Source: Leptolyngbya sp. CCY15150
Lineage (GTDB): Bacteria > Cyanobacteriota > Cyanobacteriia > RECH01
Assembly: GCF_016888135.1 (NCBI RefSeq)
Contig: NZ_JACSWB010000157.1
Location: 62,001 to 126,000 of the forward strand
Length of the DNA stretch: 64,000 bases
Direction of reading: 5' to 3'
Every line of letters starts with the position of its first letter. Within the stretch, counting starts at the first letter, position 1. Under the pieces are notes generated by a model that searched no databases, had not been told where the DNA came from, and worked only from the letters and a program-made list of their open reading frames with translations. A program made the translations under genes and the position numbers. Shown here in pieces: positions 1-64,000 of this stretch.

Positions 1-21
1 AACCGAACAAGGGAGAGATTG

Positions 22-963
22 ATGGGATTGATTCTCGGGATCATTATCGGACTGCTGGTGGGAGCCGGTCTTGTCTATCTGTGGCTGAAGGCCCAGCTCG
101 ATCGCAAAACCAAGGAATTGCAGCAAAGCCACCGGGTGCTTGAGGAAGTGTCCCGCGAGCAGGAGGCCCGTCGCCAAGATTTGGTGCGATCGCTGCAGGC
201 CGACTATCAAAAGCAGTTGGATGCCCAGGCGCAAACGCTCACCCAAGGCCATCAAGCCAAGGTCAATGCCCTCGCGGTCGAATCCCAAAAACAGCGAGAT
301 GACCAGATCCAAGCGCTTACCCAGACCCACGACGCCCAGGTGCGATCGCTGCAGGCAGAAATTGCCCACCTCACGGCTCAACTAGAAAACCTATCAGCTG
401 CACCTCCCGCCGCGCCAGCACCTCCTGAGGCACTTCCCGAGGCACCGTCCGAGGCAACCTCCGAGGCTCCGTCCGAAGCGATCGCCAACGGTGATAGTCC
501 GCCACCGGAGCTAGCTAACCCACCGGTCGATAGGGTACCGACGCCACCCCCTGTTTCCCCAGCGGTCGATCTGCAACAGCGGCTCGTAGCCCTTGGTCAG
601 TCGGGACAGCTTGCCAATAGTTCCTCGATCGCTTGCCATGCTAGTTCACCGGATCCTGCTATTCGTGAGCAAGTAGCGGTCTCTCTGGGACAATTGGTGG
701 CCTCGCGCATGGTAGGCACCGATGTCCGTCGCATCATTCCTGTTTTAGACCGGCTCAGTCGCGATCCTCAGGTTCATGTGCGCTGTGCTGCCGTCGAATC
801 GCTGGGGCAAATTCGCTCAGAACAGGTAATTCCTATCCTGGAGCGATCGCGTCGGGATTCTCACCCGCAAGTGGTCAAAGCCGCAAGCTGGGCGATCGCG
901 AAATTCAAATTCTTCCGCCAAGCTCCCCCGCCGTCTCCCCCACCTGCTCCCGACCAACCCTAA
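22..963 (+). CDS. Membrane-anchored coiled-coil protein with C-terminal HEAT repeats
   Basis: This is a 313-residue protein of unknown specific role. Residues 1-22 form one hydrophobic membrane segment. Residues 25-125 are a Gln/Glu/Lys-rich coiled coil, followed by a Pro/Ala/Glu-rich linker to about 185. The last 120 residues look like HEAT or PBS-lyase-type helical repeats (for example VRCAAVESLGQI and VVKAASWAIAKF). The ATG at 22 is preferred over the TTG at 19 because GGGAGAG lies 4 nt upstream of it. Such repeats usually bind proteins, so an envelope or thylakoid scaffold is plausible. The gene stands 37 nt before the asparaginase gene on the same strand. Confidence 0.8.
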   Translation: MGLILGIIIGLLVGAGLVYLWLKAQLDRKTKELQQSHRVLEEVSREQEARRQDLVRSLQADYQKQLDAQAQTLTQGHQAKVNALAVESQKQRDDQIQALTQTHDAQVRSLQAEIAHLTAQLENLSAAPPAAPAPPEALPEAPSEATSEAPSEAIANGDSPPPELANPPVDRVPTPPPVSPAVDLQQRLVALGQSGQLANSSSIACHASSPDPAIREQVAVSLGQLVASRMVGTDVRRIIPVLDRLSRDPQVHVRCAAVESLGQIRSEQVIPILERSRRDSHPQVVKAASWAIAKFKFFRQAPPPSPPPAPDQP

Positions 964-1000
964 GTCAACCCATCAGCGTATCTAATTAACGTATCTAGTT

Positions 1001-1951
1001 ATGTCAAACCATCCGGTGCAGCCCAAACTGATTATCCATGGCGGAGCGGGCAGTTCTCTCAAGGGCAAGGGCGGCGCTGAAGCTGTCCGTAAATCCCTCT
1101 ATCACATTGTCGAAACCGTTTATGACCAGTTGCTGCGAGGAAGCAGCGCCAAGGACGCCGTGATCCTAGGCTGTCAGCTTCTAGAAGATGAACCACGGTT
1201 TAATGCTGGCACCGGCTCGGTGCTGCAGTCGGATGGGCAGGTAAGGATGAGTGCGTCCTTGATGGATGGCGCAAGCCAAAGCTTTAGCGGCGTCATCAAC
1301 GTTTCGCGGCTGAAAAATCCGATTTATCTAGCTCAATTTTTGCAAGATTCTGCCGATCGCGTTCTGTCTGACTATGGCGCTGCTCAACTGTTGCGGGAGC
1401 TGAATATTCCTACCCATGATCCGCTCACCGATCTGCGCCTTCAGGAATGGATTCAGGAACGAGCAGGTAACTTTAATAGAGATATGGCTGGGGTGATTGC
1501 CGAAGCAGATCTGGAAGATTCTGCTGGACGAGGCACCATCGGTGTAGTGGCCCTTGACCAAGATGGACATGTTGCAGCAGGTACATCTACGGGTGGGAAA
1601 GGCTTTGAGCGCATTGGTCGGGTGAGTGATTCGGCTATGCCTGCGGGCAACTATGCCAACGCCTGGGCTGGCATTAGCTGCACGGGGATCGGCGAAGATA
1701 TTATTGACGAATGCTTAGCGGCGCGCATTGTGGTGCGGGTCACCGACGGGGCGTCTTTGGAGGATGCGTTCCATCGTTCGTTTGTGGAATCTCAGCAGCA
1801 TCAGCGTGACCTCGGTGCGATTGGGGTAGCGCAATCAGGGGCGATCGCTTGGGGAAAAACCAGCGAAATTCTCCTAGCGGCCTACCATAACGGCGATGCG
1901 ATCGGCGATACCCTAGAGCTGCCCGAAGGAATGCAGACGGGGAGCTGTTGA
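1001..1951 (+). CDS. iaaA: Isoaspartyl peptidase / type III L-asparaginase
   Basis: This is an Ntn-hydrolase of 316 residues, the usual length for plant-type asparaginases. The family removes N-terminal isoaspartyl residues from damaged or reserve peptides, including cyanophycin-derived Asp-Arg dipeptides, and hydrolyses asparagine. The N-terminal LIIHGGAG signature and the autocleavage site GRGTIG are visible, so Thr179 should become the nucleophile after the precursor splits into alpha and beta chains. A GTSTGG segment follows and helps form the active site. No strong Shine-Dalgarno sequence precedes the ATG. The gene converges on adhE, with a perfect hairpin between them. Confidence 0.93.
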   Translation: MSNHPVQPKLIIHGGAGSSLKGKGGAEAVRKSLYHIVETVYDQLLRGSSAKDAVILGCQLLEDEPRFNAGTGSVLQSDGQVRMSASLMDGASQSFSGVINVSRLKNPIYLAQFLQDSADRVLSDYGAAQLLRELNIPTHDPLTDLRLQEWIQERAGNFNRDMAGVIAEADLEDSAGRGTIGVVALDQDGHVAAGTSTGGKGFERIGRVSDSAMPAGNYANAWAGISCTGIGEDIIDECLAARIVVRVTDGASLEDAFHRSFVESQQHQRDLGAIGVAQSGAIAWGKTSEILLAAYHNGDAIGDTLELPEGMQTGSC

Positions 1952-1971
1952 TAGAGCCTGCTATAAAATAG

Positions 1972-2006
1972 GCGATCGCTCCTTGAATAAGATAAGGAGC
2001 GATCGC
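1972..2006. terminator. Bidirectional hairpin between convergent genes, built on HIP1
   Basis: A perfect 13-bp inverted repeat (arms 1972-1984 and 1994-2006, 9-nt loop) sits in the 100-nt gap between the convergent asparaginase and adhE genes. Each arm contains a full GCGATCGC octamer. The position suggests a shared transcription terminator. There is no long T-run, so termination efficiency is uncertain. Confidence 0.6.
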
Positions 2007-2052
2007 TGGTTATCGATGCTTAGCCTAGGACGTTCAGACTAGGAGATTTGGG

Positions 2053-4773
2053 TTAGGAGGTGGCGATCGCCACGTCTGGCTGGAGATCGGTGGCTCTGTC
2101 GGCCATCTCTGTGGCATAGGCAGGGGTGACGTCTTTGTTATACAAGACTGAGTCTAGACGACAGCCTTTGTAAGCGAGGACGTAGAGTTCCTTCATATCC
2201 CGAATCAGGGGATAGCGAGGGTTGGCCCCTGTACATTGGTCATCGAAGGCCTGGTCGGCCATCTCTTCAAGCTGCTCATAGAAAGCCTGCTCGTCCTCAG
2301 ATAAGACTTCCTTAATGGTCATGGGCATATCGAGCTCTTTCTTCAGGTTTTCGATAGCATTGACCAGCAAGTCAACCTTTTCATCCTCGGTGGTGCCCCC
2401 TAGTTGCAGATGGTCGGCAATGCGGGCATAGCGCCACTTGGCATTGGGGTATTTGTATTGAGGAAAGATCGCTTGCTTGAAGGGAATATCGGTGGAGTTA
2501 TAGCGGATCACGTGGGAGATCATCAGGGCGTTGGCTAAGCCATGGGGCACATGGAAGGTCGAGCCAAGCTTGTGGGCTAGGGAGTGGCAGACGCCTAGAA
2601 AGGCATTGGCAAAGGCCATGCCGGCCATGGTGGCTGCATAATGCACCTTTTCCCTGGCCTTGGGATCATTGGCACCATTTTTGTAGGCGCTGGGTAGGTA
2701 CTTAAACAACAGGCGAATGGCTTCTAGGGCCAAGCCATTGGTGAACTCGGTTGCTAGAACCGAGACATAGGCTTCTAGGGCGTGGGTGAGAGCATCCACA
2801 CCACCGTAGGCCGTGAGCGTCTTGGGCATGTGCATCACCAAGGACGGATCGACGATGGCCATGTTGGGGGTGAGGGCATAGTCCGCTAAGGGGTATTTAA
2901 TGCCGGTGCTGTCATCGGTGACCACCGCAAAGGGCGTCACTTCAGATCCAGTTCCGGAGGTGGTGGGCACGGCAATTAGCATGGCTCTATCACCCAAGGG
3001 CGGCAGTTCATAGACGCGTTTGCGGATATCCATAAACCGCATGGCCAGTCCATCAAACTGGATTTCCGGATGTTCATACATCAGCCACATCACCTTAGCC
3101 GCATCCATCGGTGATCCACCGCCAATGGCAATAATCACATCGGGCTGGAAGCTATTCATCACCGCCACCCCTTTCATGACAGTCGATAGGGATGGATCAG
3201 GCTCAACATCATAGAAGGTTTGGTGCTTCAGCCCAATTTCCTCCAATACTTCCGTCACACTTTCTGTGATGCCTAGGTTGTAGAGAGGTTTATCGGTGAT
3301 GATGAAGGCTCGCTTTTTGCCCGCGAGTTCCTTGAGGGCAACGGGTAAGGCTCCACAGCGGAAGTACACCTTGGGCGGCACACGGAACCACAACATATTC
3401 TCCCGACGTTCCGTCACGGTTTTAATGTTGAGCAAATGGTGGGGCGCAACGTTTTCGGAAACAGAGTTTCCGCCCCAGGTGCCGCATCCTAGGGTCAAGG
3501 ATGGATCGAGCTGGAAGTTATACAGATCACCGATCGCCCCTTGGGAGGCTGGCGTATTGATCAAAACCCGCGCGGTTTCCAGATGAGACTTAAACTGGCG
3601 AATTCGGTCTTCGTTGTTGGGATGGGTGTAGAGAACGGAGGTATGGCCATGCCCCCCAAAGGCAATCAGCGCTTCCGCCTTGGTGACCGCTTCCGAAAAG
3701 TCTGACGCCCGATACATGGCGAGGATCGGCGATAGTTTTTCATAGGCAAAGGGTTCCTCGGGGGCGATCGCTTCCACTTCACCAATCAAAACCCGAGCTC
3801 CCTTGGCTTGCTCGATGCCGGCTAGATCTGCCAGGACATCAACGGGCTGCCCCACGATCGCCGCATTCAAACGACCATTCACCAAGATAATGTTGCCAAC
3901 CTTCTGCCGTTCCTCTTCATTGAGAATATAGGCACCGCGTTCGAGAAACTCTTGGCGCACCTGATCATAGACCGAATCCACCACCACGACGGACTGCTCA
4001 CTGGCGCAGATCATGCCGTTATCGAAGGTCTTGCTGATCAGAATAGAGCTGACCGCCATCTTGATATGACAGGTTTCATCAATCACCGCTGGGGTGTTGC
4101 CGGCTCCCACGCCGAGAGATGGATTGCCCGAAGAGTAGGCTGCCTTGACCATACCCGGCCCGCCGGTCGCCAAGATCAGCTTCACATCGGGATGCTGCAT
4201 CAACTGTTGCGAGAGGGGAACGGTTGGTTCATCAATCCAGCCGATGATATGCTCTGGGGCTCCGGCTTTCACGGCTGCTTCTAGGACAATTCGGGCGGCG
4301 GCAATGGTGCAGCCTTTAGCGCGAGGATGGGGCGAGAAGATAATGGCGTTGCGGGTTTTGAGGGCTAGCAGGGCCTTAAAGATCGCCGTAGAGGTGGGGT
4401 TGGTGGTGGGGACAATGCCGGCTAGGATGCCCACGGGCTCAGCAATGCGCTGAAAGCCAAAGGACGGATCTGATTCGATCACACCGCAGGTTCTTTCGTT
4501 CTTGTACTTGTTGTAAATCATCTCCGAAGCAAAGTGATTTTTGATCACCTTGTCTTCCACAACGCCCATGCCGGTTTCCTCCACCGCTAGCTTGGCTAGG
4601 GGGATGCGGGCGGTGTTGGCAGCCAGAGCCGCTTGCTTGAAGATGACATCGACCTGCTCCTGCGTAAACTTGGAGTAGGTTTCTTGAGCCGCCTTGACGG
4701 ACTGAACCAATGTTTCCAGCTCGTCTGAGTTCGTAACGGACATGGGGGTTGCAAGTAGATTCGAGATCGTCAT
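2053..4773 (-). CDS. adhE: Bifunctional acetaldehyde/alcohol dehydrogenase AdhE
   Basis: This 906-residue fusion reduces acetyl-CoA to acetaldehyde and then to ethanol with NADH, a fermentative electron sink that forms spirosomes in other bacteria. Residues 20-440 are the CoA-acylating aldehyde dehydrogenase, with catalytic Cys256 in the motif GMICASE. Residues 460-880 are the iron-dependent alcohol dehydrogenase, with GGGSPMDAAK for NAD binding and the metal-binding histidines in HSLAHKLG and VPHGLANA. GGAGAG lies 5 nt before the ATG. The gene is monocistronic with a 700-nt gene-free upstream region. It makes ethanol from the acetyl-CoA that NifJ, encoded further along, produces. Confidence 0.97.
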   Translation of the reverse strand: MTISNLLATPMSVTNSDELETLVQSVKAAQETYSKFTQEQVDVIFKQAALAANTARIPLAKLAVEETGMGVVEDKVIKNHFASEMIYNKYKNERTCGVIESDPSFGFQRIAEPVGILAGIVPTTNPTSTAIFKALLALKTRNAIIFSPHPRAKGCTIAAARIVLEAAVKAGAPEHIIGWIDEPTVPLSQQLMQHPDVKLILATGGPGMVKAAYSSGNPSLGVGAGNTPAVIDETCHIKMAVSSILISKTFDNGMICASEQSVVVVDSVYDQVRQEFLERGAYILNEEERQKVGNIILVNGRLNAAIVGQPVDVLADLAGIEQAKGARVLIGEVEAIAPEEPFAYEKLSPILAMYRASDFSEAVTKAEALIAFGGHGHTSVLYTHPNNEDRIRQFKSHLETARVLINTPASQGAIGDLYNFQLDPSLTLGCGTWGGNSVSENVAPHHLLNIKTVTERRENMLWFRVPPKVYFRCGALPVALKELAGKKRAFIITDKPLYNLGITESVTEVLEEIGLKHQTFYDVEPDPSLSTVMKGVAVMNSFQPDVIIAIGGGSPMDAAKVMWLMYEHPEIQFDGLAMRFMDIRKRVYELPPLGDRAMLIAVPTTSGTGSEVTPFAVVTDDSTGIKYPLADYALTPNMAIVDPSLVMHMPKTLTAYGGVDALTHALEAYVSVLATEFTNGLALEAIRLLFKYLPSAYKNGANDPKAREKVHYAATMAGMAFANAFLGVCHSLAHKLGSTFHVPHGLANALMISHVIRYNSTDIPFKQAIFPQYKYPNAKWRYARIADHLQLGGTTEDEKVDLLVNAIENLKKELDMPMTIKEVLSEDEQAFYEQLEEMADQAFDDQCTGANPRYPLIRDMKELYVLAYKGCRLDSVLYNKDVTPAYATEMADRATDLQPDVAIATS

Positions 4774-5374
4774 AAAGGCTCTCCAGGTATCGTCTGGGAA
4801 ATGGTGGTTGAGGTTAGCGTGGTGTTAAATCATGCAGCGATCGCCCTTAGTTAACCGCAAGAACCAGCGTAAACATGTGCTCTGAACAACAGTTAAGAAA
4901 GAATTAACAACGTACTCACGGACATGCGATGATCTATGGAAAAATCTAGAGTTTTACAATGTTTCAGAGCTTAATTCTAGAACAGACTTTTCTCACAATC
5001 ATGGCTTAGAACTCCCTGTGCTTATCATCCAGACATTGCTTCAAAGCCGCTTTATGTCTATGGTTTAGCGCCACTGTTTCTGTTAGAATTTCAAGCATAT
5101 AAAGAATCCGCAGTATGGCATAGAAGATCCTAGATCTACGATGCGAGGACGTTCAAGGATTGATGACCTCATGATGTCAATTACGCCCTCTATTATAAGT
5201 TTGCTATCCTCTAGTTGCCGAACTCTTTTATGGTAATTAAAGACTTGCAGCGATCGCCTCTCTCAATCCTTCATTCCATAAAAAATTAAGCATAAATTAA
5301 TATCAATTATGTCTACCTAGTATCGCAAGACAGAAGAACGAAGACAGAAAAACGAAAAGGAATTCCAGGACACA
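4774..5374. other. Gene-free region upstream of adhE
   Basis: About 600 nt contain no credible coding sequence and are more AT-rich than the flanking genes. The adhE promoter and any anaerobic control sites should lie here, on the minus strand. No single -35/-10 pair could be identified with confidence. Confidence 0.5.
5329..5356. repeat. Two-copy 14-bp tandem repeat
   Basis: The unit GACAGAAGAACGAA is repeated directly with one substitution (5329-5342 and 5343-5356). It is purine-rich and lies just before a large inverted repeat. Its function is unknown. Confidence 0.6.
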
Positions 5375-5413
5375 CCCGGTAACCCGTCTCAGCACATAGG
5401 CGGGTTACCGGGT
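5374..5413. terminator. 13-bp perfect inverted repeat
   Basis: The arms ACCCGGTAACCCG (5374-5386) and its exact reverse complement (5401-5413) enclose a 14-nt loop. The hairpin lies about 130 nt beyond the 3' end of the minus-strand cyclotransferase-like gene and touches the dispersed repeat. It could terminate that transcript, although no T-run follows on the minus strand. It may instead be part of the repeat element. Confidence 0.5.
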
Positions 5414-5549
5414 TGACTGACCCATCTTTTTGTCTAGGCTAGGTTGACCCATGTCAAACCCAGTACCAGCTTAGATTCCGTTGGGTTACGCTGACGCTAA
5501 CCCAAACGACGAGAGAATCAAGATCGCAGGAGTTTTGTCCGTCAATCAG
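5411..5549. repeat. Dispersed repeat, copy A
   Basis: This segment of about 140 bp is clearly related to 50598-50754. Shared blocks include GGTTGACTGACCCATC, AACCCAG.ACCAGCT.AGATTCCGTT, CGCTAACCCAA and GCAGGAGT.TTGT. Inside it, TTGGGTT and AACCCAA form a small hairpin. It overlaps the last two codons and stop of the downstream minus-strand gene. It resembles the short palindromic repeats common in large cyanobacterial genomes. Confidence 0.7.
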
Positions 5550-5958
5550 GTGCCTGATTACCATTCCAGACATTGTCCTCACAGAGGACACCGCGCCACT
5601 GCTGCACCTGCGCCTCGGTCATCCAATAGCTCCAGGCTAGCCCCAAGGATTGACGATTGCTGCCAAAGACTTCTGTTGTCCGACGTTCATACTCATTCTC
5701 CAAGGGCGATCGCTGGGGATCATAGCCCTCTAGATCGTCTAATTGGTCTAAAATCTCGGCACTGGCAAAGGTCAGTAGGGAACCTTGAACAGGGCGATCG
5801 CCCTCCGTGAGTGCCGGGTAGCCCATGGGCAGATGGTAGAGCCTGCCCCAAGCGATCGCTGCCTGGACGGCGATGACGCTAGGAGCACAGTAGTCCGCGT
5901 AGTAATATCCCCCCGGTTTCAGGGTTCCATAGACAAAGACACGACAGGCTACATCCAT
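5542..5958 (-). CDS. Gamma-glutamylcyclotransferase (AIG2-like) family protein
   Basis: This is a 138-residue protein of the gamma-glutamylcyclotransferase fold. The family signature YGTLKPGG stands near the N-terminus (VFVYGTLKPGG), followed by the beta-barrel pattern with GRLYHLPMGYPAL. Family members release 5-oxoproline from gamma-glutamyl peptides or amines. The substrate here cannot be inferred. Its 3' end runs into the dispersed repeat, and the stop codon lies within it. The ATG at 5958 is the only sensible start. A candidate small RNA is read in the opposite direction from the upstream gap. Confidence 0.85.
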   Translation of the reverse strand: MDVACRVFVYGTLKPGGYYYADYCAPSVIAVQAAIAWGRLYHLPMGYPALTEGDRPVQGSLLTFASAEILDQLDDLEGYDPQRSPLENEYERRTTEVFGSNRQSLGLAWSYWMTEAQVQQWRGVLCEDNVWNGNQAPD

Positions 5959-6083
5959 GATCGGCTTCTATCCAGGCGCTTCAAGGTGATTCAAAAGATT
6001 TTTACATTGGGCTAGAATACCTACTCTGTGGCGATCCCAGCCCCGTGAAAATGTCATAACATTGTCATATTATCGACGCATGA

Positions 6084-6112
6084 GTGACAAATCTAAACAA
6101 GTCTTGTACACT
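6084..6112 (+). promoter_or_regulatory. Candidate sigma-70-type promoter for a small RNA
   Basis: GTGACA at 6084-6089 and TACACT at 6107-6112 are separated by 17 nt, close to the -35/-10 consensus. A start near 6119 would place the transcript directly in front of a terminator-like hairpin at 6141-6177. Confidence 0.4.
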
Positions 6113-6118
6113 CACTAA

Positions 6119-6187
6119 TGTGTGAGGAGCGAACCAGCGAGGGCATCGAGACGAAACACGGTCAGTCGTCGATGCCCTTTCTGTTTT
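6119..6187 (+). ncRNA. Candidate small RNA of about 70 nt with intrinsic terminator
   Basis: No plus-strand reading frame explains a strong plus-strand terminator here. GGGCATCGA (6141-6149) pairs perfectly with TCGATGCCC (6169-6177) and is followed by the T-rich tract TTTCTGTTTT. A promoter-like pair lies just upstream. The predicted RNA begins with GTGTGAGGAG, the exact complement of the CTCCTCACAC core of the cyanobacterial small RNA Yfr1. The size resembles Yfr2-type (Cyano-1) RNAs, but I cannot confirm family membership. On the minus strand the same segment carries the Yfr1-like core but lacks a 3' terminator. Confidence 0.45.
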
Positions 6188-6214
6188 CTAGGAATCTTTA
6201 GGATTCCAGCATCC

Positions 6215-7090
6215 TCACAATAGAAATTTCTCTAGGGCGATCGCCACTCCGTCCTCTTCAACATCGGCGGTTGTCCAATCAGCAAAAGCCTGCACAGCTT
6301 CTGGAGCATTGCCCATGGCGATGCCAATCTGCGCATAGTCCAGCATTTCCACATCGTTGAAATTATCGCCAATGGTCATCACCTGGGCGGCAGAAAGGCC
6401 CAGCAGTTGCTCGGCCAGGTAGCGCACGGCCACGCCCTTGTTCACTTGGGGATTGGCCGCCTCAAAAAAGGTGGCCACAGACTTGGTGAAATAGAGTTCG
6501 GCGGGGGTGTAGCGCTGGCGCAGGGAATCGAGCAGTTGGTCGATCAGCAAGGGATCATGGCTGAGGGCTAGCACCTTGGTGGGGTCGTCGGTCAGAACTT
6601 GGCGCAGATCGCCCACAACATTGGGCGTCACCCCACTTCGTTCAGCATAGGCGGCCGTTTCGGGGGTCATGTCCCGCACGTAGAGGCGATCGTTGATGTA
6701 GAAGTGAATGGAAAGGGGGGTGTTGAGATCAGCCTGGCGTTCTACATCCTCGAAGTAGTCCAGCAATTGCTCAGCGGTATGGCGAGCGACGGGCCAGTGA
6801 TGGTGAACCACGCCGGTCTTGGGTTCTTTAACATAAGCGCCTTGGTAGGACAGCAGCGGCAGGGTCGATCCCACGGCTTCGTAGAACCGCAGGGCGGCAC
6901 AATACATCCGTCCTGTAGCGATCGCCACTTGAATGCCCTTGGCTTGAACGGCGCGGATCGCTTCTAGGACAGCGGGGCGAATGGTGTTGGATTCACCGGA
7001 GATCGTCCCGTCAATATCGAGCACGAGCAACCGGATATCGGAGGCATCCGGTAAAGACGTTGATTGGAGATCGGAGGCAAGGGCTGACAT
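6215..7090 (-). CDS. Cof-type HAD-superfamily hydrolase
   Basis: This is a haloacid-dehalogenase-like phosphatase of about 291 residues, the usual Cof/YbiV length. Motif I is LDIDGTISGE with the nucleophilic Asp, motif II is IATGR, the motif III Lys lies in NKGVAVRYL, and motif IV is GDNFNDVEML. These enzymes dephosphorylate sugar phosphates, flavin precursors or other small metabolites. The exact substrate is not visible. A longer frame starts at a TTG at 7162, but the ATG at 7090 fits the family N-terminus and is preferred. The gene is divergent from polA. Confidence 0.88.
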   Translation of the reverse strand: MSALASDLQSTSLPDASDIRLLVLDIDGTISGESNTIRPAVLEAIRAVQAKGIQVAIATGRMYCAALRFYEAVGSTLPLLSYQGAYVKEPKTGVVHHHWPVARHTAEQLLDYFEDVERQADLNTPLSIHFYINDRLYVRDMTPETAAYAERSGVTPNVVGDLRQVLTDDPTKVLALSHDPLLIDQLLDSLRQRYTPAELYFTKSVATFFEAANPQVNKGVAVRYLAEQLLGLSAAQVMTIGDNFNDVEMLDYAQIGIAMGNAPEAVQAFADWTTADVEEDGVAIALEKFLL

Positions 7091-7225
7091 GGGATTAGGG
7101 CACCACCGGCAATAAACTAGCTCCAGTTTAGGGCCATGCCTGGGGGCAACGCGGTGGTTCAATGGTTTAGCTACAGATTTCCTGATGTGAGCTTAGCGAC
7201 GTCTTCCATCAGAGAGGATCGGTTC

Positions 7226-7270
7226 CCCCAAGGGTGAATGGGGTTCAACCTTGGGGATAGATTATTTTTA
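7226..7270. other. Hairpin in the polA / HAD divergent spacer
   Basis: CCCCAAGG (7226-7233) and CCTTGGGG (7249-7256) form a perfect 8-bp stem. On the plus strand the stem is followed by the T-rich stretch ATTATTTTTA. It lies between divergent genes, so it is either part of the 5' leader of the HAD gene or the end of an unrecognised short plus-strand transcript. Confidence 0.4.
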
Positions 7271-7436
7271 CATTGAATCGGGTTCATTAATTCCCATGGC
7301 ATGGTTCAATTGTACTATACGATCAATTGCCGGTCAAATCTGTTAGCATCCTTCAGGATGACAGCACTAGCATCGGTCACAGACAGCTTGTATCCGCCCA
7401 ACCTCTGGTATCTTGGTTTTTTCGAGTAAAGGTTCT

Positions 7437-10370
7437 ATGTCCAGCGATCGCTCCACCCCGCTCTTAATCTTGGTTGATGGTCATTCCCTGGCGTTTCGGT
7501 CGTACTATGCCCATGCCAACGGGCGCGATGGCGGTCTGCGCACCTCCACCGGCATCCCCACCAGTGTGTGCTTTGGCTTTCTCAAATCGTTGATCGATAT
7601 GCTCAAAGCTCAGCAGCCCACCCACGTCGCGATCGCCTTTGACTTGAGCACCCCCACCTTCCGCCATGAAGCCGACGATACCTACAAAGCTGGGCGGGCA
7701 GAAACCCCTGACGACTTCATTCCCGATATCGCCAATTTGCAAGAGATCCTAGCGGCGATGAACCTGACGATTGTCACGGCGACCGGCTACGAAGCTGATG
7801 ATGTGATTGGTACCTTAGCTATCCAAGGCAAAGAGGCCGGCTACCGGGTGAAGATTCTCAGTGGCGATCGCGATCTCTTTCAGTTGGTATCTGCCGAGCG
7901 CAGTGATGAGCAAGGCGTGAGCGTGCTGTATTTGAGCAATGCCTTTGCCCGCAATACCCCGGCTGGCGGAACGGAATATGGCCCCACCCAGGTGATGGAA
8001 AAATTGGGCGTGACGCCCGAGCAAGTAGTGGATTACAAAGCCCTTTGCGGTGATTCGTCGGACAATATTCCTGGTGTGCGCGGCATTGGGGCGAAGACGG
8101 CGGTGAAGCTGCTAGAAGAATTTGGCACCCTAGAACAGGTCTATGCCAACCTCGACCAAATTAAGGGCGCAACTCGCAAGAAGCTGGAAGAAGGACGAGA
8201 GGCGGCGCAGCATTCCCAGTTTATGGCGCAGATTCATCTCAATGTGCCCATTGACCATGGCTTAGACGACTGCCAACTAACGGGCTTTAAGAGCGATCGC
8301 ATCCGTCCACTCCTAGAGCGGTTAGAGCTGCGCCATATTCTGCGCGATCTGCCCGCCCTACAGCAGGTGCTGGGGGGAACCGATGATTTGGCATACCCCG
8401 AGGTCACGGCTGATAGTTCCGACGATCGTCTCAACACCAGTCCCACAGCGGATGATGGCGATACCTGGTTTTTTAGCGCCGCCGAGACCCAGGAAAGCCA
8501 GCAGATCCAGCAGGTTGTGGTGTTGCCCCAAGTCATTAGCGCCCCCGCGACGCTCAATGCCCTGATCAATCACCTGAAAACCTGTACTGACCCCGATCGC
8601 CCTGTGGCTTGGGATACGGAAACCACCGACTTGGATCCACGCTTGGCCAAACTGGTGGGTATTGGCTGTTGCTGGGGCGATCGCCCTTCTGATGTGGCCT
8701 ACATTCCCCTAGGTCATACCCAGGGCGATAATTTAGACCTTACGGCAACCCTGAATGCTCTGCGACCCATTTTAGAAGATCCTGCCTATCCTAAAGTTCT
8801 GCAAAATGCTAAGTTCGATCGGCTAATTCTGAAGCACCAGGGTATTAACTTATCTGGTGTAGTGTTTGACACGATGCTGGCGAGCTATGTGATCAATCCA
8901 GAGCATAGCCACAACCTGAGTGACCTCACCCTCCGCTATCTCGACAGCACCGCCCAAAGCTACAAAGATCTCGTTCCTAAAGGCAAGACGATTGCAGATA
9001 TTGCCATCCAATCGGTGGCCAATTACTGCGGTACCGATGTGCTCACCACGTTTCGTCTGACAGATATTTTGCGATCGCACCTTAAGGAAACGCCGGATCT
9101 GGAAACTTTGCTGCGCACCGTAGAAGTGCCGCTAGAATCTGTTCTGGCTGAGATGGAAGATCGAGGTATTCACATTGATCAAGAGTATCTACATATTTTT
9201 TCCCAACAGCTTGAACAAGATCTAGCTGCCATTGAACGACAAGCCTACAAGATAGCTGGATATCAATTCAATCTCGGCTCTCCCAAACAGCTCAGTGAAC
9301 TGTTATTTGAAAAGCGAGGGCTGAGTACCAAGAAATCTCGCAAAATTAAGACTGGCTATTCTACCGATGCTGCGACATTAGAAAAACTTCAGGGCGAAGA
9401 TCCCATCATCGACTGTATCCTCGAACATCGTACCTTGTCTAAGCTTAAATCTACCTACGTAGATGCTCTACCTGCCCTTGTCAATGCCGATACGCAACGG
9501 GTGCATACTGATTTTAACCAAGCGATTACCGCCACGGGTCGCCTCTCATCGTCCCATCCCAACCTGCAAAATATTCCGATTCGTACGGCCTTCAGTCGCA
9601 AAATTCGGGCCGCATTTATCCCTGAGCCGGGTTGGATCTTAGCCGCTGCTGACTATTCCCAAATTGAGCTACGTATCCTAGCGCATCTCAGCGGTGAACC
9701 AGTGTTAATCGATGCCTACCGAAACCGTCAGGATGTGCATACCCTAACAGCACAACTGCTGCTAGAGAAGGAGACGATTTCATCGGAAGAACGGCGGTTA
9801 GGTAAAATCATTAACTTTGGCGTCATCTACGGGATGGGGGCTACTCGCTTTGCCCGTGAAGCTGGCGTGAGCCGTACGGAGGCGAAGTTATTTATCGATC
9901 GCTTCAACGATCGCTATCCTTTAGTCTTTGCTTACCTTCAACAAATGCAGCAAGAAGCGATCGCCCATGGTTATGTAAAAACAATCCTAGGACGACGGCG
10001 CTACTTCGACTTTGATAATCGACACCTGAACAGTCTACGGGGTAGTGATCCCAGTGCCATTGATCTCAATGGCATCAAGTCTCCTGGTATGTATGATGCC
10101 CAGCAGCTTCGAGCGGCTGCCAATGCACCGATTCAAGGATCGAGCGCGGATATTATTAAAATTGCCATGGTACGGCTCCATGACTATCTAAAGCCTTATC
10201 AAACCCAGATGCTGCTGCAGGTGCATGACGAACTGGTGTTTGAAGTGCCGCCCCAGGAATGGGAGGAGGTATCGCCCCAAATTCAGAGCATTATGGAGTC
10301 GGCAGTCGATCTGAAGGTGCCGCTGGTGGCGGAGATTCGCTCTGGGAAGAATTGGATGGAGGCGAAGTAG
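7437..10370 (+). CDS. polA: DNA polymerase I with 5'-3' and 3'-5' exonuclease domains
   Basis: This 977-residue enzyme performs primer removal, gap filling and repair synthesis. An N-terminal FLAP-type 5' nuclease (about 1-310, with VDGHSLAFRSYYA and ILSGDRDLFQLV) is followed by a proofreading domain near residue 390. That domain keeps the acidic pair in WDTETTD, so it looks active, unlike in many Gram-positive PolA proteins. The family A polymerase shows motif A AADYSQIELR (about 736), the O-helix segment INFGVIYGMG and motif C QVHDELVFEV (about 927). The ATG at 7437 has AAAGG upstream and is preferred over the TTG at 7413. Confidence 0.97.
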   Translation: MSSDRSTPLLILVDGHSLAFRSYYAHANGRDGGLRTSTGIPTSVCFGFLKSLIDMLKAQQPTHVAIAFDLSTPTFRHEADDTYKAGRAETPDDFIPDIANLQEILAAMNLTIVTATGYEADDVIGTLAIQGKEAGYRVKILSGDRDLFQLVSAERSDEQGVSVLYLSNAFARNTPAGGTEYGPTQVMEKLGVTPEQVVDYKALCGDSSDNIPGVRGIGAKTAVKLLEEFGTLEQVYANLDQIKGATRKKLEEGREAAQHSQFMAQIHLNVPIDHGLDDCQLTGFKSDRIRPLLERLELRHILRDLPALQQVLGGTDDLAYPEVTADSSDDRLNTSPTADDGDTWFFSAAETQESQQIQQVVVLPQVISAPATLNALINHLKTCTDPDRPVAWDTETTDLDPRLAKLVGIGCCWGDRPSDVAYIPLGHTQGDNLDLTATLNALRPILEDPAYPKVLQNAKFDRLILKHQGINLSGVVFDTMLASYVINPEHSHNLSDLTLRYLDSTAQSYKDLVPKGKTIADIAIQSVANYCGTDVLTTFRLTDILRSHLKETPDLETLLRTVEVPLESVLAEMEDRGIHIDQEYLHIFSQQLEQDLAAIERQAYKIAGYQFNLGSPKQLSELLFEKRGLSTKKSRKIKTGYSTDAATLEKLQGEDPIIDCILEHRTLSKLKSTYVDALPALVNADTQRVHTDFNQAITATGRLSSSHPNLQNIPIRTAFSRKIRAAFIPEPGWILAAADYSQIELRILAHLSGEPVLIDAYRNRQDVHTLTAQLLLEKETISSEERRLGKIINFGVIYGMGATRFAREAGVSRTEAKLFIDRFNDRYPLVFAYLQQMQQEAIAHGYVKTILGRRRYFDFDNRHLNSLRGSDPSAIDLNGIKSPGMYDAQQLRAAANAPIQGSSADIIKIAMVRLHDYLKPYQTQMLLQVHDELVFEVPPQEWEEVSPQIQSIMESAVDLKVPLVAEIRSGKNWMEAK

Positions 10371-10415
10371 GGCGAATACGATGCACACAGCATCCAACAG
10401 AGCGATCGCTGCTGA

Positions 10416-11150
10416 CTAATCAGAGCTATGACGTTCTATCTCGCGCTCAATCATCTCTTTGACAAACATGGGAATTTCCTTATCTAGACTAGCAGCTCTT
10501 TGCTTGAGTTTTTCATACGTCTCAATGTCATCGCCTTCCCAAAGCAGATCTAATCTTCTGACTTGTCGCATTGCTATATGCTCATAATTCTCTGGATATG
10601 CCCAGTAGCAAGATAAGCAAATTGACTTGTCTTTCATGTTGCTCCAGTTGTCGCAATGTTCGCATGACCAAGATTTAGCACGGTTGGCAGAGCCACACAG
10701 CAGCATAAAGTTTTCCGGCTCTGGATCTGGTTCACCACCAACTTCAAAAGGTATACGGTGATCAATCTGTAGATTACGTTTGTCTACTTCTTCAAGATAA
10801 ATGAAACACTTGCATCCATGTCTGCTGATCAGTGCTTCTTTAAGCCGCTTGGATAAGCTAGTTCTTCCGGAAAAGCGGGTTAATCTTGCCTTGCTAATGT
10901 CGCCGAATCGATAGGCAGCTATTTTTCTGCCATCACCTCCAGTCATGCGAAACGTTTCTAATGGAATGCCACTTTCTCTAACGTCTCTGGCTGCTCTTGG
11001 AGGATGATTATAGCCGTAGGTTTCTTTCAACTCCTCGGTTGTGATAAAACCATGCTGCAAAAGGTGGTCAATGACTGCTTTTGGCCTCTTGGCAGTAATT
11101 GATCGGCAGAGTTCCAAGAATTCATCTGGTAGTTGTGGTGAATTCTCCAT
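10416..11150 (-). CDS. HNH endonuclease, probable restriction enzyme
   Basis: This 244-residue protein has an N-terminal helix-turn-helix-like part (about 20-85) and an HNH nuclease core. The core shows Cys113-x-Cys115, the catalytic DH pair at 130-131 (LQIDHRIPFEVGGE) and Asn147 and Asn156 in ENFMLLCGSANRAKS. A zinc-finger-like Cys163/166 and Cys178/181 set follows. Its 5' end overlaps the adenine methylase gene by 29 bp, which suggests translational coupling as a type II restriction-modification pair. The recognition site is not predictable. It sits in AT-rich, HIP1-poor DNA, so it was probably acquired. Confidence 0.8.
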   Translation of the reverse strand: MENSPQLPDEFLELCRSITAKRPKAVIDHLLQHGFITTEELKETYGYNHPPRAARDVRESGIPLETFRMTGGDGRKIAAYRFGDISKARLTRFSGRTSLSKRLKEALISRHGCKCFIYLEEVDKRNLQIDHRIPFEVGGEPDPEPENFMLLCGSANRAKSWSCEHCDNWSNMKDKSICLSCYWAYPENYEHIAMRQVRRLDLLWEGDDIETYEKLKQRAASLDKEIPMFVKEMIEREIERHSSD

Positions 11151-12069
11151 GTTTTTCTAAGAGCGTCAACTGTTTTGGTTTCTTGCAACTATAGATGAAA
11201 TCTTTGATGGGAATGTCTACTAAGCTTTCAGAGAGACTTGGTGACAAGTATAAAGACTCAATGGTGGTTTCCTCTTTACCAAGTAACGTAGACTGTGAAG
11301 ATCGGCCAACTTCAAGTTCAAGCCTCTGAAGATTTAAGCTTTCTGGGAGAACTTTACCAAAACTCTTATCACCTAATTTGCCGTCGTAGCTAATAGCAAA
11401 TACGGCGTTTTTTCGATTGAGGTGTTTAAGTGTCGAAACAAACTCGTCAAAATCTATTCCGGATAGATATCTGGAATCTCTATTTCCACAAACACCTTGA
11501 TAGGGAGGATCCATGTAGATGAAATCGCCCGATTGAGTTTGTTCTAATACGTCTCGATAATCTAGACTTGTGAACTTACATTTTCCGTTAAGAAGGTTAG
11601 ATACACCGACTATGTTTTTCTTCATGGTCTCAGGTCTTGTCCCTTTCCGCCTCTTATCCAGACTCTGGTTGAAGAATCCGTCGGAGTTGTAGCGGACTGA
11701 GCCTTTGACACATCTGGCTAGTAAGTAAAGGAATAGTCTTGGATCGTTTGTCTCATTAAATCTTGACCTCACTTCAAAATAGTGAGCTATGGAGTCATCA
11801 TGTTGTTCATTCCATAGTTTTTGGTAAAAGTCTGCTAGTTCATGAGGGGTTTCTATCGCTAGTTCTAAGAGCTTAATCAATGGTTTATTTAGGTCGTTGA
11901 GCCAAAAGCTATGGGCGATCTGATGTGCAGAGCTAGCAACGCTAATTGCACCAGTTCCAGCAAAAGGCTCTACGAGTCTAGTCATTTTCGTAGGAAAAAA
12001 TTGGAGAATTTGCTTTGCCAAATTTCTCTTGCTGCCTTGATACTGAACAAGGTGAGGGAGGTTTGCCAT
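11122..12069 (-). CDS. D12-class DNA N6-adenine methyltransferase
   Basis: This is the modification enzyme partnered with the overlapping HNH gene. From the ATG at 12069 it has 315 residues and opens with LVQYQGSKRNLAKQIL, which matches the D12 family N-terminus. The AdoMet-binding motif is EPFAGTGAIS and the catalytic motif is YMDPPYQGV (DPPY class). The reading frame extends upstream to 12147 but that extension has no family features. D12 enzymes include GATC methylases. HIP1 contains GATC, but the sequence does not establish specificity. Confidence 0.88.
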   Translation of the reverse strand: MANLPHLVQYQGSKRNLAKQILQFFPTKMTRLVEPFAGTGAISVASSAHQIAHSFWLNDLNKPLIKLLELAIETPHELADFYQKLWNEQHDDSIAHYFEVRSRFNETNDPRLFLYLLARCVKGSVRYNSDGFFNQSLDKRRKGTRPETMKKNIVGVSNLLNGKCKFTSLDYRDVLEQTQSGDFIYMDPPYQGVCGNRDSRYLSGIDFDEFVSTLKHLNRKNAVFAISYDGKLGDKSFGKVLPESLNLQRLELEVGRSSQSTLLGKEETTIESLYLSPSLSESLVDIPIKDFIYSCKKPKQLTLLEKHGEFTTTTR

Positions 12070-12275
12070 CGTCTCATACGAACAAATGATCTTATAACAG
12101 CCTATCACAACAGGCTGAGCTTGTCGCTTTGCTTCGCCTTCTCCCAATCACATTAAGGGGGACGCATCGCTTCGAGGCAATATGCCAGTGTTAAACGTGG
12201 CGCTTTGGCTTAATGCAAGGCATTCTACGAGAGGGGCGATCGCCCTTGTATGTCTACTTACCAAGGTAGGGAAAC

Positions 12276-13874
12276 CTAACGCCCCAAGCTAGATATGGTA
12301 GATAATAGTAAAGCCGCCCTTTTTTCTAAGAAACTATCATAGTCATCGCTGTTGTATATCTCTTGATCTTCTGGTAAAAGATTGCTTTTTAGAATTTCAA
12401 TCTTTTTAGCCGAAGGAACAATATTTGCGAAATAGTCAGAGGGCGACTTGCTTGAAATTTTCTTGTTTGAATCAGCAGGTAAGAAGCAAAAATTCACCAC
12501 TGAAAATCTTTTATTCTTTGACGTCCCTTTTTTGCTCAGATATGAATTAGGAAAAACATGATGGTATTGCTTTCTATTAAATGAAGAAAGGGCTGCTCCT
12601 AGATCTATTATTTTTCCATTTGTTAGATCGAGAGGTGAATGCTGAGCACTTAGAAGTAAAAAAGCTCTCGTAATCGGATTTGACTTGGAAAACTGAGCTT
12701 GCAGTAAATCATCAGAAGATACAGAGGCTTTGTATTTTTCAATATCAGAAAAATCATAGTCCAAGACTTTATCAATGAACTCAATATCAGCATCCATTTT
12801 TGCGGTCGTTTGACCAGTGGAGTATCTATCAGAAAACGATGTTCTCCAGAAATATTGCTTTAAAGCTTCAACCTGCTCGAATGTCTGCCTTTTATTTTTT
12901 GAGAAAAATCTACAAAGAGGAATGAGTTGTTGATGAAAAGGAAGAAATTCTATATTGGAGCACTTAATTTCTGTAAACAGGAAATCAACTGTAGATCTGA
13001 TAGCTTCTTCAACATTTTGCCAGTTATCTCTAACGCGTTCGCCCGTTAAACGTAGAATATTACTCGTTTGAGTAGAGCCAATTATTATTGCGGATACTAT
13101 TTGAAGTACTAGCTTATGATCTATTGTCCCAAATGATTTCTCGTCAAGCTCCTCTAGTAGTCCATCAATAGAATCAAGAAGATGAAAGTCTTCCGTCCAT
13201 GTCCAAGCTGTCATAAGGTCAAGCATGCCTAGCTTGGTTCCTGTATTGTTAATTCTCTCGAATATTACGCCAACTTCTTCTCTCGTTCGATTTTTTATCT
13301 GAACAACAGGCACTTCATAATTTAGAAATATAGAGGACAGATTTTTTGCAAGAGGATGATATTGCTTATTTAGATTTGATAGTTCGTCAATCAGTTTTAT
13401 TGGATTAATAATGTTACGCAGGAGAACTATGGAATCTGTTCCTTTCTTGGCCTCGCTCTTAGGAAGAAACGTTTCTCTTGAAAAATCATAGTAGATTTCA
13501 AAAATATCCGGATTTGGATTGTATTTCAAGCTCGCTTCTTCTTGTTCTACATTTTCGCTTAATACTGCATATATGGAAGATAGTCTTTGCTGTCCATCCA
13601 ACACATAATTTACCGGCCAATTCTCGTCTCTGTCAGGAATTCGATAACCTACAATATTTCTTGCTGATTTTAGCTTGTCTTTTTCAGATGCCTCCCATAG
13701 CAAAATGCTGCCAATTGGGTACTGCTTCACTAAACTTTCAAGTAGCTCAATAATTTGATTCTGCTTCCAAACATAGCCCCGTTGAAAGGCTGGAATCTTG
13801 ATCTCACCGTTATCTATGCGATTAATAAGTTTGTCAATTTTCAGTGATGTTGGGTTTAGTTCAGGCTTTTTCAT
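12276..13874 (-). CDS. DUF262/DUF1524 protein, GmrSD-like defence nuclease
   Basis: This 532-residue protein has the DUF262 (ParB-like NTPase) signatures IPAFQRGYVW (27-36) and LDGQQRLSS (92-100). The C-terminal part resembles DUF1524, an HNH-like nuclease: His438-His439 in HHVFPNSYL, Asn461 in the stretch VVNFCFLP, and NKKIS near 470. This arrangement is that of GmrSD-type IV restriction enzymes, which cut modified DNA using nucleotides. The gene is strikingly AT-rich beside its neighbours and has no HIP1 octamer. It lies next to a restriction-modification pair on the same strand. Confidence 0.82.
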   Translation of the reverse strand: MKKPELNPTSLKIDKLINRIDNGEIKIPAFQRGYVWKQNQIIELLESLVKQYPIGSILLWEASEKDKLKSARNIVGYRIPDRDENWPVNYVLDGQQRLSSIYAVLSENVEQEEASLKYNPNPDIFEIYYDFSRETFLPKSEAKKGTDSIVLLRNIINPIKLIDELSNLNKQYHPLAKNLSSIFLNYEVPVVQIKNRTREEVGVIFERINNTGTKLGMLDLMTAWTWTEDFHLLDSIDGLLEELDEKSFGTIDHKLVLQIVSAIIIGSTQTSNILRLTGERVRDNWQNVEEAIRSTVDFLFTEIKCSNIEFLPFHQQLIPLCRFFSKNKRQTFEQVEALKQYFWRTSFSDRYSTGQTTAKMDADIEFIDKVLDYDFSDIEKYKASVSSDDLLQAQFSKSNPITRAFLLLSAQHSPLDLTNGKIIDLGAALSSFNRKQYHHVFPNSYLSKKGTSKNKRFSVVNFCFLPADSNKKISSKSPSDYFANIVPSAKKIEILKSNLLPEDQEIYNSDDYDSFLEKRAALLLSTISSLGR

Positions 13875-14292
13875 TGAGATTCTTATCTTATGGGTTTTAG
13901 GCGTCCCGGGAAGCTAGCATTGTCCGTCATCTGTTTACAGGTAATCTTAGCGACAACATCACTGATTAACTCTTGGCGGTCGGCATTATAGGTATTGCTA
14001 GCTTGCAATCGCTCGCTTCAAGGAATTTATGAGCATGTATGAGCATAGTGTGTTCTCAAAAACTATTGACTGAGTAGTCGTAGAAGTTGTATTTGGGAAC
14101 GCACCTTATAGCTTACTGGTATCATCTTGACAAAACCTCCGAATGCAAATCATAAGTCATTTCATAAGAAATAATTAAAATAACGACTAAGCTCTTGATC
14201 AAAACCTAGCCAAGTCAATTATACAGAACTTCCCCACGATACTACATATGTTGAAGGTCTAAGCAGATAGCTTAAGTAAATCTTCATGGTCT
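13875..14292. other. AT-rich gene-free stretch at the edge of the defence island
   Basis: About 420 nt contain no intact gene. A minus-strand frame at 13883-14017 encodes a plausible protein tail of 44 residues (contains ADRQELISDVVAKITCK) with no good start codon, so it may be the remnant of a lost gene. The DNA has the AT-rich character of the island and contains no HIP1 site. Confidence 0.4.
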
Positions 14293-14329
14293 GTGGGGAG
14301 ATCAAAGCTTGAGCGATCGCTCTCCCCAC
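14293..14329 (-). terminator. Hairpin downstream of the ktrA-like gene
   Basis: GTGGGGAGA (14293-14301) and TCTCCCCAC (14321-14329) form a perfect 9-bp stem about 20 nt beyond the 3' end of the minus-strand gene. A HIP1 octamer lies in the loop. There is no T-run. Confidence 0.45.
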
Positions 14330-14348
14330 CCCCTTCACACCAACATGA

Positions 14349-15065
14349 TCACAGCGGCAGGCGATCAATATCTTTATTAGAACCCACCACCACCATCACC
14401 TTACCTTCTGTTAAACGCATCACGGGACTAGGATTGATCTCAAACTTCTCATCTTCTCCCACCGCCAACAGCGTTAGCCCATAGCGCGATCGCAATTCTA
14501 GTTCCACAATAGTTTTGCCATCAAATTCTGGCGGAATCGAGACTTCGACGATACTGTGATCGGGGTCAAGTTCGAAGCGATCGAGGAGACCTGGGCGGGT
14601 AAGCGATCGCGCCAGAGCGCAGCCCATTTCATGCTCAGGAAAGACAACTTGGTCGGCTCCGACTCGGTGCAGTAACTTACCGTGGATTTCTGATGATGCC
14701 TTAGCCACCACGTAGGGCACCCCGGCTTCTTTAACATTTAGGGTGGTGATGATGCTTTCTTGAATATAGTTGCCGATGGCGACAATCACCGTATCAAAGT
14801 CGAAGATGCCGGCCTCTTTGAGAGCCGTGGGCTCTGTAGAATCGAGCTGGATGGCATGGGCGGCTAAATGCTGGGTCATCACGTGGGCCACCAGCCGTTC
14901 GTCGGAGTCGATGCCGAGCACCTCATAGCCCAAGCCGTGGAGCGTAGAGCAGACGGCGCGCCCAAATCGTCCTAGACCAATCACAGCAAATTGACGGTTG
15001 CCTAAACCACGCAGATTACGGAAAAAGCCCAAGGAGGATAGGGACGGAAGAGAGGACAAGTTCAC
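14349..15065 (-). CDS. ktrA: Potassium-uptake regulatory protein, KtrA/TrkA type
   Basis: This is a 238-residue cytoplasmic RCK protein that gates a KtrB- or TrkH-type potassium channel by binding nucleotides. The N-terminal Rossmann domain (about 24-145) shows GLGRFGRAV and the acidic IDSDERLV that contacts the ribose. The RCK_C domain (about 155-235) has the usual EVSIPPEF and LRSRYGLTLLAV patterns. No channel gene is adjacent, which is normal in cyanobacteria where ktrA and ktrB are often separate. Assignment to KtrA rather than another TrkA-N protein is by length and layout. Confidence 0.85.
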   Translation of the reverse strand: MNLSSLPSLSSLGFFRNLRGLGNRQFAVIGLGRFGRAVCSTLHGLGYEVLGIDSDERLVAHVMTQHLAAHAIQLDSTEPTALKEAGIFDFDTVIVAIGNYIQESIITTLNVKEAGVPYVVAKASSEIHGKLLHRVGADQVVFPEHEMGCALARSLTRPGLLDRFELDPDHSIVEVSIPPEFDGKTIVELELRSRYGLTLLAVGEDEKFEINPSPVMRLTEGKVMVVVGSNKDIDRLPL

Positions 15066-15226
15066 AGAGGTACTCCAAACAGGGGTGAAATAGCCACAAC
15101 ATCCGCCACGAACCTGGGGACTGGATGCTTATACAATTCAGTTTAGATCTAGTCTACGGTCGTCGGTTGTTGTTGTGAAAGGAGATTGGGGAGCTATGTT
15201 CAGGAGGCGATCGCTCTCCAAGACAA

Positions 15227-15259
15227 AGCGGATAGGATCAACCATCGATCCCATCCGCT
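15227..15259 (-). terminator. Imperfect 12-bp hairpin after pfkA
   Basis: AGCGGAT-A-GGATC (15227-15239) pairs with GATCC-C-ATCCGCT (15247-15259) with one internal mismatch and a 7-nt loop. On the minus strand it is followed by TTTGTCTT. It is placed to end the nifJ-flavoprotein-pfkA transcript. Confidence 0.55.
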
Positions 15260-15292
15260 ACAGTGCTGAGTTGGACTCGCTTCGAGCCTTGG

Positions 15293-16507
15293 CTAATCGA
15301 TGACAGGGATGGCGGTTGAGCGGGGCAAGGAGGAGGCATTTTGGTTAGCAATATCAATGCCGATGTAGATGCCTAGAGATTCGGCCACCTGCACCATGCA
15401 GCTATCGAGCTGGACTGGGCCAGGGCAGCGATTTTCCTGGTGGCATTGGCGAATGATCGGCATGACGTCATCTAGGGAGCAGGCCTGCACCTGACCGTTT
15501 CGCCAGACTACGAGCTGGTTGTAGGTGCCTTCGGCAATCAAGTCGATGGCTTTTTTACCAAAGGCAGTACCCAGTAAGCGATCGAAGGCATTGGGGGTGC
15601 CGCTGCGCTGGATATGGCCTAACACGTTGGAGCGGGTATCCACTTGGGTGAGTTCGCAGGCCGATTCGTCATGGACGCCGCATAGTTCTCGGCTACGCTG
15701 ATGAATTTGTTCAGCGAGGCGATCGCCAATATATTTTTCTTTTTCGCCATCTTGGTTTTTCACACCCTCAGAGATGACTACCAGGGCAAACTTACGGCGA
15801 TTGTGGCGCAGGCTTTCCAAGCGCTGGCAGATCTGATCCACGACCATGCTGTTGAGGATAGGCACTAGTTCGGGAATGAGGATCACATCCGCGCCCCCGG
15901 CAATACCGGCATTTAGCGCTAGGTGTCCGGCATCCCGCCCCATCACCTGCACCACCATGACGCGATCGTGGCTGGCGGCGGTGAAGGTGAGGTCGTAGAG
16001 CATCTTGGTGACCGTATCAACGGCGGTGTTGTAGCCCACCGATTGCTCCGTGAAGGGCACATCGTTATCGATGGTTTTGGGGATGCCGATGACATTCCAG
16101 TTGCCTTTTTCAGCCAGTTGGCAAATAATCTCTAAACTGCCATCGCCGCCAATGGCAATCAGGGCATCAAGACCCAAACGTTCGTAGCCCGCTAGAATCT
16201 CTGCCTGCACATGGGGATCACGGGGATTGCCGCGACTGAGAGAACCGAGGATACTGCCGCTGAGAAACTGCAGGACATCTAGACCATGCAAAAGTCCAGG
16301 AATATCGTAACCATGGTCAGATAGCTTGAGTTCTTCGGGAGAACAAAGCCCCTGAGTAACCCGAATGAAGCCGTCTGTGCCGTAGGGAATGCCATAGACA
16401 TCCCATCCTTGCCGGCTGGCGCATTTCACCACCGAGCGGATCACTGCATTCAAGCCGGGGCAATCACCCCCGCTGGTTAAGATACCAATTCGTTTACGAC
16501 GTTCCAT
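15293..16507 (-). CDS. pfkA: 6-phosphofructokinase
   Basis: This enzyme phosphorylates fructose 6-phosphate in glycolysis. It shows [14 protein letters not shown] at the N-terminus, GGDGS (the ATP-type signature, not the GGDDT of PPi-dependent enzymes), the catalytic PKTIDNDV and the substrate motif [10 protein letters not shown]. At 404 residues it is somewhat longer than bacterial PfkA. The ATG at 16507 has CGGAGA 6 nt upstream. The in-frame ATG at 16522 would place that Shine-Dalgarno inside the gene. It is the last gene of a probable operon with nifJ. Confidence 0.94.
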
Positions 16508-16561
16508 AGATATTCTCCGCATGGACTAGACCCTTAGACGACTGGAGGGACAGCTCGTCTG

Positions 16562-17587
16562 CTACCGCACCAGATCCACTGAACTCATCCAATCCGGTTG
16601 ATAGGTTTGGATGGCTTTCATGTATTGAGCCCGCTCAAACTCGCTAGGGTTGGGACACCGTAGCTGGCTCATGCTGCCTCGCAGTTGCTGTACTGATTCA
16701 TAATCATGCTCTTGGAGCCAAGTCTGCAACTCTTGTTCGATATTCTTCAAATGTCCGATGCCGTGGCGGAGCAGAACGCTGACCAGTTGGGTGACCGTTG
16801 CACCGGCCATGAGCATTCGTACCACATCTTGTCCTTTATGAATGCCGCTGGTGGCGGCAAAGTCTACGGGGATGCGTCCGTAGAGCAGCGCAATCCAGCG
16901 CATGGGTAGGCGCATATCTTGGGGGGTGCTGAGCAGTACGTGGGGACGCACTTCTAGGTCTTCGATATCGATATCGGGTTGATAAAAGCGGTTGAACAAC
17001 ACCAGACCATCGGTACCCGCCTCATACAGTTGGTGGGCCATGGAGGCCATGTTGCTGAAATAGGGGCTGAGCTTCACCGCCACGGGGATTTGCACCACTG
17101 ACTTGACAGCTTTGAGGATGTCGAGGTATTGCTGCTCAATATCGGCGGCGCTGGTGTGGAGATCGGTGGGAATGGCGTAGATGTTGATTTCCAGGGCATC
17201 GGCTCCGGCCGCTTGGATCTGGCGGGCATAGTCTGTCCAGCCGCCTAGGGTAGAGCCGTTGAGGCTGGCGATGATGGGAATATCGACCATGTCTTTGGCG
17301 GCGCGGATGTGGTCGAGGTAGATGTCAGTGCCCACGTGGAACAGGTCGGGTTCGGGGAAGTAGGTGAGGGCTTCGGCGAAGCTTTCGGTGCCGTATTCCA
17401 AATGATGGTGGAGTTCTAGGCGATCGCTCCGTAGCTGTTCTTCAAAGAGTGAGTGGAGAACAACGGCAGCAGCGCCAGCATCTTCCATCTGCCGCAGGTG
17501 CTGGATGTCTTCGGTGAGGGGGGCGGCAGCGCCTACTACCAAGGGCGATCGCAGCTCTAAGCCTAGGTAGGTTGTAGTCAAGTCCAT
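16562..17587 (-). CDS. Dihydroorotate-dehydrogenase-like flavoprotein
   Basis: This is a 341-residue TIM-barrel flavoprotein related to dihydroorotate dehydrogenase and the C-terminal part of dihydropyrimidine dehydrogenase. Visible features are SPLVVGAAAPLTED, IASLNGSTLGGW, ALEINIYAIP, VAVKLSPYFSN and FAATSGIHKGQDV, which build the FMN and substrate site. AGGAGA lies 8 nt before the ATG. It begins 68 nt after nifJ and ends 54 nt before pfkA. This partner of nifJ recurs in cyanobacteria from memory. The context suggests ferredoxin-linked redox chemistry rather than pyrimidine synthesis, but the substrate is unknown. Confidence 0.86.
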   Translation of the reverse strand: MDLTTTYLGLELRSPLVVGAAAPLTEDIQHLRQMEDAGAAAVVLHSLFEEQLRSDRLELHHHLEYGTESFAEALTYFPEPDLFHVGTDIYLDHIRAAKDMVDIPIIASLNGSTLGGWTDYARQIQAAGADALEINIYAIPTDLHTSAADIEQQYLDILKAVKSVVQIPVAVKLSPYFSNMASMAHQLYEAGTDGLVLFNRFYQPDIDIEDLEVRPHVLLSTPQDMRLPMRWIALLYGRIPVDFAATSGIHKGQDVVRMLMAGATVTQLVSVLLRHGIGHLKNIEQELQTWLQEHDYESVQQLRGSMSQLRCPNPSEFERAQYMKAIQTYQPDWMSSVDLVR

Positions 17588-17655
17588 AATCGTGTCTCCT
17601 GCTTGGACGGTCTGACAAAGTGGGCTAGGTGCTGGTTGGCACCTAGCCGGTGAGG

Positions 17656-20600
17656 CTATGGGGCTGTGGGCTCCGAGGGAGGGCTGGTTTGCCCGTTCAT
17701 CTGCCGTTCTGCCATGGATTGGTAGAGATGCCAGCGGGTGTTGACGTCGCCTTGGGCAGCTTTCAGGAGGCGTTTGGCATCATCAGGTTTGGTGCGGGTC
17801 AGCATCTTGAAGCGATTTTCGCGGTACATGGACTGTTCCACGGTGGCCTTGGGCGATCGCGAGTCTAGCTGTAGGGGATTTTGTCCAGCATCGGCGCGGC
17901 GTGGGTCGTAGCGGTAGAGCAACCAGCGCCCAGAATCCACCAGGGCCTTTTGCTGCTGCATGCCTTCGGTCATGTTGATGCCATGGGCGATGCAGTGGGA
18001 GTAGCAGATGATCAGCGAGGGGCCGTCGTAGGCTTCGGCTTCCAGGAACACCCGCAGGGTATGTTCATCCCTGGCTCCCATGGCGACGCTAGCCACATAG
18101 GCGTTGCCGTAGGTCATGGCCATGAGACCGAGGTCTTTCTTGGGAGCCGGTTTACCGCCGGCAGCAAATTTGGCCACGGCTGCCCGAGGCGTGGCTTTGG
18201 ACATTTGTCCGCCGGTGTTGGAATAGACTTCGGTGTCGAGCACCAGGATATTGACATTGCGACCGCTAGCCAGGACGTGATCTAAGCCGCCGTAGCCGAT
18301 GTCGTAGGCCCAGCCGTCGCCGCCGATGATCCAGACGCTTTTCTTCACCAGGTAGTCGGCCAGGGACTGGAGATTCAGCAACTTGGCCCGGAGCTGGACG
18401 GTGGTTTGGGTGGTGGACTCTACCGATGAGCCACCGCTGACGTTCACCGGCACCCGGCCGCCATGGTCGCCAATTTGGGCCAGCCAAGCGGCGATCGCCT
18501 CCTTCACTTGGGCTACTTGCTGCCGCTGTTCGGCAATATCGGCTTCGTCCCGTTGGGAATTGTTGAGAATTGCCGTGGCTAGATCAACGGCGATGGGCGA
18601 ATCTTGCAGGTCAATGGCGAGGTCGTGGAGCAATTCCCGAGCATACTGGGCTTGCTTATCGACGGAGACCCGGAAGCCGAGGCCAAATTCCGCGTTATCT
18701 TCAAACAGCGAGTTTGACCAAGCGGGGCCACGACCCTCGGCATTGTGCGTCCAAGGCGTTGTCGGTAAGTTACCGCCGTAGATCGATGAACAGCCGGTGG
18801 CGTTGGCAACCAACATGCGATCGCCAAAGAGTTGCGTCGCCAGCTTAATGTAGGGAGTTTCACCACAGCCCGCACAGGCTCCGGAGAACTCAAACAGGGG
18901 CTCCTGCATCTGTTGCTGGGCGATCTTATGCAGGTTTAATGCTAAGCGATCGGGATTGGGAACCTTGAGGAAAAAGTCCCAGTTATCCCGCTCTTGCTCT
19001 CGCAGCGGTAATTGGGGAGCCATATTGATCGCTTTCTTGCGGGGCTCTGCCTTATTTTTGGCAGGGCAAACATCAACACAAAGAGCGCAGCCCGTACAGT
19101 CTTCCGTCGAGACCTGAATGGTAAACTTCAAATCCGACCAAGCTTTATCTTTGGCATCGATACTCTTAAAGGTTTCCGGTGCGTCGTCCAGCATTTGGGG
19201 CTCATACACCTTGGAGCGAATCACCGCATGGGGACAGACCATGACGCATTTGCCACACTGGACGCAAACATCTGGATCCCACACCGGCACCTCATGGCCC
19301 ACATTGCGCTTTTCCCACTGGGAGGTGCCGCTAGGATAGGTACCGTCTACGGGTAGGGCGCTCACCGGCAGGTCGTCGCCTTGGCGAGCCATCATCTGTC
19401 CCAACACATTGCGCACAAAGGCGGGAGCGGTATCGGGCACCCAGGAATGGGGCTCGGCAGCGGCATCAGGAATGGCACCCACCGGAATCTCGTAGAGATG
19501 TTCTAGGGTTTGATCGACGGCTTTGATGTTCATCTGCACCACTTCCTCACCCTTCTTGCCGTAGGTTTTGCGAATCGCTTTTTTGATTTGAGCGATCGCT
19601 TCTTCCCGAGGTAAGACACCGGAAAGGGCAAAGAAACAGACCTGCATGACGGTATTAATCCGTCCGCCCATGCCCGCCTCCCGAGCCACTTGCAGCGCAT
19701 TGATGCAGTAGGGTTTAACTTGCTTGGCGACAATAGCGTCTTGCAGCGATCGCGGCAGTCTTGCCCAGGTTTCTTCCGGATCGTAGATGCTGCTCACCAG
19801 GAAAGTTGCGCCGGGCTCTGCCTCTTTGAGTAAGTCAAATTTTTCGACAAATTCCCACTGGTGGCAGGCAATAAAGTTGGCGCTGGTAATCAGATAGGTG
19901 GAGTGAATAGGATCGGGGCCAAAACGCAGGTGGGATACGGTGACCGAGCCGGATTTTTTGGAGTCATAGACAAAATAACCCTGGGCATAGTTATCTGTTT
20001 CTTCGCCAATAATCTTAATCGAGTTCTTATTTGCGCCTACGGTGCCGTCGGAGCCTAAGCCATAGAAAATAGCCCGGACGACGTTATCAGGCTCGGTGGA
20101 GAAGCTGGGATCTACGTCCAAGGACGTCAGAGTGACATCGTCGATGATGCCCACTGTGAAGTGATTACGCGGTTCATCAACCGCTAAGGTATCCAAAACC
20201 GACCGCACCATGGCGGGGGTAAATTCCTTCGACGACAGTCCATAGCGACCGCCGACGACATGGATGGAGCGGTTTAGCTCTCGCACAGCGCACAGGACAT
20301 CAAGATACAGTGGTTCGCCAGCACTACCCGGTTCTTTGGTGCGATCGAGAACTGCCAGATGGGTGACTGTTGCTGGGAGGGCTGCAATGAAGTCCACCAT
20401 CTCAAAGGGGCGATAGAGCCGCACCTTGAGCACGCCCACCTTTTCCCCCTGGGCCACCAAGGCATCCACCGCTTCCTGAGCCGTTTCACAGCCCGATCCC
20501 ATGAGCACCACCACCCGATCGGCATCCGGTGCGCCGTAATACTCATAGAGTTGATACTGCCGGCCGGTGAGCGCGGCGAAATCATCCATCGCCTGTTGCA

Positions 20601-21330
20601 CAATGCTTGGACAGGCATTGTAGAACGTATTGACGGTTTCCCTAGCTTGGAAATATACATCAGGATTTTGGGCCGTGCCGCGAATGACAGGGCGATCGGG
20701 CGTGAGGGCCCGGTGGCGATGTTCAACAATCAGGGATTGGGGAATAAAGTCCACCAAGGTGTCATCCGCTAACAGCTCCACTTTTTGGATCTCGTGGGAG
20801 GTGCGGAAACCATCAAAGAAATGCAGGAACGGAATGCGCGATTCTAAACTGGCCCGGGTGGCGATCGCCGCCATATCCTGAGCTTCCTGCACCGAAGCAG
20901 AACAGAGCAATCCACAGCCCGTGGCCCGTGCCGCCATCACATCACTGTGATCCCCAAAGATCGATAGCCCCTGGGCCGCCAGCGATCGCGCCGCCACATG
21001 CAGCACCGCCGGGGTCAGCTCCCCGGCGATTTTATACAGGTTGGGCAACATCAACAGCAGACCTTGAGATGCGGTAAACGTGGTGGTGAGAGAGCCTGCT
21101 TGCAGTGCCCCATGCACCGCTCCGGCTGCCCCTGCTTCACTTTGCATCTCAACGACAGAGGGGACGGTGCCCCAAAGATTGGGCTGCTCTGCTGATGCCC
21201 AAGCATCCGACCACTCACCCATGGGCGAGGCCGGGGTAATGGGATAAATGGCGATCACTTCACTCAGGCGGTAGGCCACCCGAGCAACGGCTTCGTTGCC
21301 ATCAATGGTTGCAAATGTTCTCTCTGTCAT
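17656..21330 (-). CDS. nifJ: Pyruvate:ferredoxin (flavodoxin) oxidoreductase
   Basis: This 1224-residue homodimeric enzyme oxidises pyruvate and CoA to acetyl-CoA and CO2 and reduces ferredoxin or flavodoxin. The N-terminal pyrimidine-binding domains (EVIAIYPITPASPMGEW) precede a ferredoxin-like domain with two [4Fe-4S] motifs, CVQCGKCVMVCP (about 693) and CTGCALCVDVCP (about 750). The proximal cluster cysteines lie in CAGCGETPY and ATGCSSIYGG. The thiamine-diphosphate motif starts at GDGWAYDIGYGG (about 1007). It is full length. It starts the nifJ-flavoprotein-pfkA operon, 434 nt downstream of the hox operon. It supplies acetyl-CoA to AdhE. Confidence 0.97.
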   Translation of the reverse strand: MTERTFATIDGNEAVARVAYRLSEVIAIYPITPASPMGEWSDAWASAEQPNLWGTVPSVVEMQSEAGAAGAVHGALQAGSLTTTFTASQGLLLMLPNLYKIAGELTPAVLHVAARSLAAQGLSIFGDHSDVMAARATGCGLLCSASVQEAQDMAAIATRASLESRIPFLHFFDGFRTSHEIQKVELLADDTLVDFIPQSLIVEHRHRALTPDRPVIRGTAQNPDVYFQARETVNTFYNACPSIVQQAMDDFAALTGRQYQLYEYYGAPDADRVVVLMGSGCETAQEAVDALVAQGEKVGVLKVRLYRPFEMVDFIAALPATVTHLAVLDRTKEPGSAGEPLYLDVLCAVRELNRSIHVVGGRYGLSSKEFTPAMVRSVLDTLAVDEPRNHFTVGIIDDVTLTSLDVDPSFSTEPDNVVRAIFYGLGSDGTVGANKNSIKIIGEETDNYAQGYFVYDSKKSGSVTVSHLRFGPDPIHSTYLITSANFIACHQWEFVEKFDLLKEAEPGATFLVSSIYDPEETWARLPRSLQDAIVAKQVKPYCINALQVAREAGMGGRINTVMQVCFFALSGVLPREEAIAQIKKAIRKTYGKKGEEVVQMNIKAVDQTLEHLYEIPVGAIPDAAAEPHSWVPDTAPAFVRNVLGQMMARQGDDLPVSALPVDGTYPSGTSQWEKRNVGHEVPVWDPDVCVQCGKCVMVCPHAVIRSKVYEPQMLDDAPETFKSIDAKDKAWSDLKFTIQVSTEDCTGCALCVDVCPAKNKAEPRKKAINMAPQLPLREQERDNWDFFLKVPNPDRLALNLHKIAQQQMQEPLFEFSGACAGCGETPYIKLATQLFGDRMLVANATGCSSIYGGNLPTTPWTHNAEGRGPAWSNSLFEDNAEFGLGFRVSVDKQAQYARELLHDLAIDLQDSPIAVDLATAILNNSQRDEADIAEQRQQVAQVKEAIAAWLAQIGDHGGRVPVNVSGGSSVESTTQTTVQLRAKLLNLQSLADYLVKKSVWIIGGDGWAYDIGYGGLDHVLASGRNVNILVLDTEVYSNTGGQMSKATPRAAVAKFAAGGKPAPKKDLGLMAMTYGNAYVASVAMGARDEHTLRVFLEAEAYDGPSLIICYSHCIAHGINMTEGMQQQKALVDSGRWLLYRYDPRRADAGQNPLQLDSRSPKATVEQSMYRENRFKMLTRTKPDDAKRLLKAAQGDVNTRWHLYQSMAERQMNGQTSPPSEPTAP

Positions 21331-21764
21331 GGTTAAAGCCCTCTTAAAGACACCTGGGCCTTACAGAATAGAAATCGTGTAAGTACCAATCCAATCATCT
21401 TGATTTCTAGTAGCTTGCTGATGGTCGATCACTCCTTCGATCACTCATTTAGGAAAGATTGAATGAGGTTAAAGCTGTTAGATTGCTTGCCAGACTTTTG
21501 CAACGAGTCTGTTACTTTTGTCGAGGAAGACATGGTGTCTAACTAACTAAAACATTCAGGTTTCATCCTCTAGTGATATGGAATGAAGTTAACAGTTTGC
21601 TACCTTGGATTAGTTCCCATACCTCTATACTACCCCCATAAAACCTATCAAGAGTAGCCTTACAATTTTCTTCAGATTACCTCAGCGATCGCCCTTAAAT
21701 CTCAACAATTAGGATTGTTTTATAACAATTTGCTACATTGTTTTCAGAATTGGCCCCTAGCTTC
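21331..21764. other. Spacer between hoxW and nifJ
   Basis: This 434-nt AT-rich spacer separates two operons read in the same direction and should hold the end of the hox transcript and the nifJ promoter. AACAAT-TAGG-ATTGTT near 21703-21718 is a small palindrome. No convincing terminator or promoter pair was identified. Confidence 0.45.
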
Positions 21765-22343
21765 CTAGAGTGATGCTTCAGTCTCGATAGAATGAGTTAC
21801 AAATTCAAGAAGTGTTGACATAGCTTGGGCGATCGCGGCTTGGGTGAGGGGGGAAACGGTAATGCCGATATCAAAGGTTTGGGTGGGTATGAGCAAACGA
21901 TAGGCGGTGGGCGTTGCGCCATAGAGCTGGCGGGCGAGGTCGAGGAGCAATCGCATATCGAGGTGATGTCCTAAGGTGGGTGCAGTTGCCTTAGCTACTA
22001 AGCGCTCTAATCTAGGTTGGGTCAGGAGTTCTCCGGGCATAGCCGCATCGACAAAGATCACGGTTTGAGCGTCAGCTATCTCGGCCGCGAGTTCGGGAAG
22101 CAGTTGATGCACCGAGAGCGATCGCACCCCTGTCCAGGCATGGGTGGCAATCTGATCCGCCATCTGCTCAGCGATGTAGTAGCCTGCGCCGTCATCCCCA
22201 CGCAGGGTGTTGCCGTAGCCGATGATGAGGATAGCGGTGGGTTTAAGATCCAAGGGGCGATCGCTCCTTACGTAGGTGGACTCTAATTCAACGAGGCTAC
22301 GTTTCTGGGTTTCGACGATGCTTAACCCTTGTCTGGTAAGCAT
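21765..22343 (-). CDS. hoxW: Hydrogenase maturation protease HoxW
   Basis: This 192-residue endopeptidase of the HycI/HyaD family cleaves the C-terminal tail of the hydrogenase large subunit after nickel insertion. The core motif GYGNTLRGDDGAG, the acidic FVDAA and HHLDMR provide the metal-contacting Asp and His residues expected of the family. An extra 35-residue N-terminal segment precedes the core, so a later start is possible, although no other ATG fits better. It is the last gene of the operon, 48 nt after the phosphatase gene. Its substrate should be HoxH, which has a 25-residue tail. Confidence 0.92.
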   Translation of the reverse strand: MLTRQGLSIVETQKRSLVELESTYVRSDRPLDLKPTAILIIGYGNTLRGDDGAGYYIAEQMADQIATHAWTGVRSLSVHQLLPELAAEIADAQTVIFVDAAMPGELLTQPRLERLVAKATAPTLGHHLDMRLLLDLARQLYGATPTAYRLLIPTQTFDIGITVSPLTQAAIAQAMSTLLEFVTHSIETEASL

Positions 22344-22391
22344 CAGAGCATTGATCGACGTCGAAATTTGCCAATCGATACGTGTTCCCCT

Positions 22392-23558
22392 TTAGCAATA
22401 GTCAATAGAGACTTCCTTTTGATGCTGACGCAGAAATTGCACCAAGTCTTCAATGAGACTACGGCGAATGGAAATGTTTTTAGGCAGAAGCGGATTTTGA
22501 TAGAATTCATTAATTTGTTGACCTACCAAAAATAGAATTGAATCCGCCTGCAGGATTTCCCGCGCTAATAAATAGGCTCCATTATTATCAAACTTAAGTC
22601 GGGTGATATCACAGTGACAGGCTTTGATGTATTCGGTAGCCTTAGAAAGGGTTAAAATACCTTCTGTGACCAAATCAATACAGCTTAGAAGACCAATGGG
22701 CGGCAGCTCTTTACGAATGGTAGATAAGTCCATGTCGATGGTTTCGCCCAGATAGGTGGCGACGATATTTCCGGTGGTGCCACCACAAATCACCTTGCGT
22801 CCCTCAAAGCTGAGCAAGCGGTTAACGTAGTCTTCATCGCGCTCTTCGTCGAGGGGTGGGCCGGTGAAGATCATCAGGGGATTGCGGCGACGGACATAGA
22901 TGCCGACAAAGGATGCATCATCGCCGATTTCCCCTTGATAAAGAGAGTAGGTTTTTTCAATGACGTCGTGGACAATGGTGCGGGCGGTGCGCGGCTTTTG
23001 GTCTAGCACCTGTTCGATATGAGTGGTGATATTATCCCAACCCCAGCCAAAGTTGAGCGCTACGCCCATACCGGCATAAAGCACGCCGTCACTGATGGCT
23101 CCCAGAAAATCACCTCGCTCTAGGGTGCCTTCAGATAGAGAAATTTTGCGCCCTAGGATTTCCTCCATGTGGGTTTTGAGTTCCATGCGCCGGCCGTTGC
23201 GGATGTAGATGACGGCAGGATTATCAAAGTTGATGACGGTAAAGCTGTTGGTTTCGCAGTTGACCTGGATGATGGTAAAGGTTGAGTAGGCAATATTTCT
23301 TACCTGGCAAATGGGTAAGGTGGCGATAATAGTTTTCAGCACCTCCTCCAACGGCACCTCCGCTGTCAACATAGTCAACAGGATTTCCGTCGTCAGGGTA
23401 GCCAGAATATTGGCCTTGACACCGCTTCCCAGTCCATCAGACAGCACAATCGTGGCGGCTTTATCAGTTTTTAGAAACTTCACCTTGTCGCCACATAGCT
23501 CTTCGCCTTTCTTGTTCAGGCTGAAGGGATAGATATCGAGGAAGTTATCAACGGTCAT
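22392..23558 (-). CDS. SpoIIE/PP2C-type serine phosphatase in the hox operon
   Basis: This 388-residue cytoplasmic protein has a PP2C/SpoIIE catalytic domain in residues 1-222. Metal-binding acidic residues are visible in LSDGLGSG (Asp41), AISDGV (Asp157) and GEIGDDASF (Asp213-Asp214). A C-terminal region of about 160 residues (GRKVICGGTTGNIVATYLG onward) is not a catalytic element I recognise from general PP2C enzymes. It begins 25 nt after the PAS gene. From memory, similar SpoIIE proteins accompany sensory [FeFe] hydrogenases in anaerobic Firmicutes. I infer a role in signalling hydrogen or redox state. Its phosphoprotein substrate is unknown. Confidence 0.85.
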   Translation of the reverse strand: MTVDNFLDIYPFSLNKKGEELCGDKVKFLKTDKAATIVLSDGLGSGVKANILATLTTEILLTMLTAEVPLEEVLKTIIATLPICQVRNIAYSTFTIIQVNCETNSFTVINFDNPAVIYIRNGRRMELKTHMEEILGRKISLSEGTLERGDFLGAISDGVLYAGMGVALNFGWGWDNITTHIEQVLDQKPRTARTIVHDVIEKTYSLYQGEIGDDASFVGIYVRRRNPLMIFTGPPLDEERDEDYVNRLLSFEGRKVICGGTTGNIVATYLGETIDMDLSTIRKELPPIGLLSCIDLVTEGILTLSKATEYIKACHCDITRLKFDNNGAYLLAREILQADSILFLVGQQINEFYQNPLLPKNISIRRSLIEDLVQFLRQHQKEVSIDYC

Positions 23559-23583
23559 GTCCTATCCTATTGTGCGATCGCCC

Positions 23584-24090
23584 CTAAAGAACCTCTTTTT
23601 CCAGCATCTGAATAATTTTCAGCAGACTCACCTTTGTTTCCGCTGTGGTTTCTCCCAGTAATCCAGCAATTTCCTGCACCACCTTCATTTGATGATCAAC
23701 GACTTCATTAACTTTGCGAATCGTATCTCGCTTCAGCTTTTGCAACTCGCGCCGCTGGCTTAGTTCGTGGCTGAAATCTACCATAATGCAGGCGATCACC
23801 CCTTCTTCCTCAATGGAAAAGACCATCTGCTTCACAAATAGATTATAGGAAGGATATTCCCGAGTCTGACGTACAACCCTATCCTTGTCCCAGGCTTGCT
23901 GAAAATCGTCCATGCTATCTAGGATGGTGGAGGCAGGCTGTCCGATGATGTCGTCGCCATTGACCTGGAACATGGTGCAGAAAGCAGGATTCACCAGTTT
24001 GACGTAGAAATTGGCGTCCACCACAATTAAACCGTTGGGATCATAGTCCCACAGCAGTCGCCAGAGATGATTGGAATGGGGGTCAGACAT
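23584..24090 (-). CDS. Stand-alone PAS-domain protein in the hox operon
   Basis: This is a 168-residue protein with a PAS fold in residues 8-108 (DPNGLIVVDANF, NPAFCTMFQV, DIIGQPAS) and a helical tail in 109-168 rich in charged heptads. The tail segment EIAGLLGETTAETK (about 140-153) recalls, from memory, the C-terminal PAS region of sensory [FeFe] hydrogenases in clostridia. There is no kinase, cyclase or DNA-binding domain, so it probably signals to a partner, most likely the phosphatase 25 nt downstream. The bound ligand, if any, is not identifiable. Confidence 0.85.
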   Translation of the reverse strand: MSDPHSNHLWRLLWDYDPNGLIVVDANFYVKLVNPAFCTMFQVNGDDIIGQPASTILDSMDDFQQAWDKDRVVRQTREYPSYNLFVKQMVFSIEEEGVIACIMVDFSHELSQRRELQKLKRDTIRKVNEVVDHQMKVVQEIAGLLGETTAETKVSLLKIIQMLEKEVL

Positions 24091-24196
24091 GATAGTCTCT
24101 GGTGGATAATTTTGAGGAATGGTACGTCATCAATCGAGTCAGCGTCTTTGGTTGGCAGCCCTTAACCCAACCCGCAGGTTAGGAAAGATATGAGAC

Positions 24197-24475
24197 CTAG
24201 GGCGATCGCGCCAGGGTTGCTTGAATTTCCGGTAGAATATCTTGGGTGAAGATGGTTTCTACGTTTTGAGGGCTAATATCGACAAAGCAGCGATCGCCCA
24301 GCTTCATGACGATACCGTGACTACAGGTTTCTAGACAAAAGGATCCTTTGAGTTCGACAACGTTTTCAAGCTCATGGGCTTGGATTAAGGACTGCAGCTT
24401 GGGTAAAACTTCATAGACCCCTAGCTGGTGACAGGCGGATCCCATGCAGAGAAATAAGTTTTCCTTGGTCATCAT
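24197..24475 (-). CDS. Thioredoxin-fold [2Fe-2S] ferredoxin
   Basis: This 92-residue protein carries a NuoE/HoxE-like [2Fe-2S] domain: Cys in LCMGSACHQLG (C-x4-C) and GSFCLETCSHG (C-x3-C). That cysteine spacing is the one for thioredoxin-like ferredoxins that pass electrons to NADH-linked hydrogenases. Two consecutive ATGs start the frame. GAGG lies 6 nt before the second (24472), which is probably used. It begins 58 nt downstream of hoxH and is followed by the PAS gene. It may hand electrons to the diaphorase or act as a redox sensor. Confidence 0.87.
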   Translation of the reverse strand: MMTKENLFLCMGSACHQLGVYEVLPKLQSLIQAHELENVVELKGSFCLETCSHGIVMKLGDRCFVDISPQNVETIFTQDILPEIQATLARSP

Positions 24476-24533
24476 TCACCTCGCTGTCTCCTAGGAGCTG
24501 CCGTTCGATCATAGAGCATGACATGAACATCAT

Positions 24534-25961
24534 CTAATCACGAAATACCTCCTGAATCACGTGACCATCGGAGCCCAGAAGCTGCACATGGAGGGGCATC
24601 TGTCCGGCAGCGTGGGTGGAGCAAGATAGACAGGGATCGAAGCAGCGGATGCCGGCTTCCACACGGTTGAGAAATCCTTCGGGAATATCTGAGTTATGAA
24701 TATAGTGTTTGGCAATTTGCGCCACGGTTTTATTCATAGCTAAGTTATTTTGACCGGTGGCAATAATCAGATTCACCTTTTGAATCAGACCATGTTCATC
24801 AACCTTGTAGTGGTGGAATAGAGTACCTCGGGGAGCTTCGCTGACGCCGATCGCTTCCAGCTCATTCACCCCACCCTCGGCACGAACACGGGTGGAGACA
24901 ATATCAGGATCGTTGACGAGATCTTGGATATGTTCCAAGCAGGCTAGGATTTCAATCAGGCGAGCATAGTGGTAGAGGAACGACGAGGTGGGTACGCCAC
25001 CGGCGCGATCGCGGAATTCTTTCAGTTCCTGGTCGGCTTTAGGGGTGCCGATGTAGCGGCAGACATTGAGCCGTGCTAGGGGCCCCACTCGATAGATGCC
25101 GGCGGGATAGCCCAAGGGTTTGTAATAGGGGAATTTTAGGTACGACCATTTTTCCACCGCTTCGCCAAGGAAGCTAGCGTAGTCATCTTCACTGAGACCA
25201 TCGGCAATAACGGAGCCGTTGCTATCGACAAAGCGTAGATGTCCACCGTAGTGATCCCACTTACCATCTTCGCCGACCAGTCCCATAAATAAGGAGGGAA
25301 ATTCGCCAAAAATGCCGATCTCATCCTTCAGTTGCTGATCGATCAAGGTTTTGAAGAGGTTCAGCGCGGTGGTGATTGTTTCAAAGGATTCTGGAAGGCG
25401 ATCGCGAATCCAGGTACGACCCTCTTCCGACAGGGGCGATCGCACCCCACCGGGTACCGCCCAAGCGGCATGGATTTTGCGTGCTCCCAGCAATTCAATA
25501 ATCGTTTGCCCAAACTGACGCAGACGAATGCCGGCCCGCGCTAGGTCTGGATCGGCAGCAATTAAACCAAAGACATTGCGCTTAGCTGGGTCGCTATCCC
25601 AACCCAGCAGAAAATCAGGACTGCTGAGGTGGAAAAAAGATAGGGCATGGGATTGGGTGATCTGAGCTAGGTTCATCATCCGCCGCAGCTTTTCCGCCGC
25701 CACGGGAATTTTCACGGCTAGGATCTTATCGCCGGTTTTGGCAGCAGCCAGTAAGTGGCTGACGGGACATATGCCGCAGATGCGCGCCGTAATGCCGGCC
25801 ATTTCTGTAAAGGGCCGTCCCTCACAGAACTTTTCAAACCCTCGATATTCCACCACGTGAAACCGAGCGTCATCCACTTCCCCCGCATCGTTGAGGAAAA
25901 TAGATATCTTGGCATGGCCCTCAATGCGAGTGACCGGATCAATGACAACTGTTTTGGACAT
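24534..25961 (-). CDS. hoxH: Bidirectional [NiFe]-hydrogenase large subunit HoxH
   Basis: This 475-residue subunit carries the NiFe(CN)2CO active site. The L1 motif [10 protein letters not shown] supplies Cys62 and Cys65. The C-terminal L2 motif DPCLSCSTH supplies Cys444 and Cys447. Cleavage after His450 would remove a 25-residue tail, the job expected of HoxW. GGGAGAGG stands just before the ATG. The whole hox cluster is in the order hoxE-F-U-Y-H, all on the minus strand. The complex reversibly couples hydrogen to NAD(P)H in the cytoplasm. Confidence 0.97.
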
Positions 25962-26026
25962 TCTTCCTCTCCCAATCTCTTTGTACGCGATCGACGTAAT
26001 CGACGCATCGCTTCGATATCGCAGTC

Positions 26027-26575
26027 CTAGCCAAACTTAATCATCGATCGCCCTTCCATCACCGGCATTTCGCCCTTCAGCAACGGTTCTAGGGTCGCCC
26101 GAATGCGATCGGCAGAGGGGGGACAGCCGGGCATAAAGATATCCACCGGCACTACCTCATGCACTGGAACAACTCGGTCGAGTAATTCCGGCACAATCCC
26201 CGGTTCATCGGGTAATTGGGGCGTCACGTCGCCTAGTTCCAGATAGGCCCGCTTGAGGACAGCACTAGAACTCCCCAGCATATTGCGCATGGCAGGTACG
26301 TTAGCCGTCACAGCGCAGTCGCCAAAGGAAATCAGCAGTTTAGTTTTACGCCGCACGTCGTAGATTAGCTCTAGGTTCTCCTGGTTGGCGATCGCCCCTT
26401 CCACCAGGCATACATCCACTCCCTCAGGATAGGTTTTGAGATCACAGCCCACGGGACTAAATACCACATCAACGGCGGCAGCTAGATCAATCAGCCATTC
26501 GTCAAGATCGAGAAATGACATATGGCAGCCAGAACAGCCCGCCAGCCAAACTGTGGCAAATTTTATCTTGTCCAT
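26027..26575 (-). CDS. hoxY: Bidirectional [NiFe]-hydrogenase small subunit HoxY
   Basis: This 182-residue small subunit holds the proximal [4Fe-4S] cluster that links the active site to the diaphorase part. Cluster ligands are visible in [24 protein letters not shown] and [11 protein letters not shown]. It lacks a twin-arginine signal, in keeping with a soluble cytoplasmic hydrogenase. Its start codon overlaps the end of hoxU by 13 bp, so translation is probably coupled. GGGAG lies about 9 nt upstream inside hoxU. Confidence 0.96.
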
Positions 26576-27279
26576 TGTTGTTGCTCCCGTGCAGTCACCA
26601 AAAACTCTAACTTAGCGCGATCGCCTACCTTTTCTGCCGTGGTATCGCCTTTGCGGAAAATGGCTCCTGTGGGGCAGGCATCAACACATTTGCCGCAGGA
26701 GGTACAGGCATCTACCTCACCCCAGGGTTGATTTAGCCCCGACACAATGTAGCAAGCCGCGCCCCGCTGAGCCACATCCCACACATGGGCTCCTTCCACT
26801 TCATCGCAGACCCGGACGCAGCGCGTACAGAGGATACAGCGGTTGTGGTCGATGCCAAACTGTTTGTGGGAAATATCAACGCCGCGATCGGGAAAGCGAT
26901 AGGTAAACCGGGAGTGATCCATGCCCACCTGCACCGCCACATCCTGCAATTCACAGTTGTTATTGGCAACACAGACCGAGCATACATGGTTGCCTTCGGC
27001 AAACAGCAGCTCCACGGTCATGCGGCGATAGGTCTGGAGTTTTTCCGTATTGGTTTGAATATCCATTCCCTCCGCCACTTCCGTGACGCAGGCAGGCAGT
27101 AACTTATTGATACCCTTTACTTCGACAAGACAAAGGCGACAAGCTCCCACATCCGATACGCCCTCTAGATGACAGAGGGTGGGAATGGGCACTCCTGCCT
27201 CCTTGGCAGCCTGCAGAATCGTTGCGCCTTCTTCAATGGCGATCGCCGTTCCGTCAATGGTTAATGTTTTTACAGACAT
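26563..27279 (-). CDS. hoxU: Bidirectional hydrogenase diaphorase subunit HoxU
   Basis: This 238-residue subunit wires the flavin site to the hydrogenase dimer. The N-terminal plant-ferredoxin-like [2Fe-2S] domain has Cys residues in CHLEGVSDVGACRLC. A HxxxC-type cluster site follows near residue 100, then two [4Fe-4S] sets, CILCTRCVRVC and CTSCGKCVDACP. The layout is that of NuoG N-terminal modules. GAGGAA precedes the ATG. It starts 45 nt after hoxF and overlaps hoxY. Confidence 0.96.
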   Translation of the reverse strand: MSVKTLTIDGTAIAIEEGATILQAAKEAGVPIPTLCHLEGVSDVGACRLCLVEVKGINKLLPACVTEVAEGMDIQTNTEKLQTYRRMTVELLFAEGNHVCSVCVANNNCELQDVAVQVGMDHSRFTYRFPDRGVDISHKQFGIDHNRCILCTRCVRVCDEVEGAHVWDVAQRGAACYIVSGLNQPWGEVDACTSCGKCVDACPTGAIFRKGDTTAEKVGDRAKLEFLVTAREQQQWTR

Positions 27280-27324
27280 GGATGTTCCTCACTGGCAACT
27301 GGCGCTCATGGTTATCTCTGGGAA

Positions 27325-28971
27325 TTAAGGGGATACAGAGGAGGCGATCGCATCGGACTGTACCGAATGTCCGTTCAAATAGGCTGGCGTTTGCAAGAGA
27401 GCATCATATTCTTCCTTGAAATAGCGCAGCGTACTGAGCACAGGGTTAGGAGCCGTCATCCCTAGCCCGCAAAGGCTGGTCTCTTTCACCATGTAGCACA
27501 GTGCCTCCATCGTATCTAGATCGGCCTGGGTGGCTTGGCGATTGACGAGCTTATTCAACAGCGCATAGAGTTGTACCGTACCGGTGCGACAGGGAACACA
27601 TTTGCCACAGGTTTCCCCCCGACAAAATTCCATGTAAAACCGGGCTACCTCCACCATGCTAGTTTCGTGATCCATGACCACCATCCCCCCCGATCCCATC
27701 ATCGAGCCGACCTTCATCAGAGAATCGTAGTCCACCGGGGTATCGAGCAGCGTGGCTGGAATACAGCCGCCCGATGGCCCCCCCGTTTGCACGGCCTTCA
27801 CCATGCCATCGGGCACCCCGCCCCCCATCTCTTCCACAATTTCCCGCAGCGTGATGCCCATGGGCACCTCAATCAAGCCGTTGTTGCGGATTTTGCCGGT
27901 GAGGGCAAAGATCTTGGTACCCTTGCTGGTTTCTGTACCAATGCCGGCATACCAATCTGCGCCGCCTTTAATGATCGCGCTGATATTGGCTAAGGTTTCC
28001 ACATTGTTAATCAGCGTTGGACAGTGCCATAGCCCCGACTCCGCCGGATAGGGCGGTCGCGGGCGCGGATTGCCCCTGGCTCCTTCAATGGAATGGATCA
28101 ACGCCGTTTCTTCACCGCAGACAAAGGCTCCAGCTCCAATGCGAATGTCGATCTTAAAGTCAAAGGCAGAGTCAAAGATCTGGCTGCCTAAGAGGCCATA
28201 TTTCTTAGCCTGCTGAATAGCTTTCTGCAGCCGCTGGATCGCCAGGGGATATTCCGCCCGCACGTAGATATAGCCGTGGTTTGCGCCGATAGCATAGCCA
28301 GCGATCGCCATCCCTTCCAAGATCAGATGGGGATCACTTTCCAGCACACTGCGATCCATGAAGGCCCCCGGATCGCCCTCATCGCCATTGCAGATCACAT
28401 ACTTTTGATCGCCGGGCATTTTACCCACCGTGGCCCATTTGAGACCCGTGGGATAGCCACCGCCGCCCCGTCCTCGCAGACCGCTACGGGTGATTTCATC
28501 CACCACCTCCGCCGGGGTGAGGTCATAGAGTGCTTTATAGAGCGCTTGATAGCCACCCGCTGCAATGTAGTCCTCAATTCGCTCCGGATCCAGCTTGCCG
28601 CTGTGCTGCCGAACAATTTTCATCTGGCGAGAAAAGAAGGGATGGTGAACATCTCCCTGGATCGGCGTTGCCTCACCGCCGTGCAGAGCGTCAATAATGC
28701 TGCTGGCGGTTTCCGGTGTCACCTCTTCGTAGAGCAGCTCATCCGGATCCACCTGCACTAAGGGCCCACGCCCGCAAAAGCCCATACAGCCGACGCCTAC
28801 CACCTCAACGCGATCGCCTAGGTTGGCATCCTCCACCGCGTTTTGCATATTGCGCATCACGTCTAGCGCATTAGCCGCCCGGCAGCCGGTGGAAGTGCAG
28901 CAATGTACTCGAATACCTCGCTGGCGGTGCTTTTCAGTCTCTGCAATCTCTAAGAGTTCTGCCCAGTCCAT
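27325..28971 (-). CDS. hoxF: Bidirectional hydrogenase NADH-binding subunit HoxF
   Basis: This 548-residue subunit binds FMN and NAD(P)H. It starts with a degenerate NuoE-like [2Fe-2S] domain ([12 protein letters not shown] and [10 protein letters not shown]), followed by the NuoF-like core with the glycine-rich [14 protein letters not shown] and [14 protein letters not shown]. The [4Fe-4S] motif is [10 protein letters not shown] near residue 460. AGGAGA stands just before the ATG. A 114-nt spacer with a short tandem repeat separates it from hoxE. Confidence 0.96.
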
Positions 28972-29043
28972 ACTATCTCCTCTTATCTAGGGATGAACCG
29001 CATCGAAGGGCCAGCCATTCATCCAAATCTTGCCGTCGGGGAA

Positions 29044-29078
29044 TCGGTACTGAAGTCGGTACTGAAATCGTTACTGAG
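29044..29078. repeat. Short tandem 12-bp repeat in the hoxE-hoxF spacer
   Basis: TCGGTACTGAAG, TCGGTACTGAAA and TCGTTACTGAG follow one another directly, ending 7 nt before the hoxE stop codon. The repeat lies inside the operon, so it is transcribed. It has no coding role. Confidence 0.7.
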
Positions 29079-29085
29079 TCGGTGT

Positions 29086-29625
29086 TTAACTCGACTGCCA
29101 AGCCCGGATTTTGGCGATCGCTGCCTCAGGCTCCACCTTGCCAGCAATACTGCCATCAAACACCACCGCCGGGGCAATACCACAGGCTCCTAAACAACGG
29201 GCCGCCATCAGCGATACTTGGTCATCCTCGGTGGTCGATCCCACTTCAATGCCCAACTCCTTCTCCAACGCTTCTACCACCTTGCCACCACCCTTCACAT
29301 AGCAGGCGGTACCCATGCAAACGACGCAGGTGTGAGCCCCATTAGGCTTCAGGGAAAAGAGATGGTAAAACGTTGCCACGCCGTAGACACGGCTGAGGGG
29401 TAGTTTTAGCCCACGGGCAATGTAGGTTAAGGTATCTTCTTCGAGGTATCCAAAGGCTTCCTGGGCAACGTGCAGCACCTCAATCAGCGCATCTGATCGA
29501 TATTGGTTGCGCTTCATGGTGATGTCGATTTTCTTGAAGCGGCGATCGCCTTCAGCCTTAGGAGATTTGGACGTCCCCTGAACAGGTTTTGCATCTGGCA
29601 CAGCTTGAACCGACGTAGACGGCAT
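29086..29625 (-). CDS. hoxE: Bidirectional hydrogenase diaphorase subunit HoxE
   Basis: This is a 179-residue NuoE-like subunit, first of the hox operon. The [2Fe-2S] ligands are in [12 protein letters not shown] and [23 protein letters not shown] is the usual family block. The frame is open to 29718, but the ATG at 29625 has GGAG 6 nt upstream and gives a normal length. HoxE is the ferredoxin- and membrane-interacting diaphorase subunit of cyanobacterial Hox, which allows electrons from reduced ferredoxin or NAD(P)H to reach hydrogen. Confidence 0.95.
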
Positions 29626-30298
29626 AGTGGTCTCCTCTCGTGGCAGCAGGTGGGCTCGGTTCTTGGCCATTGAGCCTAGCAGGGCGTCAAGGGTCGAGAA
29701 GCAGGGACGGTTACCCACAGAAAAACGGCGTCAGCGATCGCAGGTCATCGATCATCGCAAAGGCAGCCAAGGTAATTGGATGCGCACCTCAGCCCGTGAG
29801 AAGGCGATCGCGAACAGTTCCGTTCACCCCATCACTATATCAATGGCGATCGCATCTCGAATCATTTTTATAGAATTAAAAAATGTTTCTATAGGATTGG
29901 ACTCACTTCAGTGAATGTTTGTATAGATTTAGTTCAACTATCATTTAGTCTCTCATAGGTAAACCCAATGATGATCTTTGCAATCAACTCGTGATTTCAG
30001 GCTAAAAGCCCTTGATATTCATGACTTCTAGCCGATACGGCTAGGGAAAAGGTTCTGTCATAAACCTAAGGTTGTATCGTAAAACACCGCATCTTAAACA
30101 AGACTTCAAATGCTATGATTAGGGTGATTTAAGACTACTAAGTATCCCGAAGACCGCCTTGTTTTTTGCAACTTATATGTTGTTTTTGTGGTTTTTTCCT
30201 ATTAGTTGAATCTACCCTTGATCAGCGATCAGCAAGAATTGGTTAGTGCATGAATGATGATCTAGGTTCATCGATCGCTTGATGAATAGAGACGGGCC
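29626..30298. other. Gene-free region upstream of the hox operon
   Basis: About 670 nt between hoxE and the trxA terminator have no credible gene. The hox promoter should lie here. The part from 29860 to 30200 is AT-rich. A TATAAA-like -10 hexamer is present on the minus strand near 29865, about 240 nt before the hoxE start, but a matching -35 is not clear. Confidence 0.45.
29882..29930. promoter_or_regulatory. Candidate operator region upstream of hoxE
   Basis: Two direct repeats (AATGTTTCTATAG at 29882 and AATGTTTGTATAG at 29914) lie one above the other with a 32-bp period, about three helical turns. Between them is TCACT-TC-AGTGA (29903-29914), a 5-bp inverted repeat. This is a plausible binding site for a dimeric regulator of the hox operon. 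It does not match the LexA, NtcA or CRP consensus that I know. Confidence 0.4.
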
Positions 30299-30332
30299 AA
30301 AAAAATGCCGGATGGATGGAACCAATCCGGCA
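30299..30332 (-). terminator. Intrinsic terminator of trxA
   Basis: On the minus strand TGCCGGAT pairs perfectly with ATCCGGCA and is followed at once by seven T residues (A-run 30299-30305 on the plus strand). It lies about 50 nt after the trxA stop codon. This is the clearest rho-independent terminator in the window. Confidence 0.85.
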
Positions 30333-30384
30333 AGCTATGGGCGATCGCTCTCTGTTGAACTAGGCTAGAGAGCGGCAATGTCAA

Positions 30385-30708
30385 TCAACTCAGATACTTA
30401 TCTAGAGCAGCAGCATAATCGTCATACTTTTTCGCGCCAACAATCGTTTCTGCCACCTCGCCCTGTTGGAAAAACATCACGGCAGGAATGCTGCGAATGC
30501 CATAGCGCTTGGCCACTTCCTTGTTGGCATCTAGGTCTAGCTTCAGCACCTTGGCGCGATCGCTATAGTCATCGGCCAATTGATCAATCAAGGGGGCAAT
30601 CATTTTGCAAGGCCCACACCAGGTCGCCGTGCAATCAACGACTAGGACGGACTCTGCACTAAGAAGAGCATCAAATTCGGCTTCATTTTGAATATAATCT
30701 GCAGGCAT
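30385..30708 (-). CDS. trxA: Thioredoxin
   Basis: This is a 107-residue classical thioredoxin that reduces protein disulfides. The active site ATWCGPCKM places the redox cysteines at 31 and 34. The cis-proline segment is RSIPAVMFF. An extra Cys26 precedes the active site, where many thioredoxins have phenylalanine or tryptophan. It stands alone with its own terminator. Placement near the hox operon may be chance. Confidence 0.96.
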   Translation of the reverse strand: MPADYIQNEAEFDALLSAESVLVVDCTATWCGPCKMIAPLIDQLADDYSDRAKVLKLDLDANKEVAKRYGIRSIPAVMFFQQGEVAETIVGAKKYDDYAAALDKYLS

Positions 30709-30875
30709 CAGTACATCTCATGAAAGTCCTATTCTCTCATGGCGATCGCTCTTTGATAAGGGGCAGGGCTCTCAACGGCTGTTGTCTGAACAGGCGATCG
30801 CCCTAGTGCTTCATGGGAAAAACCATCGATCTCAATTTTATCCATGGCAATTTCAGCTGTGGCTAGATTTTTATT

Positions 30876-31295
30876 CTAGACAGCTTCTTGACTAGGTTGA
30901 TGTTGATTAGGAATATATACCTGAACACTTTCTTGTTCATTGGGATCATTGCGAGATACGATCGCGATCGCAGGCTCATGGTCACTAAGATTTCGTGGCT
31001 GATGAGGGACGCCCGCAGGGATGAAAATAAAATCACCTTCCTGATTGACAATTGACTTTGTCAGATTTTCGCCATACAACGTCTCTACCTGTCCTTTCAA
31101 GAGATAGATTGCTGTCTCAAATCCTTCATGGAAATGAGGTTCTGCCTTAGCACCGGGGGGAATGATGACCATATTCATCGATATTCCTTCAGCGCCGGCC
31201 GTTAAGCCAGAAATGCCAACATAGTTAGGAAGGTTCTGACGTGTGTCTGTTGTGCTATCTGGTCTCACGGTAACGATATCTTTATTGAGATCCAT
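30876..31295 (-). CDS. Cupin-domain protein
   Basis: This 139-residue protein has a single cupin barrel. The metal-binding motif is AEPHFHEGFETAIYLLKG, with a second block in PAGVPHQPRNLSDHEP. Such proteins bind a metal and act as small dioxygenases, isomerases or sensors, but no substrate can be named. The reading frame continues upstream to 31340. The ATG at 31295 has a strong GGAGGT 4 nt upstream and is preferred. Confidence 0.8.
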   Translation of the reverse strand: MDLNKDIVTVRPDSTTDTRQNLPNYVGISGLTAGAEGISMNMVIIPPGAKAEPHFHEGFETAIYLLKGQVETLYGENLTKSIVNQEGDFIFIPAGVPHQPRNLSDHEPAIAIVSRNDPNEQESVQVYIPNQHQPSQEAV

Positions 31296-31614
31296 CTTTA
31301 CCTCCATCTTGGTTGTTAAACAGCCCTTTATGATGCCCAACGTTGTATATGCCTGCTCTATCCAGATGCTACCCTAGCGTAACACTCCTATATTAGAAGA
31401 TCCGGGTAACAACCTTAGATCTTCCTCACCTAGATTCATCCCAGGGCGATCGCTCTCCAGCCATCCTAGCGATCATGATCTATTGGGATAGTGTAGGTTA
31501 GATAGTGCAGTCCAGATTTTGGGAACCCTATAGCCAGGCGCTCTTCTGCCACGGTTTGCTGAGTAAGAGCGATCGCTGACATCAGTACATTTGTTTTGTT
31601 GATGAGGTTTGACC
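31296..31614. other. Divergent spacer
   Basis: About 320 nt between the cupin gene and a plus-strand coiled-coil gene. It contains two HIP1 octamers. No promoter or hairpin could be singled out. Confidence 0.4.
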
Positions 31615-32370
31615 ATGCCTGGAATGCGACGCGGGGATCGGCGGGATAGCTCCTATGACAACTCTGTCCACCATCCAACATCACGATCGTCAGAACCCCT
31701 TTCTGCCCATGAATCCAAACAGCTTTTGATGACCCTGCGCGTCCAGAAGCAGGAGCTAGAGCAGAAGGTACAACAAACGGAACAGCAGGCAGAGCAAACC
31801 CATCAACTTTATCTCAAAGAACAAGAGCAGTATCAAACAACTCTAACGCTCTACCAAGACGAAAAGACAAACCATCAATCTACGCTGACTCGTTATCAAG
31901 ACGTCCAGCAAAAATACCAGTCTACAATGACGTTATATCAAGAGGCCCAAGCCCAAGTGACGTCTTATCTTGCCCTCTATGATCAAGAAAAGGCGCGCAG
32001 CCAGGAACTGGTTATTCAACTGGAAACGGTGCAGTCTGAACGCGATCAATACCTAACGCTTTACAATGAGGCCCAAACCCAGTTGACCTTTGAACGCCGC
32101 TCTAAAGCTGGCATTAAGGGGTGGGAAACTCGCCGCAAGCGCGAAAATGAACGTTTGAAGCAAGAAATTGGAGAAATGACGGCCTTGCTGCATGATTCTC
32201 TATCCCGCGAAGATACGGCGATCGGGAATATGGAAGACCTGGCTAATCGTATGGATCGGATTCAGAGCTTGGTCAACTCGGTGCAGGATGGTGCTGATGA
32301 CACTCCCATAGGTGTAGTACAAAAGTTCAAGCGTATTTGGCAGGCCATTCAAGAGATCATTGCGGAGTAG
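31615..32370 (+). CDS. Coiled-coil protein with 14-residue repeats
   Basis: This is a 251-residue protein of unknown function. Residues about 35-165 are a long Gln-rich coiled coil. Within it, four 14-residue units with the pattern Q-S-T-x-T-x-Y-Q-(D/E) recur (for example QSTLTRYQDVQQKY and QSTMTLYQEAQAQV). The C-terminal third is basic, then amphipathic. GAGG lies 7 nt before the ATG, and the TTG at 31609 is less likely. It is followed 9 nt later by a second gene, so the two probably act together. I recognise no domain. Confidence 0.75.
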   Translation: MPGMRRGDRRDSSYDNSVHHPTSRSSEPLSAHESKQLLMTLRVQKQELEQKVQQTEQQAEQTHQLYLKEQEQYQTTLTLYQDEKTNHQSTLTRYQDVQQKYQSTMTLYQEAQAQVTSYLALYDQEKARSQELVIQLETVQSERDQYLTLYNEAQTQLTFERRSKAGIKGWETRRKRENERLKQEIGEMTALLHDSLSREDTAIGNMEDLANRMDRIQSLVNSVQDGADDTPIGVVQKFKRIWQAIQEIIAE

Positions 32371-32379
32371 GAGGTGACC

Positions 32380-32880
32380 ATGAGCGATAATACAGGCTCT
32401 GACCTGGTTCCTCGAAAACCTACCTTGGGCGATCGCATGCGTGAGGTTGCCAATCAGCTTCGCCAGGAAAAAGCGATTCAAATCAAGGCTACATCTCGAA
32501 TTTTGGGAGCTGCCGCCCAGATGTCCCAAAACCACGATCGCTTAATCGATGAGGTGGTTGTGATGGTCGAAGATGATCTCGATCGAGCGGCCCAAGCAGC
32601 GTCAGCGACGCCTTACACGGTGGAGGTGTTGAAAGAACGGTTTGCCAGCTTCAAAGAGGCCAAGACCCAGTTGGGCGTTAAGGCTACAAGCTGGACGACC
32701 TTGGTCGATAAGCTGAACGCACAGCATTCCCCATCCGCCTCCATGCCGCCTCAACCTGCGAACCCTCCTCCGCAGGCTCAAGATGTTCTAACTCAGCGTC
32801 TTGATAGCATTGAGCAAGAGATGCGATCGATGCGGAGAGAGATCCATCAGATCCTGACTCTTCTAGAGCGGTTGGTTTGA
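32380..32880 (+). CDS. Helical protein paired with the coiled-coil gene
   Basis: This is a 166-residue mostly helical protein of unknown function. The N-terminal half has charged helices, then a Pro/Gln-rich linker (about 118-135) and a short C-terminal coiled coil (LDSIEQEMRSMRREIHQILTL). GGAGGTGACC directly precedes the ATG at 32380. The gap to the previous gene is 9 nt, so both are likely translated from one mRNA. A GTG at 32374 would also be in frame. Confidence 0.75.
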   Translation: MSDNTGSDLVPRKPTLGDRMREVANQLRQEKAIQIKATSRILGAAAQMSQNHDRLIDEVVVMVEDDLDRAAQAASATPYTVEVLKERFASFKEAKTQLGVKATSWTTLVDKLNAQHSPSASMPPQPANPPPQAQDVLTQRLDSIEQEMRSMRREIHQILTLLERLV

Positions 32881-33187
32881 CTGGGATGGTTATGAATGTC
32901 AATAGATAGTTCAGATATAGCTGGAGCTAGCCTGGATGCTTCCAGTTCTTCCTTTTGCAGGCTGAAGTCTTATCTAACTCAGGCTTCCTAGCATCCCGAT
33001 GTAGTGATTAGATAAAACGTTTCAGCCCAGTCTTTCCAGACTAAAGTAGGCACTCATGTTCCTAGGAGGCAATTAGGCTAAAATCTGCAAGATAGCGGCT
33101 GTTTTTGTATGGCCATTCTCAACTTGATTTCTCAACTTTGATTTATCAGAGATAAACCTAGGTTAAACGATCGCCTAGGATGGGCCG
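32881..33187. other. Convergent spacer without gene
   Basis: About 300 nt separate the helical-protein gene from the convergent phosphatase gene. I see no coding sequence and no clear terminator. Confidence 0.4.
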
Positions 33188-33784
33188 TTAGCGATCGCCC
33201 CCCTGTTGCAAAATCCAGTCTGCCGCCATGGGGAGATCATCGGCAATGTAATCCGGCTGCGTCTCGTGTTGATACTCGCCTCGGAGAACGCGATCGCCAT
33301 AGCCTGTTTGCACCAAAATGCCTGTACATCCGGCATTGTGCGCCAGATCCACATCCGTCGCCTTGTCTCCCACCATAAAACTGCGGCTAATATCCAACCC
33401 ATGCTCCCAGGCCGCTGCCACCAGCATTCCCGTATTTGGCTTGCGCCACGTCGTCCAGCGCGTAAATTCCACCACCGTTCCCCCTTCCGGCGGGCTGAGG
33501 TCAGGGCAATAGTAGAGCGCATCTAGCTTCGCCCCTGCCTCGTCCCGCAACAGCCGACAGAGGCGATCGTGCAACGCCTCTACATGACTGCGCGGGTAAT
33601 AGTCCCGTGAGGGGCCAGACTGGTTGGACACTAGACAGCAAAACAGACCTCGATCATTCAACCGCCGCACCGCTTGGGCCGCCCCTGGTACAAGGTTCAA
33701 ATCTTCGAGGAGATGAATATAGCCCGCTTCGATGTTGAGAACGCCATCGCGATCTAAAAACACCGCCGGACGTAACGACGACAT
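33188..33784 (-). CDS. gmhB: HAD-family heptose-bisphosphate-type phosphatase (GmhB/HisB-N)
   Basis: This 198-residue HAD phosphatase belongs to the GmhB/HisB-N group. Motif I is FLDRDGVLN with both aspartates, motif II is VSNQSG, and motif IV is MVGDKATDVDLA. A zinc-type Cys/His cluster is only partly visible (LYYCPDLSPPEG). GmhB removes the C7 phosphate of D-glycero-manno-heptose 1,7-bisphosphate in lipopolysaccharide core synthesis. The gene lies just after a glycosyltransferase 9 gene, which supports that role. The ATG at 33784 is preferred to the TTG at 33808. Confidence 0.82.
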   Translation of the reverse strand: MSSLRPAVFLDRDGVLNIEAGYIHLLEDLNLVPGAAQAVRRLNDRGLFCCLVSNQSGPSRDYYPRSHVEALHDRLCRLLRDEAGAKLDALYYCPDLSPPEGGTVVEFTRWTTWRKPNTGMLVAAAWEHGLDISRSFMVGDKATDVDLAHNAGCTGILVQTGYGDRVLRGEYQHETQPDYIADDLPMAADWILQQGGDR

Positions 33785-33846
33785 ATTGGACTTCAAGATG
33801 GACTTCAAGGCACCGATCCACTCACTAGGTTGAACTACGCTAGCTC

Positions 33847-34803
33847 CTACTCGCCCCAGAGTAGCTTGAGCACCGCCTCTGGAGTAATGTCAGACATTTT
33901 ACCCGTCGGCGACTTGATGCTCTTGAACTTATCACTCTTGGGCATTAGCTTGGCTGGATCCGTTGGGCCGAATAGTGCCAGCGTATAAACCTGGAGAGCG
34001 ATCGCCAAGTGCATGGGCCCACTATCCGTGCAGAGCATCAGGTTGGCTCCGGCAATCATCGCCGCTAGTTTGCCAATGTCTGCTGGAGCCGTCACCTTCA
34101 GGTCTGGGAAGCCACTCAGCAAAGCATCCACCCAGTCCTGATCTTCTGGGCCGCGCACAATCACGATTGGTAGATCGGGCTGTCGTTTCCGCACATCTTG
34201 GATCACCTGCTGCCATCTTGCCACCGGATAGATCTTGTCGATGCCCTTCGTCAGCGCCAGCTTGCTCGATCCACCGTGGATCATCACATAGCCAGAACCA
34301 AGACCTAGGCGTTTTTGCTCCGCTTCTGCCCATTCAATATCCGCCTTCGGCAATTGAACTGACAGGGGAGGGCAGGGGGTGTCAATTCCCAAGCCTTGGA
34401 GCAGATCATGGTACATATGAGCTGCATACTGCTCTTCGTTGAGCGGTACTGGATCGGTCAGCAGCCAAGAGGCCGTACTTTCATAACTGAGGCGTCTGGG
34501 CACCCCAGTCAGCCAGAGGAGAAAACCAACTCCCCAGCGTTGCCCTAAGGAAATAGCAACATCGTAGTAGCGATCGCGAATCACACCGAGCAAATTTGCC
34601 CAGTCAGCCGGACTGTTTCGATCTTTGAAGTCAAACAGCAATACATCGTTCACAGACTTGCAAACCCGGTATGCTGCCTTGGCGCGGGGTTCAACCACCA
34701 CGTCAATCACGGCATGGGGGTAGGTTCGCTTGAGGCTGTCCAAGGTCGGGAAAAACAAAATCTGATCGCCAATCCCGCCAGGGACAAGAGCTACTACTCG
34801 CAT
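33847..34803 (-). CDS. Glycosyltransferase family 9, heptosyltransferase-like
   Basis: This 318-residue GT-B enzyme resembles ADP-heptose:LPS heptosyltransferases. It shows an N-terminal VPGGIGDQILFFPTL block, YVMIHGGSSK and the C-terminal donor-site block MLCTDSGPMHLAIAL with FGPTDPAKL. It would transfer a sugar to the outer-membrane lipopolysaccharide or another glycan. The gene precedes the phosphatase gene by 62 nt on the same strand. The sugar donor in cyanobacteria, which often lack heptose, is uncertain. Confidence 0.87.
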   Translation of the reverse strand: MRVVALVPGGIGDQILFFPTLDSLKRTYPHAVIDVVVEPRAKAAYRVCKSVNDVLLFDFKDRNSPADWANLLGVIRDRYYDVAISLGQRWGVGFLLWLTGVPRRLSYESTASWLLTDPVPLNEEQYAAHMYHDLLQGLGIDTPCPPLSVQLPKADIEWAEAEQKRLGLGSGYVMIHGGSSKLALTKGIDKIYPVARWQQVIQDVRKRQPDLPIVIVRGPEDQDWVDALLSGFPDLKVTAPADIGKLAAMIAGANLMLCTDSGPMHLAIALQVYTLALFGPTDPAKLMPKSDKFKSIKSPTGKMSDITPEAVLKLLWGE

Positions 34804-34985
34804 AAGAATGTTTCATGACGCTTATTCCGCTCATTATTTTAGGGGAAGATAGGGGGGAATATTGCTCAATCCTGCTCCATCCTTAGAAAACTTCTTTAGA
34901 GGGGGCTGGCTTGTAGGAATTTTGCAACGGATTTTGCAGCTTCACGTTATACGTCTCGTCGTCATGGGAGGACTGAACACAAGCC

Positions 34986-35678
34986 GTGTATTTACTCATT
35001 CCGGCCGCCGGATCAGGGCGGCGCATGGGCAGCGATCGCAACAAATTACTCCTACCGCTCTTGGGAGACCCAATTCTTGCTTGGACTCTGAAGGCCGCTG
35101 TTGCCGCTCGCTCTATTCACTGGATTGGCATTATTGGTCAACCCCATGATTGGCAAGAGTTTAAGGCGATCGCCACCCGGCTCGACATCATCAAACTCGT
35201 CCATTTCATCCCCGGCGGCAGCACGCGCCAAGAGTCGGTCTACAACGGCCTCAAAGCTCTACCCGCGATCGCCGACCGCGTTCTCATCCACGATGGGGCC
35301 CGCTGCCTGGCCACCCCCGACCTGTTTGATCGCTGTGCAGAGGCCCTGCAAGTCCATGCCGGGCTAATTGCTGCCATCCCGGTCAAGGATACGATCAAGG
35401 TGGTTGACCCCGGCTCTCAGCTCATCCTCGACACACCCGATCGCCGCCAGCTCTGGGCCGCCCAAACACCCCAAGGTTTCCACGTGGATGACCTGAAAGC
35501 TTGCCATGCCGAGGGTCAGCGCAACGGCTGGGACGTCACCGATGATGCGGCACTCTTCGAGCAATGCGGACGAGCGGTGAAGATTGTCATGGGCGAAGAT
35601 ACGAACCTCAAAGTCACTACCCCGGTTGACTTGGCGATCGCCGAACTCATCCTCACCCAGCGCAGGAGTCAAGGCTAA
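34986..35678 (+). CDS. ispD: 2-C-methyl-D-erythritol 4-phosphate cytidylyltransferase
   Basis: This 230-residue enzyme attaches CMP to MEP in the non-mevalonate isoprenoid pathway, which feeds chlorophyll phytyl, carotenoids and quinones. The nucleotide loop is PAAGSGRRMGSDRNK, and HDGARC and the C-terminal TDDAALFEQCG block are conserved. The start must be the GTG at 34986, because an in-frame stop lies 12 nt upstream and no other start codon is available. Full length. Confidence 0.95.
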   Translation: MYLLIPAAGSGRRMGSDRNKLLLPLLGDPILAWTLKAAVAARSIHWIGIIGQPHDWQEFKAIATRLDIIKLVHFIPGGSTRQESVYNGLKALPAIADRVLIHDGARCLATPDLFDRCAEALQVHAGLIAAIPVKDTIKVVDPGSQLILDTPDRRQLWAAQTPQGFHVDDLKACHAEGQRNGWDVTDDAALFEQCGRAVKIVMGEDTNLKVTTPVDLAIAELILTQRRSQG

Positions 35679-35891
35679 GCACCCTGATCTAATCGCTCAT
35701 CCGATCGCTCCATCAGGGTGCAGTAACCGGATCTAGCTACGCCAAGATCCGCCATGGGACGAAGCCATATGCTAACCATCGACAGTCCCTTGAGAGAGCG
35801 ATCGCCCCTAGCGTTAAGATTGATCATTAAGAACCGTATCATGGGGTGATTGCTAGCTAAGGGCGATCGCCCGCCGAGCTTGGAGAACACA

Positions 35892-36965
35892 ATGCCTGAA
35901 ACGCTTGATGCTCAGTCTGTTTTAGAGGTTTTGCGCCCCGTACAAGACCCCGAACTACAAAAGAGCCTGGTCGAACTCAACATGATCCGCAATGTTGCCA
36001 TCGACCAAGGACAGGTGAAATTTACCTTGGTGCTCACCACCCCCGCCTGCCCCCTCCGAGAATTTATCGTAGACGAATGCAAAGCCGCGATTAAAACCCT
36101 GCCCGGTGTGGAGACCATCGACGTAGACGTCACCGCTGAAACCCCCCAACAAAAATCCCTCCCCGATCGCCAAGGCATCGACGGCGTTCGCAACATCATC
36201 GCCGTCTCCAGTGGCAAAGGTGGCGTCGGGAAAAGTACCGTCGCTGTCAACATCGCTGCTGCCCTATCCGCTGCCGGAGCTACGGTCGGTCTCCTAGATG
36301 CTGATATCTATGGCCCCAATGCCCCGATCATGCTGGGTCTATCTGACGCTAAAGTGATGGTGCAGGCCAGCCCCCAGGGTGACGTCCTCGCGCCTGCGTT
36401 CAACCACGGCATCAAAGTCGCCTCCATGGGCTTCCTGATCGATCGCGATCAGCCCGTGGTGTGGCGCGGCCCCATGCTCAACGGCATCATCCGTCAATTC
36501 CTCTACCAAGTGCAGTGGGGCGAGTTGGACTACCTCATTGTTGATCTACCCCCTGGCACCGGCGATGCCCAGCTTACCCTGGCCCAAGCCGTTCCCATGG
36601 CCGGTGTCGTCATTGTCACCACCCCCCAATCCGTGGCCCTCAGCGATGCCCGGCGCGGTCTGAAAATGTTCCAACAGCTCAACGTGCCGGTGATTGGTAT
36701 CGTGGAAAACATGAGCTATTTCATTCCCCCTGACCTACCCGATCGCCAATATGACATCTTTGGCTCCGGTGGCGGCGAAAAAACGGCCCAAGAGCTAGGA
36801 GTGCCCCTACTGGGTTGTGTGCCCCTCGAACCTGCTGTTCGCGAAGGGGGCGATCGCGGCATTCCCATTGTGCTCGCAGCTCCTGAGTCCGCTTCCGCCA
36901 AGGCCTTGACCGCCATCACTCAACAGGTTGCCGCCCGAGTTTCTGTAGCTGCCCTGAGTGCCTAG
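35892..36965 (+). CDS. mrp: Mrp/NBP35-type iron-sulfur cluster carrier
   Basis: This 357-residue P-loop ATPase assembles or carries [4Fe-4S] clusters. The N-terminal DUF59/MIP18-like domain (VLRPVQDPELQKSLVELNMI) is followed by the deviant Walker A SGKGGVGKSTVA. A DLPPGTGD block and VENMSYF are typical. The usual C-terminal CxxC pair after VENMS is replaced by IPPDLPDRQYD, as in other cyanobacterial members I remember. The ATG at 35892 has GGAG 7 nt upstream and excludes the TTG start at 35850. Confidence 0.93.
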   Translation: MPETLDAQSVLEVLRPVQDPELQKSLVELNMIRNVAIDQGQVKFTLVLTTPACPLREFIVDECKAAIKTLPGVETIDVDVTAETPQQKSLPDRQGIDGVRNIIAVSSGKGGVGKSTVAVNIAAALSAAGATVGLLDADIYGPNAPIMLGLSDAKVMVQASPQGDVLAPAFNHGIKVASMGFLIDRDQPVVWRGPMLNGIIRQFLYQVQWGELDYLIVDLPPGTGDAQLTLAQAVPMAGVVIVTTPQSVALSDARRGLKMFQQLNVPVIGIVENMSYFIPPDLPDRQYDIFGSGGGEKTAQELGVPLLGCVPLEPAVREGGDRGIPIVLAAPESASAKALTAITQQVAARVSVAALSA

Positions 36966-37040
36966 CCTAGACCGTGAAGACTATTCTGAGCGATCAACAA
37001 CGCGATCGCTTCCCTGCTCCTCCCACGCTCTCAACCCTTT

Positions 37041-38300
37041 ATGACGTATAAATCCATCTCAAAGCGCTTCAGTCTACGAGGCATCGTCCAGCCTTGGCAG
37101 GACATGGACTGGCTGTTGCTGATGATTGTGACTAGCATGACCCTTTTTGCTGGGATCATCATCCGCAGCACCGAGTTGAGCGAAGGCTTAACAGACTGGT
37201 GGCAACATTGGGTGATTGGTGGAATTGGGTTACTGGTCGTTATGATCCTGGCCCGCTGGCGCTATGACAACCTCATCCAGTGGTACTGGCTGATCTATCT
37301 GATCACCAATATTTCCTTGTTAGCCGTGATGTTCATGGGTACCGAGGCCCTGGGTGCGCAGCGCTGGATTACCATCGGCGGCTTCAATATCCAGCCCTCC
37401 GAATTTGCCAAAATCGGAGCCATTATCACCTTGGCAGGCGTTCTGCATGAACGTACTGCCTCTACGCTGCCCATGATGATCAAGGCTCTGGCCGTGATCG
37501 CTGTTCCTTGGGGCATTGTGTTCATCCAGCCCGACCTCGGGACGTCCCTTGTCTTTGGAGCCATCACCCTGGGCATGCTCTACTGGGGCAATGCCAATCC
37601 AGGCTGGCTGGTGCTGCTCGTTTCTCCCCTAGCTGCCGCCATTCTGTTCAACATGTCCTTTCCAGTCTGGGTCATCTGGGTTGTGGCTATGGGTGTCATT
37701 GGCTGGCGTACCCTGCCTTGGGCTTTCTTTGGGGCATTGGGAGCCACCGTCGTCAACCTTGTCTCTGGTGGCTTGGGGCAGGTGCTCTGGGGATTGTTGA
37801 AAGATTATCAAAAAGATCGGCTCATCCTGTTTCTGGATCCCGATAAAGACCCCCTAGGCGGTGGCTATCACCTCATTCAATCGCGCATTGCCATTGGCTC
37901 TGGGCAGCTATGGGGACGTGGGTTGAACCAGGGAACCCAAACCCAGCTCAGCTTCATTCCAGAACAACACACCGACTTCATTTTCTCTGCCGTCGGTGAA
38001 GAACTCGGCTTTATTGGCTGCATGGTCATGCTGGTTGCCTTTTGGCTGATTTGCCTGCGATTGGTGATTATTGCTCAAAATGCCAAGGATAACTTCGGCT
38101 CCTTGATTGCCATTGGCGTCTTATCCATGCTCATTTTTCAGGTGCTCGTCAACGTGGGCATGACCATTGGTCTAGCGCCTGTCACCGGCATTCCGCTCCC
38201 GTGGGTTAGCTATGGGCGATCGGCGCTGCTGACGAACTTTATAGCTCTAGGCATCGTGGAATCCATTGCCAACTATCGCAGTCAGCGTCTACGATTTTGA
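37041..38300 (+). CDS. rodA: Rod-shape peptidoglycan polymerase RodA
   Basis: This 419-residue SEDS-family membrane protein polymerises lipid II during elongation. About ten hydrophobic segments are visible. Family blocks include GAQRWITIGGFNIQPSEFAK, FIQPDLGTSL, GRGLNQGTQTQLSFIPEQHTDFIF and the C-terminal GIPLPWVSYGRSAL. FtsW is the close alternative. The QPSEFAK and EQHTDFIFS motifs occur in both, but the length and absence of a long N-terminal extension fit RodA. The gene follows mrp by 75 nt. Confidence 0.88.
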   Translation: MTYKSISKRFSLRGIVQPWQDMDWLLLMIVTSMTLFAGIIIRSTELSEGLTDWWQHWVIGGIGLLVVMILARWRYDNLIQWYWLIYLITNISLLAVMFMGTEALGAQRWITIGGFNIQPSEFAKIGAIITLAGVLHERTASTLPMMIKALAVIAVPWGIVFIQPDLGTSLVFGAITLGMLYWGNANPGWLVLLVSPLAAAILFNMSFPVWVIWVVAMGVIGWRTLPWAFFGALGATVVNLVSGGLGQVLWGLLKDYQKDRLILFLDPDKDPLGGGYHLIQSRIAIGSGQLWGRGLNQGTQTQLSFIPEQHTDFIFSAVGEELGFIGCMVMLVAFWLICLRLVIIAQNAKDNFGSLIAIGVLSMLIFQVLVNVGMTIGLAPVTGIPLPWVSYGRSALLTNFIALGIVESIANYRSQRLRF

Positions 38301-38386
38301 CGAAGTGGGAGAAGGTAGCTATTGGCAAGCCTTTCGACGTCACTCATTTCGACGTCGCTCAATGCTCCAACCCTGATGAGACGAGG

Positions 38387-38517
38387 GTTGAGCGAAGTCG
38401 AAACCCGGCAATGTAGCTCAAACTCTTATAAGAAGAGAGTTGAGCGAAGTCAAAACCCGGCAATGTAGCTCAAACTCTTGCAAGACGAGGGTTGAGCGAC
38501 GTCGAAACTCGGCAACC
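38387..38517. repeat. 52-bp tandem repeat downstream of rodA
   Basis: Two and a half units start at 38387, 38439 and 38491. Each begins GTTGAGCGAAGTCGAAAC or a close variant and continues with CCGGCAATGTAGCTC. The last unit is truncated. A further palindromic part (CCAACCCT with AGGGTTG) lies just upstream. The GTTGAGCGAAGTCG core is known from dispersed repeats in several bacteria. There are no spacers between units, so this is not a CRISPR array. Confidence 0.8.
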
Positions 38518-38646
38518 TAGGTGCATTGCATTGAGTCTACCCACTGATCATGCTAGGAGCGATCCCATGTCTCCCAGCGATCGCTCTCGTCCTAGAATCG
38601 TCTACATTGAACTATGGAAACGCTAGCTTAAAGGTTTAGACACACC

Positions 38647-38838
38647 ATGATTTTCCCTGGATCAGCCGTTCGGGTCACCAATCTTGATGATACCTACTAT
38701 GGATTTCAAGGCTTAGTGCAGCGCATCAGCGATGGCAAAGCCGCTGTACTCTTTGAAGGTGGCAACTGGGACAAACTCGTAACGTTTACCCTGTCTGAGC
38801 TTGAAGCTGTGGACGCAACCGCCGGACGTAAGAAATAG
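38647..38838 (+). CDS. ndhS: NAD(P)H-quinone oxidoreductase subunit NdhS
   Basis: This 63-residue SH3-like protein forms the ferredoxin-docking site of photosynthetic NDH-1, supporting cyclic electron flow and respiration at the thylakoid. The sequence [20 protein letters not shown] and the block [19 protein letters not shown] match cyanobacterial NdhS from memory, and the length is right. It stands alone, as ndhS usually does in cyanobacteria. No strong Shine-Dalgarno sequence is seen. Confidence 0.88.
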
Positions 38839-38980
38839 ACCGGTCTAGGTGAATTTAGGGGAATCGGCAAAAATCGCCAAATGTCTAGCCATTCAGTATG
38901 ATTGGGGTGGTCTGAGCGATCGCCCCCATGGCCCAAGGTAAGAGGCAAGAGGAGGCGATCGCCCCTCAACATTCCCCACC

Positions 38981-39643
38981 ATGCGACTGCCTCTCCCCCA
39001 ATTTGCCACCCAGCGCCGCACACCGGGTCACTTTGCAGAAGTGGTCGAAACGTCAACCACGCAATTCCTGGCCCAGTGCCTAGATCCGGATGACCTCAGC
39101 TTCCCCGCCATGCCACCTTTCGGTAGTTGGGTGAAAGCTATGGACGAAGAATCCGGCAACCAAATCTACGCCGTGGTCTACCATGCCACCACCAGCCCCA
39201 TCGACTCTGTCCATCGGGCTCGGGCCTTGGGGCTATCGCTGCAAGAACTACGAGAGCAGCAGCCCCAGATTTTTGCCATGCTCAAAACCGAGTTTAACGC
39301 TGCCTTAGTTGGCTTCCAACCGCCCCAGACCGCCAACGGCAAGCGCCCCGCCACCGTCACCTACCAATATCTACCGCCGCGCCCGCCGCAAGTTCACCAA
39401 GCGGTGTACTACTGCCAACCCGAGGAGATCATCAGCTTCACCGATCGCCTCGACTTTTTGCGATCGCTCCTCGACCTCAACAACACCCCCGTCGATGCCC
39501 TGATTGCCGCGTCCATCCGGCAGATTTATAGCGTCCGTCAAGCCGATCGCGACTGGCTGGTGCAGGTTGGCCGCACCCTGAGCATTTTGCTGAAAGACGA
39601 CTACGATCGCCTGCAGGTGATCCTCAGACAACTGCATCCCTAG
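38981..39643 (+). CDS. HAS-barrel-domain protein
   Basis: This 220-residue protein is conserved among cyanobacteria from memory. It has an N-terminal HAS-type beta barrel (about 8-75; HFAEVVETSTTQF and PPFGSWVKA) like that seen beside HerA/ATP synthase-like motors, a middle QYLPPRPPQVHQAVYYC block and a helical C-terminal part (RTLSILLKDDYDRL). No enzyme signature is seen. Its role is unknown. Confidence 0.72.
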   Translation: MRLPLPQFATQRRTPGHFAEVVETSTTQFLAQCLDPDDLSFPAMPPFGSWVKAMDEESGNQIYAVVYHATTSPIDSVHRARALGLSLQELREQQPQIFAMLKTEFNAALVGFQPPQTANGKRPATVTYQYLPPRPPQVHQAVYYCQPEEIISFTDRLDFLRSLLDLNNTPVDALIAASIRQIYSVRQADRDWLVQVGRTLSILLKDDYDRLQVILRQLHP

Positions 39644-39711
39644 CTGATATCCCCGCTAGCCTGAGCAAGGTTGAACTAGAGGTTGTGCTAAGCAAACCTA
39701 GACCCTCACCC

Positions 39712-39745
39712 CAAAGCCTTCTCCTAGGTCGGTAGAGGGGCTTTG
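39712..39745 (+). terminator. Weak hairpin after the HAS-barrel gene
   Basis: CAAAGCC (39712-39718) pairs with GGCTTTG (39739-39745) around a 20-nt loop. It lies about 70 nt after the stop codon. There is no T-run, so termination is uncertain. Confidence 0.3.
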
Positions 39746-39797
39746 AGAGAGTTGTACTTGCTCGTCTTGGTGGGACTCATAAGGGGAAACGATGGGG

Positions 39798-39836
39798 CAG
39801 TCCATCAGCCCAGTCCATCAGCCCAGTCCATCAGCC
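39798..39836. repeat. Three-copy 13-bp tandem repeat
   Basis: CAGTCCATCAGCC is repeated exactly three times in a row, then degenerates. It is intergenic, about 110 nt before the DUF4349 gene. Confidence 0.85.
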
Positions 39837-39948
39837 CAGCCCCTGGCCTAGGTTTCCATTTTTGTAACCTAACTCCATCTCTTCGGCAAACCAGCCAGAA
39901 TAGCTGTAGCTATTAACACCGATGGTTTACAAGCAGAGGATGAGAGTC

Positions 39949-40899
39949 ATGGTTTATTCAATTCAGCGGCAAGGGCGATCGCTCCTAGGTCTCATACTAG
40001 CTAGCGGTACCCTCATGGTCAGTTGTGCGGCAGCTCCCTCCAACGAGAGCCAGATGGCGGAGTCTGCAGCGCCCGCTAGTGGAGACATGGTGGCTCCCAG
40101 CAGCCCCGAGGCCGTTCCCGGTGCAGAGAACCAAGCCGGTGCCCCGTCCCTCGCCGCCGCTACCACCGTGCCGCGATCGCAGCCCCAATTGATCAAGCAG
40201 GCTGACCTGATCATCCAAGTCGAGTCCATCGATGATAGTCTGGCTACCGTCAATGCCATCGCCCGCCAATACCAAGGCGATCTCCTCTCCCTGAACACCA
40301 CACGCCCTCGGGATGAGCAACAGCCCCGCTCTGCTTCTCTAGAACTACGGGTGCCCCAAGCCCAACTGGATGGAGCGATCGCCGCCCTGTCTGAACTAGG
40401 TGACATTCAGCAGCAAAGCCTCTCCGCCCAAGACGTATCGGCACAACTGGTAGACTATGACGCTCGCTTGCGGAACCTGCGCAAGTCCGAGGAGCTTGTC
40501 CTCGGCATCATGGAGCGATCGGGCGATATGAACGACGTGCTCACCGTGGCTCGCGAACTGGATACCATTCGCGCCTCCATCGAACAAATTGACGCCCAGC
40601 TCAGCGCCCTGCGCAACCAGGTCAGCTATTCCACCATTCGCCTCACCCTGCAAACGGAAGGAGCGATCGCCTCGGGTGATCCATCCGCAGGCACGCAAAT
40701 TAGCCGCACCTGGCAGCAGGCCAAAGTTGCGGTCGGTGACCTGACTGTAGACCTTGTTCAGCTGATCATCTGGCTGCTGGTGTTCAGTCCCTACTGGCTA
40801 TCGGGAGTGGGCATGGTCTTCGCTGTCAAATATCTTCTGAGCAAATCTCTCAGACATGATCGCCCTGCTCCCGTAGCCGTGCCGCCTGCCCAAGAGTAG
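39949..40899 (+). CDS. DUF4349 lipoprotein
   Basis: This is an exported protein of about 316 residues. The N-terminal signal peptide ends in the lipobox LMVSC, so a lipid-anchored Cys is expected. A low-complexity Ala/Pro/Ser region follows (about 20-75). Residues 85-235 match the DUF4349 pattern, with a Gln/Leu coiled-coil segment in which one helix is IRASIEQIDAQLSALRNQ. A C-terminal hydrophobic segment near 265-290 is seen. The role in the envelope is unknown. The ATG at 39949 has GAGG 9 nt upstream. ATGs at 39922 and 39940 are weaker. Confidence 0.8.
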   Translation: MVYSIQRQGRSLLGLILASGTLMVSCAAAPSNESQMAESAAPASGDMVAPSSPEAVPGAENQAGAPSLAAATTVPRSQPQLIKQADLIIQVESIDDSLATVNAIARQYQGDLLSLNTTRPRDEQQPRSASLELRVPQAQLDGAIAALSELGDIQQQSLSAQDVSAQLVDYDARLRNLRKSEELVLGIMERSGDMNDVLTVARELDTIRASIEQIDAQLSALRNQVSYSTIRLTLQTEGAIASGDPSAGTQISRTWQQAKVAVGDLTVDLVQLIIWLLVFSPYWLSGVGMVFAVKYLLSKSLRHDRPAPVAVPPAQE

Positions 40900-40944
40900 G
40901 CCCCACCTGATCATCGATCCCCTCATCCATCCCTGCATCGATCC

Positions 40945-41004
40945 CTGGGAGAGCAATTCCTGGGAGAGCAATTCCTGGGAGAACAATTCCTGGGAGAGCA
41001 ATTC
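40945..41004. repeat. Four-copy 15-bp tandem repeat
   Basis: CTGGGAGAGCAATTC is repeated four times from 40945 to 41004, with one substitution in the third copy. It follows the DUF4349 stop codon and precedes a zinc-ribbon gene. It is intergenic. Confidence 0.9.
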
Positions 41005-41137
41005 CTGAAGGCCATCCCTGGGCTATACATCTCCAATGGACTCCAATGGATCTGTGGGACTAATGGATCTCTGGGAGCGTGTCTATCTTTGGGTAACCGC
41101 TAGGATAAAGACAGTTCTGCTGATACCAACCCAGCCC

Positions 41138-41491
41138 ATGCCAGACTGTCCCCACTGTCACCAGTCCGTTCCAGAGGAGGCGATCGCCTGCCCCTTCTGC
41201 CGTGCTCCCCTCAAGGCCTTTGGTCATCCTGGTATTCCGCTGTACCAATCCCCCAGCGGCTCTCTTTGCGCCACCTGCCTCTACCACGCCGACGATACCT
41301 GCACCTTCCCCCAGCGCCCCTATGCTGAAAGCTGCACCCTCTATACTTCCACGGAGCAGAGCCCAGAGGCGATCGCCTACCGGCCTAGCTGGGGTAATCG
41401 CTTCCGGGGTTGGATCGGTCAACGGGGCGGTTGGGTTTTGCTGGGGGCGATCGCCGCTATTAGCCTTGTGCTGGCCTTGGGTAACCGATAA
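41138..41491 (+). CDS. Zinc-ribbon membrane protein
   Basis: This is a protein of about 117 residues with an N-terminal zinc ribbon (CPHCHQSV and CPFCRAPL, 4 Cys), a second Cys group (LCATCLYH and CTFPQRPY, CTLYTS) and one C-terminal transmembrane segment (WVLLGAIAAISLVLAL). Longer frames begin at 41036. The ATG at 41138 gives the usual N-terminus that I associate with this cyanobacterial family. Function unknown. Confidence 0.68.
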   Translation: MPDCPHCHQSVPEEAIACPFCRAPLKAFGHPGIPLYQSPSGSLCATCLYHADDTCTFPQRPYAESCTLYTSTEQSPEAIAYRPSWGNRFRGWIGQRGGWVLLGAIAAISLVLALGNR

Positions 41492-41531
41492 TTCGCTACA
41501 ATCGTCTCGCTAACTTCGTGGCCTGTAACCC

Positions 41532-43103
41532 ATGACCGAGACGACGCTGCCAGTCTTCATTCAACAGATGCTCCAGCCCGGATTTTACCCCCATCCCGTG
41601 CAGGAACCCATCCAGCTCATCCAGACCCACGTGTCCTACGTGCTGCTGACTGGAGACTATGCCTACAAGGTGAAAAAGCCGGTGGACTTTGGGTTTCTCA
41701 ACTATGCCACCCTGGACAAGCGTCGTCACTTTTGCCAAGAAGAACTGCGGCTGAATCAACGCACCGCCGCTGAGCTTTACCTAGCGGTGCTGCCGATTGT
41801 CCAAGCGGGCGATCGCTTCCAGCTTGCTAGCCAGCCCAACCCGCCCACCGAGTCCATCATCGACTATGCCGTACAAATGCGGCAGTTTCCTCAAGACGCC
41901 CTGCTCACCGCCTGCTTTGATCGCGGCGAACTCACCGAGAGCCGTCTGCAAGCACTGGCCCAAGCGATCGCTGCCTTCCACCAAACCACCGTCACCAGCG
42001 ACTACATTCGCAGCTTTGGGGAGATTGCCAGCGTCCGCCAATCCATCGACGAAAACTACGACCAAACCGAACAGTACATCGGCGGCCCCCAAACCCAGCA
42101 GCAGTTTGACGAAACCCGCCACTACACCGATCGCTTCTTTGCTGAACGGCAAGACCTGTTTCAAGACCGGATGGAGAGCGATCGCATCCGAGAATGCCAC
42201 GGCGACCTACACCTGCGGAATATTTGCGACTGGCAAGGACGGCTTTGGCTGTTCGACTGCATTGAATTCAACGAACCCTTCCGCTTTGTCGATGTCATGT
42301 TCGACATTGCCTACATTGTCATGGACTTGCTGGCCCGAGAGCGCCCCGATCTCAGCACCTGTTTCTTAAATGCCTATGCAGAAGCCTCTGGCGATTGGGA
42401 CGGACTGCACATTCTTCCCCTCTACGTCAGCCGCCAGTCCTACGTTCGCGCCAAGGTGACCTCCTTCCTGCTCAACGATCCGGGTATCCCATCAGAAGAC
42501 AAGCAATCTATCTCTGAGACAGCCGCGCTCTACTATCGCCTGGCCTGGCAGCTCAGCCAACCCCGAACTGGCCGGTTGATCATCATGTCTGGGCTATCGG
42601 GATCGGGAAAAACCACCCTCGGACGAGCGATCGCCACCGCCCTAGAGGGTATCCACATTCGTTCCGACGCCGTGCGCAAACATCTGGGTGGCGTACCGCT
42701 CTACGAACGCGGTGGCGACGATCTCTATACCCCCGCCATGACCGCCCAAACCTACGATCGCCTCCTATCCCTGGGCATTAAGCTGGCCCAGGATGGCTAT
42801 ACCGTGATTCTAGACGCCAAGTACGATCGCCAAGACTATCGACAGGCAGCGATCGCCCAGGCCCAAGCCGCCCAACTGCCCCTGCACCTTGTCCACTGCG
42901 ACGCTCCCCTAGATCTGCTGGCAGCTCGCCTGCAAGCTCGCACCGGCGACATTGCCGATGCCAACGTGGATATCTTGCGCCAGCAAACCTTCCAGCCCTT
43001 CAGTAGCGACGAACAGCCCTATGTGATCTCCCTCGATGCGGCCCAATCCCCCGCCGACCTGCTTCAACAAACCCTTGCTACACTAAAGGCAACCGATCAC
43101 TAG
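41532..43103 (+). CDS. Aminoglycoside-phosphotransferase-like / AAA kinase fusion
   Basis: This 523-residue protein combines an N-terminal phosphotransferase-like domain (about 20-330, with CHGDLHLRNI and DCIEFNEPFRFVDVMFD) and a C-terminal P-loop kinase-like domain (about 345-520, with GLSGSGKTTLGRA). The combination is the COG2187/COG0645 arrangement. No substrate can be named, but a small-molecule kinase is likely. It is followed 7 nt later by a small membrane protein, so they may be co-transcribed. Confidence 0.85.
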   Translation: MTETTLPVFIQQMLQPGFYPHPVQEPIQLIQTHVSYVLLTGDYAYKVKKPVDFGFLNYATLDKRRHFCQEELRLNQRTAAELYLAVLPIVQAGDRFQLASQPNPPTESIIDYAVQMRQFPQDALLTACFDRGELTESRLQALAQAIAAFHQTTVTSDYIRSFGEIASVRQSIDENYDQTEQYIGGPQTQQQFDETRHYTDRFFAERQDLFQDRMESDRIRECHGDLHLRNICDWQGRLWLFDCIEFNEPFRFVDVMFDIAYIVMDLLARERPDLSTCFLNAYAEASGDWDGLHILPLYVSRQSYVRAKVTSFLLNDPGIPSEDKQSISETAALYYRLAWQLSQPRTGRLIIMSGLSGSGKTTLGRAIATALEGIHIRSDAVRKHLGGVPLYERGGDDLYTPAMTAQTYDRLLSLGIKLAQDGYTVILDAKYDRQDYRQAAIAQAQAAQLPLHLVHCDAPLDLLAARLQARTGDIADANVDILRQQTFQPFSSDEQPYVISLDAAQSPADLLQQTLATLKATDH

Positions 43104-43110
43104 CGACAGC

Positions 43111-43443
43111 ATGACCAGAACCGCTGTTAGTACAGGCATTAAATTTGCAATTGTATTCATTCTGGGATTTGGAATTTTAGGCTACAATCCGGTTTTAACC
43201 TTGCTTTTGGGGGTAATTGGTGGAGCAGCCGGGGGGCTGGCTGGCGCTTGGTGGCAGACCAAAGATACTCAACTCCCGCCCCCGGATAGCGATCACCTTT
43301 CTCCCCTGGCCCGGGCCCAGAAACGCCTATCCCAGTGGCGCAGGGAGCGTCGCCGTAATAATAAGGCATCCCGCTATCAGCGTCCGCCTCGGAAAAAACA
43401 TGCCTCTCCAAAATCGAACTACTCTAAACCAGGTTCTCGGTGA
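43111..43443 (+). CDS. Small basic membrane protein
   Basis: This is a 110-residue protein with two hydrophobic segments (about 10-48, AIVFILGFGILGY and LLGVIGGAAGGLAGAW) and a highly basic C-terminal half (SQWRRERRRNNKASRYQRPPRKK). It starts 7 nt after the phosphotransferase/kinase fusion gene, so the two are probably one operon. I recognise no family and no function can be proposed. Confidence 0.65.
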   Translation: MTRTAVSTGIKFAIVFILGFGILGYNPVLTLLLGVIGGAAGGLAGAWWQTKDTQLPPPDSDHLSPLARAQKRLSQWRRERRRNNKASRYQRPPRKKHASPKSNYSKPGSR

Positions 43444-44055
43444 GCAAGGTTCTTCCCGGATGGGCTGACGCATTGTTTTCCCGGTTGGGTGACCACAAGT
43501 CCTGAAATCCTTGCCTGGTAGGGTGCTTGAAGCCGTAATGCACCGCCTTGTGACGACTGGATGCGGAAGCCATGTTGCAGGTCATAGGCAGGCTACTAGT
43601 GAGAAATCAAGACCCTAGAGTATGGGGTTTTGAGACCATGAGTCAGAGATCGATTGGTATGTCCTTAGCAGCCGACTGGGAGAAGGGTTTGGGGTGAGGG
43701 GCTTCAAGGTGGGTTCGTCAACCAGGGTTCTCCCAGTCCCCAGCCGATCCTGAGCAAAATGCTCTGGCAACGGTGGGAAATGTAGTTTAGCAAACACATG
43801 CCTGTAGCTCTAGGGAGAGAGTATAGTAAGCTTACAGCATGGTCATATCCCCTAGGGGTAGCTGTATCGGTTCTGACCATGCGATTCTGACCATGCGATT
43901 CTGATCATTTGGTTCTAACCATGAAGGCGCGGGGTGCTTGTAGGCTTATAACCATCGCCGACCATGGATCTTAGAGCTAGCTGGATTGAGCAGACAAGTC
44001 CAGACCTTGCCCTATCACGCCCTAACTAGTATTAGCAACGTTTCGGAGGTTCTGA
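43444..44055. other. Gene-free region with short repeats
   Basis: About 610 nt contain no credible gene. They include a four-unit 14-bp tandem repeat near 43871. A Shine-Dalgarno (GGAGG at 44045-44049) for the following GTG start is at the end. No tRNA or terminator is evident. Confidence 0.5.
43871..43923. repeat. 14-bp tandem repeat, four degenerate units
   Basis: TTCTGACCATGCGA occurs twice exactly (43871-43884 and 43885-43898), then as TTCTGATCATTTGG and TTCTAACCATGAAG. The unit includes a CCATG core. Intergenic. Confidence 0.8.
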
Positions 44056-45414
44056 GTGTCGCAACCAGAGGTATCTCGCCCTCATGGTTTTTGGTCTGTG
44101 GACGACCAGTCGCGCTATCAGTGGAGCCGTGTGGCTAGCCAAGCCTTGCTGCAGCTTTCTAGCGCTGGAGTGGATCAGCAGACCCTCGTGCATGAAATTG
44201 CCCAGGTTTGTTCCCTCAATGATGAACAGCTTTCGCGCATTTATCACCTAGAGCAAGCCCTCGACCAAGCGCTCCTGTACTTGGATGAACTGCGGCTGAA
44301 AGTACGAGACCAGGGCATTTTAGAAACCCAGTTGGCGACCACCGAAGCCTATGCCAGTATCCAACGGCAGGCGATCGCCCAGTTGAAAATGCAGCTCGAA
44401 CGCCAGCAGCAGGCCATCGAGATGTATCGGGCCGGTATGGGCGATCGCGATCAATTTTTCCTCCAGCTCTTAGAGCGCATCAATACCCTCGCGGATGATC
44501 ACCACACCGTCCTCGAAGGTCTCCACGATCGCCTTGAGACCGACCGGGATGAAACCCGCGCCCACTACCAGCGCCTCGATACCACCATTAAGGATCTGCA
44601 AACCGCCCTAGAAGCACGTCAGCGGCAGATTCTCGACCTTGAAGCCGAAGCCCTCACCGCCCATTCCCGCGTGGTGGAACTGGAGATGGAAATCAGCGCC
44701 TGCCATCAGCGCATTCGGGAACTGTACCTGCGTCTAGAAGAGCGATCGCTGCAAACCGAGGCGGATCCTACTCCTTCCCAAGCCGCCACCAGCTCTGATG
44801 CCGCTGCCGAACATTGGCTAGGTGCTCCAGATCCATCCCCGGCCGATGAGGATGGGCAAACGCCGATTCAAAAACTGGCCCGTGCAAAGCTGCAGCGCCA
44901 AAGCCTGGAACAGCACATGGAGCAGCAAGCCCGCCAAATTGCTAAACTCCAGCAGCAGTGCCAAGAGCTGGAAAGTGAACGCGATCGCCAACATGCTTGC
45001 CTGACAGAGCGCGATCGCCAAAATGCGGAAATGCAAGAGCAGATTTTGAAACAGGCTAAGCAGGCCAGCGAATATGAAGCCGCGGTTCAGCACTGGAAAG
45101 ATCGCTATACGGTCAGTCAGCGTCAGATGCGCCAACTACGGGATGCTTTGCAGCAGACCCTCACCGACAGCGGCACGCCCAACCCCGATATCATTCCGGC
45201 TCTGGCAGACTTGCTCGACGCCATGCAAACCCTGCCCGTCAGTGATGGTGATGATGCGGAAGACGCCACCCTCAGCTCCCATTTTGGTACCCTAGCTGTT
45301 CCCGATTTCTTGATTCGGCGACGCCTGCGGCGGCCGAGTTCCCGCCCCCCAGCGCCCCCAGCCTCCTCTGACTCCATTCCTCCCGCCGATCAGAGCGACG
45401 CAGACCCCAGTTAG
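44056..45414 (+). CDS. Long coiled-coil protein
   Basis: This is a 452-residue protein whose residues about 55-375 are predicted coiled coil, with heptads rich in Gln, Glu, Arg and Leu. The C-terminal 60 residues are Pro/Ser/Arg-rich (RRRLRRPSSRPP). The start is GTG at 44056 with a perfect GGAGG 6 nt upstream. No enzymatic domain is seen. A structural role in the cell envelope, chromosome or division is possible but not supported by context. Confidence 0.82.
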   Translation: MSQPEVSRPHGFWSVDDQSRYQWSRVASQALLQLSSAGVDQQTLVHEIAQVCSLNDEQLSRIYHLEQALDQALLYLDELRLKVRDQGILETQLATTEAYASIQRQAIAQLKMQLERQQQAIEMYRAGMGDRDQFFLQLLERINTLADDHHTVLEGLHDRLETDRDETRAHYQRLDTTIKDLQTALEARQRQILDLEAEALTAHSRVVELEMEISACHQRIRELYLRLEERSLQTEADPTPSQAATSSDAAAEHWLGAPDPSPADEDGQTPIQKLARAKLQRQSLEQHMEQQARQIAKLQQQCQELESERDRQHACLTERDRQNAEMQEQILKQAKQASEYEAAVQHWKDRYTVSQRQMRQLRDALQQTLTDSGTPNPDIIPALADLLDAMQTLPVSDGDDAEDATLSSHFGTLAVPDFLIRRRLRRPSSRPPAPPASSDSIPPADQSDADPS

Positions 45415-45660
45415 CAGTGCCTGATCCCATCTATTCAGGTCTAGCCAAATCGCCGTAGCATAAATTCTTTCGGGAAGAATCTTTATGGACTTCCTAACTT
45501 ATGGCATCCTGAAGTATGCCAACCGAGGACAAGGGGCGAGAGGATAGGAAAGGTACCCATACTCGCTTGCCTTCCAGTCACCCGAGGGGGCGATCGCCAG
45601 CCCAGCGTCACGCGCTACGGCAGAAGGCATAGACTGTTTGCTTAGAAGTAGGATGGACAG

Positions 45661-46809
45661 ATGGACGATAAGTTGATGTTGATGATTCCGGGGCCCACAC
45701 CCGTTCCGGAACAAGTTTTGCAAGCCCTGGGTAAACATCCTATTGGTCATCGCAGCGGCGACTTTTCCGCCATTATGGCGGAGGTGACGGAGGGATTGAA
45801 ATGGCTGCACCAAACCCAAAATGATGTACTGGTGCTCACCGCCAGCGGTACCGGAGCCATGGAAGCCGGTATTATTAACGTTCTCAGCCCTGGCGATCGC
45901 GTCTTGGCGGGCTGCAATGGTAAATTTGGCGATCGCTGGGCCGAAGTATGCGAAGCCTATGGTCTCAACGTCGAGCGGGTGTCTGCGGAATGGGGCAAGC
46001 CTCTTGATCCAGAGCAGTTCCGCACCCTGCTAGAAGCGGATACCGAGAAAACGATTAAGGCCGTCATTCTCACCCACAGCGAAACCTCCACCGGCGTGCT
46101 GAATGATCTTGAAGCCATTAACCAAGTCGTGAAAGCCCATGGAGCGCTGATTATCGTTGATGCGGTCACCAGCCTTGGAGCCTGCTCCTTGCCCATCGAT
46201 GAATGGGGCTTGGATATTGTTGGCTCCGGTTCCCAAAAAGGCTACATGATTCCCCCAGGGCTCAGCTTTGTCGCCGTTAGCCCTAAGGCTTGGACCGCCT
46301 ACGAAACCGCCAAGCTCCCCCGCTACTACTTAGATCTTGGCAAATATCGTAAATCAGCGGTTAAAAACACCAATCCCTTCACCCCCGCCATCAATCTGAT
46401 CGTGGCCCTGCAAGCCGCCCTGCGGATGATGAAAGCCGAAGGATTGGAGACCATCTTTGCCCGCCACGCCCGTCAGCGTGCCGCCACCCGTGCCGCGATC
46501 GCTGCCCTCAATTTGCCCCTCTTTGCCCCAGATTCCCACGCTAGCCCAGCGGTTACGGCTGTCATGCCCAGCGGCGTGGATGCCGAACAGCTTCGCTCGA
46601 TCGTGCGCAAGCAGTTTGACATTGCCCTGGCCGGTGGTCAGGATCACCTCAAAGGCAAGATTTTCCGCATTGGTCACCTCGGCTTTGTCAGCGATCGCGA
46701 TATCTTAACCGCGATCGCCGCCATCGAAGCAGCCCTGCAAGCCCTCCATGCTGAAGGCTTCACCCCCGGTGCCGGGGTCAGCGCTGCGGCTAAGGTGCTG
46801 AATGGCTAG
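45661..46809 (+). CDS. Class V aminotransferase (serine/alanine-glyoxylate type)
   Basis: This 382-residue PLP enzyme belongs to the alanine-glyoxylate / serine-pyruvate aminotransferase group. The pattern GPTPVPEQVL at the N-terminus, TASGTGAMEAG, Asp167 in VDAVTS and the Schiff-base Lys193 in GSQKGYMIPPG are visible. It likely works in photorespiratory glyoxylate metabolism, which also uses GlyA, encoded 5 kb away. This protein has been annotated elsewhere as a soluble hydrogenase 42-kDa subunit. There is no hydrogenase motif, so that name does not apply. Confidence 0.92.
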   Translation: MDDKLMLMIPGPTPVPEQVLQALGKHPIGHRSGDFSAIMAEVTEGLKWLHQTQNDVLVLTASGTGAMEAGIINVLSPGDRVLAGCNGKFGDRWAEVCEAYGLNVERVSAEWGKPLDPEQFRTLLEADTEKTIKAVILTHSETSTGVLNDLEAINQVVKAHGALIIVDAVTSLGACSLPIDEWGLDIVGSGSQKGYMIPPGLSFVAVSPKAWTAYETAKLPRYYLDLGKYRKSAVKNTNPFTPAINLIVALQAALRMMKAEGLETIFARHARQRAATRAAIAALNLPLFAPDSHASPAVTAVMPSGVDAEQLRSIVRKQFDIALAGGQDHLKGKIFRIGHLGFVSDRDILTAIAAIEAALQALHAEGFTPGAGVSAAAKVLNG

Positions 46810-46927
46810 ATCCTGCTAGACAGGATAGAGAGTCCTAGGAGCGATCGCCTCTGGATCATCGTCGGTAAGCTTGACTCGCCGAAGGATACTACAGCGATCG
46901 CCCCAGCCAGCTCACGCACCCAACCCC

Positions 46928-46951
46928 GTTCGGGCTGAGCTAGTCGAAGCC
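46928..46951. repeat. Short dispersed palindrome
   Basis: GTTCGGGCTGAGC-TAGTCGAAGC at 46928-46951 matches a short repeat pattern that I recall from many bacteria. It lies just before the 3' end of the convergent GTPase gene. Low confidence as a defined element. Confidence 0.3.
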
Positions 46952-46969
46952 CCAATTTCATTCATAATT

Positions 46970-48499
46970 TCATCCATCAGACCTTGCCCGAGGCTGCCCC
47001 AGCTTAGCCGCTAGTTCCGTTTTGATCCGGTTGAGAATCGACGTTTCATCCAGGGTTTCCAAAATATCCTGCACCACCGCCTTGGGCCCCGTGTCGCTCC
47101 AGGTTGCCCCTTGGGCTAAATACACCTTCGCTACTTGGCCAATGCTGTAGGACGCGACTCCCGCCACACTGCCTTGGGCGATCGCCACGGGAATATAGGG
47201 CCCCAGAGACAGCCCGGCGGTGGCTGGAGCGGCGAGGCCAAGCAGCCCCTTGAGGGAACTGAGTCCCAAGGTGGCCAGTAGCTCACTCAAGGGAATTCCC
47301 CCCATGCCTAGGGCAATGGTTTTCAACAGATTCAGGGCTCCGTGCTCCGTCATGGGAATGCCGTAGAGTTTCGAGAGCACCAAGATCATCGTCAAATCCA
47401 CTGCTGCTCCCCCCAGGAGATCCAGCGCCGTGACTGGATTGAGGGCGATCGCCATTGCCTTAGCAATCGACGCACTCCAGATCATATCTTCCGCACTGCG
47501 ATCGCGGATCTCCAGCTTACGACGCACGAGCTGGTCATTCAGCGTATCGGCATAGAGCAGCGTATTCAGCGCTACCAGCGATCGCCCCTCCCGATGCAGC
47601 AGGTTGAGAATCGTCAGCTTCAGGTCATCCACCTGTGGTGTGCCCTGGGTTTGATGCATGGCCAGACTGCCATCTGCTCGCCGCGTTGCTTGGGTCACCA
47701 CTGGAGCCGCCGCCGCCATGACAATTTCTTCGGGCGATAGCAAGTCTCGCACGCGGCGATCGCGAATCGTTTCATAAATAGCTTGGCGATCGCCCGGTGG
47801 GTAGTGATCCACCTTGTTGAACACCAGCAGCATCGGCTTACTGGCCTCCCGCAACTGCGACAGGGCCTGATATTCTACCTGGGTAATATCCCCGGCCACC
47901 ACAAACAAAATCAGATCCGCCTGTTGGGCAATTTGCCGCGCCAAAACCTCCCGCGCTTCGCCGCCCACTTCATCCAGACCCGGCGTATCCAGCAGCTCAA
48001 TCCGGGATCCACCAACCCCCGGTAGGGAGACTGTCCATAGATCCTGATCACAGCCGGCGATCGCCTCTTGGGATACCTGCCAAGCTGCTCCCTGCACCGT
48101 CTTCGTTACTCCATGGACGGCACCCGTGGCAAACACCTCCTGCCCCAGCAGCGCATTCAGCAACGATGACTTCCCCCGCCCCACCATGCCAAATACGGCA
48201 ATATGCACTACCTGCTGTTCTAGCTTGGTCTGCATCGCTGTGAGTTGTTCAATCTCGTGGCTCAACCCCGCCTGCTCTCGGGGTGTCAGGTCAAGCTGCT
48301 GCACAAGCTGCCGTAATGTATCTTGGGCGAGCTGGTAGCTGAGGTCATGCTGGAGGGACTGCACATCGTCAATGACCGCATCCAAATCATGCAGATCATC
48401 CGCCGAATCTCCAGATGCTGCCCAGTTTTGCGATGAATCGATCAACGGTTCCCAACTCCTCACGCGATCGCCCTGGTTTACCCTAGCTCCAACCAGCAC
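46970..48499 (-). CDS. Dynamin-like GTPase with DUF697-type membrane part
   Basis: This 509-residue GTPase has GMVGRGKSSLLNALL (P-loop), DTPGLDE (G3) and NKVD (G4), followed by a hydrophobic helical C-terminal region (about 320-480) with Gly/Ala-rich membrane segments like those of the DUF697 group. Such proteins associate with membranes and may remodel them. The start appears to be GTG at 48499 with no clear Shine-Dalgarno, so the true start may be slightly downstream. It is divergent from the TPR gene. Confidence 0.82.
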   Translation of the reverse strand: MLVGARVNQGDRVRSWEPLIDSSQNWAASGDSADDLHDLDAVIDDVQSLQHDLSYQLAQDTLRQLVQQLDLTPREQAGLSHEIEQLTAMQTKLEQQVVHIAVFGMVGRGKSSLLNALLGQEVFATGAVHGVTKTVQGAAWQVSQEAIAGCDQDLWTVSLPGVGGSRIELLDTPGLDEVGGEAREVLARQIAQQADLILFVVAGDITQVEYQALSQLREASKPMLLVFNKVDHYPPGDRQAIYETIRDRRVRDLLSPEEIVMAAAAPVVTQATRRADGSLAMHQTQGTPQVDDLKLTILNLLHREGRSLVALNTLLYADTLNDQLVRRKLEIRDRSAEDMIWSASIAKAMAIALNPVTALDLLGGAAVDLTMILVLSKLYGIPMTEHGALNLLKTIALGMGGIPLSELLATLGLSSLKGLLGLAAPATAGLSLGPYIPVAIAQGSVAGVASYSIGQVAKVYLAQGATWSDTGPKAVVQDILETLDETSILNRIKTELAAKLGQPRARSDG

Positions 48500-48585
48500 A
48501 GGTCTTACAATCTTCTTACAATCATAGTAGCGATCGCCCGACTGACTGCGATCCCAACCTACCGCTCATTCCACGTTAAGAAACG

Positions 48586-49419
48586 ATGCTAATCAAACGC
48601 CCCAATCTGGGATTTCTACCCACCGTTTTACCCCTGCTGCTCGCCTGCCTCCTGTGGCTGATGCCAGGCGCTGCTTGGGGGCAGGCCATTCCCGAAGAGC
48701 TACCCAGCGCCGACCAAGACGCTGTTGAACAACTCCGCGATCAGGCCTTCACCGCCACTAATGCTGGCGACTTTGCCACCGCCGAAGCCTATTGGACAGA
48801 CCTACTAGAGCAACTGCCCGATAATCCTGCCCTATGGAGCAATCGCGGCAATGCTCGGGTGAGCCAAAATAAACTCGAAGAGGCGATCGCCGACTATAAC
48901 CAAGCCATTCGCCTGGCCCCCAGCGCCCCGGATCCCTACCTGAATCGCGGTACGGCCCTAGAAGGGTTGGGCAAATTCCAAGAGGCGATCGCTGACTATA
49001 ACCGCGTTCTAGAACTCGAACCCAACGATCCCGCCGCTTACAACAATCGCGGTAATGCCCAAGCGGGTCTGGGCAACTGGCAAGAAGCGATCGCCGACTA
49101 CAAAATTGCCGCCGACCTCGCCCCTGAATACGCGTTTGCCCAAGCGAATCACGCCCTTGCCCTGTACCAAGTGGGCGAAACCGAAGACGCCCTGCGGCAA
49201 ATGCGCAATCTGGTACGCAAATATCCCCGTTTTGCCGACATGCGCGCTGCTCTCACCGCTGCCCTTTGGGTTACCGGGCAACTAGGCGAAGCCGAGAGCA
49301 ATTGGGTGGCTGCCATCGGTCTTGATCGTCGCTATAAAGATATTCAGTGGGTAGAGACCACTCGCCGCTGGCCGCCCACCATGGTGGATGCCCTCCGACG
49401 ATTTATCACCCTGCAGTAA
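48586..49419 (+). CDS. Secreted TPR protein
   Basis: This 277-residue protein has a hydrophobic N-terminal signal peptide ending near GAAWGQA, so it is exported to the periplasm or thylakoid lumen. Four tetratricopeptide repeats are visible from about residue 60 (ALWSNRGNARVSQNKLEEAIADYNQA and two similar NRG/EAIADYN units). These bind partner proteins. No catalytic motif. The specific partner is unknown. Confidence 0.87.
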   Translation: MLIKRPNLGFLPTVLPLLLACLLWLMPGAAWGQAIPEELPSADQDAVEQLRDQAFTATNAGDFATAEAYWTDLLEQLPDNPALWSNRGNARVSQNKLEEAIADYNQAIRLAPSAPDPYLNRGTALEGLGKFQEAIADYNRVLELEPNDPAAYNNRGNAQAGLGNWQEAIADYKIAADLAPEYAFAQANHALALYQVGETEDALRQMRNLVRKYPRFADMRAALTAALWVTGQLGEAESNWVAAIGLDRRYKDIQWVETTRRWPPTMVDALRRFITLQ

Positions 49420-49438
49420 TCCATCGCGATCGCCTGTC

Positions 49439-49939
49439 ATGATCATTCGCACCGCCACTATCGACGATAGCCCTAAGCTCGAAGCAATCTTCGTCCACGC
49501 CGTGACGACCTTGGCTCCCGAGTACTATAGTCCCGAGCAAGTTCAAGCCTGGGCCGCCCCTCCCCAAGACAGCGATCGCTTTCAGCATTGGCTGCAAGAC
49601 GGCCGGATATGGGTGGCGCAGGAGGGCGATCGCATCCTAGGGTTTGTGGGGCTTATGGACGACGGCTTGGTGAGTGCTCTCTTTGTCCATGGCGATTATG
49701 GACGGCAAGGGATTGGATCACGCCTGCTGTCTACGGCCATAGCCTGGGCTCAACAGCACCATCTCCTTAACCTGCGCGCCGAAGCTAGCGAACTAAGTCG
49801 CCCCCTGTTTGCCAAGTTCGGGTTCCGCACCGATGCCACGGAAACCGTGACTCGCGGGGGTGTGGTCTTCCATCGCGCCCTCATGAGCTACACCATGCCC
49901 CCGGCTGAACCCGATGCCGCTAGCGCACCTGAAGATTAA
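49439..49939 (+). CDS. GNAT-family N-acetyltransferase
   Basis: This 166-residue acetyltransferase has motif A around HGDYGRQGIGSRLLSTA (acetyl-CoA pyrophosphate loop, R/Q-x-x-G-x-G/A) and typical C-terminal LRAEASELSRPLFAKFGF. It probably acetylates a small molecule or peptide; the substrate is unknown. The ATG at 49439 is preferred to 49388, which would overlap the TPR gene. Its last 20 bp overlap the end of the convergent Tic20-like gene. Confidence 0.85.
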   Translation: MIIRTATIDDSPKLEAIFVHAVTTLAPEYYSPEQVQAWAAPPQDSDRFQHWLQDGRIWVAQEGDRILGFVGLMDDGLVSALFVHGDYGRQGIGSRLLSTAIAWAQQHHLLNLRAEASELSRPLFAKFGFRTDATETVTRGGVVFHRALMSYTMPPAEPDAASAPED

Positions 49940-50399
49940 CCGCATCGGAAATCGTTGGGATTTCGGCATAGCGACCCAGGGCCGACTGCACCACCGAATA
50001 GCCCACTGCCGCAATCATGCCTAGGAACAGGACGTTGTTGACGGTTTCGCCAATCAACCCGGTACTCAGACCATTGCCCAGCAAGTTGAGAATCAAGCTG
50101 CTGACGATGATGATGATATCAATCATGATCGCCTGCATGGTATTGAAGCGAATGAAGTGGCTAATGGACGGGTTACGCACCACCAACAGCAGTAGGGCGA
50201 AGAAGATGATCAGCCCCGCAAAGGGAATGCTGCTATACAGTTGCAGGATCGGGAAAATGGGAATGAGCACCACCTGCAGCGCTGGAAACTGAGCGAAGAT
50301 GAAGCGCCCTAGCATCAGCCCTTCAATCAACGGTAGAAGGTAGGGTAGGCAAGCAAAAATGCGATCGCTCACGGTGGTTGTTGAACTACGCCACGTCAT
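49920..50399 (-). CDS. Tic20-like membrane protein
   Basis: This 159-residue protein has four hydrophobic segments with the pattern CLPYLLPLIEGLMLGRF, PFAGLIIFFALLLLVVRN, HFIRFNTMQAIMIDIIII and VLFLGMIAAVGYSVVQSALGRY. It matches the Tic20 family, the plastid import channel component, whose function in cyanobacteria is not known. GAGGAG lies about 10 nt before the ATG. Its 3' end overlaps the GNAT gene. Confidence 0.85.
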   Translation of the reverse strand: MTWRSSTTTVSDRIFACLPYLLPLIEGLMLGRFIFAQFPALQVVLIPIFPILQLYSSIPFAGLIIFFALLLLVVRNPSISHFIRFNTMQAIMIDIIIIVSSLILNLLGNGLSTGLIGETVNNVLFLGMIAAVGYSVVQSALGRYAEIPTISDAVNLQVR

Positions 50400-50597
50400 G
50401 CGTTCAAGCTCCTCTAAAACAAAGGGTTATGAGGCGGCCGTACTGCTCTTCGTGACATGCGTTACAGCACAGCGCCCTAGGCTTAATCTAACAGGTTTCC
50501 CCAAACGGCCGATGGGCGGATTCCCGAGAACCGTCTTGAATAGCTGACTTGCGGTAGGGGCGATCGCGGGTTGGTTGCCGACTCATCTAACCGACCC

Positions 50598-50754
50598 GGT
50601 TGACTGACCCATCGTTTTATGGAGACTGGGTTTCACGGGGCTCAACCCAGCACCAGCTCAGATTCCGTTTAGATTCTGTTGGGGCACGCTAACGTCTAAC
50701 GCTAACCCAATTGATCAGAGAAGCAGAATTGCAGGAGTGTTGTTCGTCCATCAG
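50598..50754. repeat. Dispersed repeat, copy B
   Basis: This copy matches 5411-5549 (see shared blocks there) with an insertion of about 10 bp near TTCCGTTTAGATTCTGTT. It begins GGTTGACTGACCCATC and ends in GCAGGAGTGTTGTTCGTC. It lies 20 nt beyond the stop codon of a small minus-strand gene, the same setting as copy A. The remaining 200 nt up to the Tic20 start contain no gene. Confidence 0.7.
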
Positions 50755-50774
50755 CGCAACAACTCATCAACCGG

Positions 50775-50969
50775 CTAATCAATATTGGCAACCCGGAAAC
50801 CCATCTGGCATTCATACTGGTTGGCAGGGCCACCCCCTTTCCCCAGCGCCCGACCACACATCAATCGCCCATCGTGCCAGCGGGGCTGCCCGCTTTGATC
50901 TGCCATCAAGCATCCTTGACACACATGCTGCGGTGAGAGTAATTGACGTTCGGTGAGAATGACTAACAT
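50775..50969 (-). CDS. Small conserved Cys-containing protein
   Basis: This 64-residue protein has four cysteines in CQGC (17-20), MCGR (38) and ECQMGF (54), a layout suited to binding a metal. The TERQLLSPQHVCQGCL segment and PANQYECQMGFR resemble a small hypothetical protein of cyanobacteria that I recall. There is no transmembrane segment. No function can be assigned. Confidence 0.6.
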   Translation of the reverse strand: MLVILTERQLLSPQHVCQGCLMADQSGQPRWHDGRLMCGRALGKGGGPANQYECQMGFRVANID

Positions 50970-51508
50970 CAGCCACCTCCATTCCCTATGTCGATAACGT
51001 GTCTTGAGAGTGCCACCTGCAGTAGCATTCTCTTCCTATTGTATGGGAGGGGATCAAGGAACACTGGGCAATCCATACATATCCATACATTTACAATAGG
51101 TTTGCAAGGACTTGAAGCCATCAGCTAAGGTCTTTCAGCATTCCATGGGAAGGCGATCGCTGTCGTAACCTAGATCACGATCAGGTCACCAATTAGAGAT
51201 CGATTCTGCTGCATAAAACCGATCCTTCCGACCAAAAATAGCCGCTGTGCCCTGAAAAAATGACGCTACAATGAAAGACTTGAGCGATCGCACCATGTAC
51301 TGCCAAGGTTGGGTGAGCCAGTCTAAACCTAGGGTTCTCCTACCTGACATTGGCGATCGCCCCTAGCTTACATGGCACCTCCAAGGCAAGATGCATCCCT
51401 AAAACCCCCATGCCACCCCGATATCGTCATCTGCCTATCACCCACCGCCTATAGGGAGAGATCGGCTACGCCTAATCATTGTGACCAAGAGTTTCGGAGA
51501 GCTTACTT
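50970..51508. other. Gene-free region upstream of glyA
   Basis: About 540 nt have no credible gene. The glyA promoter and 5' leader lie here. HIP1-like octamers are present. I see no glycine or S-adenosylhomocysteine riboswitch-like structure that I could support by eye. Confidence 0.4.
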
Positions 51509-52798
51509 GTGACTCAGACTAACGCAGATTTTTTGAACCAGTCCGACCCAGTTGTAGCAGAAATTCTTCAGCAGGAGCTACAGCGCCAGCGCGAACACCT
51601 AGAGCTAATTGCTAGCGAAAACTTTACCTCTGCTGCCGTCCTAGCAGCCCAAGGCTCGGTTTTAACCAACAAATATGCTGAAGGGCTACCCCGTAAACGC
51701 TACTATGGCGGCTGTGAATTTATCGATCGCGTTGAGCAAGTTGCTATCGATCGCGCCAAGGAACTCTTTGGTGCAGCCCATGCCAACGTCCAGCCCCACT
51801 CTGGCGCACAAGCCAACTTCGCTGTCTTCCTAGCGCTTTTGCAGCCCGGCGACACAATCATGGGCATGGATCTATCCCATGGCGGCCACCTCACCCATGG
51901 CTCGCCCGTGAATGTATCGGGTAAATGGTTCAAGGTTTGCCACTACGGCGTCAGCCCCGAAACCGAGCAACTCGACTACGACAACATTCGCGAGCTAGCC
52001 CTGCAGCACAAGCCCAAGCTGATCATCTGCGGCTACTCCGCCTATCCCCGCATCATCCACTTCGATCGCTTCCGGGCGATCGCCGACGAAGTCGGTGCCT
52101 ACCTGCTTGCAGATATTGCCCACATTGCCGGGCTCGTAGCCAGCGGTCACCATCCCAACCCTCTTCCCTATTGTGATGTCGTCACCACCACCACCCACAA
52201 GACCCTGCGTGGCCCTCGGGGCGGTCTAATTCTCACCCGCGATCCCGAACTGGGCAAACAGTTTGACAAAGCCGTGTTCCCTGGTACCCAAGGTGGCCCC
52301 CTAGAACATGTGATTGCCGGCAAAGCCGTGGCCTTTGGCGAAGCCCTCCAGCCCGCCTTCAAGACCTACTCTGCCCAGGTCATCCAAAATGCCCAGGCCA
52401 TGGCCACTCAGCTCCAGGCTCGTGGCATCAAGATTGTCTCTGATGGCACCGATAACCACCTCATGCTTTTAGACTTGCGCTCTATTGGCATGACCGGCAA
52501 GCGCGCCGACCAACTGGTGAGCGGCGTCAACATCACCGCCAACAAAAACACCGTACCCTTCGATCCCGAATCTCCCTTCGTGACCAGCGGACTACGGCTT
52601 GGCTCCCCCGCCATGACCACCCGTGGCATGGGTGTCCCGGAATTCACCGAAATCGCGAACATCATCGCCGATCGCCTCCTGAATCCCGACGATGAAGCCG
52701 TAGCGGAGCAATGCCGTCAGCGCGTAGCATCCCTCTGCGATCGCTTCCCCCTCTACCCCCACCTGCAGGCCACCCAGCCCGCACCGGCGTTGGTGTAA
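51509..52798 (+). CDS. glyA: Serine hydroxymethyltransferase
   Basis: This 429-residue PLP enzyme interconverts serine and glycine with tetrahydrofolate and feeds one-carbon metabolism. The family start is [12 protein letters not shown], the active-site Lys lies in [11 protein letters not shown] (about 230), and the C-terminal [14 protein letters not shown] block is conserved. The start is GTG with GGAGAG upstream. Together with the aminotransferase it is part of the photorespiratory route. Confidence 0.97.
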
Positions 52799-52841
52799 CG
52801 TCAAGGCGATCGCGACTGACTCAGACGCGACTAGGTTACGG

Positions 52842-52880
52842 GGCGCACCGCTCTTCTGGGAGGAGCCGTGCGCCTCTTGT
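52842..52880 (+). terminator. Hairpin downstream of glyA
   Basis: GGCGCACCGCTC (52842-52853) pairs with GAGCCGTGCGCC (52863-52874) with one mismatch and a 9-nt loop, followed by TCTTGT. It lies 44 nt after the stop codon. The rest of the gap up to 53109 has no gene. Confidence 0.6.
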
Positions 52881-53109
52881 ATAGGGGGCTGGAAATGTCC
52901 CACAGTCTTTCCGGCTTAGCTCCATCATCTGTGTAGGGTAAAGGGATGCGTCTAGCATCCTATGTCATGACCGGGCAAGGTTAGCTGAATAGATCGGCTG
53001 AGGATAAACCTGCTAGGGTATGAAACTGTCTTCAGCGTGTATAGTTCATAGTAGCCTTGGCCAAGTGGCCATCCAAAACGCCCATTACGTTTGCACCCAC
53101 CGAGTTTAG

Positions 53110-54168
53110 ATGTCTCCCCAGTTTTACCATCTCGCTGCATTCATCATTTCGGCTGTTATTGTGCTGATTAGCACGCCTATTGTCAAAGCGATCGGGCTGA
53201 AATGTGGTCAGGTTGATTTGCCCGGCGGACGTAAGGTTCACAATCAACCCATGGTGCGCCTTGGCGGCGTCTCGATTTTTCTGGGTGCCCTAATTGCCCT
53301 GCTGACGGTGTGGAGCTTGGGCGGATTTGGCATTTTGCCCCAAGACAAGGAGTATGAGATTTGGGGCGTGACGATTGGCGGGCTAGTCTTCTTCCTGATT
53401 GGTTTAGCCGATGATCTCTTTGGTCTACCGGCCATATCCCGCTTGGCGATGCAGTCCATAGCAGCCTCTGGAGCTTGGTATGTAGGCGTCCAGATAGAAT
53501 TTCTCACCATTCCTTTTCATGGCCTGGTGGTTTTACCGGCCTGGATTAGCCTGCCGGTCACTGTGCTGTGGTTGGTGGGTATGACCAACGCCATTAACTG
53601 GATTGATGGCCTCGATGGTCTGGCTGCAGGCGTATCCGGGATTGCTGCCGTGGTCATGCTGGTCGCGAGTCTATTTATGCACCAGCCGGCCGCTGCTTTG
53701 ATTGCTGCTGCTTTGGCCGGTGGGGCCCTTGGCTTCCTGCGCTACAACTTCAACCCCGCCCAAATTTTTATGGGGGATGGGGGAGCCTACTATATGGGAT
53801 TTACCCTGGCCGGTATTGGCGTTGTCGGCTTAGTGAAAAGTGTCACCACCGTTGCGGTGCTCTTGCCCTACTTGATTTTAGCCGTACCGATTTTGGACAT
53901 GTTCGCCGTGATTGTCGATCGCCTGCGCAGCGGCAACTCTCCCTTCATTGCCGACAAACGCCACCTCCATCACCGACTGCTGGAAGCTGGTCTATCCCAT
54001 CGGCTCACGGTTCTGTTTATCTATTCCCTCACCCTATGGGTCGGTAGCCTCGCCCTAGCTTTTTCCAATATTCCCAGTGGCGTTGCCTATGCGATCGCTG
54101 CCACGGTGCTGTTTGCCTATATTGGCTGGAAAGCAAAACGCCACGCTCGTTCTCGTTCCAGCAGCTAA
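53110..54168 (+). CDS. Undecaprenyl-phosphate sugar-1-phosphate transferase (WecA/MraY family)
   Basis: This is a 352-residue polytopic membrane enzyme of the MraY/WecA/TagO family. It links a UDP-sugar (often GlcNAc) phosphate to undecaprenyl phosphate, the first step in O-antigen, teichoic or exopolysaccharide synthesis. Visible blocks are GLADDLFGL (DD), NWIDGLDGLAAG and FMGDGGAYYMGF, then DKRHLHHRLLE. About 10 membrane segments. The sugar is uncertain, so no symbol is given. Confidence 0.88.
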   Translation: MSPQFYHLAAFIISAVIVLISTPIVKAIGLKCGQVDLPGGRKVHNQPMVRLGGVSIFLGALIALLTVWSLGGFGILPQDKEYEIWGVTIGGLVFFLIGLADDLFGLPAISRLAMQSIAASGAWYVGVQIEFLTIPFHGLVVLPAWISLPVTVLWLVGMTNAINWIDGLDGLAAGVSGIAAVVMLVASLFMHQPAAALIAAALAGGALGFLRYNFNPAQIFMGDGGAYYMGFTLAGIGVVGLVKSVTTVAVLLPYLILAVPILDMFAVIVDRLRSGNSPFIADKRHLHHRLLEAGLSHRLTVLFIYSLTLWVGSLALAFSNIPSGVAYAIAATVLFAYIGWKAKRHARSRSSS

Positions 54169-54244
54169 GCAATCCTATACAATTGCCTCAGAAATTACCT
54201 CAGATCCAACCTGAGATTGAATCCACAGGATCGACCTGATACCC

Positions 54245-55528
54245 ATGACTCGCGATCGCAGTGCGGAACTTATTTGTGTGGGCACCGAGCTGCTGCTGGG
54301 TGAAATTCTCAACAGCAATGCCCAGTTTTTGGCTACGGAGCTGGCCCAGCTTGGTATTCCCCACTATTACCAAACCGTGGTGGGCGATAATGTCCAACGG
54401 CTGCAGCAGGTGGTGGCGATCGCTGCCCAGCGCTCCTCTTTGCTTATTTTTACTGGTGGCCTGGGCCCCACCCCCGATGATTTGACTACCGCAGCCCTGT
54501 CCGACTTTTTTGGTGTGCCTTTAGTGGAGCGATCGGATGTCGTTGCCGACCTCACCGAAAAATATGCCCGCCGGAATCGTCCCATGTCTCCCAGCAACCT
54601 CAAGCAGGCCCTCTTGCCCGAAGGCGCAGACCTGCTGACCAATCGCATGGGTACGGCTCCTGGCATCATCTGGCAGCCCACACCGGAGCTGACGATTCTC
54701 ACGTTCCCCGGCGTTCCCCGAGAAATGAAAACCATGTGGCAAGAGGTTGCCGTTCCCTATCTGCAGGAGCAGGGGTGGGCAACGGCTCCCATTCACAGCC
54801 GAATTCTGCGATTTTGGGGGATTTCCGAAGCTGGGCTAGCTGAAAATGTTGCCCATCTCCTCGCCCTGCCTAATCCCACCGTGGCTCCCTATGCCGGCAA
54901 CGGCGAAGTGCGGTTGCGCCTCTCCACCCAAGCCTCATCCGCTGCAGAAGCCCAGGCATGTATCGCGCCCATCGAGCAGCAAATCCGTCAGATCACCGGC
55001 ATAGACTGCTTTGGAGCTGATGACGATACCCTAGCCTCCGTCGTCGGTCAATACCTACTCACCGCGCAACAAACCCTTAGCGTTGCCGAATCCTGCACCG
55101 GCGGTGGTTTAGGACACCTGCTCACCACAGCCGCCGGCAGCTCTGCCTACTTCCGGGGTGGGGTGATTTCCTACGACAATGCCGTCAAGATCGAGCTGCT
55201 GGGCGTCTCCCCAGCCGACCTAGAGACCCAGGGAGCCGTCAGTGATGTTGTCGCCCAGCAGATGGCTGCGGGGGTGCGATCGCGCCTCAAAACCGACTGG
55301 GGCGTAAGCATCACCGGCATTGCTGGCCCTGGCGGCGGCACCGATCAAAAACCCGTTGGCCTCGTCTACATCGGCATCGCCACCCCCGATGGGCGAGTTT
55401 TAAGCCGTCCTTTCCTCCTCAACGATCGCCAGGGACGGGATTGGGTGCGCTGGCTGAGCATGTGTACGGCTCTAGACTGGCTCCGCCGAGAGCTGCATAC
55501 CACATCTTTGCCAAAATCACTAGCTTGA
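54245..55528 (+). CDS. cinA: CinA-family protein with nicotinamide-nucleotide amidohydrolase domain
   Basis: This 427-residue protein has the COG1058 domain at the N-terminus (IC.GTELLLGE, FTGGLGPTPDDLT) and a C-terminal PncC-type amidohydrolase (SVAESCTGGGLGHLLT, FRGGVISYDN and GIAGPGGGTDQKPVG). PncC returns nicotinamide mononucleotide to the NAD cycle. The name competence/damage-inducible is historical. The gene is followed by a small open reading frame and aroQ on the same strand. Confidence 0.93.
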   Translation: MTRDRSAELICVGTELLLGEILNSNAQFLATELAQLGIPHYYQTVVGDNVQRLQQVVAIAAQRSSLLIFTGGLGPTPDDLTTAALSDFFGVPLVERSDVVADLTEKYARRNRPMSPSNLKQALLPEGADLLTNRMGTAPGIIWQPTPELTILTFPGVPREMKTMWQEVAVPYLQEQGWATAPIHSRILRFWGISEAGLAENVAHLLALPNPTVAPYAGNGEVRLRLSTQASSAAEAQACIAPIEQQIRQITGIDCFGADDDTLASVVGQYLLTAQQTLSVAESCTGGGLGHLLTTAAGSSAYFRGGVISYDNAVKIELLGVSPADLETQGAVSDVVAQQMAAGVRSRLKTDWGVSITGIAGPGGGTDQKPVGLVYIGIATPDGRVLSRPFLLNDRQGRDWVRWLSMCTALDWLRRELHTTSLPKSLA

Positions 55529-55651
55529 TCATTTCCAAGGATTGGTTATGATCGTATAAAGAAGCTGTGATCGTAATTGTCAGGTCAGCCCTGTTCAACT
55601 AGCCGCTGTTGTTAGTGAACGCTGACTGAAACAAAAGGAGATTTAAGTTTA

Positions 55652-55789
55652 ATGGCTCAAATTGACAAGGTGCTGGAGAAACTCAAAGAGTGGGCCCGCA
55701 AGATTGTGGATGCTCTCCTCGGCCCTGAACCTCAGCCAGAACCCGAGCTCATTCCCATCCCTGTACGTGATAACCAACGGCGGCGTTAG
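55652..55789 (+). CDS. Small 45-residue protein
   Basis: An ATG at 55652 with GGAG 11 nt upstream starts a 45-codon frame, ending in a TAG at 55787-55789. The product begins with an amphipathic helix (MAQIDKVLEKLKEWARKIV), then a Pro/Glu stretch (GPEPQPEPELIP) and an Arg-rich C-terminus. The gene lies between cinA and aroQ, on the same strand. It is too short for usual gene calling. The composition suggests a small helical regulator or membrane-surface peptide, but I recognise no family. Confidence 0.55.
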   Translation: MAQIDKVLEKLKEWARKIVDALLGPEPQPEPELIPIPVRDNQRRR

Positions 55790-55837
55790 CCTCTAGCTCT
55801 CTATGGTTCTTCATTTCATAGCGCTGAGTAGACGGTC

Positions 55838-56293
55838 ATGCTGAGCGTTCTAGTGCTTCATGGCCCAAATCTCAACCTGCTGGGGCTGCGAGAGCCAGAG
55901 ATTTATGGGCATACTACCCTTGATGATGTTAATCAGGGGCTACAACGACAGGCGGATCATCTAGGTGTCAAGCTGGAAATCCTGCAGTCCAACCATGAAG
56001 GTGCTTTGGTGGACGCCATTCACAGTGCCCGAAATCGTCACCAAGGGCTGGTGATCAACGCAGGTGCTTATACTCACACGAGCGTCGCTCTTCGAGACGC
56101 GATCGCTGGTATTGCCATACCCACCGTAGAAGTGCATCTCAGCAATATTCATCGGCGAGAATCGTTCCGCCATCACTCCTACATGGCTGCCGTAGTGGTC
56201 GGTCAAATCTGTGGATTTGGCGTTAATAGTTATTATCTAGGACTGCAGGCTCTAGTTCATCATCTGCAGGAACAGGCAGGCACGTCGCTCTAG
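55838..56293 (+). CDS. aroQ: 3-dehydroquinate dehydratase, type II
   Basis: This 151-residue dodecameric enzyme removes water from 3-dehydroquinate in the shikimate pathway. The signatures are [17 protein letters not shown] at the N-terminus (loop Tyr and Arg), [17 protein letters not shown] and [18 protein letters not shown] (catalytic His and Arg region). The family length is normal. The gap to the next gene is 169 nt and contains only an AT-rich 8-bp hairpin at 56312-56335. Confidence 0.95.
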
Positions 56294-56462
56294 GCGCAGG
56301 TCGCCAGAAATGAATTTTCAGAGATGTGAAAATTCGTTAATCTAGAGATGGAAGTGTCTCTGTTCCTAGTTTTGAGCTAGGGTAGAGAGCCCATGTATTA
56401 TAAACGACCTCGTTCTTGTCAGGGCGAGGTGCTGTTGATCTAGGACGCGGAGGAATAGCCCA

Positions 56463-57332
56463 TTGAGGAGATTTGAGGATAGTAGTCCATCATCTACCCA
56501 ATTCAATCACCCGTTAGACCATAAGATGGCCCAACTCACGGCCATTTTTGCCGAGATGGACCATGCGTTGATTGCCTACTCCGGTGGAGTAGACAGCACT
56601 CTAGTGGCCAAAATTGCCCAAGACGTCCTAGGCGATCGCGCCCTAGCCGTCACCGCCGATTCTCCGTCCCTCTTACCCGATGACTTAGAAGACGCTCGGG
56701 TTCAGGCCGCCATGATTGGGATTCGCCACGAAATCGTCTCAACCCACGAGATGGATAATCCCAACTACACCTCAAACCCCATCAACCGCTGCTACTTTTG
56801 TAAAAGCGAACTCCACGACACCCTCAAACCCCTGGCCCTAGACCGAGGCTATCCCTACGTCGTCGATGGCATTAACGCCGATGACCTCAGTGACTATCGC
56901 CCCGGCATTCAAGCGGCTCACGAACGAGGGGTGCGATCGCCCCTGGCTGAAGTAGGCGTCAGCAAACTAGACGTGCGCGCCTTGTCTAAACAGTTGAACC
57001 TACCCTGGTGGGACAAGCCGGCCCAGCCCTGCCTCAGCTCTCGCTTTCCCTACGGCGAAGAAATTACCGTCGCCAAGCTACAGCGCGTGGGGCGAGCCGA
57101 ACGCTACCTCCGCGATCGGGGCTATCGCGACCTGCGGGTACGCTCTGAGGGAGACACCGCCCGCATCGAGCTACCCCCCGAAAGCATCAAAGAATTTGTG
57201 CTGACCACCGATCTCAACCAAATTGTTCGCGAGTTTCAAACCTACGGATTTCTCTACGTCACCCTAGATCTAGAAGGCTACCGCAGCGGCAAACTCAATC
57301 AAGTTCTGCAAACTGCTGCCGCTGGTCTCTAA
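56463..57332 (+). CDS. larE: ATP-dependent sacrificial sulfur transferase LarE
   Basis: LarE adds sulfur to the nickel-pincer nucleotide used by lactate racemase. The PP-loop is YSGGVDSTLVAK, and CYFCKSELHD and the sulfur-donor Cys in KPAQPCLSSRFPYG are conserved. From the TTG at 56463 (GGAGGA 8 nt upstream) it has 289 residues; from the ATG at 56526 it would be 268, a better family fit but without a Shine-Dalgarno. No larA, larB or larC is adjacent, so the pathway partner must lie elsewhere, or the enzyme has another role. Confidence 0.85.
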   Translation: MRRFEDSSPSSTQFNHPLDHKMAQLTAIFAEMDHALIAYSGGVDSTLVAKIAQDVLGDRALAVTADSPSLLPDDLEDARVQAAMIGIRHEIVSTHEMDNPNYTSNPINRCYFCKSELHDTLKPLALDRGYPYVVDGINADDLSDYRPGIQAAHERGVRSPLAEVGVSKLDVRALSKQLNLPWWDKPAQPCLSSRFPYGEEITVAKLQRVGRAERYLRDRGYRDLRVRSEGDTARIELPPESIKEFVLTTDLNQIVREFQTYGFLYVTLDLEGYRSGKLNQVLQTAAAGL

Positions 57333-57368
57333 CCTTCCGGGATTGACGTTTTCTGGAGCATTGGGCCA

Positions 57369-58256
57369 CTACGGAACGGATGTTGTGGCAAACAGTCCTG
57401 TACCCCGCAGCACATCTAGGAACGCAAAGACCGTAGGCGGGTGAATGGCCTCCGACAACACCGCCGCGCCAATCACCCGATCTAAGGGCACCGGCAGCGA
57501 TCGCACCAGAACGTCTTGGGGAATGGGTAGCGCTGCCAGTCGGGGTAAAATTGCTGCGCCTAGCCCCTGAGCCACCATGCTGACAATGGTGGAATCTTCC
57601 TTGATCTCGTAGGCTACCTTCAACGACTGCCCCCACTCTGTCCAATAGTTGCGCACAGCGGAGGTGCATTCGGCGTAGTTATACAAAATGAATGAGTAGA
57701 GCGAAAGCTGCTCCCAGGTGAGTTGATCGGGGGGGATGGCCCCCGTCTGGGGCAACAACACCACATATTCATCCCGCGCAATCTCCCAGGTGGCAAAGTC
57801 TTCTGACCGGGGTAGCGGCACCAACCCAATATCCACACGTCCTGCCCGCAGCTCCTGCTCCACCCCCGAGGGATCCAGTTCTGATAGCGTCACCTCAACT
57901 CCTGGAAAGCGCTGGCTAAATCGGGCGATCATCGGCGGCAGCAGGTGGGTTGCGGCGCTGCGAAACGATGCAATGCGCAACCGACCGCCATTTAGACCCT
58001 TTTGTAAATTCACCTCTGCATCAATACAGCCCCGCAGATCTAGAATCTGACGGGCATGGTGCATGATGCGATCGCCCATGGGGGTTAATCGGGCACCAAA
58101 CCGCCCCCGCACTAAAAGCGGAACGCCCAATTCATCCTCCAAGGAAGCGATCGCTCGACTCACGGCCGCTTGAGATGTATTGAGCCTAAGAGCCGCCGCT
58201 GAAAAGCTGCCCTCTTCCACAACCGCCAACCAAACTTGAAGATGATAAATGTGCAT
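57369..58256 (-). CDS. LysR-type transcriptional regulator
   Basis: This 295-residue regulator has an N-terminal winged helix (LAVVEEGSFSAAALRLNTSQAAVSRAIASLE) and a C-terminal substrate-binding domain. The regulated gene is not obvious. The gene is convergent with larE and divergent from the cupin-like gene at 58554, with a 297-nt spacer that would hold its operator. I could not identify a clear T-N11-A site in that spacer. Confidence 0.9.
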   Translation of the reverse strand: MHIYHLQVWLAVVEEGSFSAAALRLNTSQAAVSRAIASLEDELGVPLLVRGRFGARLTPMGDRIMHHARQILDLRGCIDAEVNLQKGLNGGRLRIASFRSAATHLLPPMIARFSQRFPGVEVTLSELDPSGVEQELRAGRVDIGLVPLPRSEDFATWEIARDEYVVLLPQTGAIPPDQLTWEQLSLYSFILYNYAECTSAVRNYWTEWGQSLKVAYEIKEDSTIVSMVAQGLGAAILPRLAALPIPQDVLVRSLPVPLDRVIGAAVLSEAIHPPTVFAFLDVLRGTGLFATTSVP

Positions 58257-58553
58257 CTTGTCAATCTATTCGATTTTCGGATAGATGAGCTACAGGATGA
58301 GTTTTGATCTCTGAAGATAGCAACGCTACGGTAGACGGAACACCTGATTGGACAGCCAACACCGTCAGCCCCAGACTTCCTCATCCCCCAAAATAGCTCA
58401 GCAATCTGCGAATGGGACGCGGATCAACCCCCTTAATTGCAAAGCGTCATGACATGACGACCTGCAGATGTCCTTCTCCATTCCATGGAATGAGCCGTCT
58501 GAACCCTGTGCGGCGTTGATACACCCCTGTATATTGCCTACCCCCTTTTCCCT

Positions 58554-59048
58554 ATGTTTGAACTCATCCCCTACCAAAAATTCCGCGACACCCCTAGTGT
58601 TCGTTTTTTTGATATCACCATCAATGACTCTAATGCCCGCGATCTCGTCTTTCATGACGGCCCTGCGGTCAGCCCCAACAACACCGATCGGGGCAACTGG
58701 CAGTTTTATCTCCATCCCCATCAAGAAGATAATCTCCTAGCCGTCTCTGGAGGCCGCACCTTTTATCTGGTGAATTTTAACTGGGAACAGCCTTTTCATA
58801 TGGTGCGCCTAGAAGCCAATGGTGCAATTTTGCGGATCCCTCCCGGCACCTTCCACCGCTCGGTGTCTGACCGGGGAGGTTCCCTCGTGCTCAATCAAGC
58901 CGTACGTACAGCCCAGGCTACCGTTGAACGAGAGTTTCGAGTTTACAGCAGTGCCGACATTCCCAAACTCAGGCAGATAACCTCCTACGGAGCCCCTGCC
59001 CCCCTTCTCCACGGCTTCCCTGAAATGGATGAGCGACGAGCTGCCTAA
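58554..59048 (+). CDS. Cupin-like protein divergent from the LysR gene
   Basis: This is a 164-residue protein with a cupin-type barrel in residues about 40-115 (HPHQEDNLLAVSGGRTFYLVNF, RIPPGTFHRSVSDRGGS). The PPGTFHRS block and the HPHQEDN motif suggest binding of a small acid or metal ligand. It could be a target of the divergent LysR regulator. No function is proposed. Confidence 0.65.
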   Translation: MFELIPYQKFRDTPSVRFFDITINDSNARDLVFHDGPAVSPNNTDRGNWQFYLHPHQEDNLLAVSGGRTFYLVNFNWEQPFHMVRLEANGAILRIPPGTFHRSVSDRGGSLVLNQAVRTAQATVEREFRVYSSADIPKLRQITSYGAPAPLLHGFPEMDERRAA

Positions 59049-59137
59049 GCGATCGCCCCCTTTCACAACAAGCGCCCTCACACCTTTTAGGGGAATGGTA
59101 AACTCAAGGCAGTCTATTTGAATCCGACATCGCTGGA

Positions 59138-60349
59138 ATGCTCGATTTGCTGCTCATGGCCAGCCTGGGATTCCTAGGGAGTTTTGGCCACTGTCTAGGC
59201 ATGTGTGGGCCCATCACCGTCGCCTTTTCCCTATCGCAGCGGTCAGATCTCCAAGGGCGCTGGCCCCAAGTCCGGTTTCACCTGCTGCTCAATCTGGGCC
59301 GCATCGCTAGCTACGCTCTAGTGGGGGCGATGATTGGCGCGATCGGGTCGGTGCTGGTGGCCGGTGGGCAAATGGCTGGGGTGGGTAGCTTGTTGCGACA
59401 GGCGATCGCCGTTGGAACCGGGCTCTTGCTGGTGTGGTTCGGTCTGGGACAAATTCGTCCTGGACAGGTGCCCCCGGTGCCTATGCTCAATCCCATGTCC
59501 CAGACTAGCTGGCACGATCGCCTCAGTCGGGCGATGCAAACCCTTTCCCTCAACCCCCAGCGCTGGACACCGCTGCTGCTGGGGCTGGTGTGGGGACTGA
59601 TGCCCTGTGGGTTTTTATATGCCGCGCAGATCAAGGCTGCTGACACAACGGAGCTGTGGATGGGTGGAGCGGCCATGCTGGCGTTTGGGATCGGCACCCT
59701 GCCCACCATGCTTGGGGTCGGCGTATCCACCGCTGCTCTCAGTGCTGATCGGCGAGGGCAACTCTTTCGCCTAGGGGGCTGGGTGACGCTCACCGTCGGT
59801 CTGCTGACCCTGTTCCGGGGCAATGACATGGTCGATTTCACTGGACATGGGGCGCTGGTCTGCCTCTTGCTGGCGCTGGTTGCCCGCCCCATCAGCCGCC
59901 TCTGGTCGCCGTTTCTGATCTATCGCCGTGCCTTAGGGGTTAGCGCCTTTGTACTGTCGGTGGCCCACGTGGCCCACATGGTCACCATGGGCTGGAACCC
60001 AATGGCTCTCCCCTTTTTGCTGCCCCGCCTCCAGATGGGGGGTTGGGCGGGCCTGATTGCCTTGGCGTTGATGGTACCCTTGGCTGTCACCAGCTTTGAC
60101 CAAGCCCAGGCCTGTCTGGGAGCTAGGTGGCGGCAGTTACACCTGCTCAGCGTACCAATTTTTATGCTGGTCATTACCCATGCGCTGCTGCTGGGCTCCA
60201 GCTACCTGGGGAGTTTTGATCGTACCTCTCGGCACTGGCTGGGGGCGATCGCCCTGGGGAGCCTGGCAGTTTTGGCTCTGCTGCTACGCTGGCGACGGTT
60301 TTGGGCCATGTTGTCTCTAGAGAAGTTTTATGCGCCCTACAAATCTTAG
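59138..60349 (+). CDS. UreH/CcdA-like plus ferric-reductase-like membrane fusion
   Basis: This 403-residue membrane protein has two parts. The N-terminal half resembles the UreH/DsbD-type transmembrane family (GHCLGMCGP, a Cys-x3-Cys, and MPCGFLYAA). The C-terminal half (about 265-403) has a pattern of paired histidines in membrane helices (VAHVAHM and LHLLSVPIFMLVITHALLLG), as in the heme-binding ferric-reductase-like domain. The fusion could move electrons or handle a metal across the membrane. It overlaps the next gene by 20 bp. Confidence 0.75.
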   Translation: MLDLLLMASLGFLGSFGHCLGMCGPITVAFSLSQRSDLQGRWPQVRFHLLLNLGRIASYALVGAMIGAIGSVLVAGGQMAGVGSLLRQAIAVGTGLLLVWFGLGQIRPGQVPPVPMLNPMSQTSWHDRLSRAMQTLSLNPQRWTPLLLGLVWGLMPCGFLYAAQIKAADTTELWMGGAAMLAFGIGTLPTMLGVGVSTAALSADRRGQLFRLGGWVTLTVGLLTLFRGNDMVDFTGHGALVCLLLALVARPISRLWSPFLIYRRALGVSAFVLSVAHVAHMVTMGWNPMALPFLLPRLQMGGWAGLIALALMVPLAVTSFDQAQACLGARWRQLHLLSVPIFMLVITHALLLGSSYLGSFDRTSRHWLGAIALGSLAVLALLLRWRRFWAMLSLEKFYAPYKS

Positions 60350-60944
60350 TGGGCTGGGCTGGCTAGTGATGGTGCTGCTGGCGCTGCCTGCCCAGGCCCA
60401 CAAAACCGAGGTGTCGGGTGATGTGGCCGGTACCTGGCACCTTGAGCCCAACCACAGCCCCAAGGCTGGAGAGGTGGCTCGGGTCTGGGTGGCCCTCACC
60501 CAACCAGGGGGGCGGGCAATTCCCCTTGAGCAGTGTGACTGTCAACTGGCGGTGTACAACACCAACCAGCCCGAGGCAGATCCGGTGCTCACGCCGACGC
60601 TAGAGGCCATGTCTCCCGAACGTTTTGAGGGGATTCCTGGGGCTGAGGTTATCTTTCCCTCCGTGGGTGAATACCGTCTGGTTTTGACTGGCAGCCCCAC
60701 AGCCGAGGGCAGTTTTACACCTTTTGAACTCAGCTACACCACTGTAGTAGCGGCCGGTTCTGCCCCGGAGGCACCTCTACCTACCCAGGAAAATGCGCCG
60801 TCCTCTGAGGAGGCGATCGCTCCTTTAGAACAGCCCGAACCAGCAGATGATCTGCCATTCTGGAGACTCGGGGCGATCGCTGGAGCAGCCATGACTCTGC
60901 TAGTATCTCTAGTTCTAGTCGGACGAAAGATCGGCAAACACTAG
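60330..60944 (+). CDS. Secreted protein with N-terminal His and C-terminal anchor
   Basis: This 204-residue protein has a signal peptide (about 1-23, ending LPAQA) predicted to give a mature N-terminal His (HKTEVSG). A beta-rich domain of about 110 residues follows, with QCDCQL (Cys pair) in it, then a Pro/Glu-rich linker and one transmembrane segment (LGAIAGAAMTLLVSLVLVG). It overlaps the fusion gene by 20 bp, so translation is probably coupled. An N-terminal His is how CopC-like and similar proteins bind copper, but no match is proven. Confidence 0.68.
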   Translation: MRPTNLSGLGWLVMVLLALPAQAHKTEVSGDVAGTWHLEPNHSPKAGEVARVWVALTQPGGRAIPLEQCDCQLAVYNTNQPEADPVLTPTLEAMSPERFEGIPGAEVIFPSVGEYRLVLTGSPTAEGSFTPFELSYTTVVAAGSAPEAPLPTQENAPSSEEAIAPLEQPEPADDLPFWRLGAIAGAAMTLLVSLVLVGRKIGKH

Positions 60945-61550
60945 CGCGGCTTGAGCGAAGCACCAGATACTGGCTGTCAATCGCTTAAAACTGGTGTCTT
61001 CAAGCAGGCTTCTATTGCACCTGAGTTGTATCTACCCGTGGCACCGATCTCAGTTGAGTTGGTAGTTGATATCCAAATCCACTCGGAGAAGATTCAGGCA
61101 AGGGCTTGCCTAAGTCATCATCGGCTCAGGACTATCCAGGCTCGTTGCAGTTTTATTTGTACTTTGGCTCTAGGCGATCGCCCTCCCTCATAAAGTGCGC
61201 CCTCACTCCTTAGAAATGTGGGGGAGCGTGTTTTTTTGATAAGTAAACATACTCATCAAAAATGTGAAGGAACATGTTTTTTGAATGAGCAAAAATACTT
61301 ACTTATTATGCATTTTGTTGACCCTGATATCGATGTTTAAGACATAAGAATTCAAAAGTTTTGTGAATCCGATTTTTCTTAACAATTGCCGCGATCGCTC
61401 TTGATAGAAGCACTTCAGGTCGTCTAGACCTTTAGGTTTATCAATGATCAGCATAAATTACGCTGATTGATGGAAGACCTCAGGGATTAAGTGTCGTATA
61501 TTACTAAACATGAATTCCATTGTGTAGATTAGTAAACAACCTGATTCCAA
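60945..61550. other. Gene-free region with a degenerate direct repeat
   Basis: About 600 nt have no credible gene. From 61214, two 46-nt units (61214-61259 and 61260-61305) start AAATGTG and contain GTTTTTT and ACTCATC- or TGAGCAAA-like blocks. The second half is AT-rich. A promoter for the small gene at 61551 should lie here. Confidence 0.5.
61214..61305. repeat. Degenerate 46-bp direct repeat
   Basis: Two units, AAATGTG-GGGGAGC-GTGTTTTTTTGA and AAATGTGAAGGAACATGTTTTTTGA, are related with several substitutions. Together they form a T-rich direct repeat in the intergenic region. Confidence 0.45.
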
Positions 61551-61766
61551 ATGTGGTTTATTGCATCCATTGCTGCGCTTAGTGCAGCGTACATGTATAA
61601 CAAGGCAGAAAAATCATCGGCAGAGATCGCGATCGCCTGTGTAGCGGTGGCTCTTGTTGGTATTGCTCTTGCCCTCGTTGCGGCACCTTGGCCAGTGCAT
61701 CTTCTCATGCTGGCAGCCGTGCTGGTGTCGAATCGTTCCGTAGGCAGTTTGTTTAGCAACCGATAG
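61551..61766 (+). CDS. Small two-helix membrane protein
   Basis: This is a 71-residue protein with two hydrophobic segments (about 2-18 WFIASIAALSAAYMYNK, and about 24-62 IAIACVAVALVGIALALVAAPWP). From memory, similar small proteins occur in other cyanobacteria. A perfect terminator hairpin lies about 90 nt after the stop codon. There is no strong Shine-Dalgarno sequence. Function unknown. Confidence 0.6.
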   Translation: MWFIASIAALSAAYMYNKAEKSSAEIAIACVAVALVGIALALVAAPWPVHLLMLAAVLVSNRSVGSLFSNR

Positions 61767-62136
61767 TTCTGAGAAAGCCCAACGCCACCGGCAATCTCCC
61801 GCATCGTTAGCTACATCATCACAACCTGCCCTCTCGCAACTCAATCCGCTGTGAATGCCGAGATACCACTACGGATCTCGGCATTTCGCTTGTAGTCCTA
61901 GGTGACCATGCAAAAATCTTGCGTCTCATCAATCTAGGGCCCCCATGACGCTTAGGAGCAACGCGTGACTCTGTTAAACTCAAAGTGCAATGTGAAATAG
62001 CCCTCGGGGCGATCGCCCATTGCTAGATTTATCCCTATCCACTATGATTCAGTCGCTGTTGAAACAGCACCTGAATCACCTCTAGCCATTTATTTTTCTG
62101 GCACGTCGATCGCCACTCATCTGCCCATCATTCTGG
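61767..62136. other. Spacer before the BrkB gene
   Basis: About 370 nt have no gene. They contain the hairpin below and a HIP1 octamer. The promoter of the brkB-like gene probably lies here. Confidence 0.4.
61854..61885 (+). terminator. Perfect 11-bp hairpin after the small membrane gene
   Basis: AATGCCGAGAT (61854-61864) pairs perfectly with ATCTCGGCATT (61875-61885) around a 10-nt loop, followed by TTCGCTTG. It is about 90 nt after the stop codon at 61766. Confidence 0.65.
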
Positions 62137-63132
62137 ATGATGAAATCCAGACCCTATTGCTCAGTCGCTATGTATGCCCCTCGCTTTGTGCGCTTTTTTC
62201 AACACATCAACCTCACCACCCTACGCCGGGTGATCAAAGGGGTCATGGCACAGCGACTACCCAGCTTGTCGGCAGAGATGGCCTACAATGCGCTACTCGC
62301 CCTTTTCCCTGCCGTACTGACCGTCTTAACTGCTGTCAGCCTCTTCGAACCCCTCACCAACTCCTTCGAACGCCTCATGGGTCGGCTGAGTGAAGTTGCT
62401 CCAGTGGACGCCCTCAATCTGATTGAAAATTTCGCCAGCGACATCACCACCGGCGGCAGTAGTGGTCTATTTTCCGTCAGCTTTTTAATTGCCCTCTGGG
62501 TGTCCTCCAGCGCCCTGAGCGCCGCCATGCGGGCCTTGGATCAAATTCACCAGATCCCCCAAGCGTTAATGCGGCCGTTTTGGAAAGCGAAGCTGATTTC
62601 CCTAGGACTAACCCTGGGAACGATCCTGTTGCTGATGCTAGCCTCCACCTTGGTGTTTATTAGCGACTGGGCGATCAGCAACCTAGCTATTCAAAGTTCA
62701 ACCTTTGCTCCGTGGCTGCTGCAGGGATGGCGCTGGCTCACCTGGCCCTTTGCCTTGGGCATCATGTCTTTGGCTTTTGCCTTCATCTACCGCTTTGGGC
62801 CAAGTCGCTGGAGCCCTAATAAGCCCTTATTCCCCGGAGCTGTCCTCGCGGCTATTTCCTGGGCCCTGATTTCCAACGGCTTTCGTCTCTACGTGCTGCA
62901 TTTCGGCAACTACAACAAAGTCTATGGCACGGTGGGCGCTGTGATTGTGCTGCAACTGTGGCTCTATATGAGTTCCTTGGTGATGCTGATCGGCGATCAG
63001 GTGAACGTCACCGTTGGGGAAGCCATGCAGACCAGCGATCGCCAACGCCTAGCCGCTGATCCCTCGGAACCCAAGCCACGCCGCTCGAAATCCTCCACGG
63101 GGCCAGGGGTAAAACGCCCCTCTCGCTTCTAG
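62137..63132 (+). CDS. YihY/BrkB-family membrane protein
   Basis: This 331-residue inner-membrane protein has about six hydrophobic segments (LSAEMAYNALLALFPAVLTVL, the middle SLGLTLGTILLLMLASTLVF and the C-terminal YGTVGAVIVLQLWLYMSSLVML). The AYNALLALFP block and YGTVGAVIV are typical of YihY/BrkB. The family was once called ribonuclease BN, but the family has no nuclease. Its function is unknown. The C-terminus is basic. Confidence 0.9.
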   Translation: MMKSRPYCSVAMYAPRFVRFFQHINLTTLRRVIKGVMAQRLPSLSAEMAYNALLALFPAVLTVLTAVSLFEPLTNSFERLMGRLSEVAPVDALNLIENFASDITTGGSSGLFSVSFLIALWVSSSALSAAMRALDQIHQIPQALMRPFWKAKLISLGLTLGTILLLMLASTLVFISDWAISNLAIQSSTFAPWLLQGWRWLTWPFALGIMSLAFAFIYRFGPSRWSPNKPLFPGAVLAAISWALISNGFRLYVLHFGNYNKVYGTVGAVIVLQLWLYMSSLVMLIGDQVNVTVGEAMQTSDRQRLAADPSEPKPRRSKSSTGPGVKRPSRF

Positions 63133-63306
63133 TCAATGGCAGTCATGTCAAACTCGATCGCAAGAGGTGTAGCCCTTGTTGCAAAATACAAAGGAGTAGG
63201 ACGAAGCCACCGTTAAAACAATGGCCTTTGTCCTCGGGACTATTGCGGACATTACCCTCGGCCCATGCGACTTTTTTCTCGATCGCCCATGTTATGGATT
63301 TGTCAA

Positions 63307-63897
63307 ATGACTGCATCGCTCAAGACCTATTGGCGGCGATCGCCCCTCGCTTCCATCCTGATATCAACCGTGCTAGCGATCGCCCTGGTGGTGATGGGCG
63401 CGACCCCAGCTCTAGCCGGATTAACCGACGATCGCTTTGACGGCGGCATTTTCCCTCTCTATGCCGGTAACGGCTCCCTGGTTCCCCCTCGGGTCACCCT
63501 AGAAGCATCGCTCAAGGGCGATCGCCCCACCCTGCTGGTGCTCTACATCGACGACAGCAGCGACTGCAAAGCCTACGTCTCCGTTGTTTCGCAATTTGAT
63601 GCCTTCTACGGACGCGCCACCGATATTATCCCCATTGATATTGACTCCCTGCCGATCAAGGATCAGTATGAACCCACAGAACCGGGCTACTACTACGAAG
63701 GTCTAGTCCCCCAAACGGTTGTCTTTGACCAAGCTGGCCAGGTTGTGCTCAACAAAACCGGATCCGTAGACTTTGAAGAACTCGACGATCGCTTCCGAGA
63801 AATTTTTGACCTGCTGCCGCGATCGGAATCGACCGAACTCAAACGGCGATCGGTCAACGAGGTGAATACCGAGCTTGTTCCCAATTCTGAATCGTGA
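63307..63897 (+). CDS. Thylakoid membrane photosystem I accumulation factor (thioredoxin-like)
   Basis: This is a protein of about 196 residues with an N-terminal signal (ATPALA then GLTDD), so the mature part faces the lumen or periplasm. It has a thioredoxin-like fold with YIDDSSDCKAYVSVVSQFDAFYGR in place of a CxxC motif: only one Cys remains in the active-site position. The PQTVVFDQAGQVV block and the C-terminal SESTELKRRSVNEVNTEL match the factor required for photosystem I accumulation from memory. An in-frame ATG at 63265 would extend it by 14 residues. Confidence 0.8.
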   Translation: MTASLKTYWRRSPLASILISTVLAIALVVMGATPALAGLTDDRFDGGIFPLYAGNGSLVPPRVTLEASLKGDRPTLLVLYIDDSSDCKAYVSVVSQFDAFYGRATDIIPIDIDSLPIKDQYEPTEPGYYYEGLVPQTVVFDQAGQVVLNKTGSVDFEELDDRFREIFDLLPRSESTELKRRSVNEVNTELVPNSES

Positions 63898-64000
63898 CCT
63901 CCACGGCCAGACCTCGAAAAAACTCCCTACACTGAAAACAGCACGGAACACCCAACCGGAACCCGACCTTCAGTCATGGAGCGATCACGGTGAGAGATCA

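Follow-up and report, generated by a model that had tools for sequence, protein, structure and literature searches.

Introduction

HoxJ, the PAS-containing partner in the regulatory [NiFe] hydrogenase system HoxBC-HoxJ, is a histidine kinase. Among the [FeFe] hydrogenases, HydDB recognizes a group C3 that is putatively phosphatase-linked (PMC5037454), and H2-dependent signalling is itself only putative for the sensory enzyme HydS (PMC8924675). The hfsABCD operon of Thermoanaerobacterium encodes both a PAS-bearing [FeFe] hydrogenase, HfsB, and a serine phosphatase, HfsC (PMC5707799, PMC11837493); deletion of hfsB in this organism raises adhE expression and ethanol, with wild-type hfsC and hfsD being required (PMC5707799). 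Regulation of, and sensing around, the bidirectional hydrogenase of cyanobacteria is a long-standing open question. Surveys of cyanobacterial hox genes mention open reading frames (ORFs) between hoxH and hoxW, three of them in Anabaena PCC 7120 (PMC3858816), and identify no module of the kind described below (PMC3858816, PMC2674450); another survey of hox loci mentions no such module (PMC5186783). No earlier description was found in the literature searched, which consisted of open-licence papers, so that its silence is weak evidence.

Results

Organization of the locus

In the window, the whole 64,000-nucleotide stretch of Leptolyngbya sp. CCY15150 DNA that was analysed, the order of genes along the minus strand is hoxE, hoxF, hoxU, hoxY, hoxH, a ferredoxin gene (Fd), a PAS gene, a SpoIIE-type phosphatase gene and hoxW (Table 1). 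Coordinates and strand confirm the statement of the earlier note that three contiguous genes on the hox strand separate hoxH from hoxW, and its range of 25 to 106 nt for the gaps agrees with the measured 58 (hoxH/Fd), 106 (Fd/PAS), 25 (PAS/SpoIIE) and 48 nt (SpoIIE/hoxW). Its description of the trio as "inserted" has to be withdrawn, as Fd-PAS-SpoIIE at hox is a conserved arrangement. No minus-strand terminator-like site was found between hoxH and hoxW, and a promoter scan returned 7 candidates against 9.7 expected. The CGIC and DPCLSCSTH motifs are invariant in the HoxH alignment. Comparison with a close relative (L006) gave dN/dS values of 0.116, 0.104 and 0.027 for the Fd, PAS and SpoIIE genes, respectively, indicating that the trio is under strong purifying selection.

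Table 1. Features of the hox locus and its fermentation context, in window coordinates.
Feature	Position	Strand	Basis of assignment
hoxE, hoxF, hoxU, hoxY	26027..29718	-	ORFs; relatives with identical order
hoxH, large subunit, bidirectional [NiFe] hydrogenase	24534..25961	-	PF00374
Fd, thioredoxin-fold [2Fe-2S] ferredoxin (predicted), 92 aa	24197..24475	-	PF01257
Stand-alone PAS protein, 168 aa	23584..24090	-	PAS_9
SpoIIE/PPM-type serine phosphatase (predicted), 388 aa	22392..23558	-	PF07228
hoxW, hydrogenase maturation protease	21765..22343	-	TIGR00072, E 3.5e-18
Pyruvate:ferredoxin oxidoreductase (PFOR)	17656..21330	-	PF01855 and other POR domains
adhE-type bifunctional aldehyde/alcohol dehydrogenase	2053..4773	-	PF00171 and PF00465

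Fermentation genes make up the wider context. The PFOR gene lies 434 nt downstream of hoxW and is not counted as a member of the module, and adhE lies about 18 kb beyond the module on the strand of the hox-PFOR cluster. The minus strand between adhE and the PFOR group also holds a possible defence island (10416-13874), composed of a D12-class adenine methyltransferase (11122-12147), a GmrSD-type restriction domain protein (12276-13874) and an ORF with no Pfam match (10416-11150). PFOR is followed, in the same orientation, by genes for a TrkA-type NAD-binding protein, a phosphofructokinase-like ORF and a dihydroorotate dehydrogenase-like protein (14349-17587).

The three proteins

The match of the Fd to PF01257 (E 1.7e-4) falls below Pfam's cut-off. 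Four residues (C10, C15, C47 and C51) are invariant in an alignment of 12 homologues, and the nearest solved chain by sequence is the C-terminal part of T. maritima HydA (7p5h, E 2.2e-7), with NuoE/HydC-type subunits also among the nearest. The protein is thus a putative binder of a [2Fe-2S] cluster with a predicted thioredoxin fold.

The PAS protein (PAS_9, E 2.7e-6) is composed of a PAS core (residues about 9-105), a long helix (107-147) and a second helix (150-167), with the turn between the helices situated at the LLGETTAETK motif in the AF2 model (pLDDT 80.8, lower in the tail). The model, which ends in a predicted helix-turn-helix at the conserved LLGE motif, resembles the PAS-DHp parts of sensor kinases. 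No kinase domain was found in the 168-residue protein, and no cofactor is predicted for its PAS domain.

The phosphatase contains a SpoIIE domain (PF07228, E 4.8e-15) in which Asp24, Asp41, Asp157, Asp213 and Asp214 are invariant among 34 homologues and align with residues of B. subtilis SpoIIE. The AF2 model (pLDDT 89.2) adopts a PPM fold for which Foldseek returned the SpoIIE, RsbU and RsbX phosphatases. Fold and metal-binding Asp residues place the protein in the SpoIIE/PPM family, and phosphatase activity is predicted. Its C-terminal alpha/beta domain (residues about 225-388; window positions 22392-22890, minus strand) contains GPP, CGG and TEG motifs, has no Pfam match and acquired no separate identity among the best 50 Foldseek matches. 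This domain is conserved, also in the HydS-linked phosphatases described below, and could be a binding site for a ligand or for the PAS protein. Three of the four other SpoIIE-domain proteins of the genome match the SpoIIE model much more strongly than does the window phosphatase, as expected if the latter is a distinct family. No STAS, anti-sigma/HATPase or kinase gene was found in the hox-module cluster; 11 STAS matches and several anti-sigma-type ATPases are encoded elsewhere in the genome, so a phosphatase partner acting in trans is possible.

Co-occurrence with hox genes

A scan of genome contigs identified the phosphatase gene at 44 loci, of which 35 carry a cyanobacterial label and nine come from other groups, with Leptolyngbya sp. 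DLM2.Bin15 as the closest named relative. The order Fd-PAS-SpoIIE recurs in most of the 44 loci, and hoxH lies upstream on the same contig in 22 of the 35 cyanobacterial ones, a recurrence that argues against a chance arrangement. At these 22 loci, other hox genes continue to the contig limit, and hoxW is often found downstream. Elsewhere, the module is away from hoxH and adjoins adhE and hoxW (L008, L010), has hoxW and apparent hyp genes as neighbours (L009), or stands with no hydrogenase genes nearby (L007, L011, L012, L013). Even so, hoxH is present in 12 of 13 cyanobacterial genomes checked via loci of non-adjacent type (L006 included), the lone exception being a metagenome-assembled genome (L016).

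Co-occurrence was counted in two genome samples. Among 291 Cyanophyceae genomes, 84 contain hoxH and 16 the phosphatase, and every carrier of the phosphatase has hoxH (16/16, P 7.7e-10, a value that ignores shared ancestry); at the level of genera, the figures are 11/11 against 49/130 (P 1e-5, again ignoring shared ancestry). In the second sample, drawn from across the phylum, hoxH is present in all 12 carriers. When both samples are united, all 24 carriers are hoxH-positive, with the phosphatase within about 6 kb of hoxH in 17 and away from it in seven. Adjacency to hox, which the earlier note had named as support where cyanobacterial homologues are concerned, or co-occurrence with it is thus the general pattern, and ordinary cyanobacterial PP2C or PAS proteins unlinked to hydrogenases are ruled out by it. 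The converse does not hold: 68 of the 84 hoxH-positive genomes of the class sample have no phosphatase, and Hox therefore works without it.

The module of family f13 is dispersed, with its parts retained. One member (G187) carries Fd-PAS directly behind hoxH and SpoIIE 950 kb away, and another (G109) has Fd-PAS and SpoIIE-hoxW as separate pairs. G151 showed no Fd next to PAS, and the search for PAS in G394, an Okeania genome assembled from a metagenome, found none. Among the phosphatase matches there was no genome of f7, a large hoxH-rich family that may be that of Nostoc, so the three ORFs of Anabaena PCC 7120 are probably not Fd-PAS-SpoIIE. A search for the [FeFe] hydrogenase domain (PF02906, Fe_hyd_lg_C) gave nothing in the genome of the window and nothing in the 31 carrier cyanobacteria covered; the earlier note had seen no [FeFe] enzyme in the operon. 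Seven loci from Planktothrix and Arthrospira (L024, L027, L030, L035, L046, L080 and L081) carry an ORF of 549-550 aa between hoxF and hoxU; hcp has been reported between these genes in Lyngbya (PMC2674450).

Relationship to sensory [FeFe] hydrogenases

The genomes of 133 non-oxygenic Cyanobacteriota contain a more distant phosphatase, about 29-36% identical over both domains. At ten such loci read at length, the gene preceding the phosphatase encodes a HydS of 560-580 aa with Fer4, Fe_hyd_lg_C, a PF04060 Fe-S domain and a C-terminal PAS domain. Upstream there is, at most of the ten, a small thioredoxin-like protein, and downstream a second [FeFe] enzyme. The neighbour of HydS in L098 is adhE. 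Comparison by hhalign superimposes residues 11-168 of the PAS protein on residues 411-568 of HydS (probability 99.6, E 1e-23), so that by sequence the PAS protein corresponds end to end to the C-terminal PAS and tail of HydS. An HMM of the tail (the last 51 residues alone), run on 1.6 Mb of DNA rather than whole genomes, matched nothing other than 70 stand-alone PAS proteins and 27 HydS frames, counts in which overlapping loci figure repeatedly; the 27 HydS frames lie beside the phosphatase in non-photosynthetic Cyanobacteriota. Judging by this phosphatase neighbour, the Vampirovibrionia HydS probably belongs to subgroup C3.

The likeness of the PAS tail and phosphatase to partners of sensory [FeFe] hydrogenases, proposed in the earlier note, is upheld by these comparisons: outside oxygenic cyanobacteria the phosphatase adjoins a group-C HydS or, in KSB3, a HydABC-type [FeFe] hydrogenase. 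The sensory association therefore stands, and the assignment to Firmicutes derives from the published descriptions of hfsABCD and of HydDB group C3. Because the PAS protein and phosphatase are homologous to the HydS system, the genes co-occur with hox and no [FeFe] domain is present, the module appears to represent the output part of a C3-type sensory system, minus its HydS head, in association with the bidirectional [NiFe] hydrogenase.

The headless form extends to Chloroflexota, where it is rare (2 of 201 in the sample), Planctomycetota, Desulfobacterota and KSB3, and a HoxH-like gene is present in eight of the nine non-cyanobacterial carrier genomes. The five that were read, four from Anaerolineae and one from Planctomycetota, have hox genes in operon order; in one of these, adhE adjoins hoxE, with PAS-SpoIIE about 8 kb away. 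The KSB3 carrier is without HoxH, and its Fd-PAS-SpoIIE is followed by HydC-, HydB- and HydA-like [FeFe] hydrogenase genes. In a phosphatase tree with 28 headless-type sequences (20 from Cyanophyceae and 8 from other phyla), the sequences of Cyanophyceae group together (99/99), adjoining Anaerolineae and within headless-type relatives of several phyla, and the HydS-linked phosphatases of Vampirovibrionia stand apart (support 88/69, on long branches). Given that the headless form is common to several phyla, the module did not originate in cyanobacteria, and the tree position suggests that this form is older than its cyanobacterial use or came from outside. A beheading of HydS within cyanobacteria is not supported, as the headless types split from the HydS-linked ones of Vampirovibrionia. 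An intermediate-looking arrangement occurs at 2688-6579 of L038 (labelled Candidatus Dependentiae, a bin label that may be wrong), where two thioredoxin-like Fds are followed by an [FeFe] hydrogenase of 484 aa lacking PAS, then by a stand-alone PAS and SpoIIE.

Discussion

The reading that we favour, with somewhat better than even confidence, is that Fd-PAS-SpoIIE constitutes a redox-signalling module, a HydS-less output half of the C3/hfsABC kind coupled to Hox. Since the cyanobacterial carriers in both samples all possess hoxH, it probably reports hydrogen or the redox state while the cells ferment in the dark. Building on the observed anatomy, homology and co-occurrence, we infer that in dark anoxic fermentation the [2Fe-2S] protein would be reduced by the Hox diaphorase, by NADH or by reduced ferredoxin and would relay the redox state to PAS, whose helical hairpin (LLGETTAETK) could then bind and switch the SpoIIE-type phosphatase in trans. 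The phosphatase would remove the phosphate from a partner, most probably a STAS-type regulator with its gene at another site, and thereby adjust expression of hox, PFOR and adhE. The conserved order, the co-occurrence with hoxH even when unlinked, the retention of scattered parts, the match of the PAS protein to the HydS C-terminus and of its model to PAS-DHp, the conserved catalytic Asp residues, the hfsB phenotype, and the position of adhE beside the module (L008/L010) or beside HydS (L098) speak for signalling; the lack of a predicted PAS cofactor and of a STAS, anti-sigma or kinase gene in the cluster speaks against it, as do the seven of 24 carriers with the phosphatase away from hoxH and the 68 hoxH-positive genomes that do without it. 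A bolder version, to which we give roughly one chance in four, has Hox replacing HydS as the sensor, with the electrons that it gains from H2 or NADH reaching PAS by way of the [2Fe-2S] protein and so setting the phosphatase. If true, a metabolic [NiFe] hydrogenase would double as the cell's hydrogen and redox sensor for fermentation genes.

The position of the trio between hoxH and hoxW would also suit accessory or maturation factors of Hox that exert post-translational control rather than control of gene expression, with the Fd as an extra electron-transfer subunit and PAS and phosphatase governing assembly or HoxW processing. SpoIIE adjoins hoxW in L009, L010 and L089 though not behind hoxH, what appear by sequence to be hyp maturation genes follow in L009 and L010, and the Fd resembles electron-transfer domains of the HydA/NuoE type. 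Most hoxH-positive cyanobacteria are nonetheless without the phosphatase, which is therefore not needed for maturation, and the HydS relationship together with the published hfs mutant phenotype points to signalling; we consider this explanation unlikely, at a little under one in five. We judge it less likely still that the phosphatase is a general energy-stress enzyme of the RsbP/RsbU kind hitchhiking at the hox locus. The PPM fold is close to SpoIIE and RsbU, and the genome has STAS matches and anti-sigma-type ATPases, but the full co-occurrence with hoxH in both samples, even when unlinked, the specific HydS type of the PAS tail and the weaker SpoIIE-model match than that of three of the genome's four other SpoIIE-domain proteins all argue otherwise. 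That the missing HydS head marks a decaying [FeFe] sensor remnant kept by chance is very improbable and largely refuted by the conservation seen, namely dN/dS values of 0.03-0.12 that denote strong purifying selection, phosphatases that are 64-80% identical from one cyanobacterial family to another and have their catalytic residues intact, retention of scattered parts, and conservation of the headless form in several phyla.

The signalling module that we propose offers named genes for deletion and a path, open to testing, by which the redox state of the hydrogenase would reach gene expression, and control of hox, PFOR and adhE bears on dark hydrogen and ethanol yield. As it isolates the signalling half of the putative C3 system, the phosphatase output could be studied without an oxygen-sensitive H-cluster protein.

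The mode of output in this module is distinct from that of the HoxBC-HoxJ system, with which it shares a PAS-containing partner of a [NiFe] hydrogenase: the module has no kinase domain, its output would be a phosphatase and its hydrogenase is the catalytic bidirectional enzyme. It has in common with RsbP/RsbU and SpoIIE the PPM phosphatase fold and the metal-binding Asp residues, whereas its PAS is a separate protein, its phosphatase carries an extra C-terminal domain lacking a Pfam match, and its cluster is without the STAS or anti-sigma/HATPase genes of RsbP/RsbU partner switching. As in the published description of hfsABCD, a PAS protein and a serine phosphatase are grouped, although HfsB carries an H-cluster domain and is accompanied by the [FeFe] enzyme HfsD. 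With the C3 systems the module shares a PAS output domain with a matching C-terminal tail, an adjacent SpoIIE-type phosphatase homologous over its full length, and a small thioredoxin-like protein predicted to bind a [2Fe-2S] cluster; it differs in that the PAS protein has neither the hydrogenase nor the C-terminal [4Fe-4S] domain, and in that the partner is the [NiFe] Hox enzyme.
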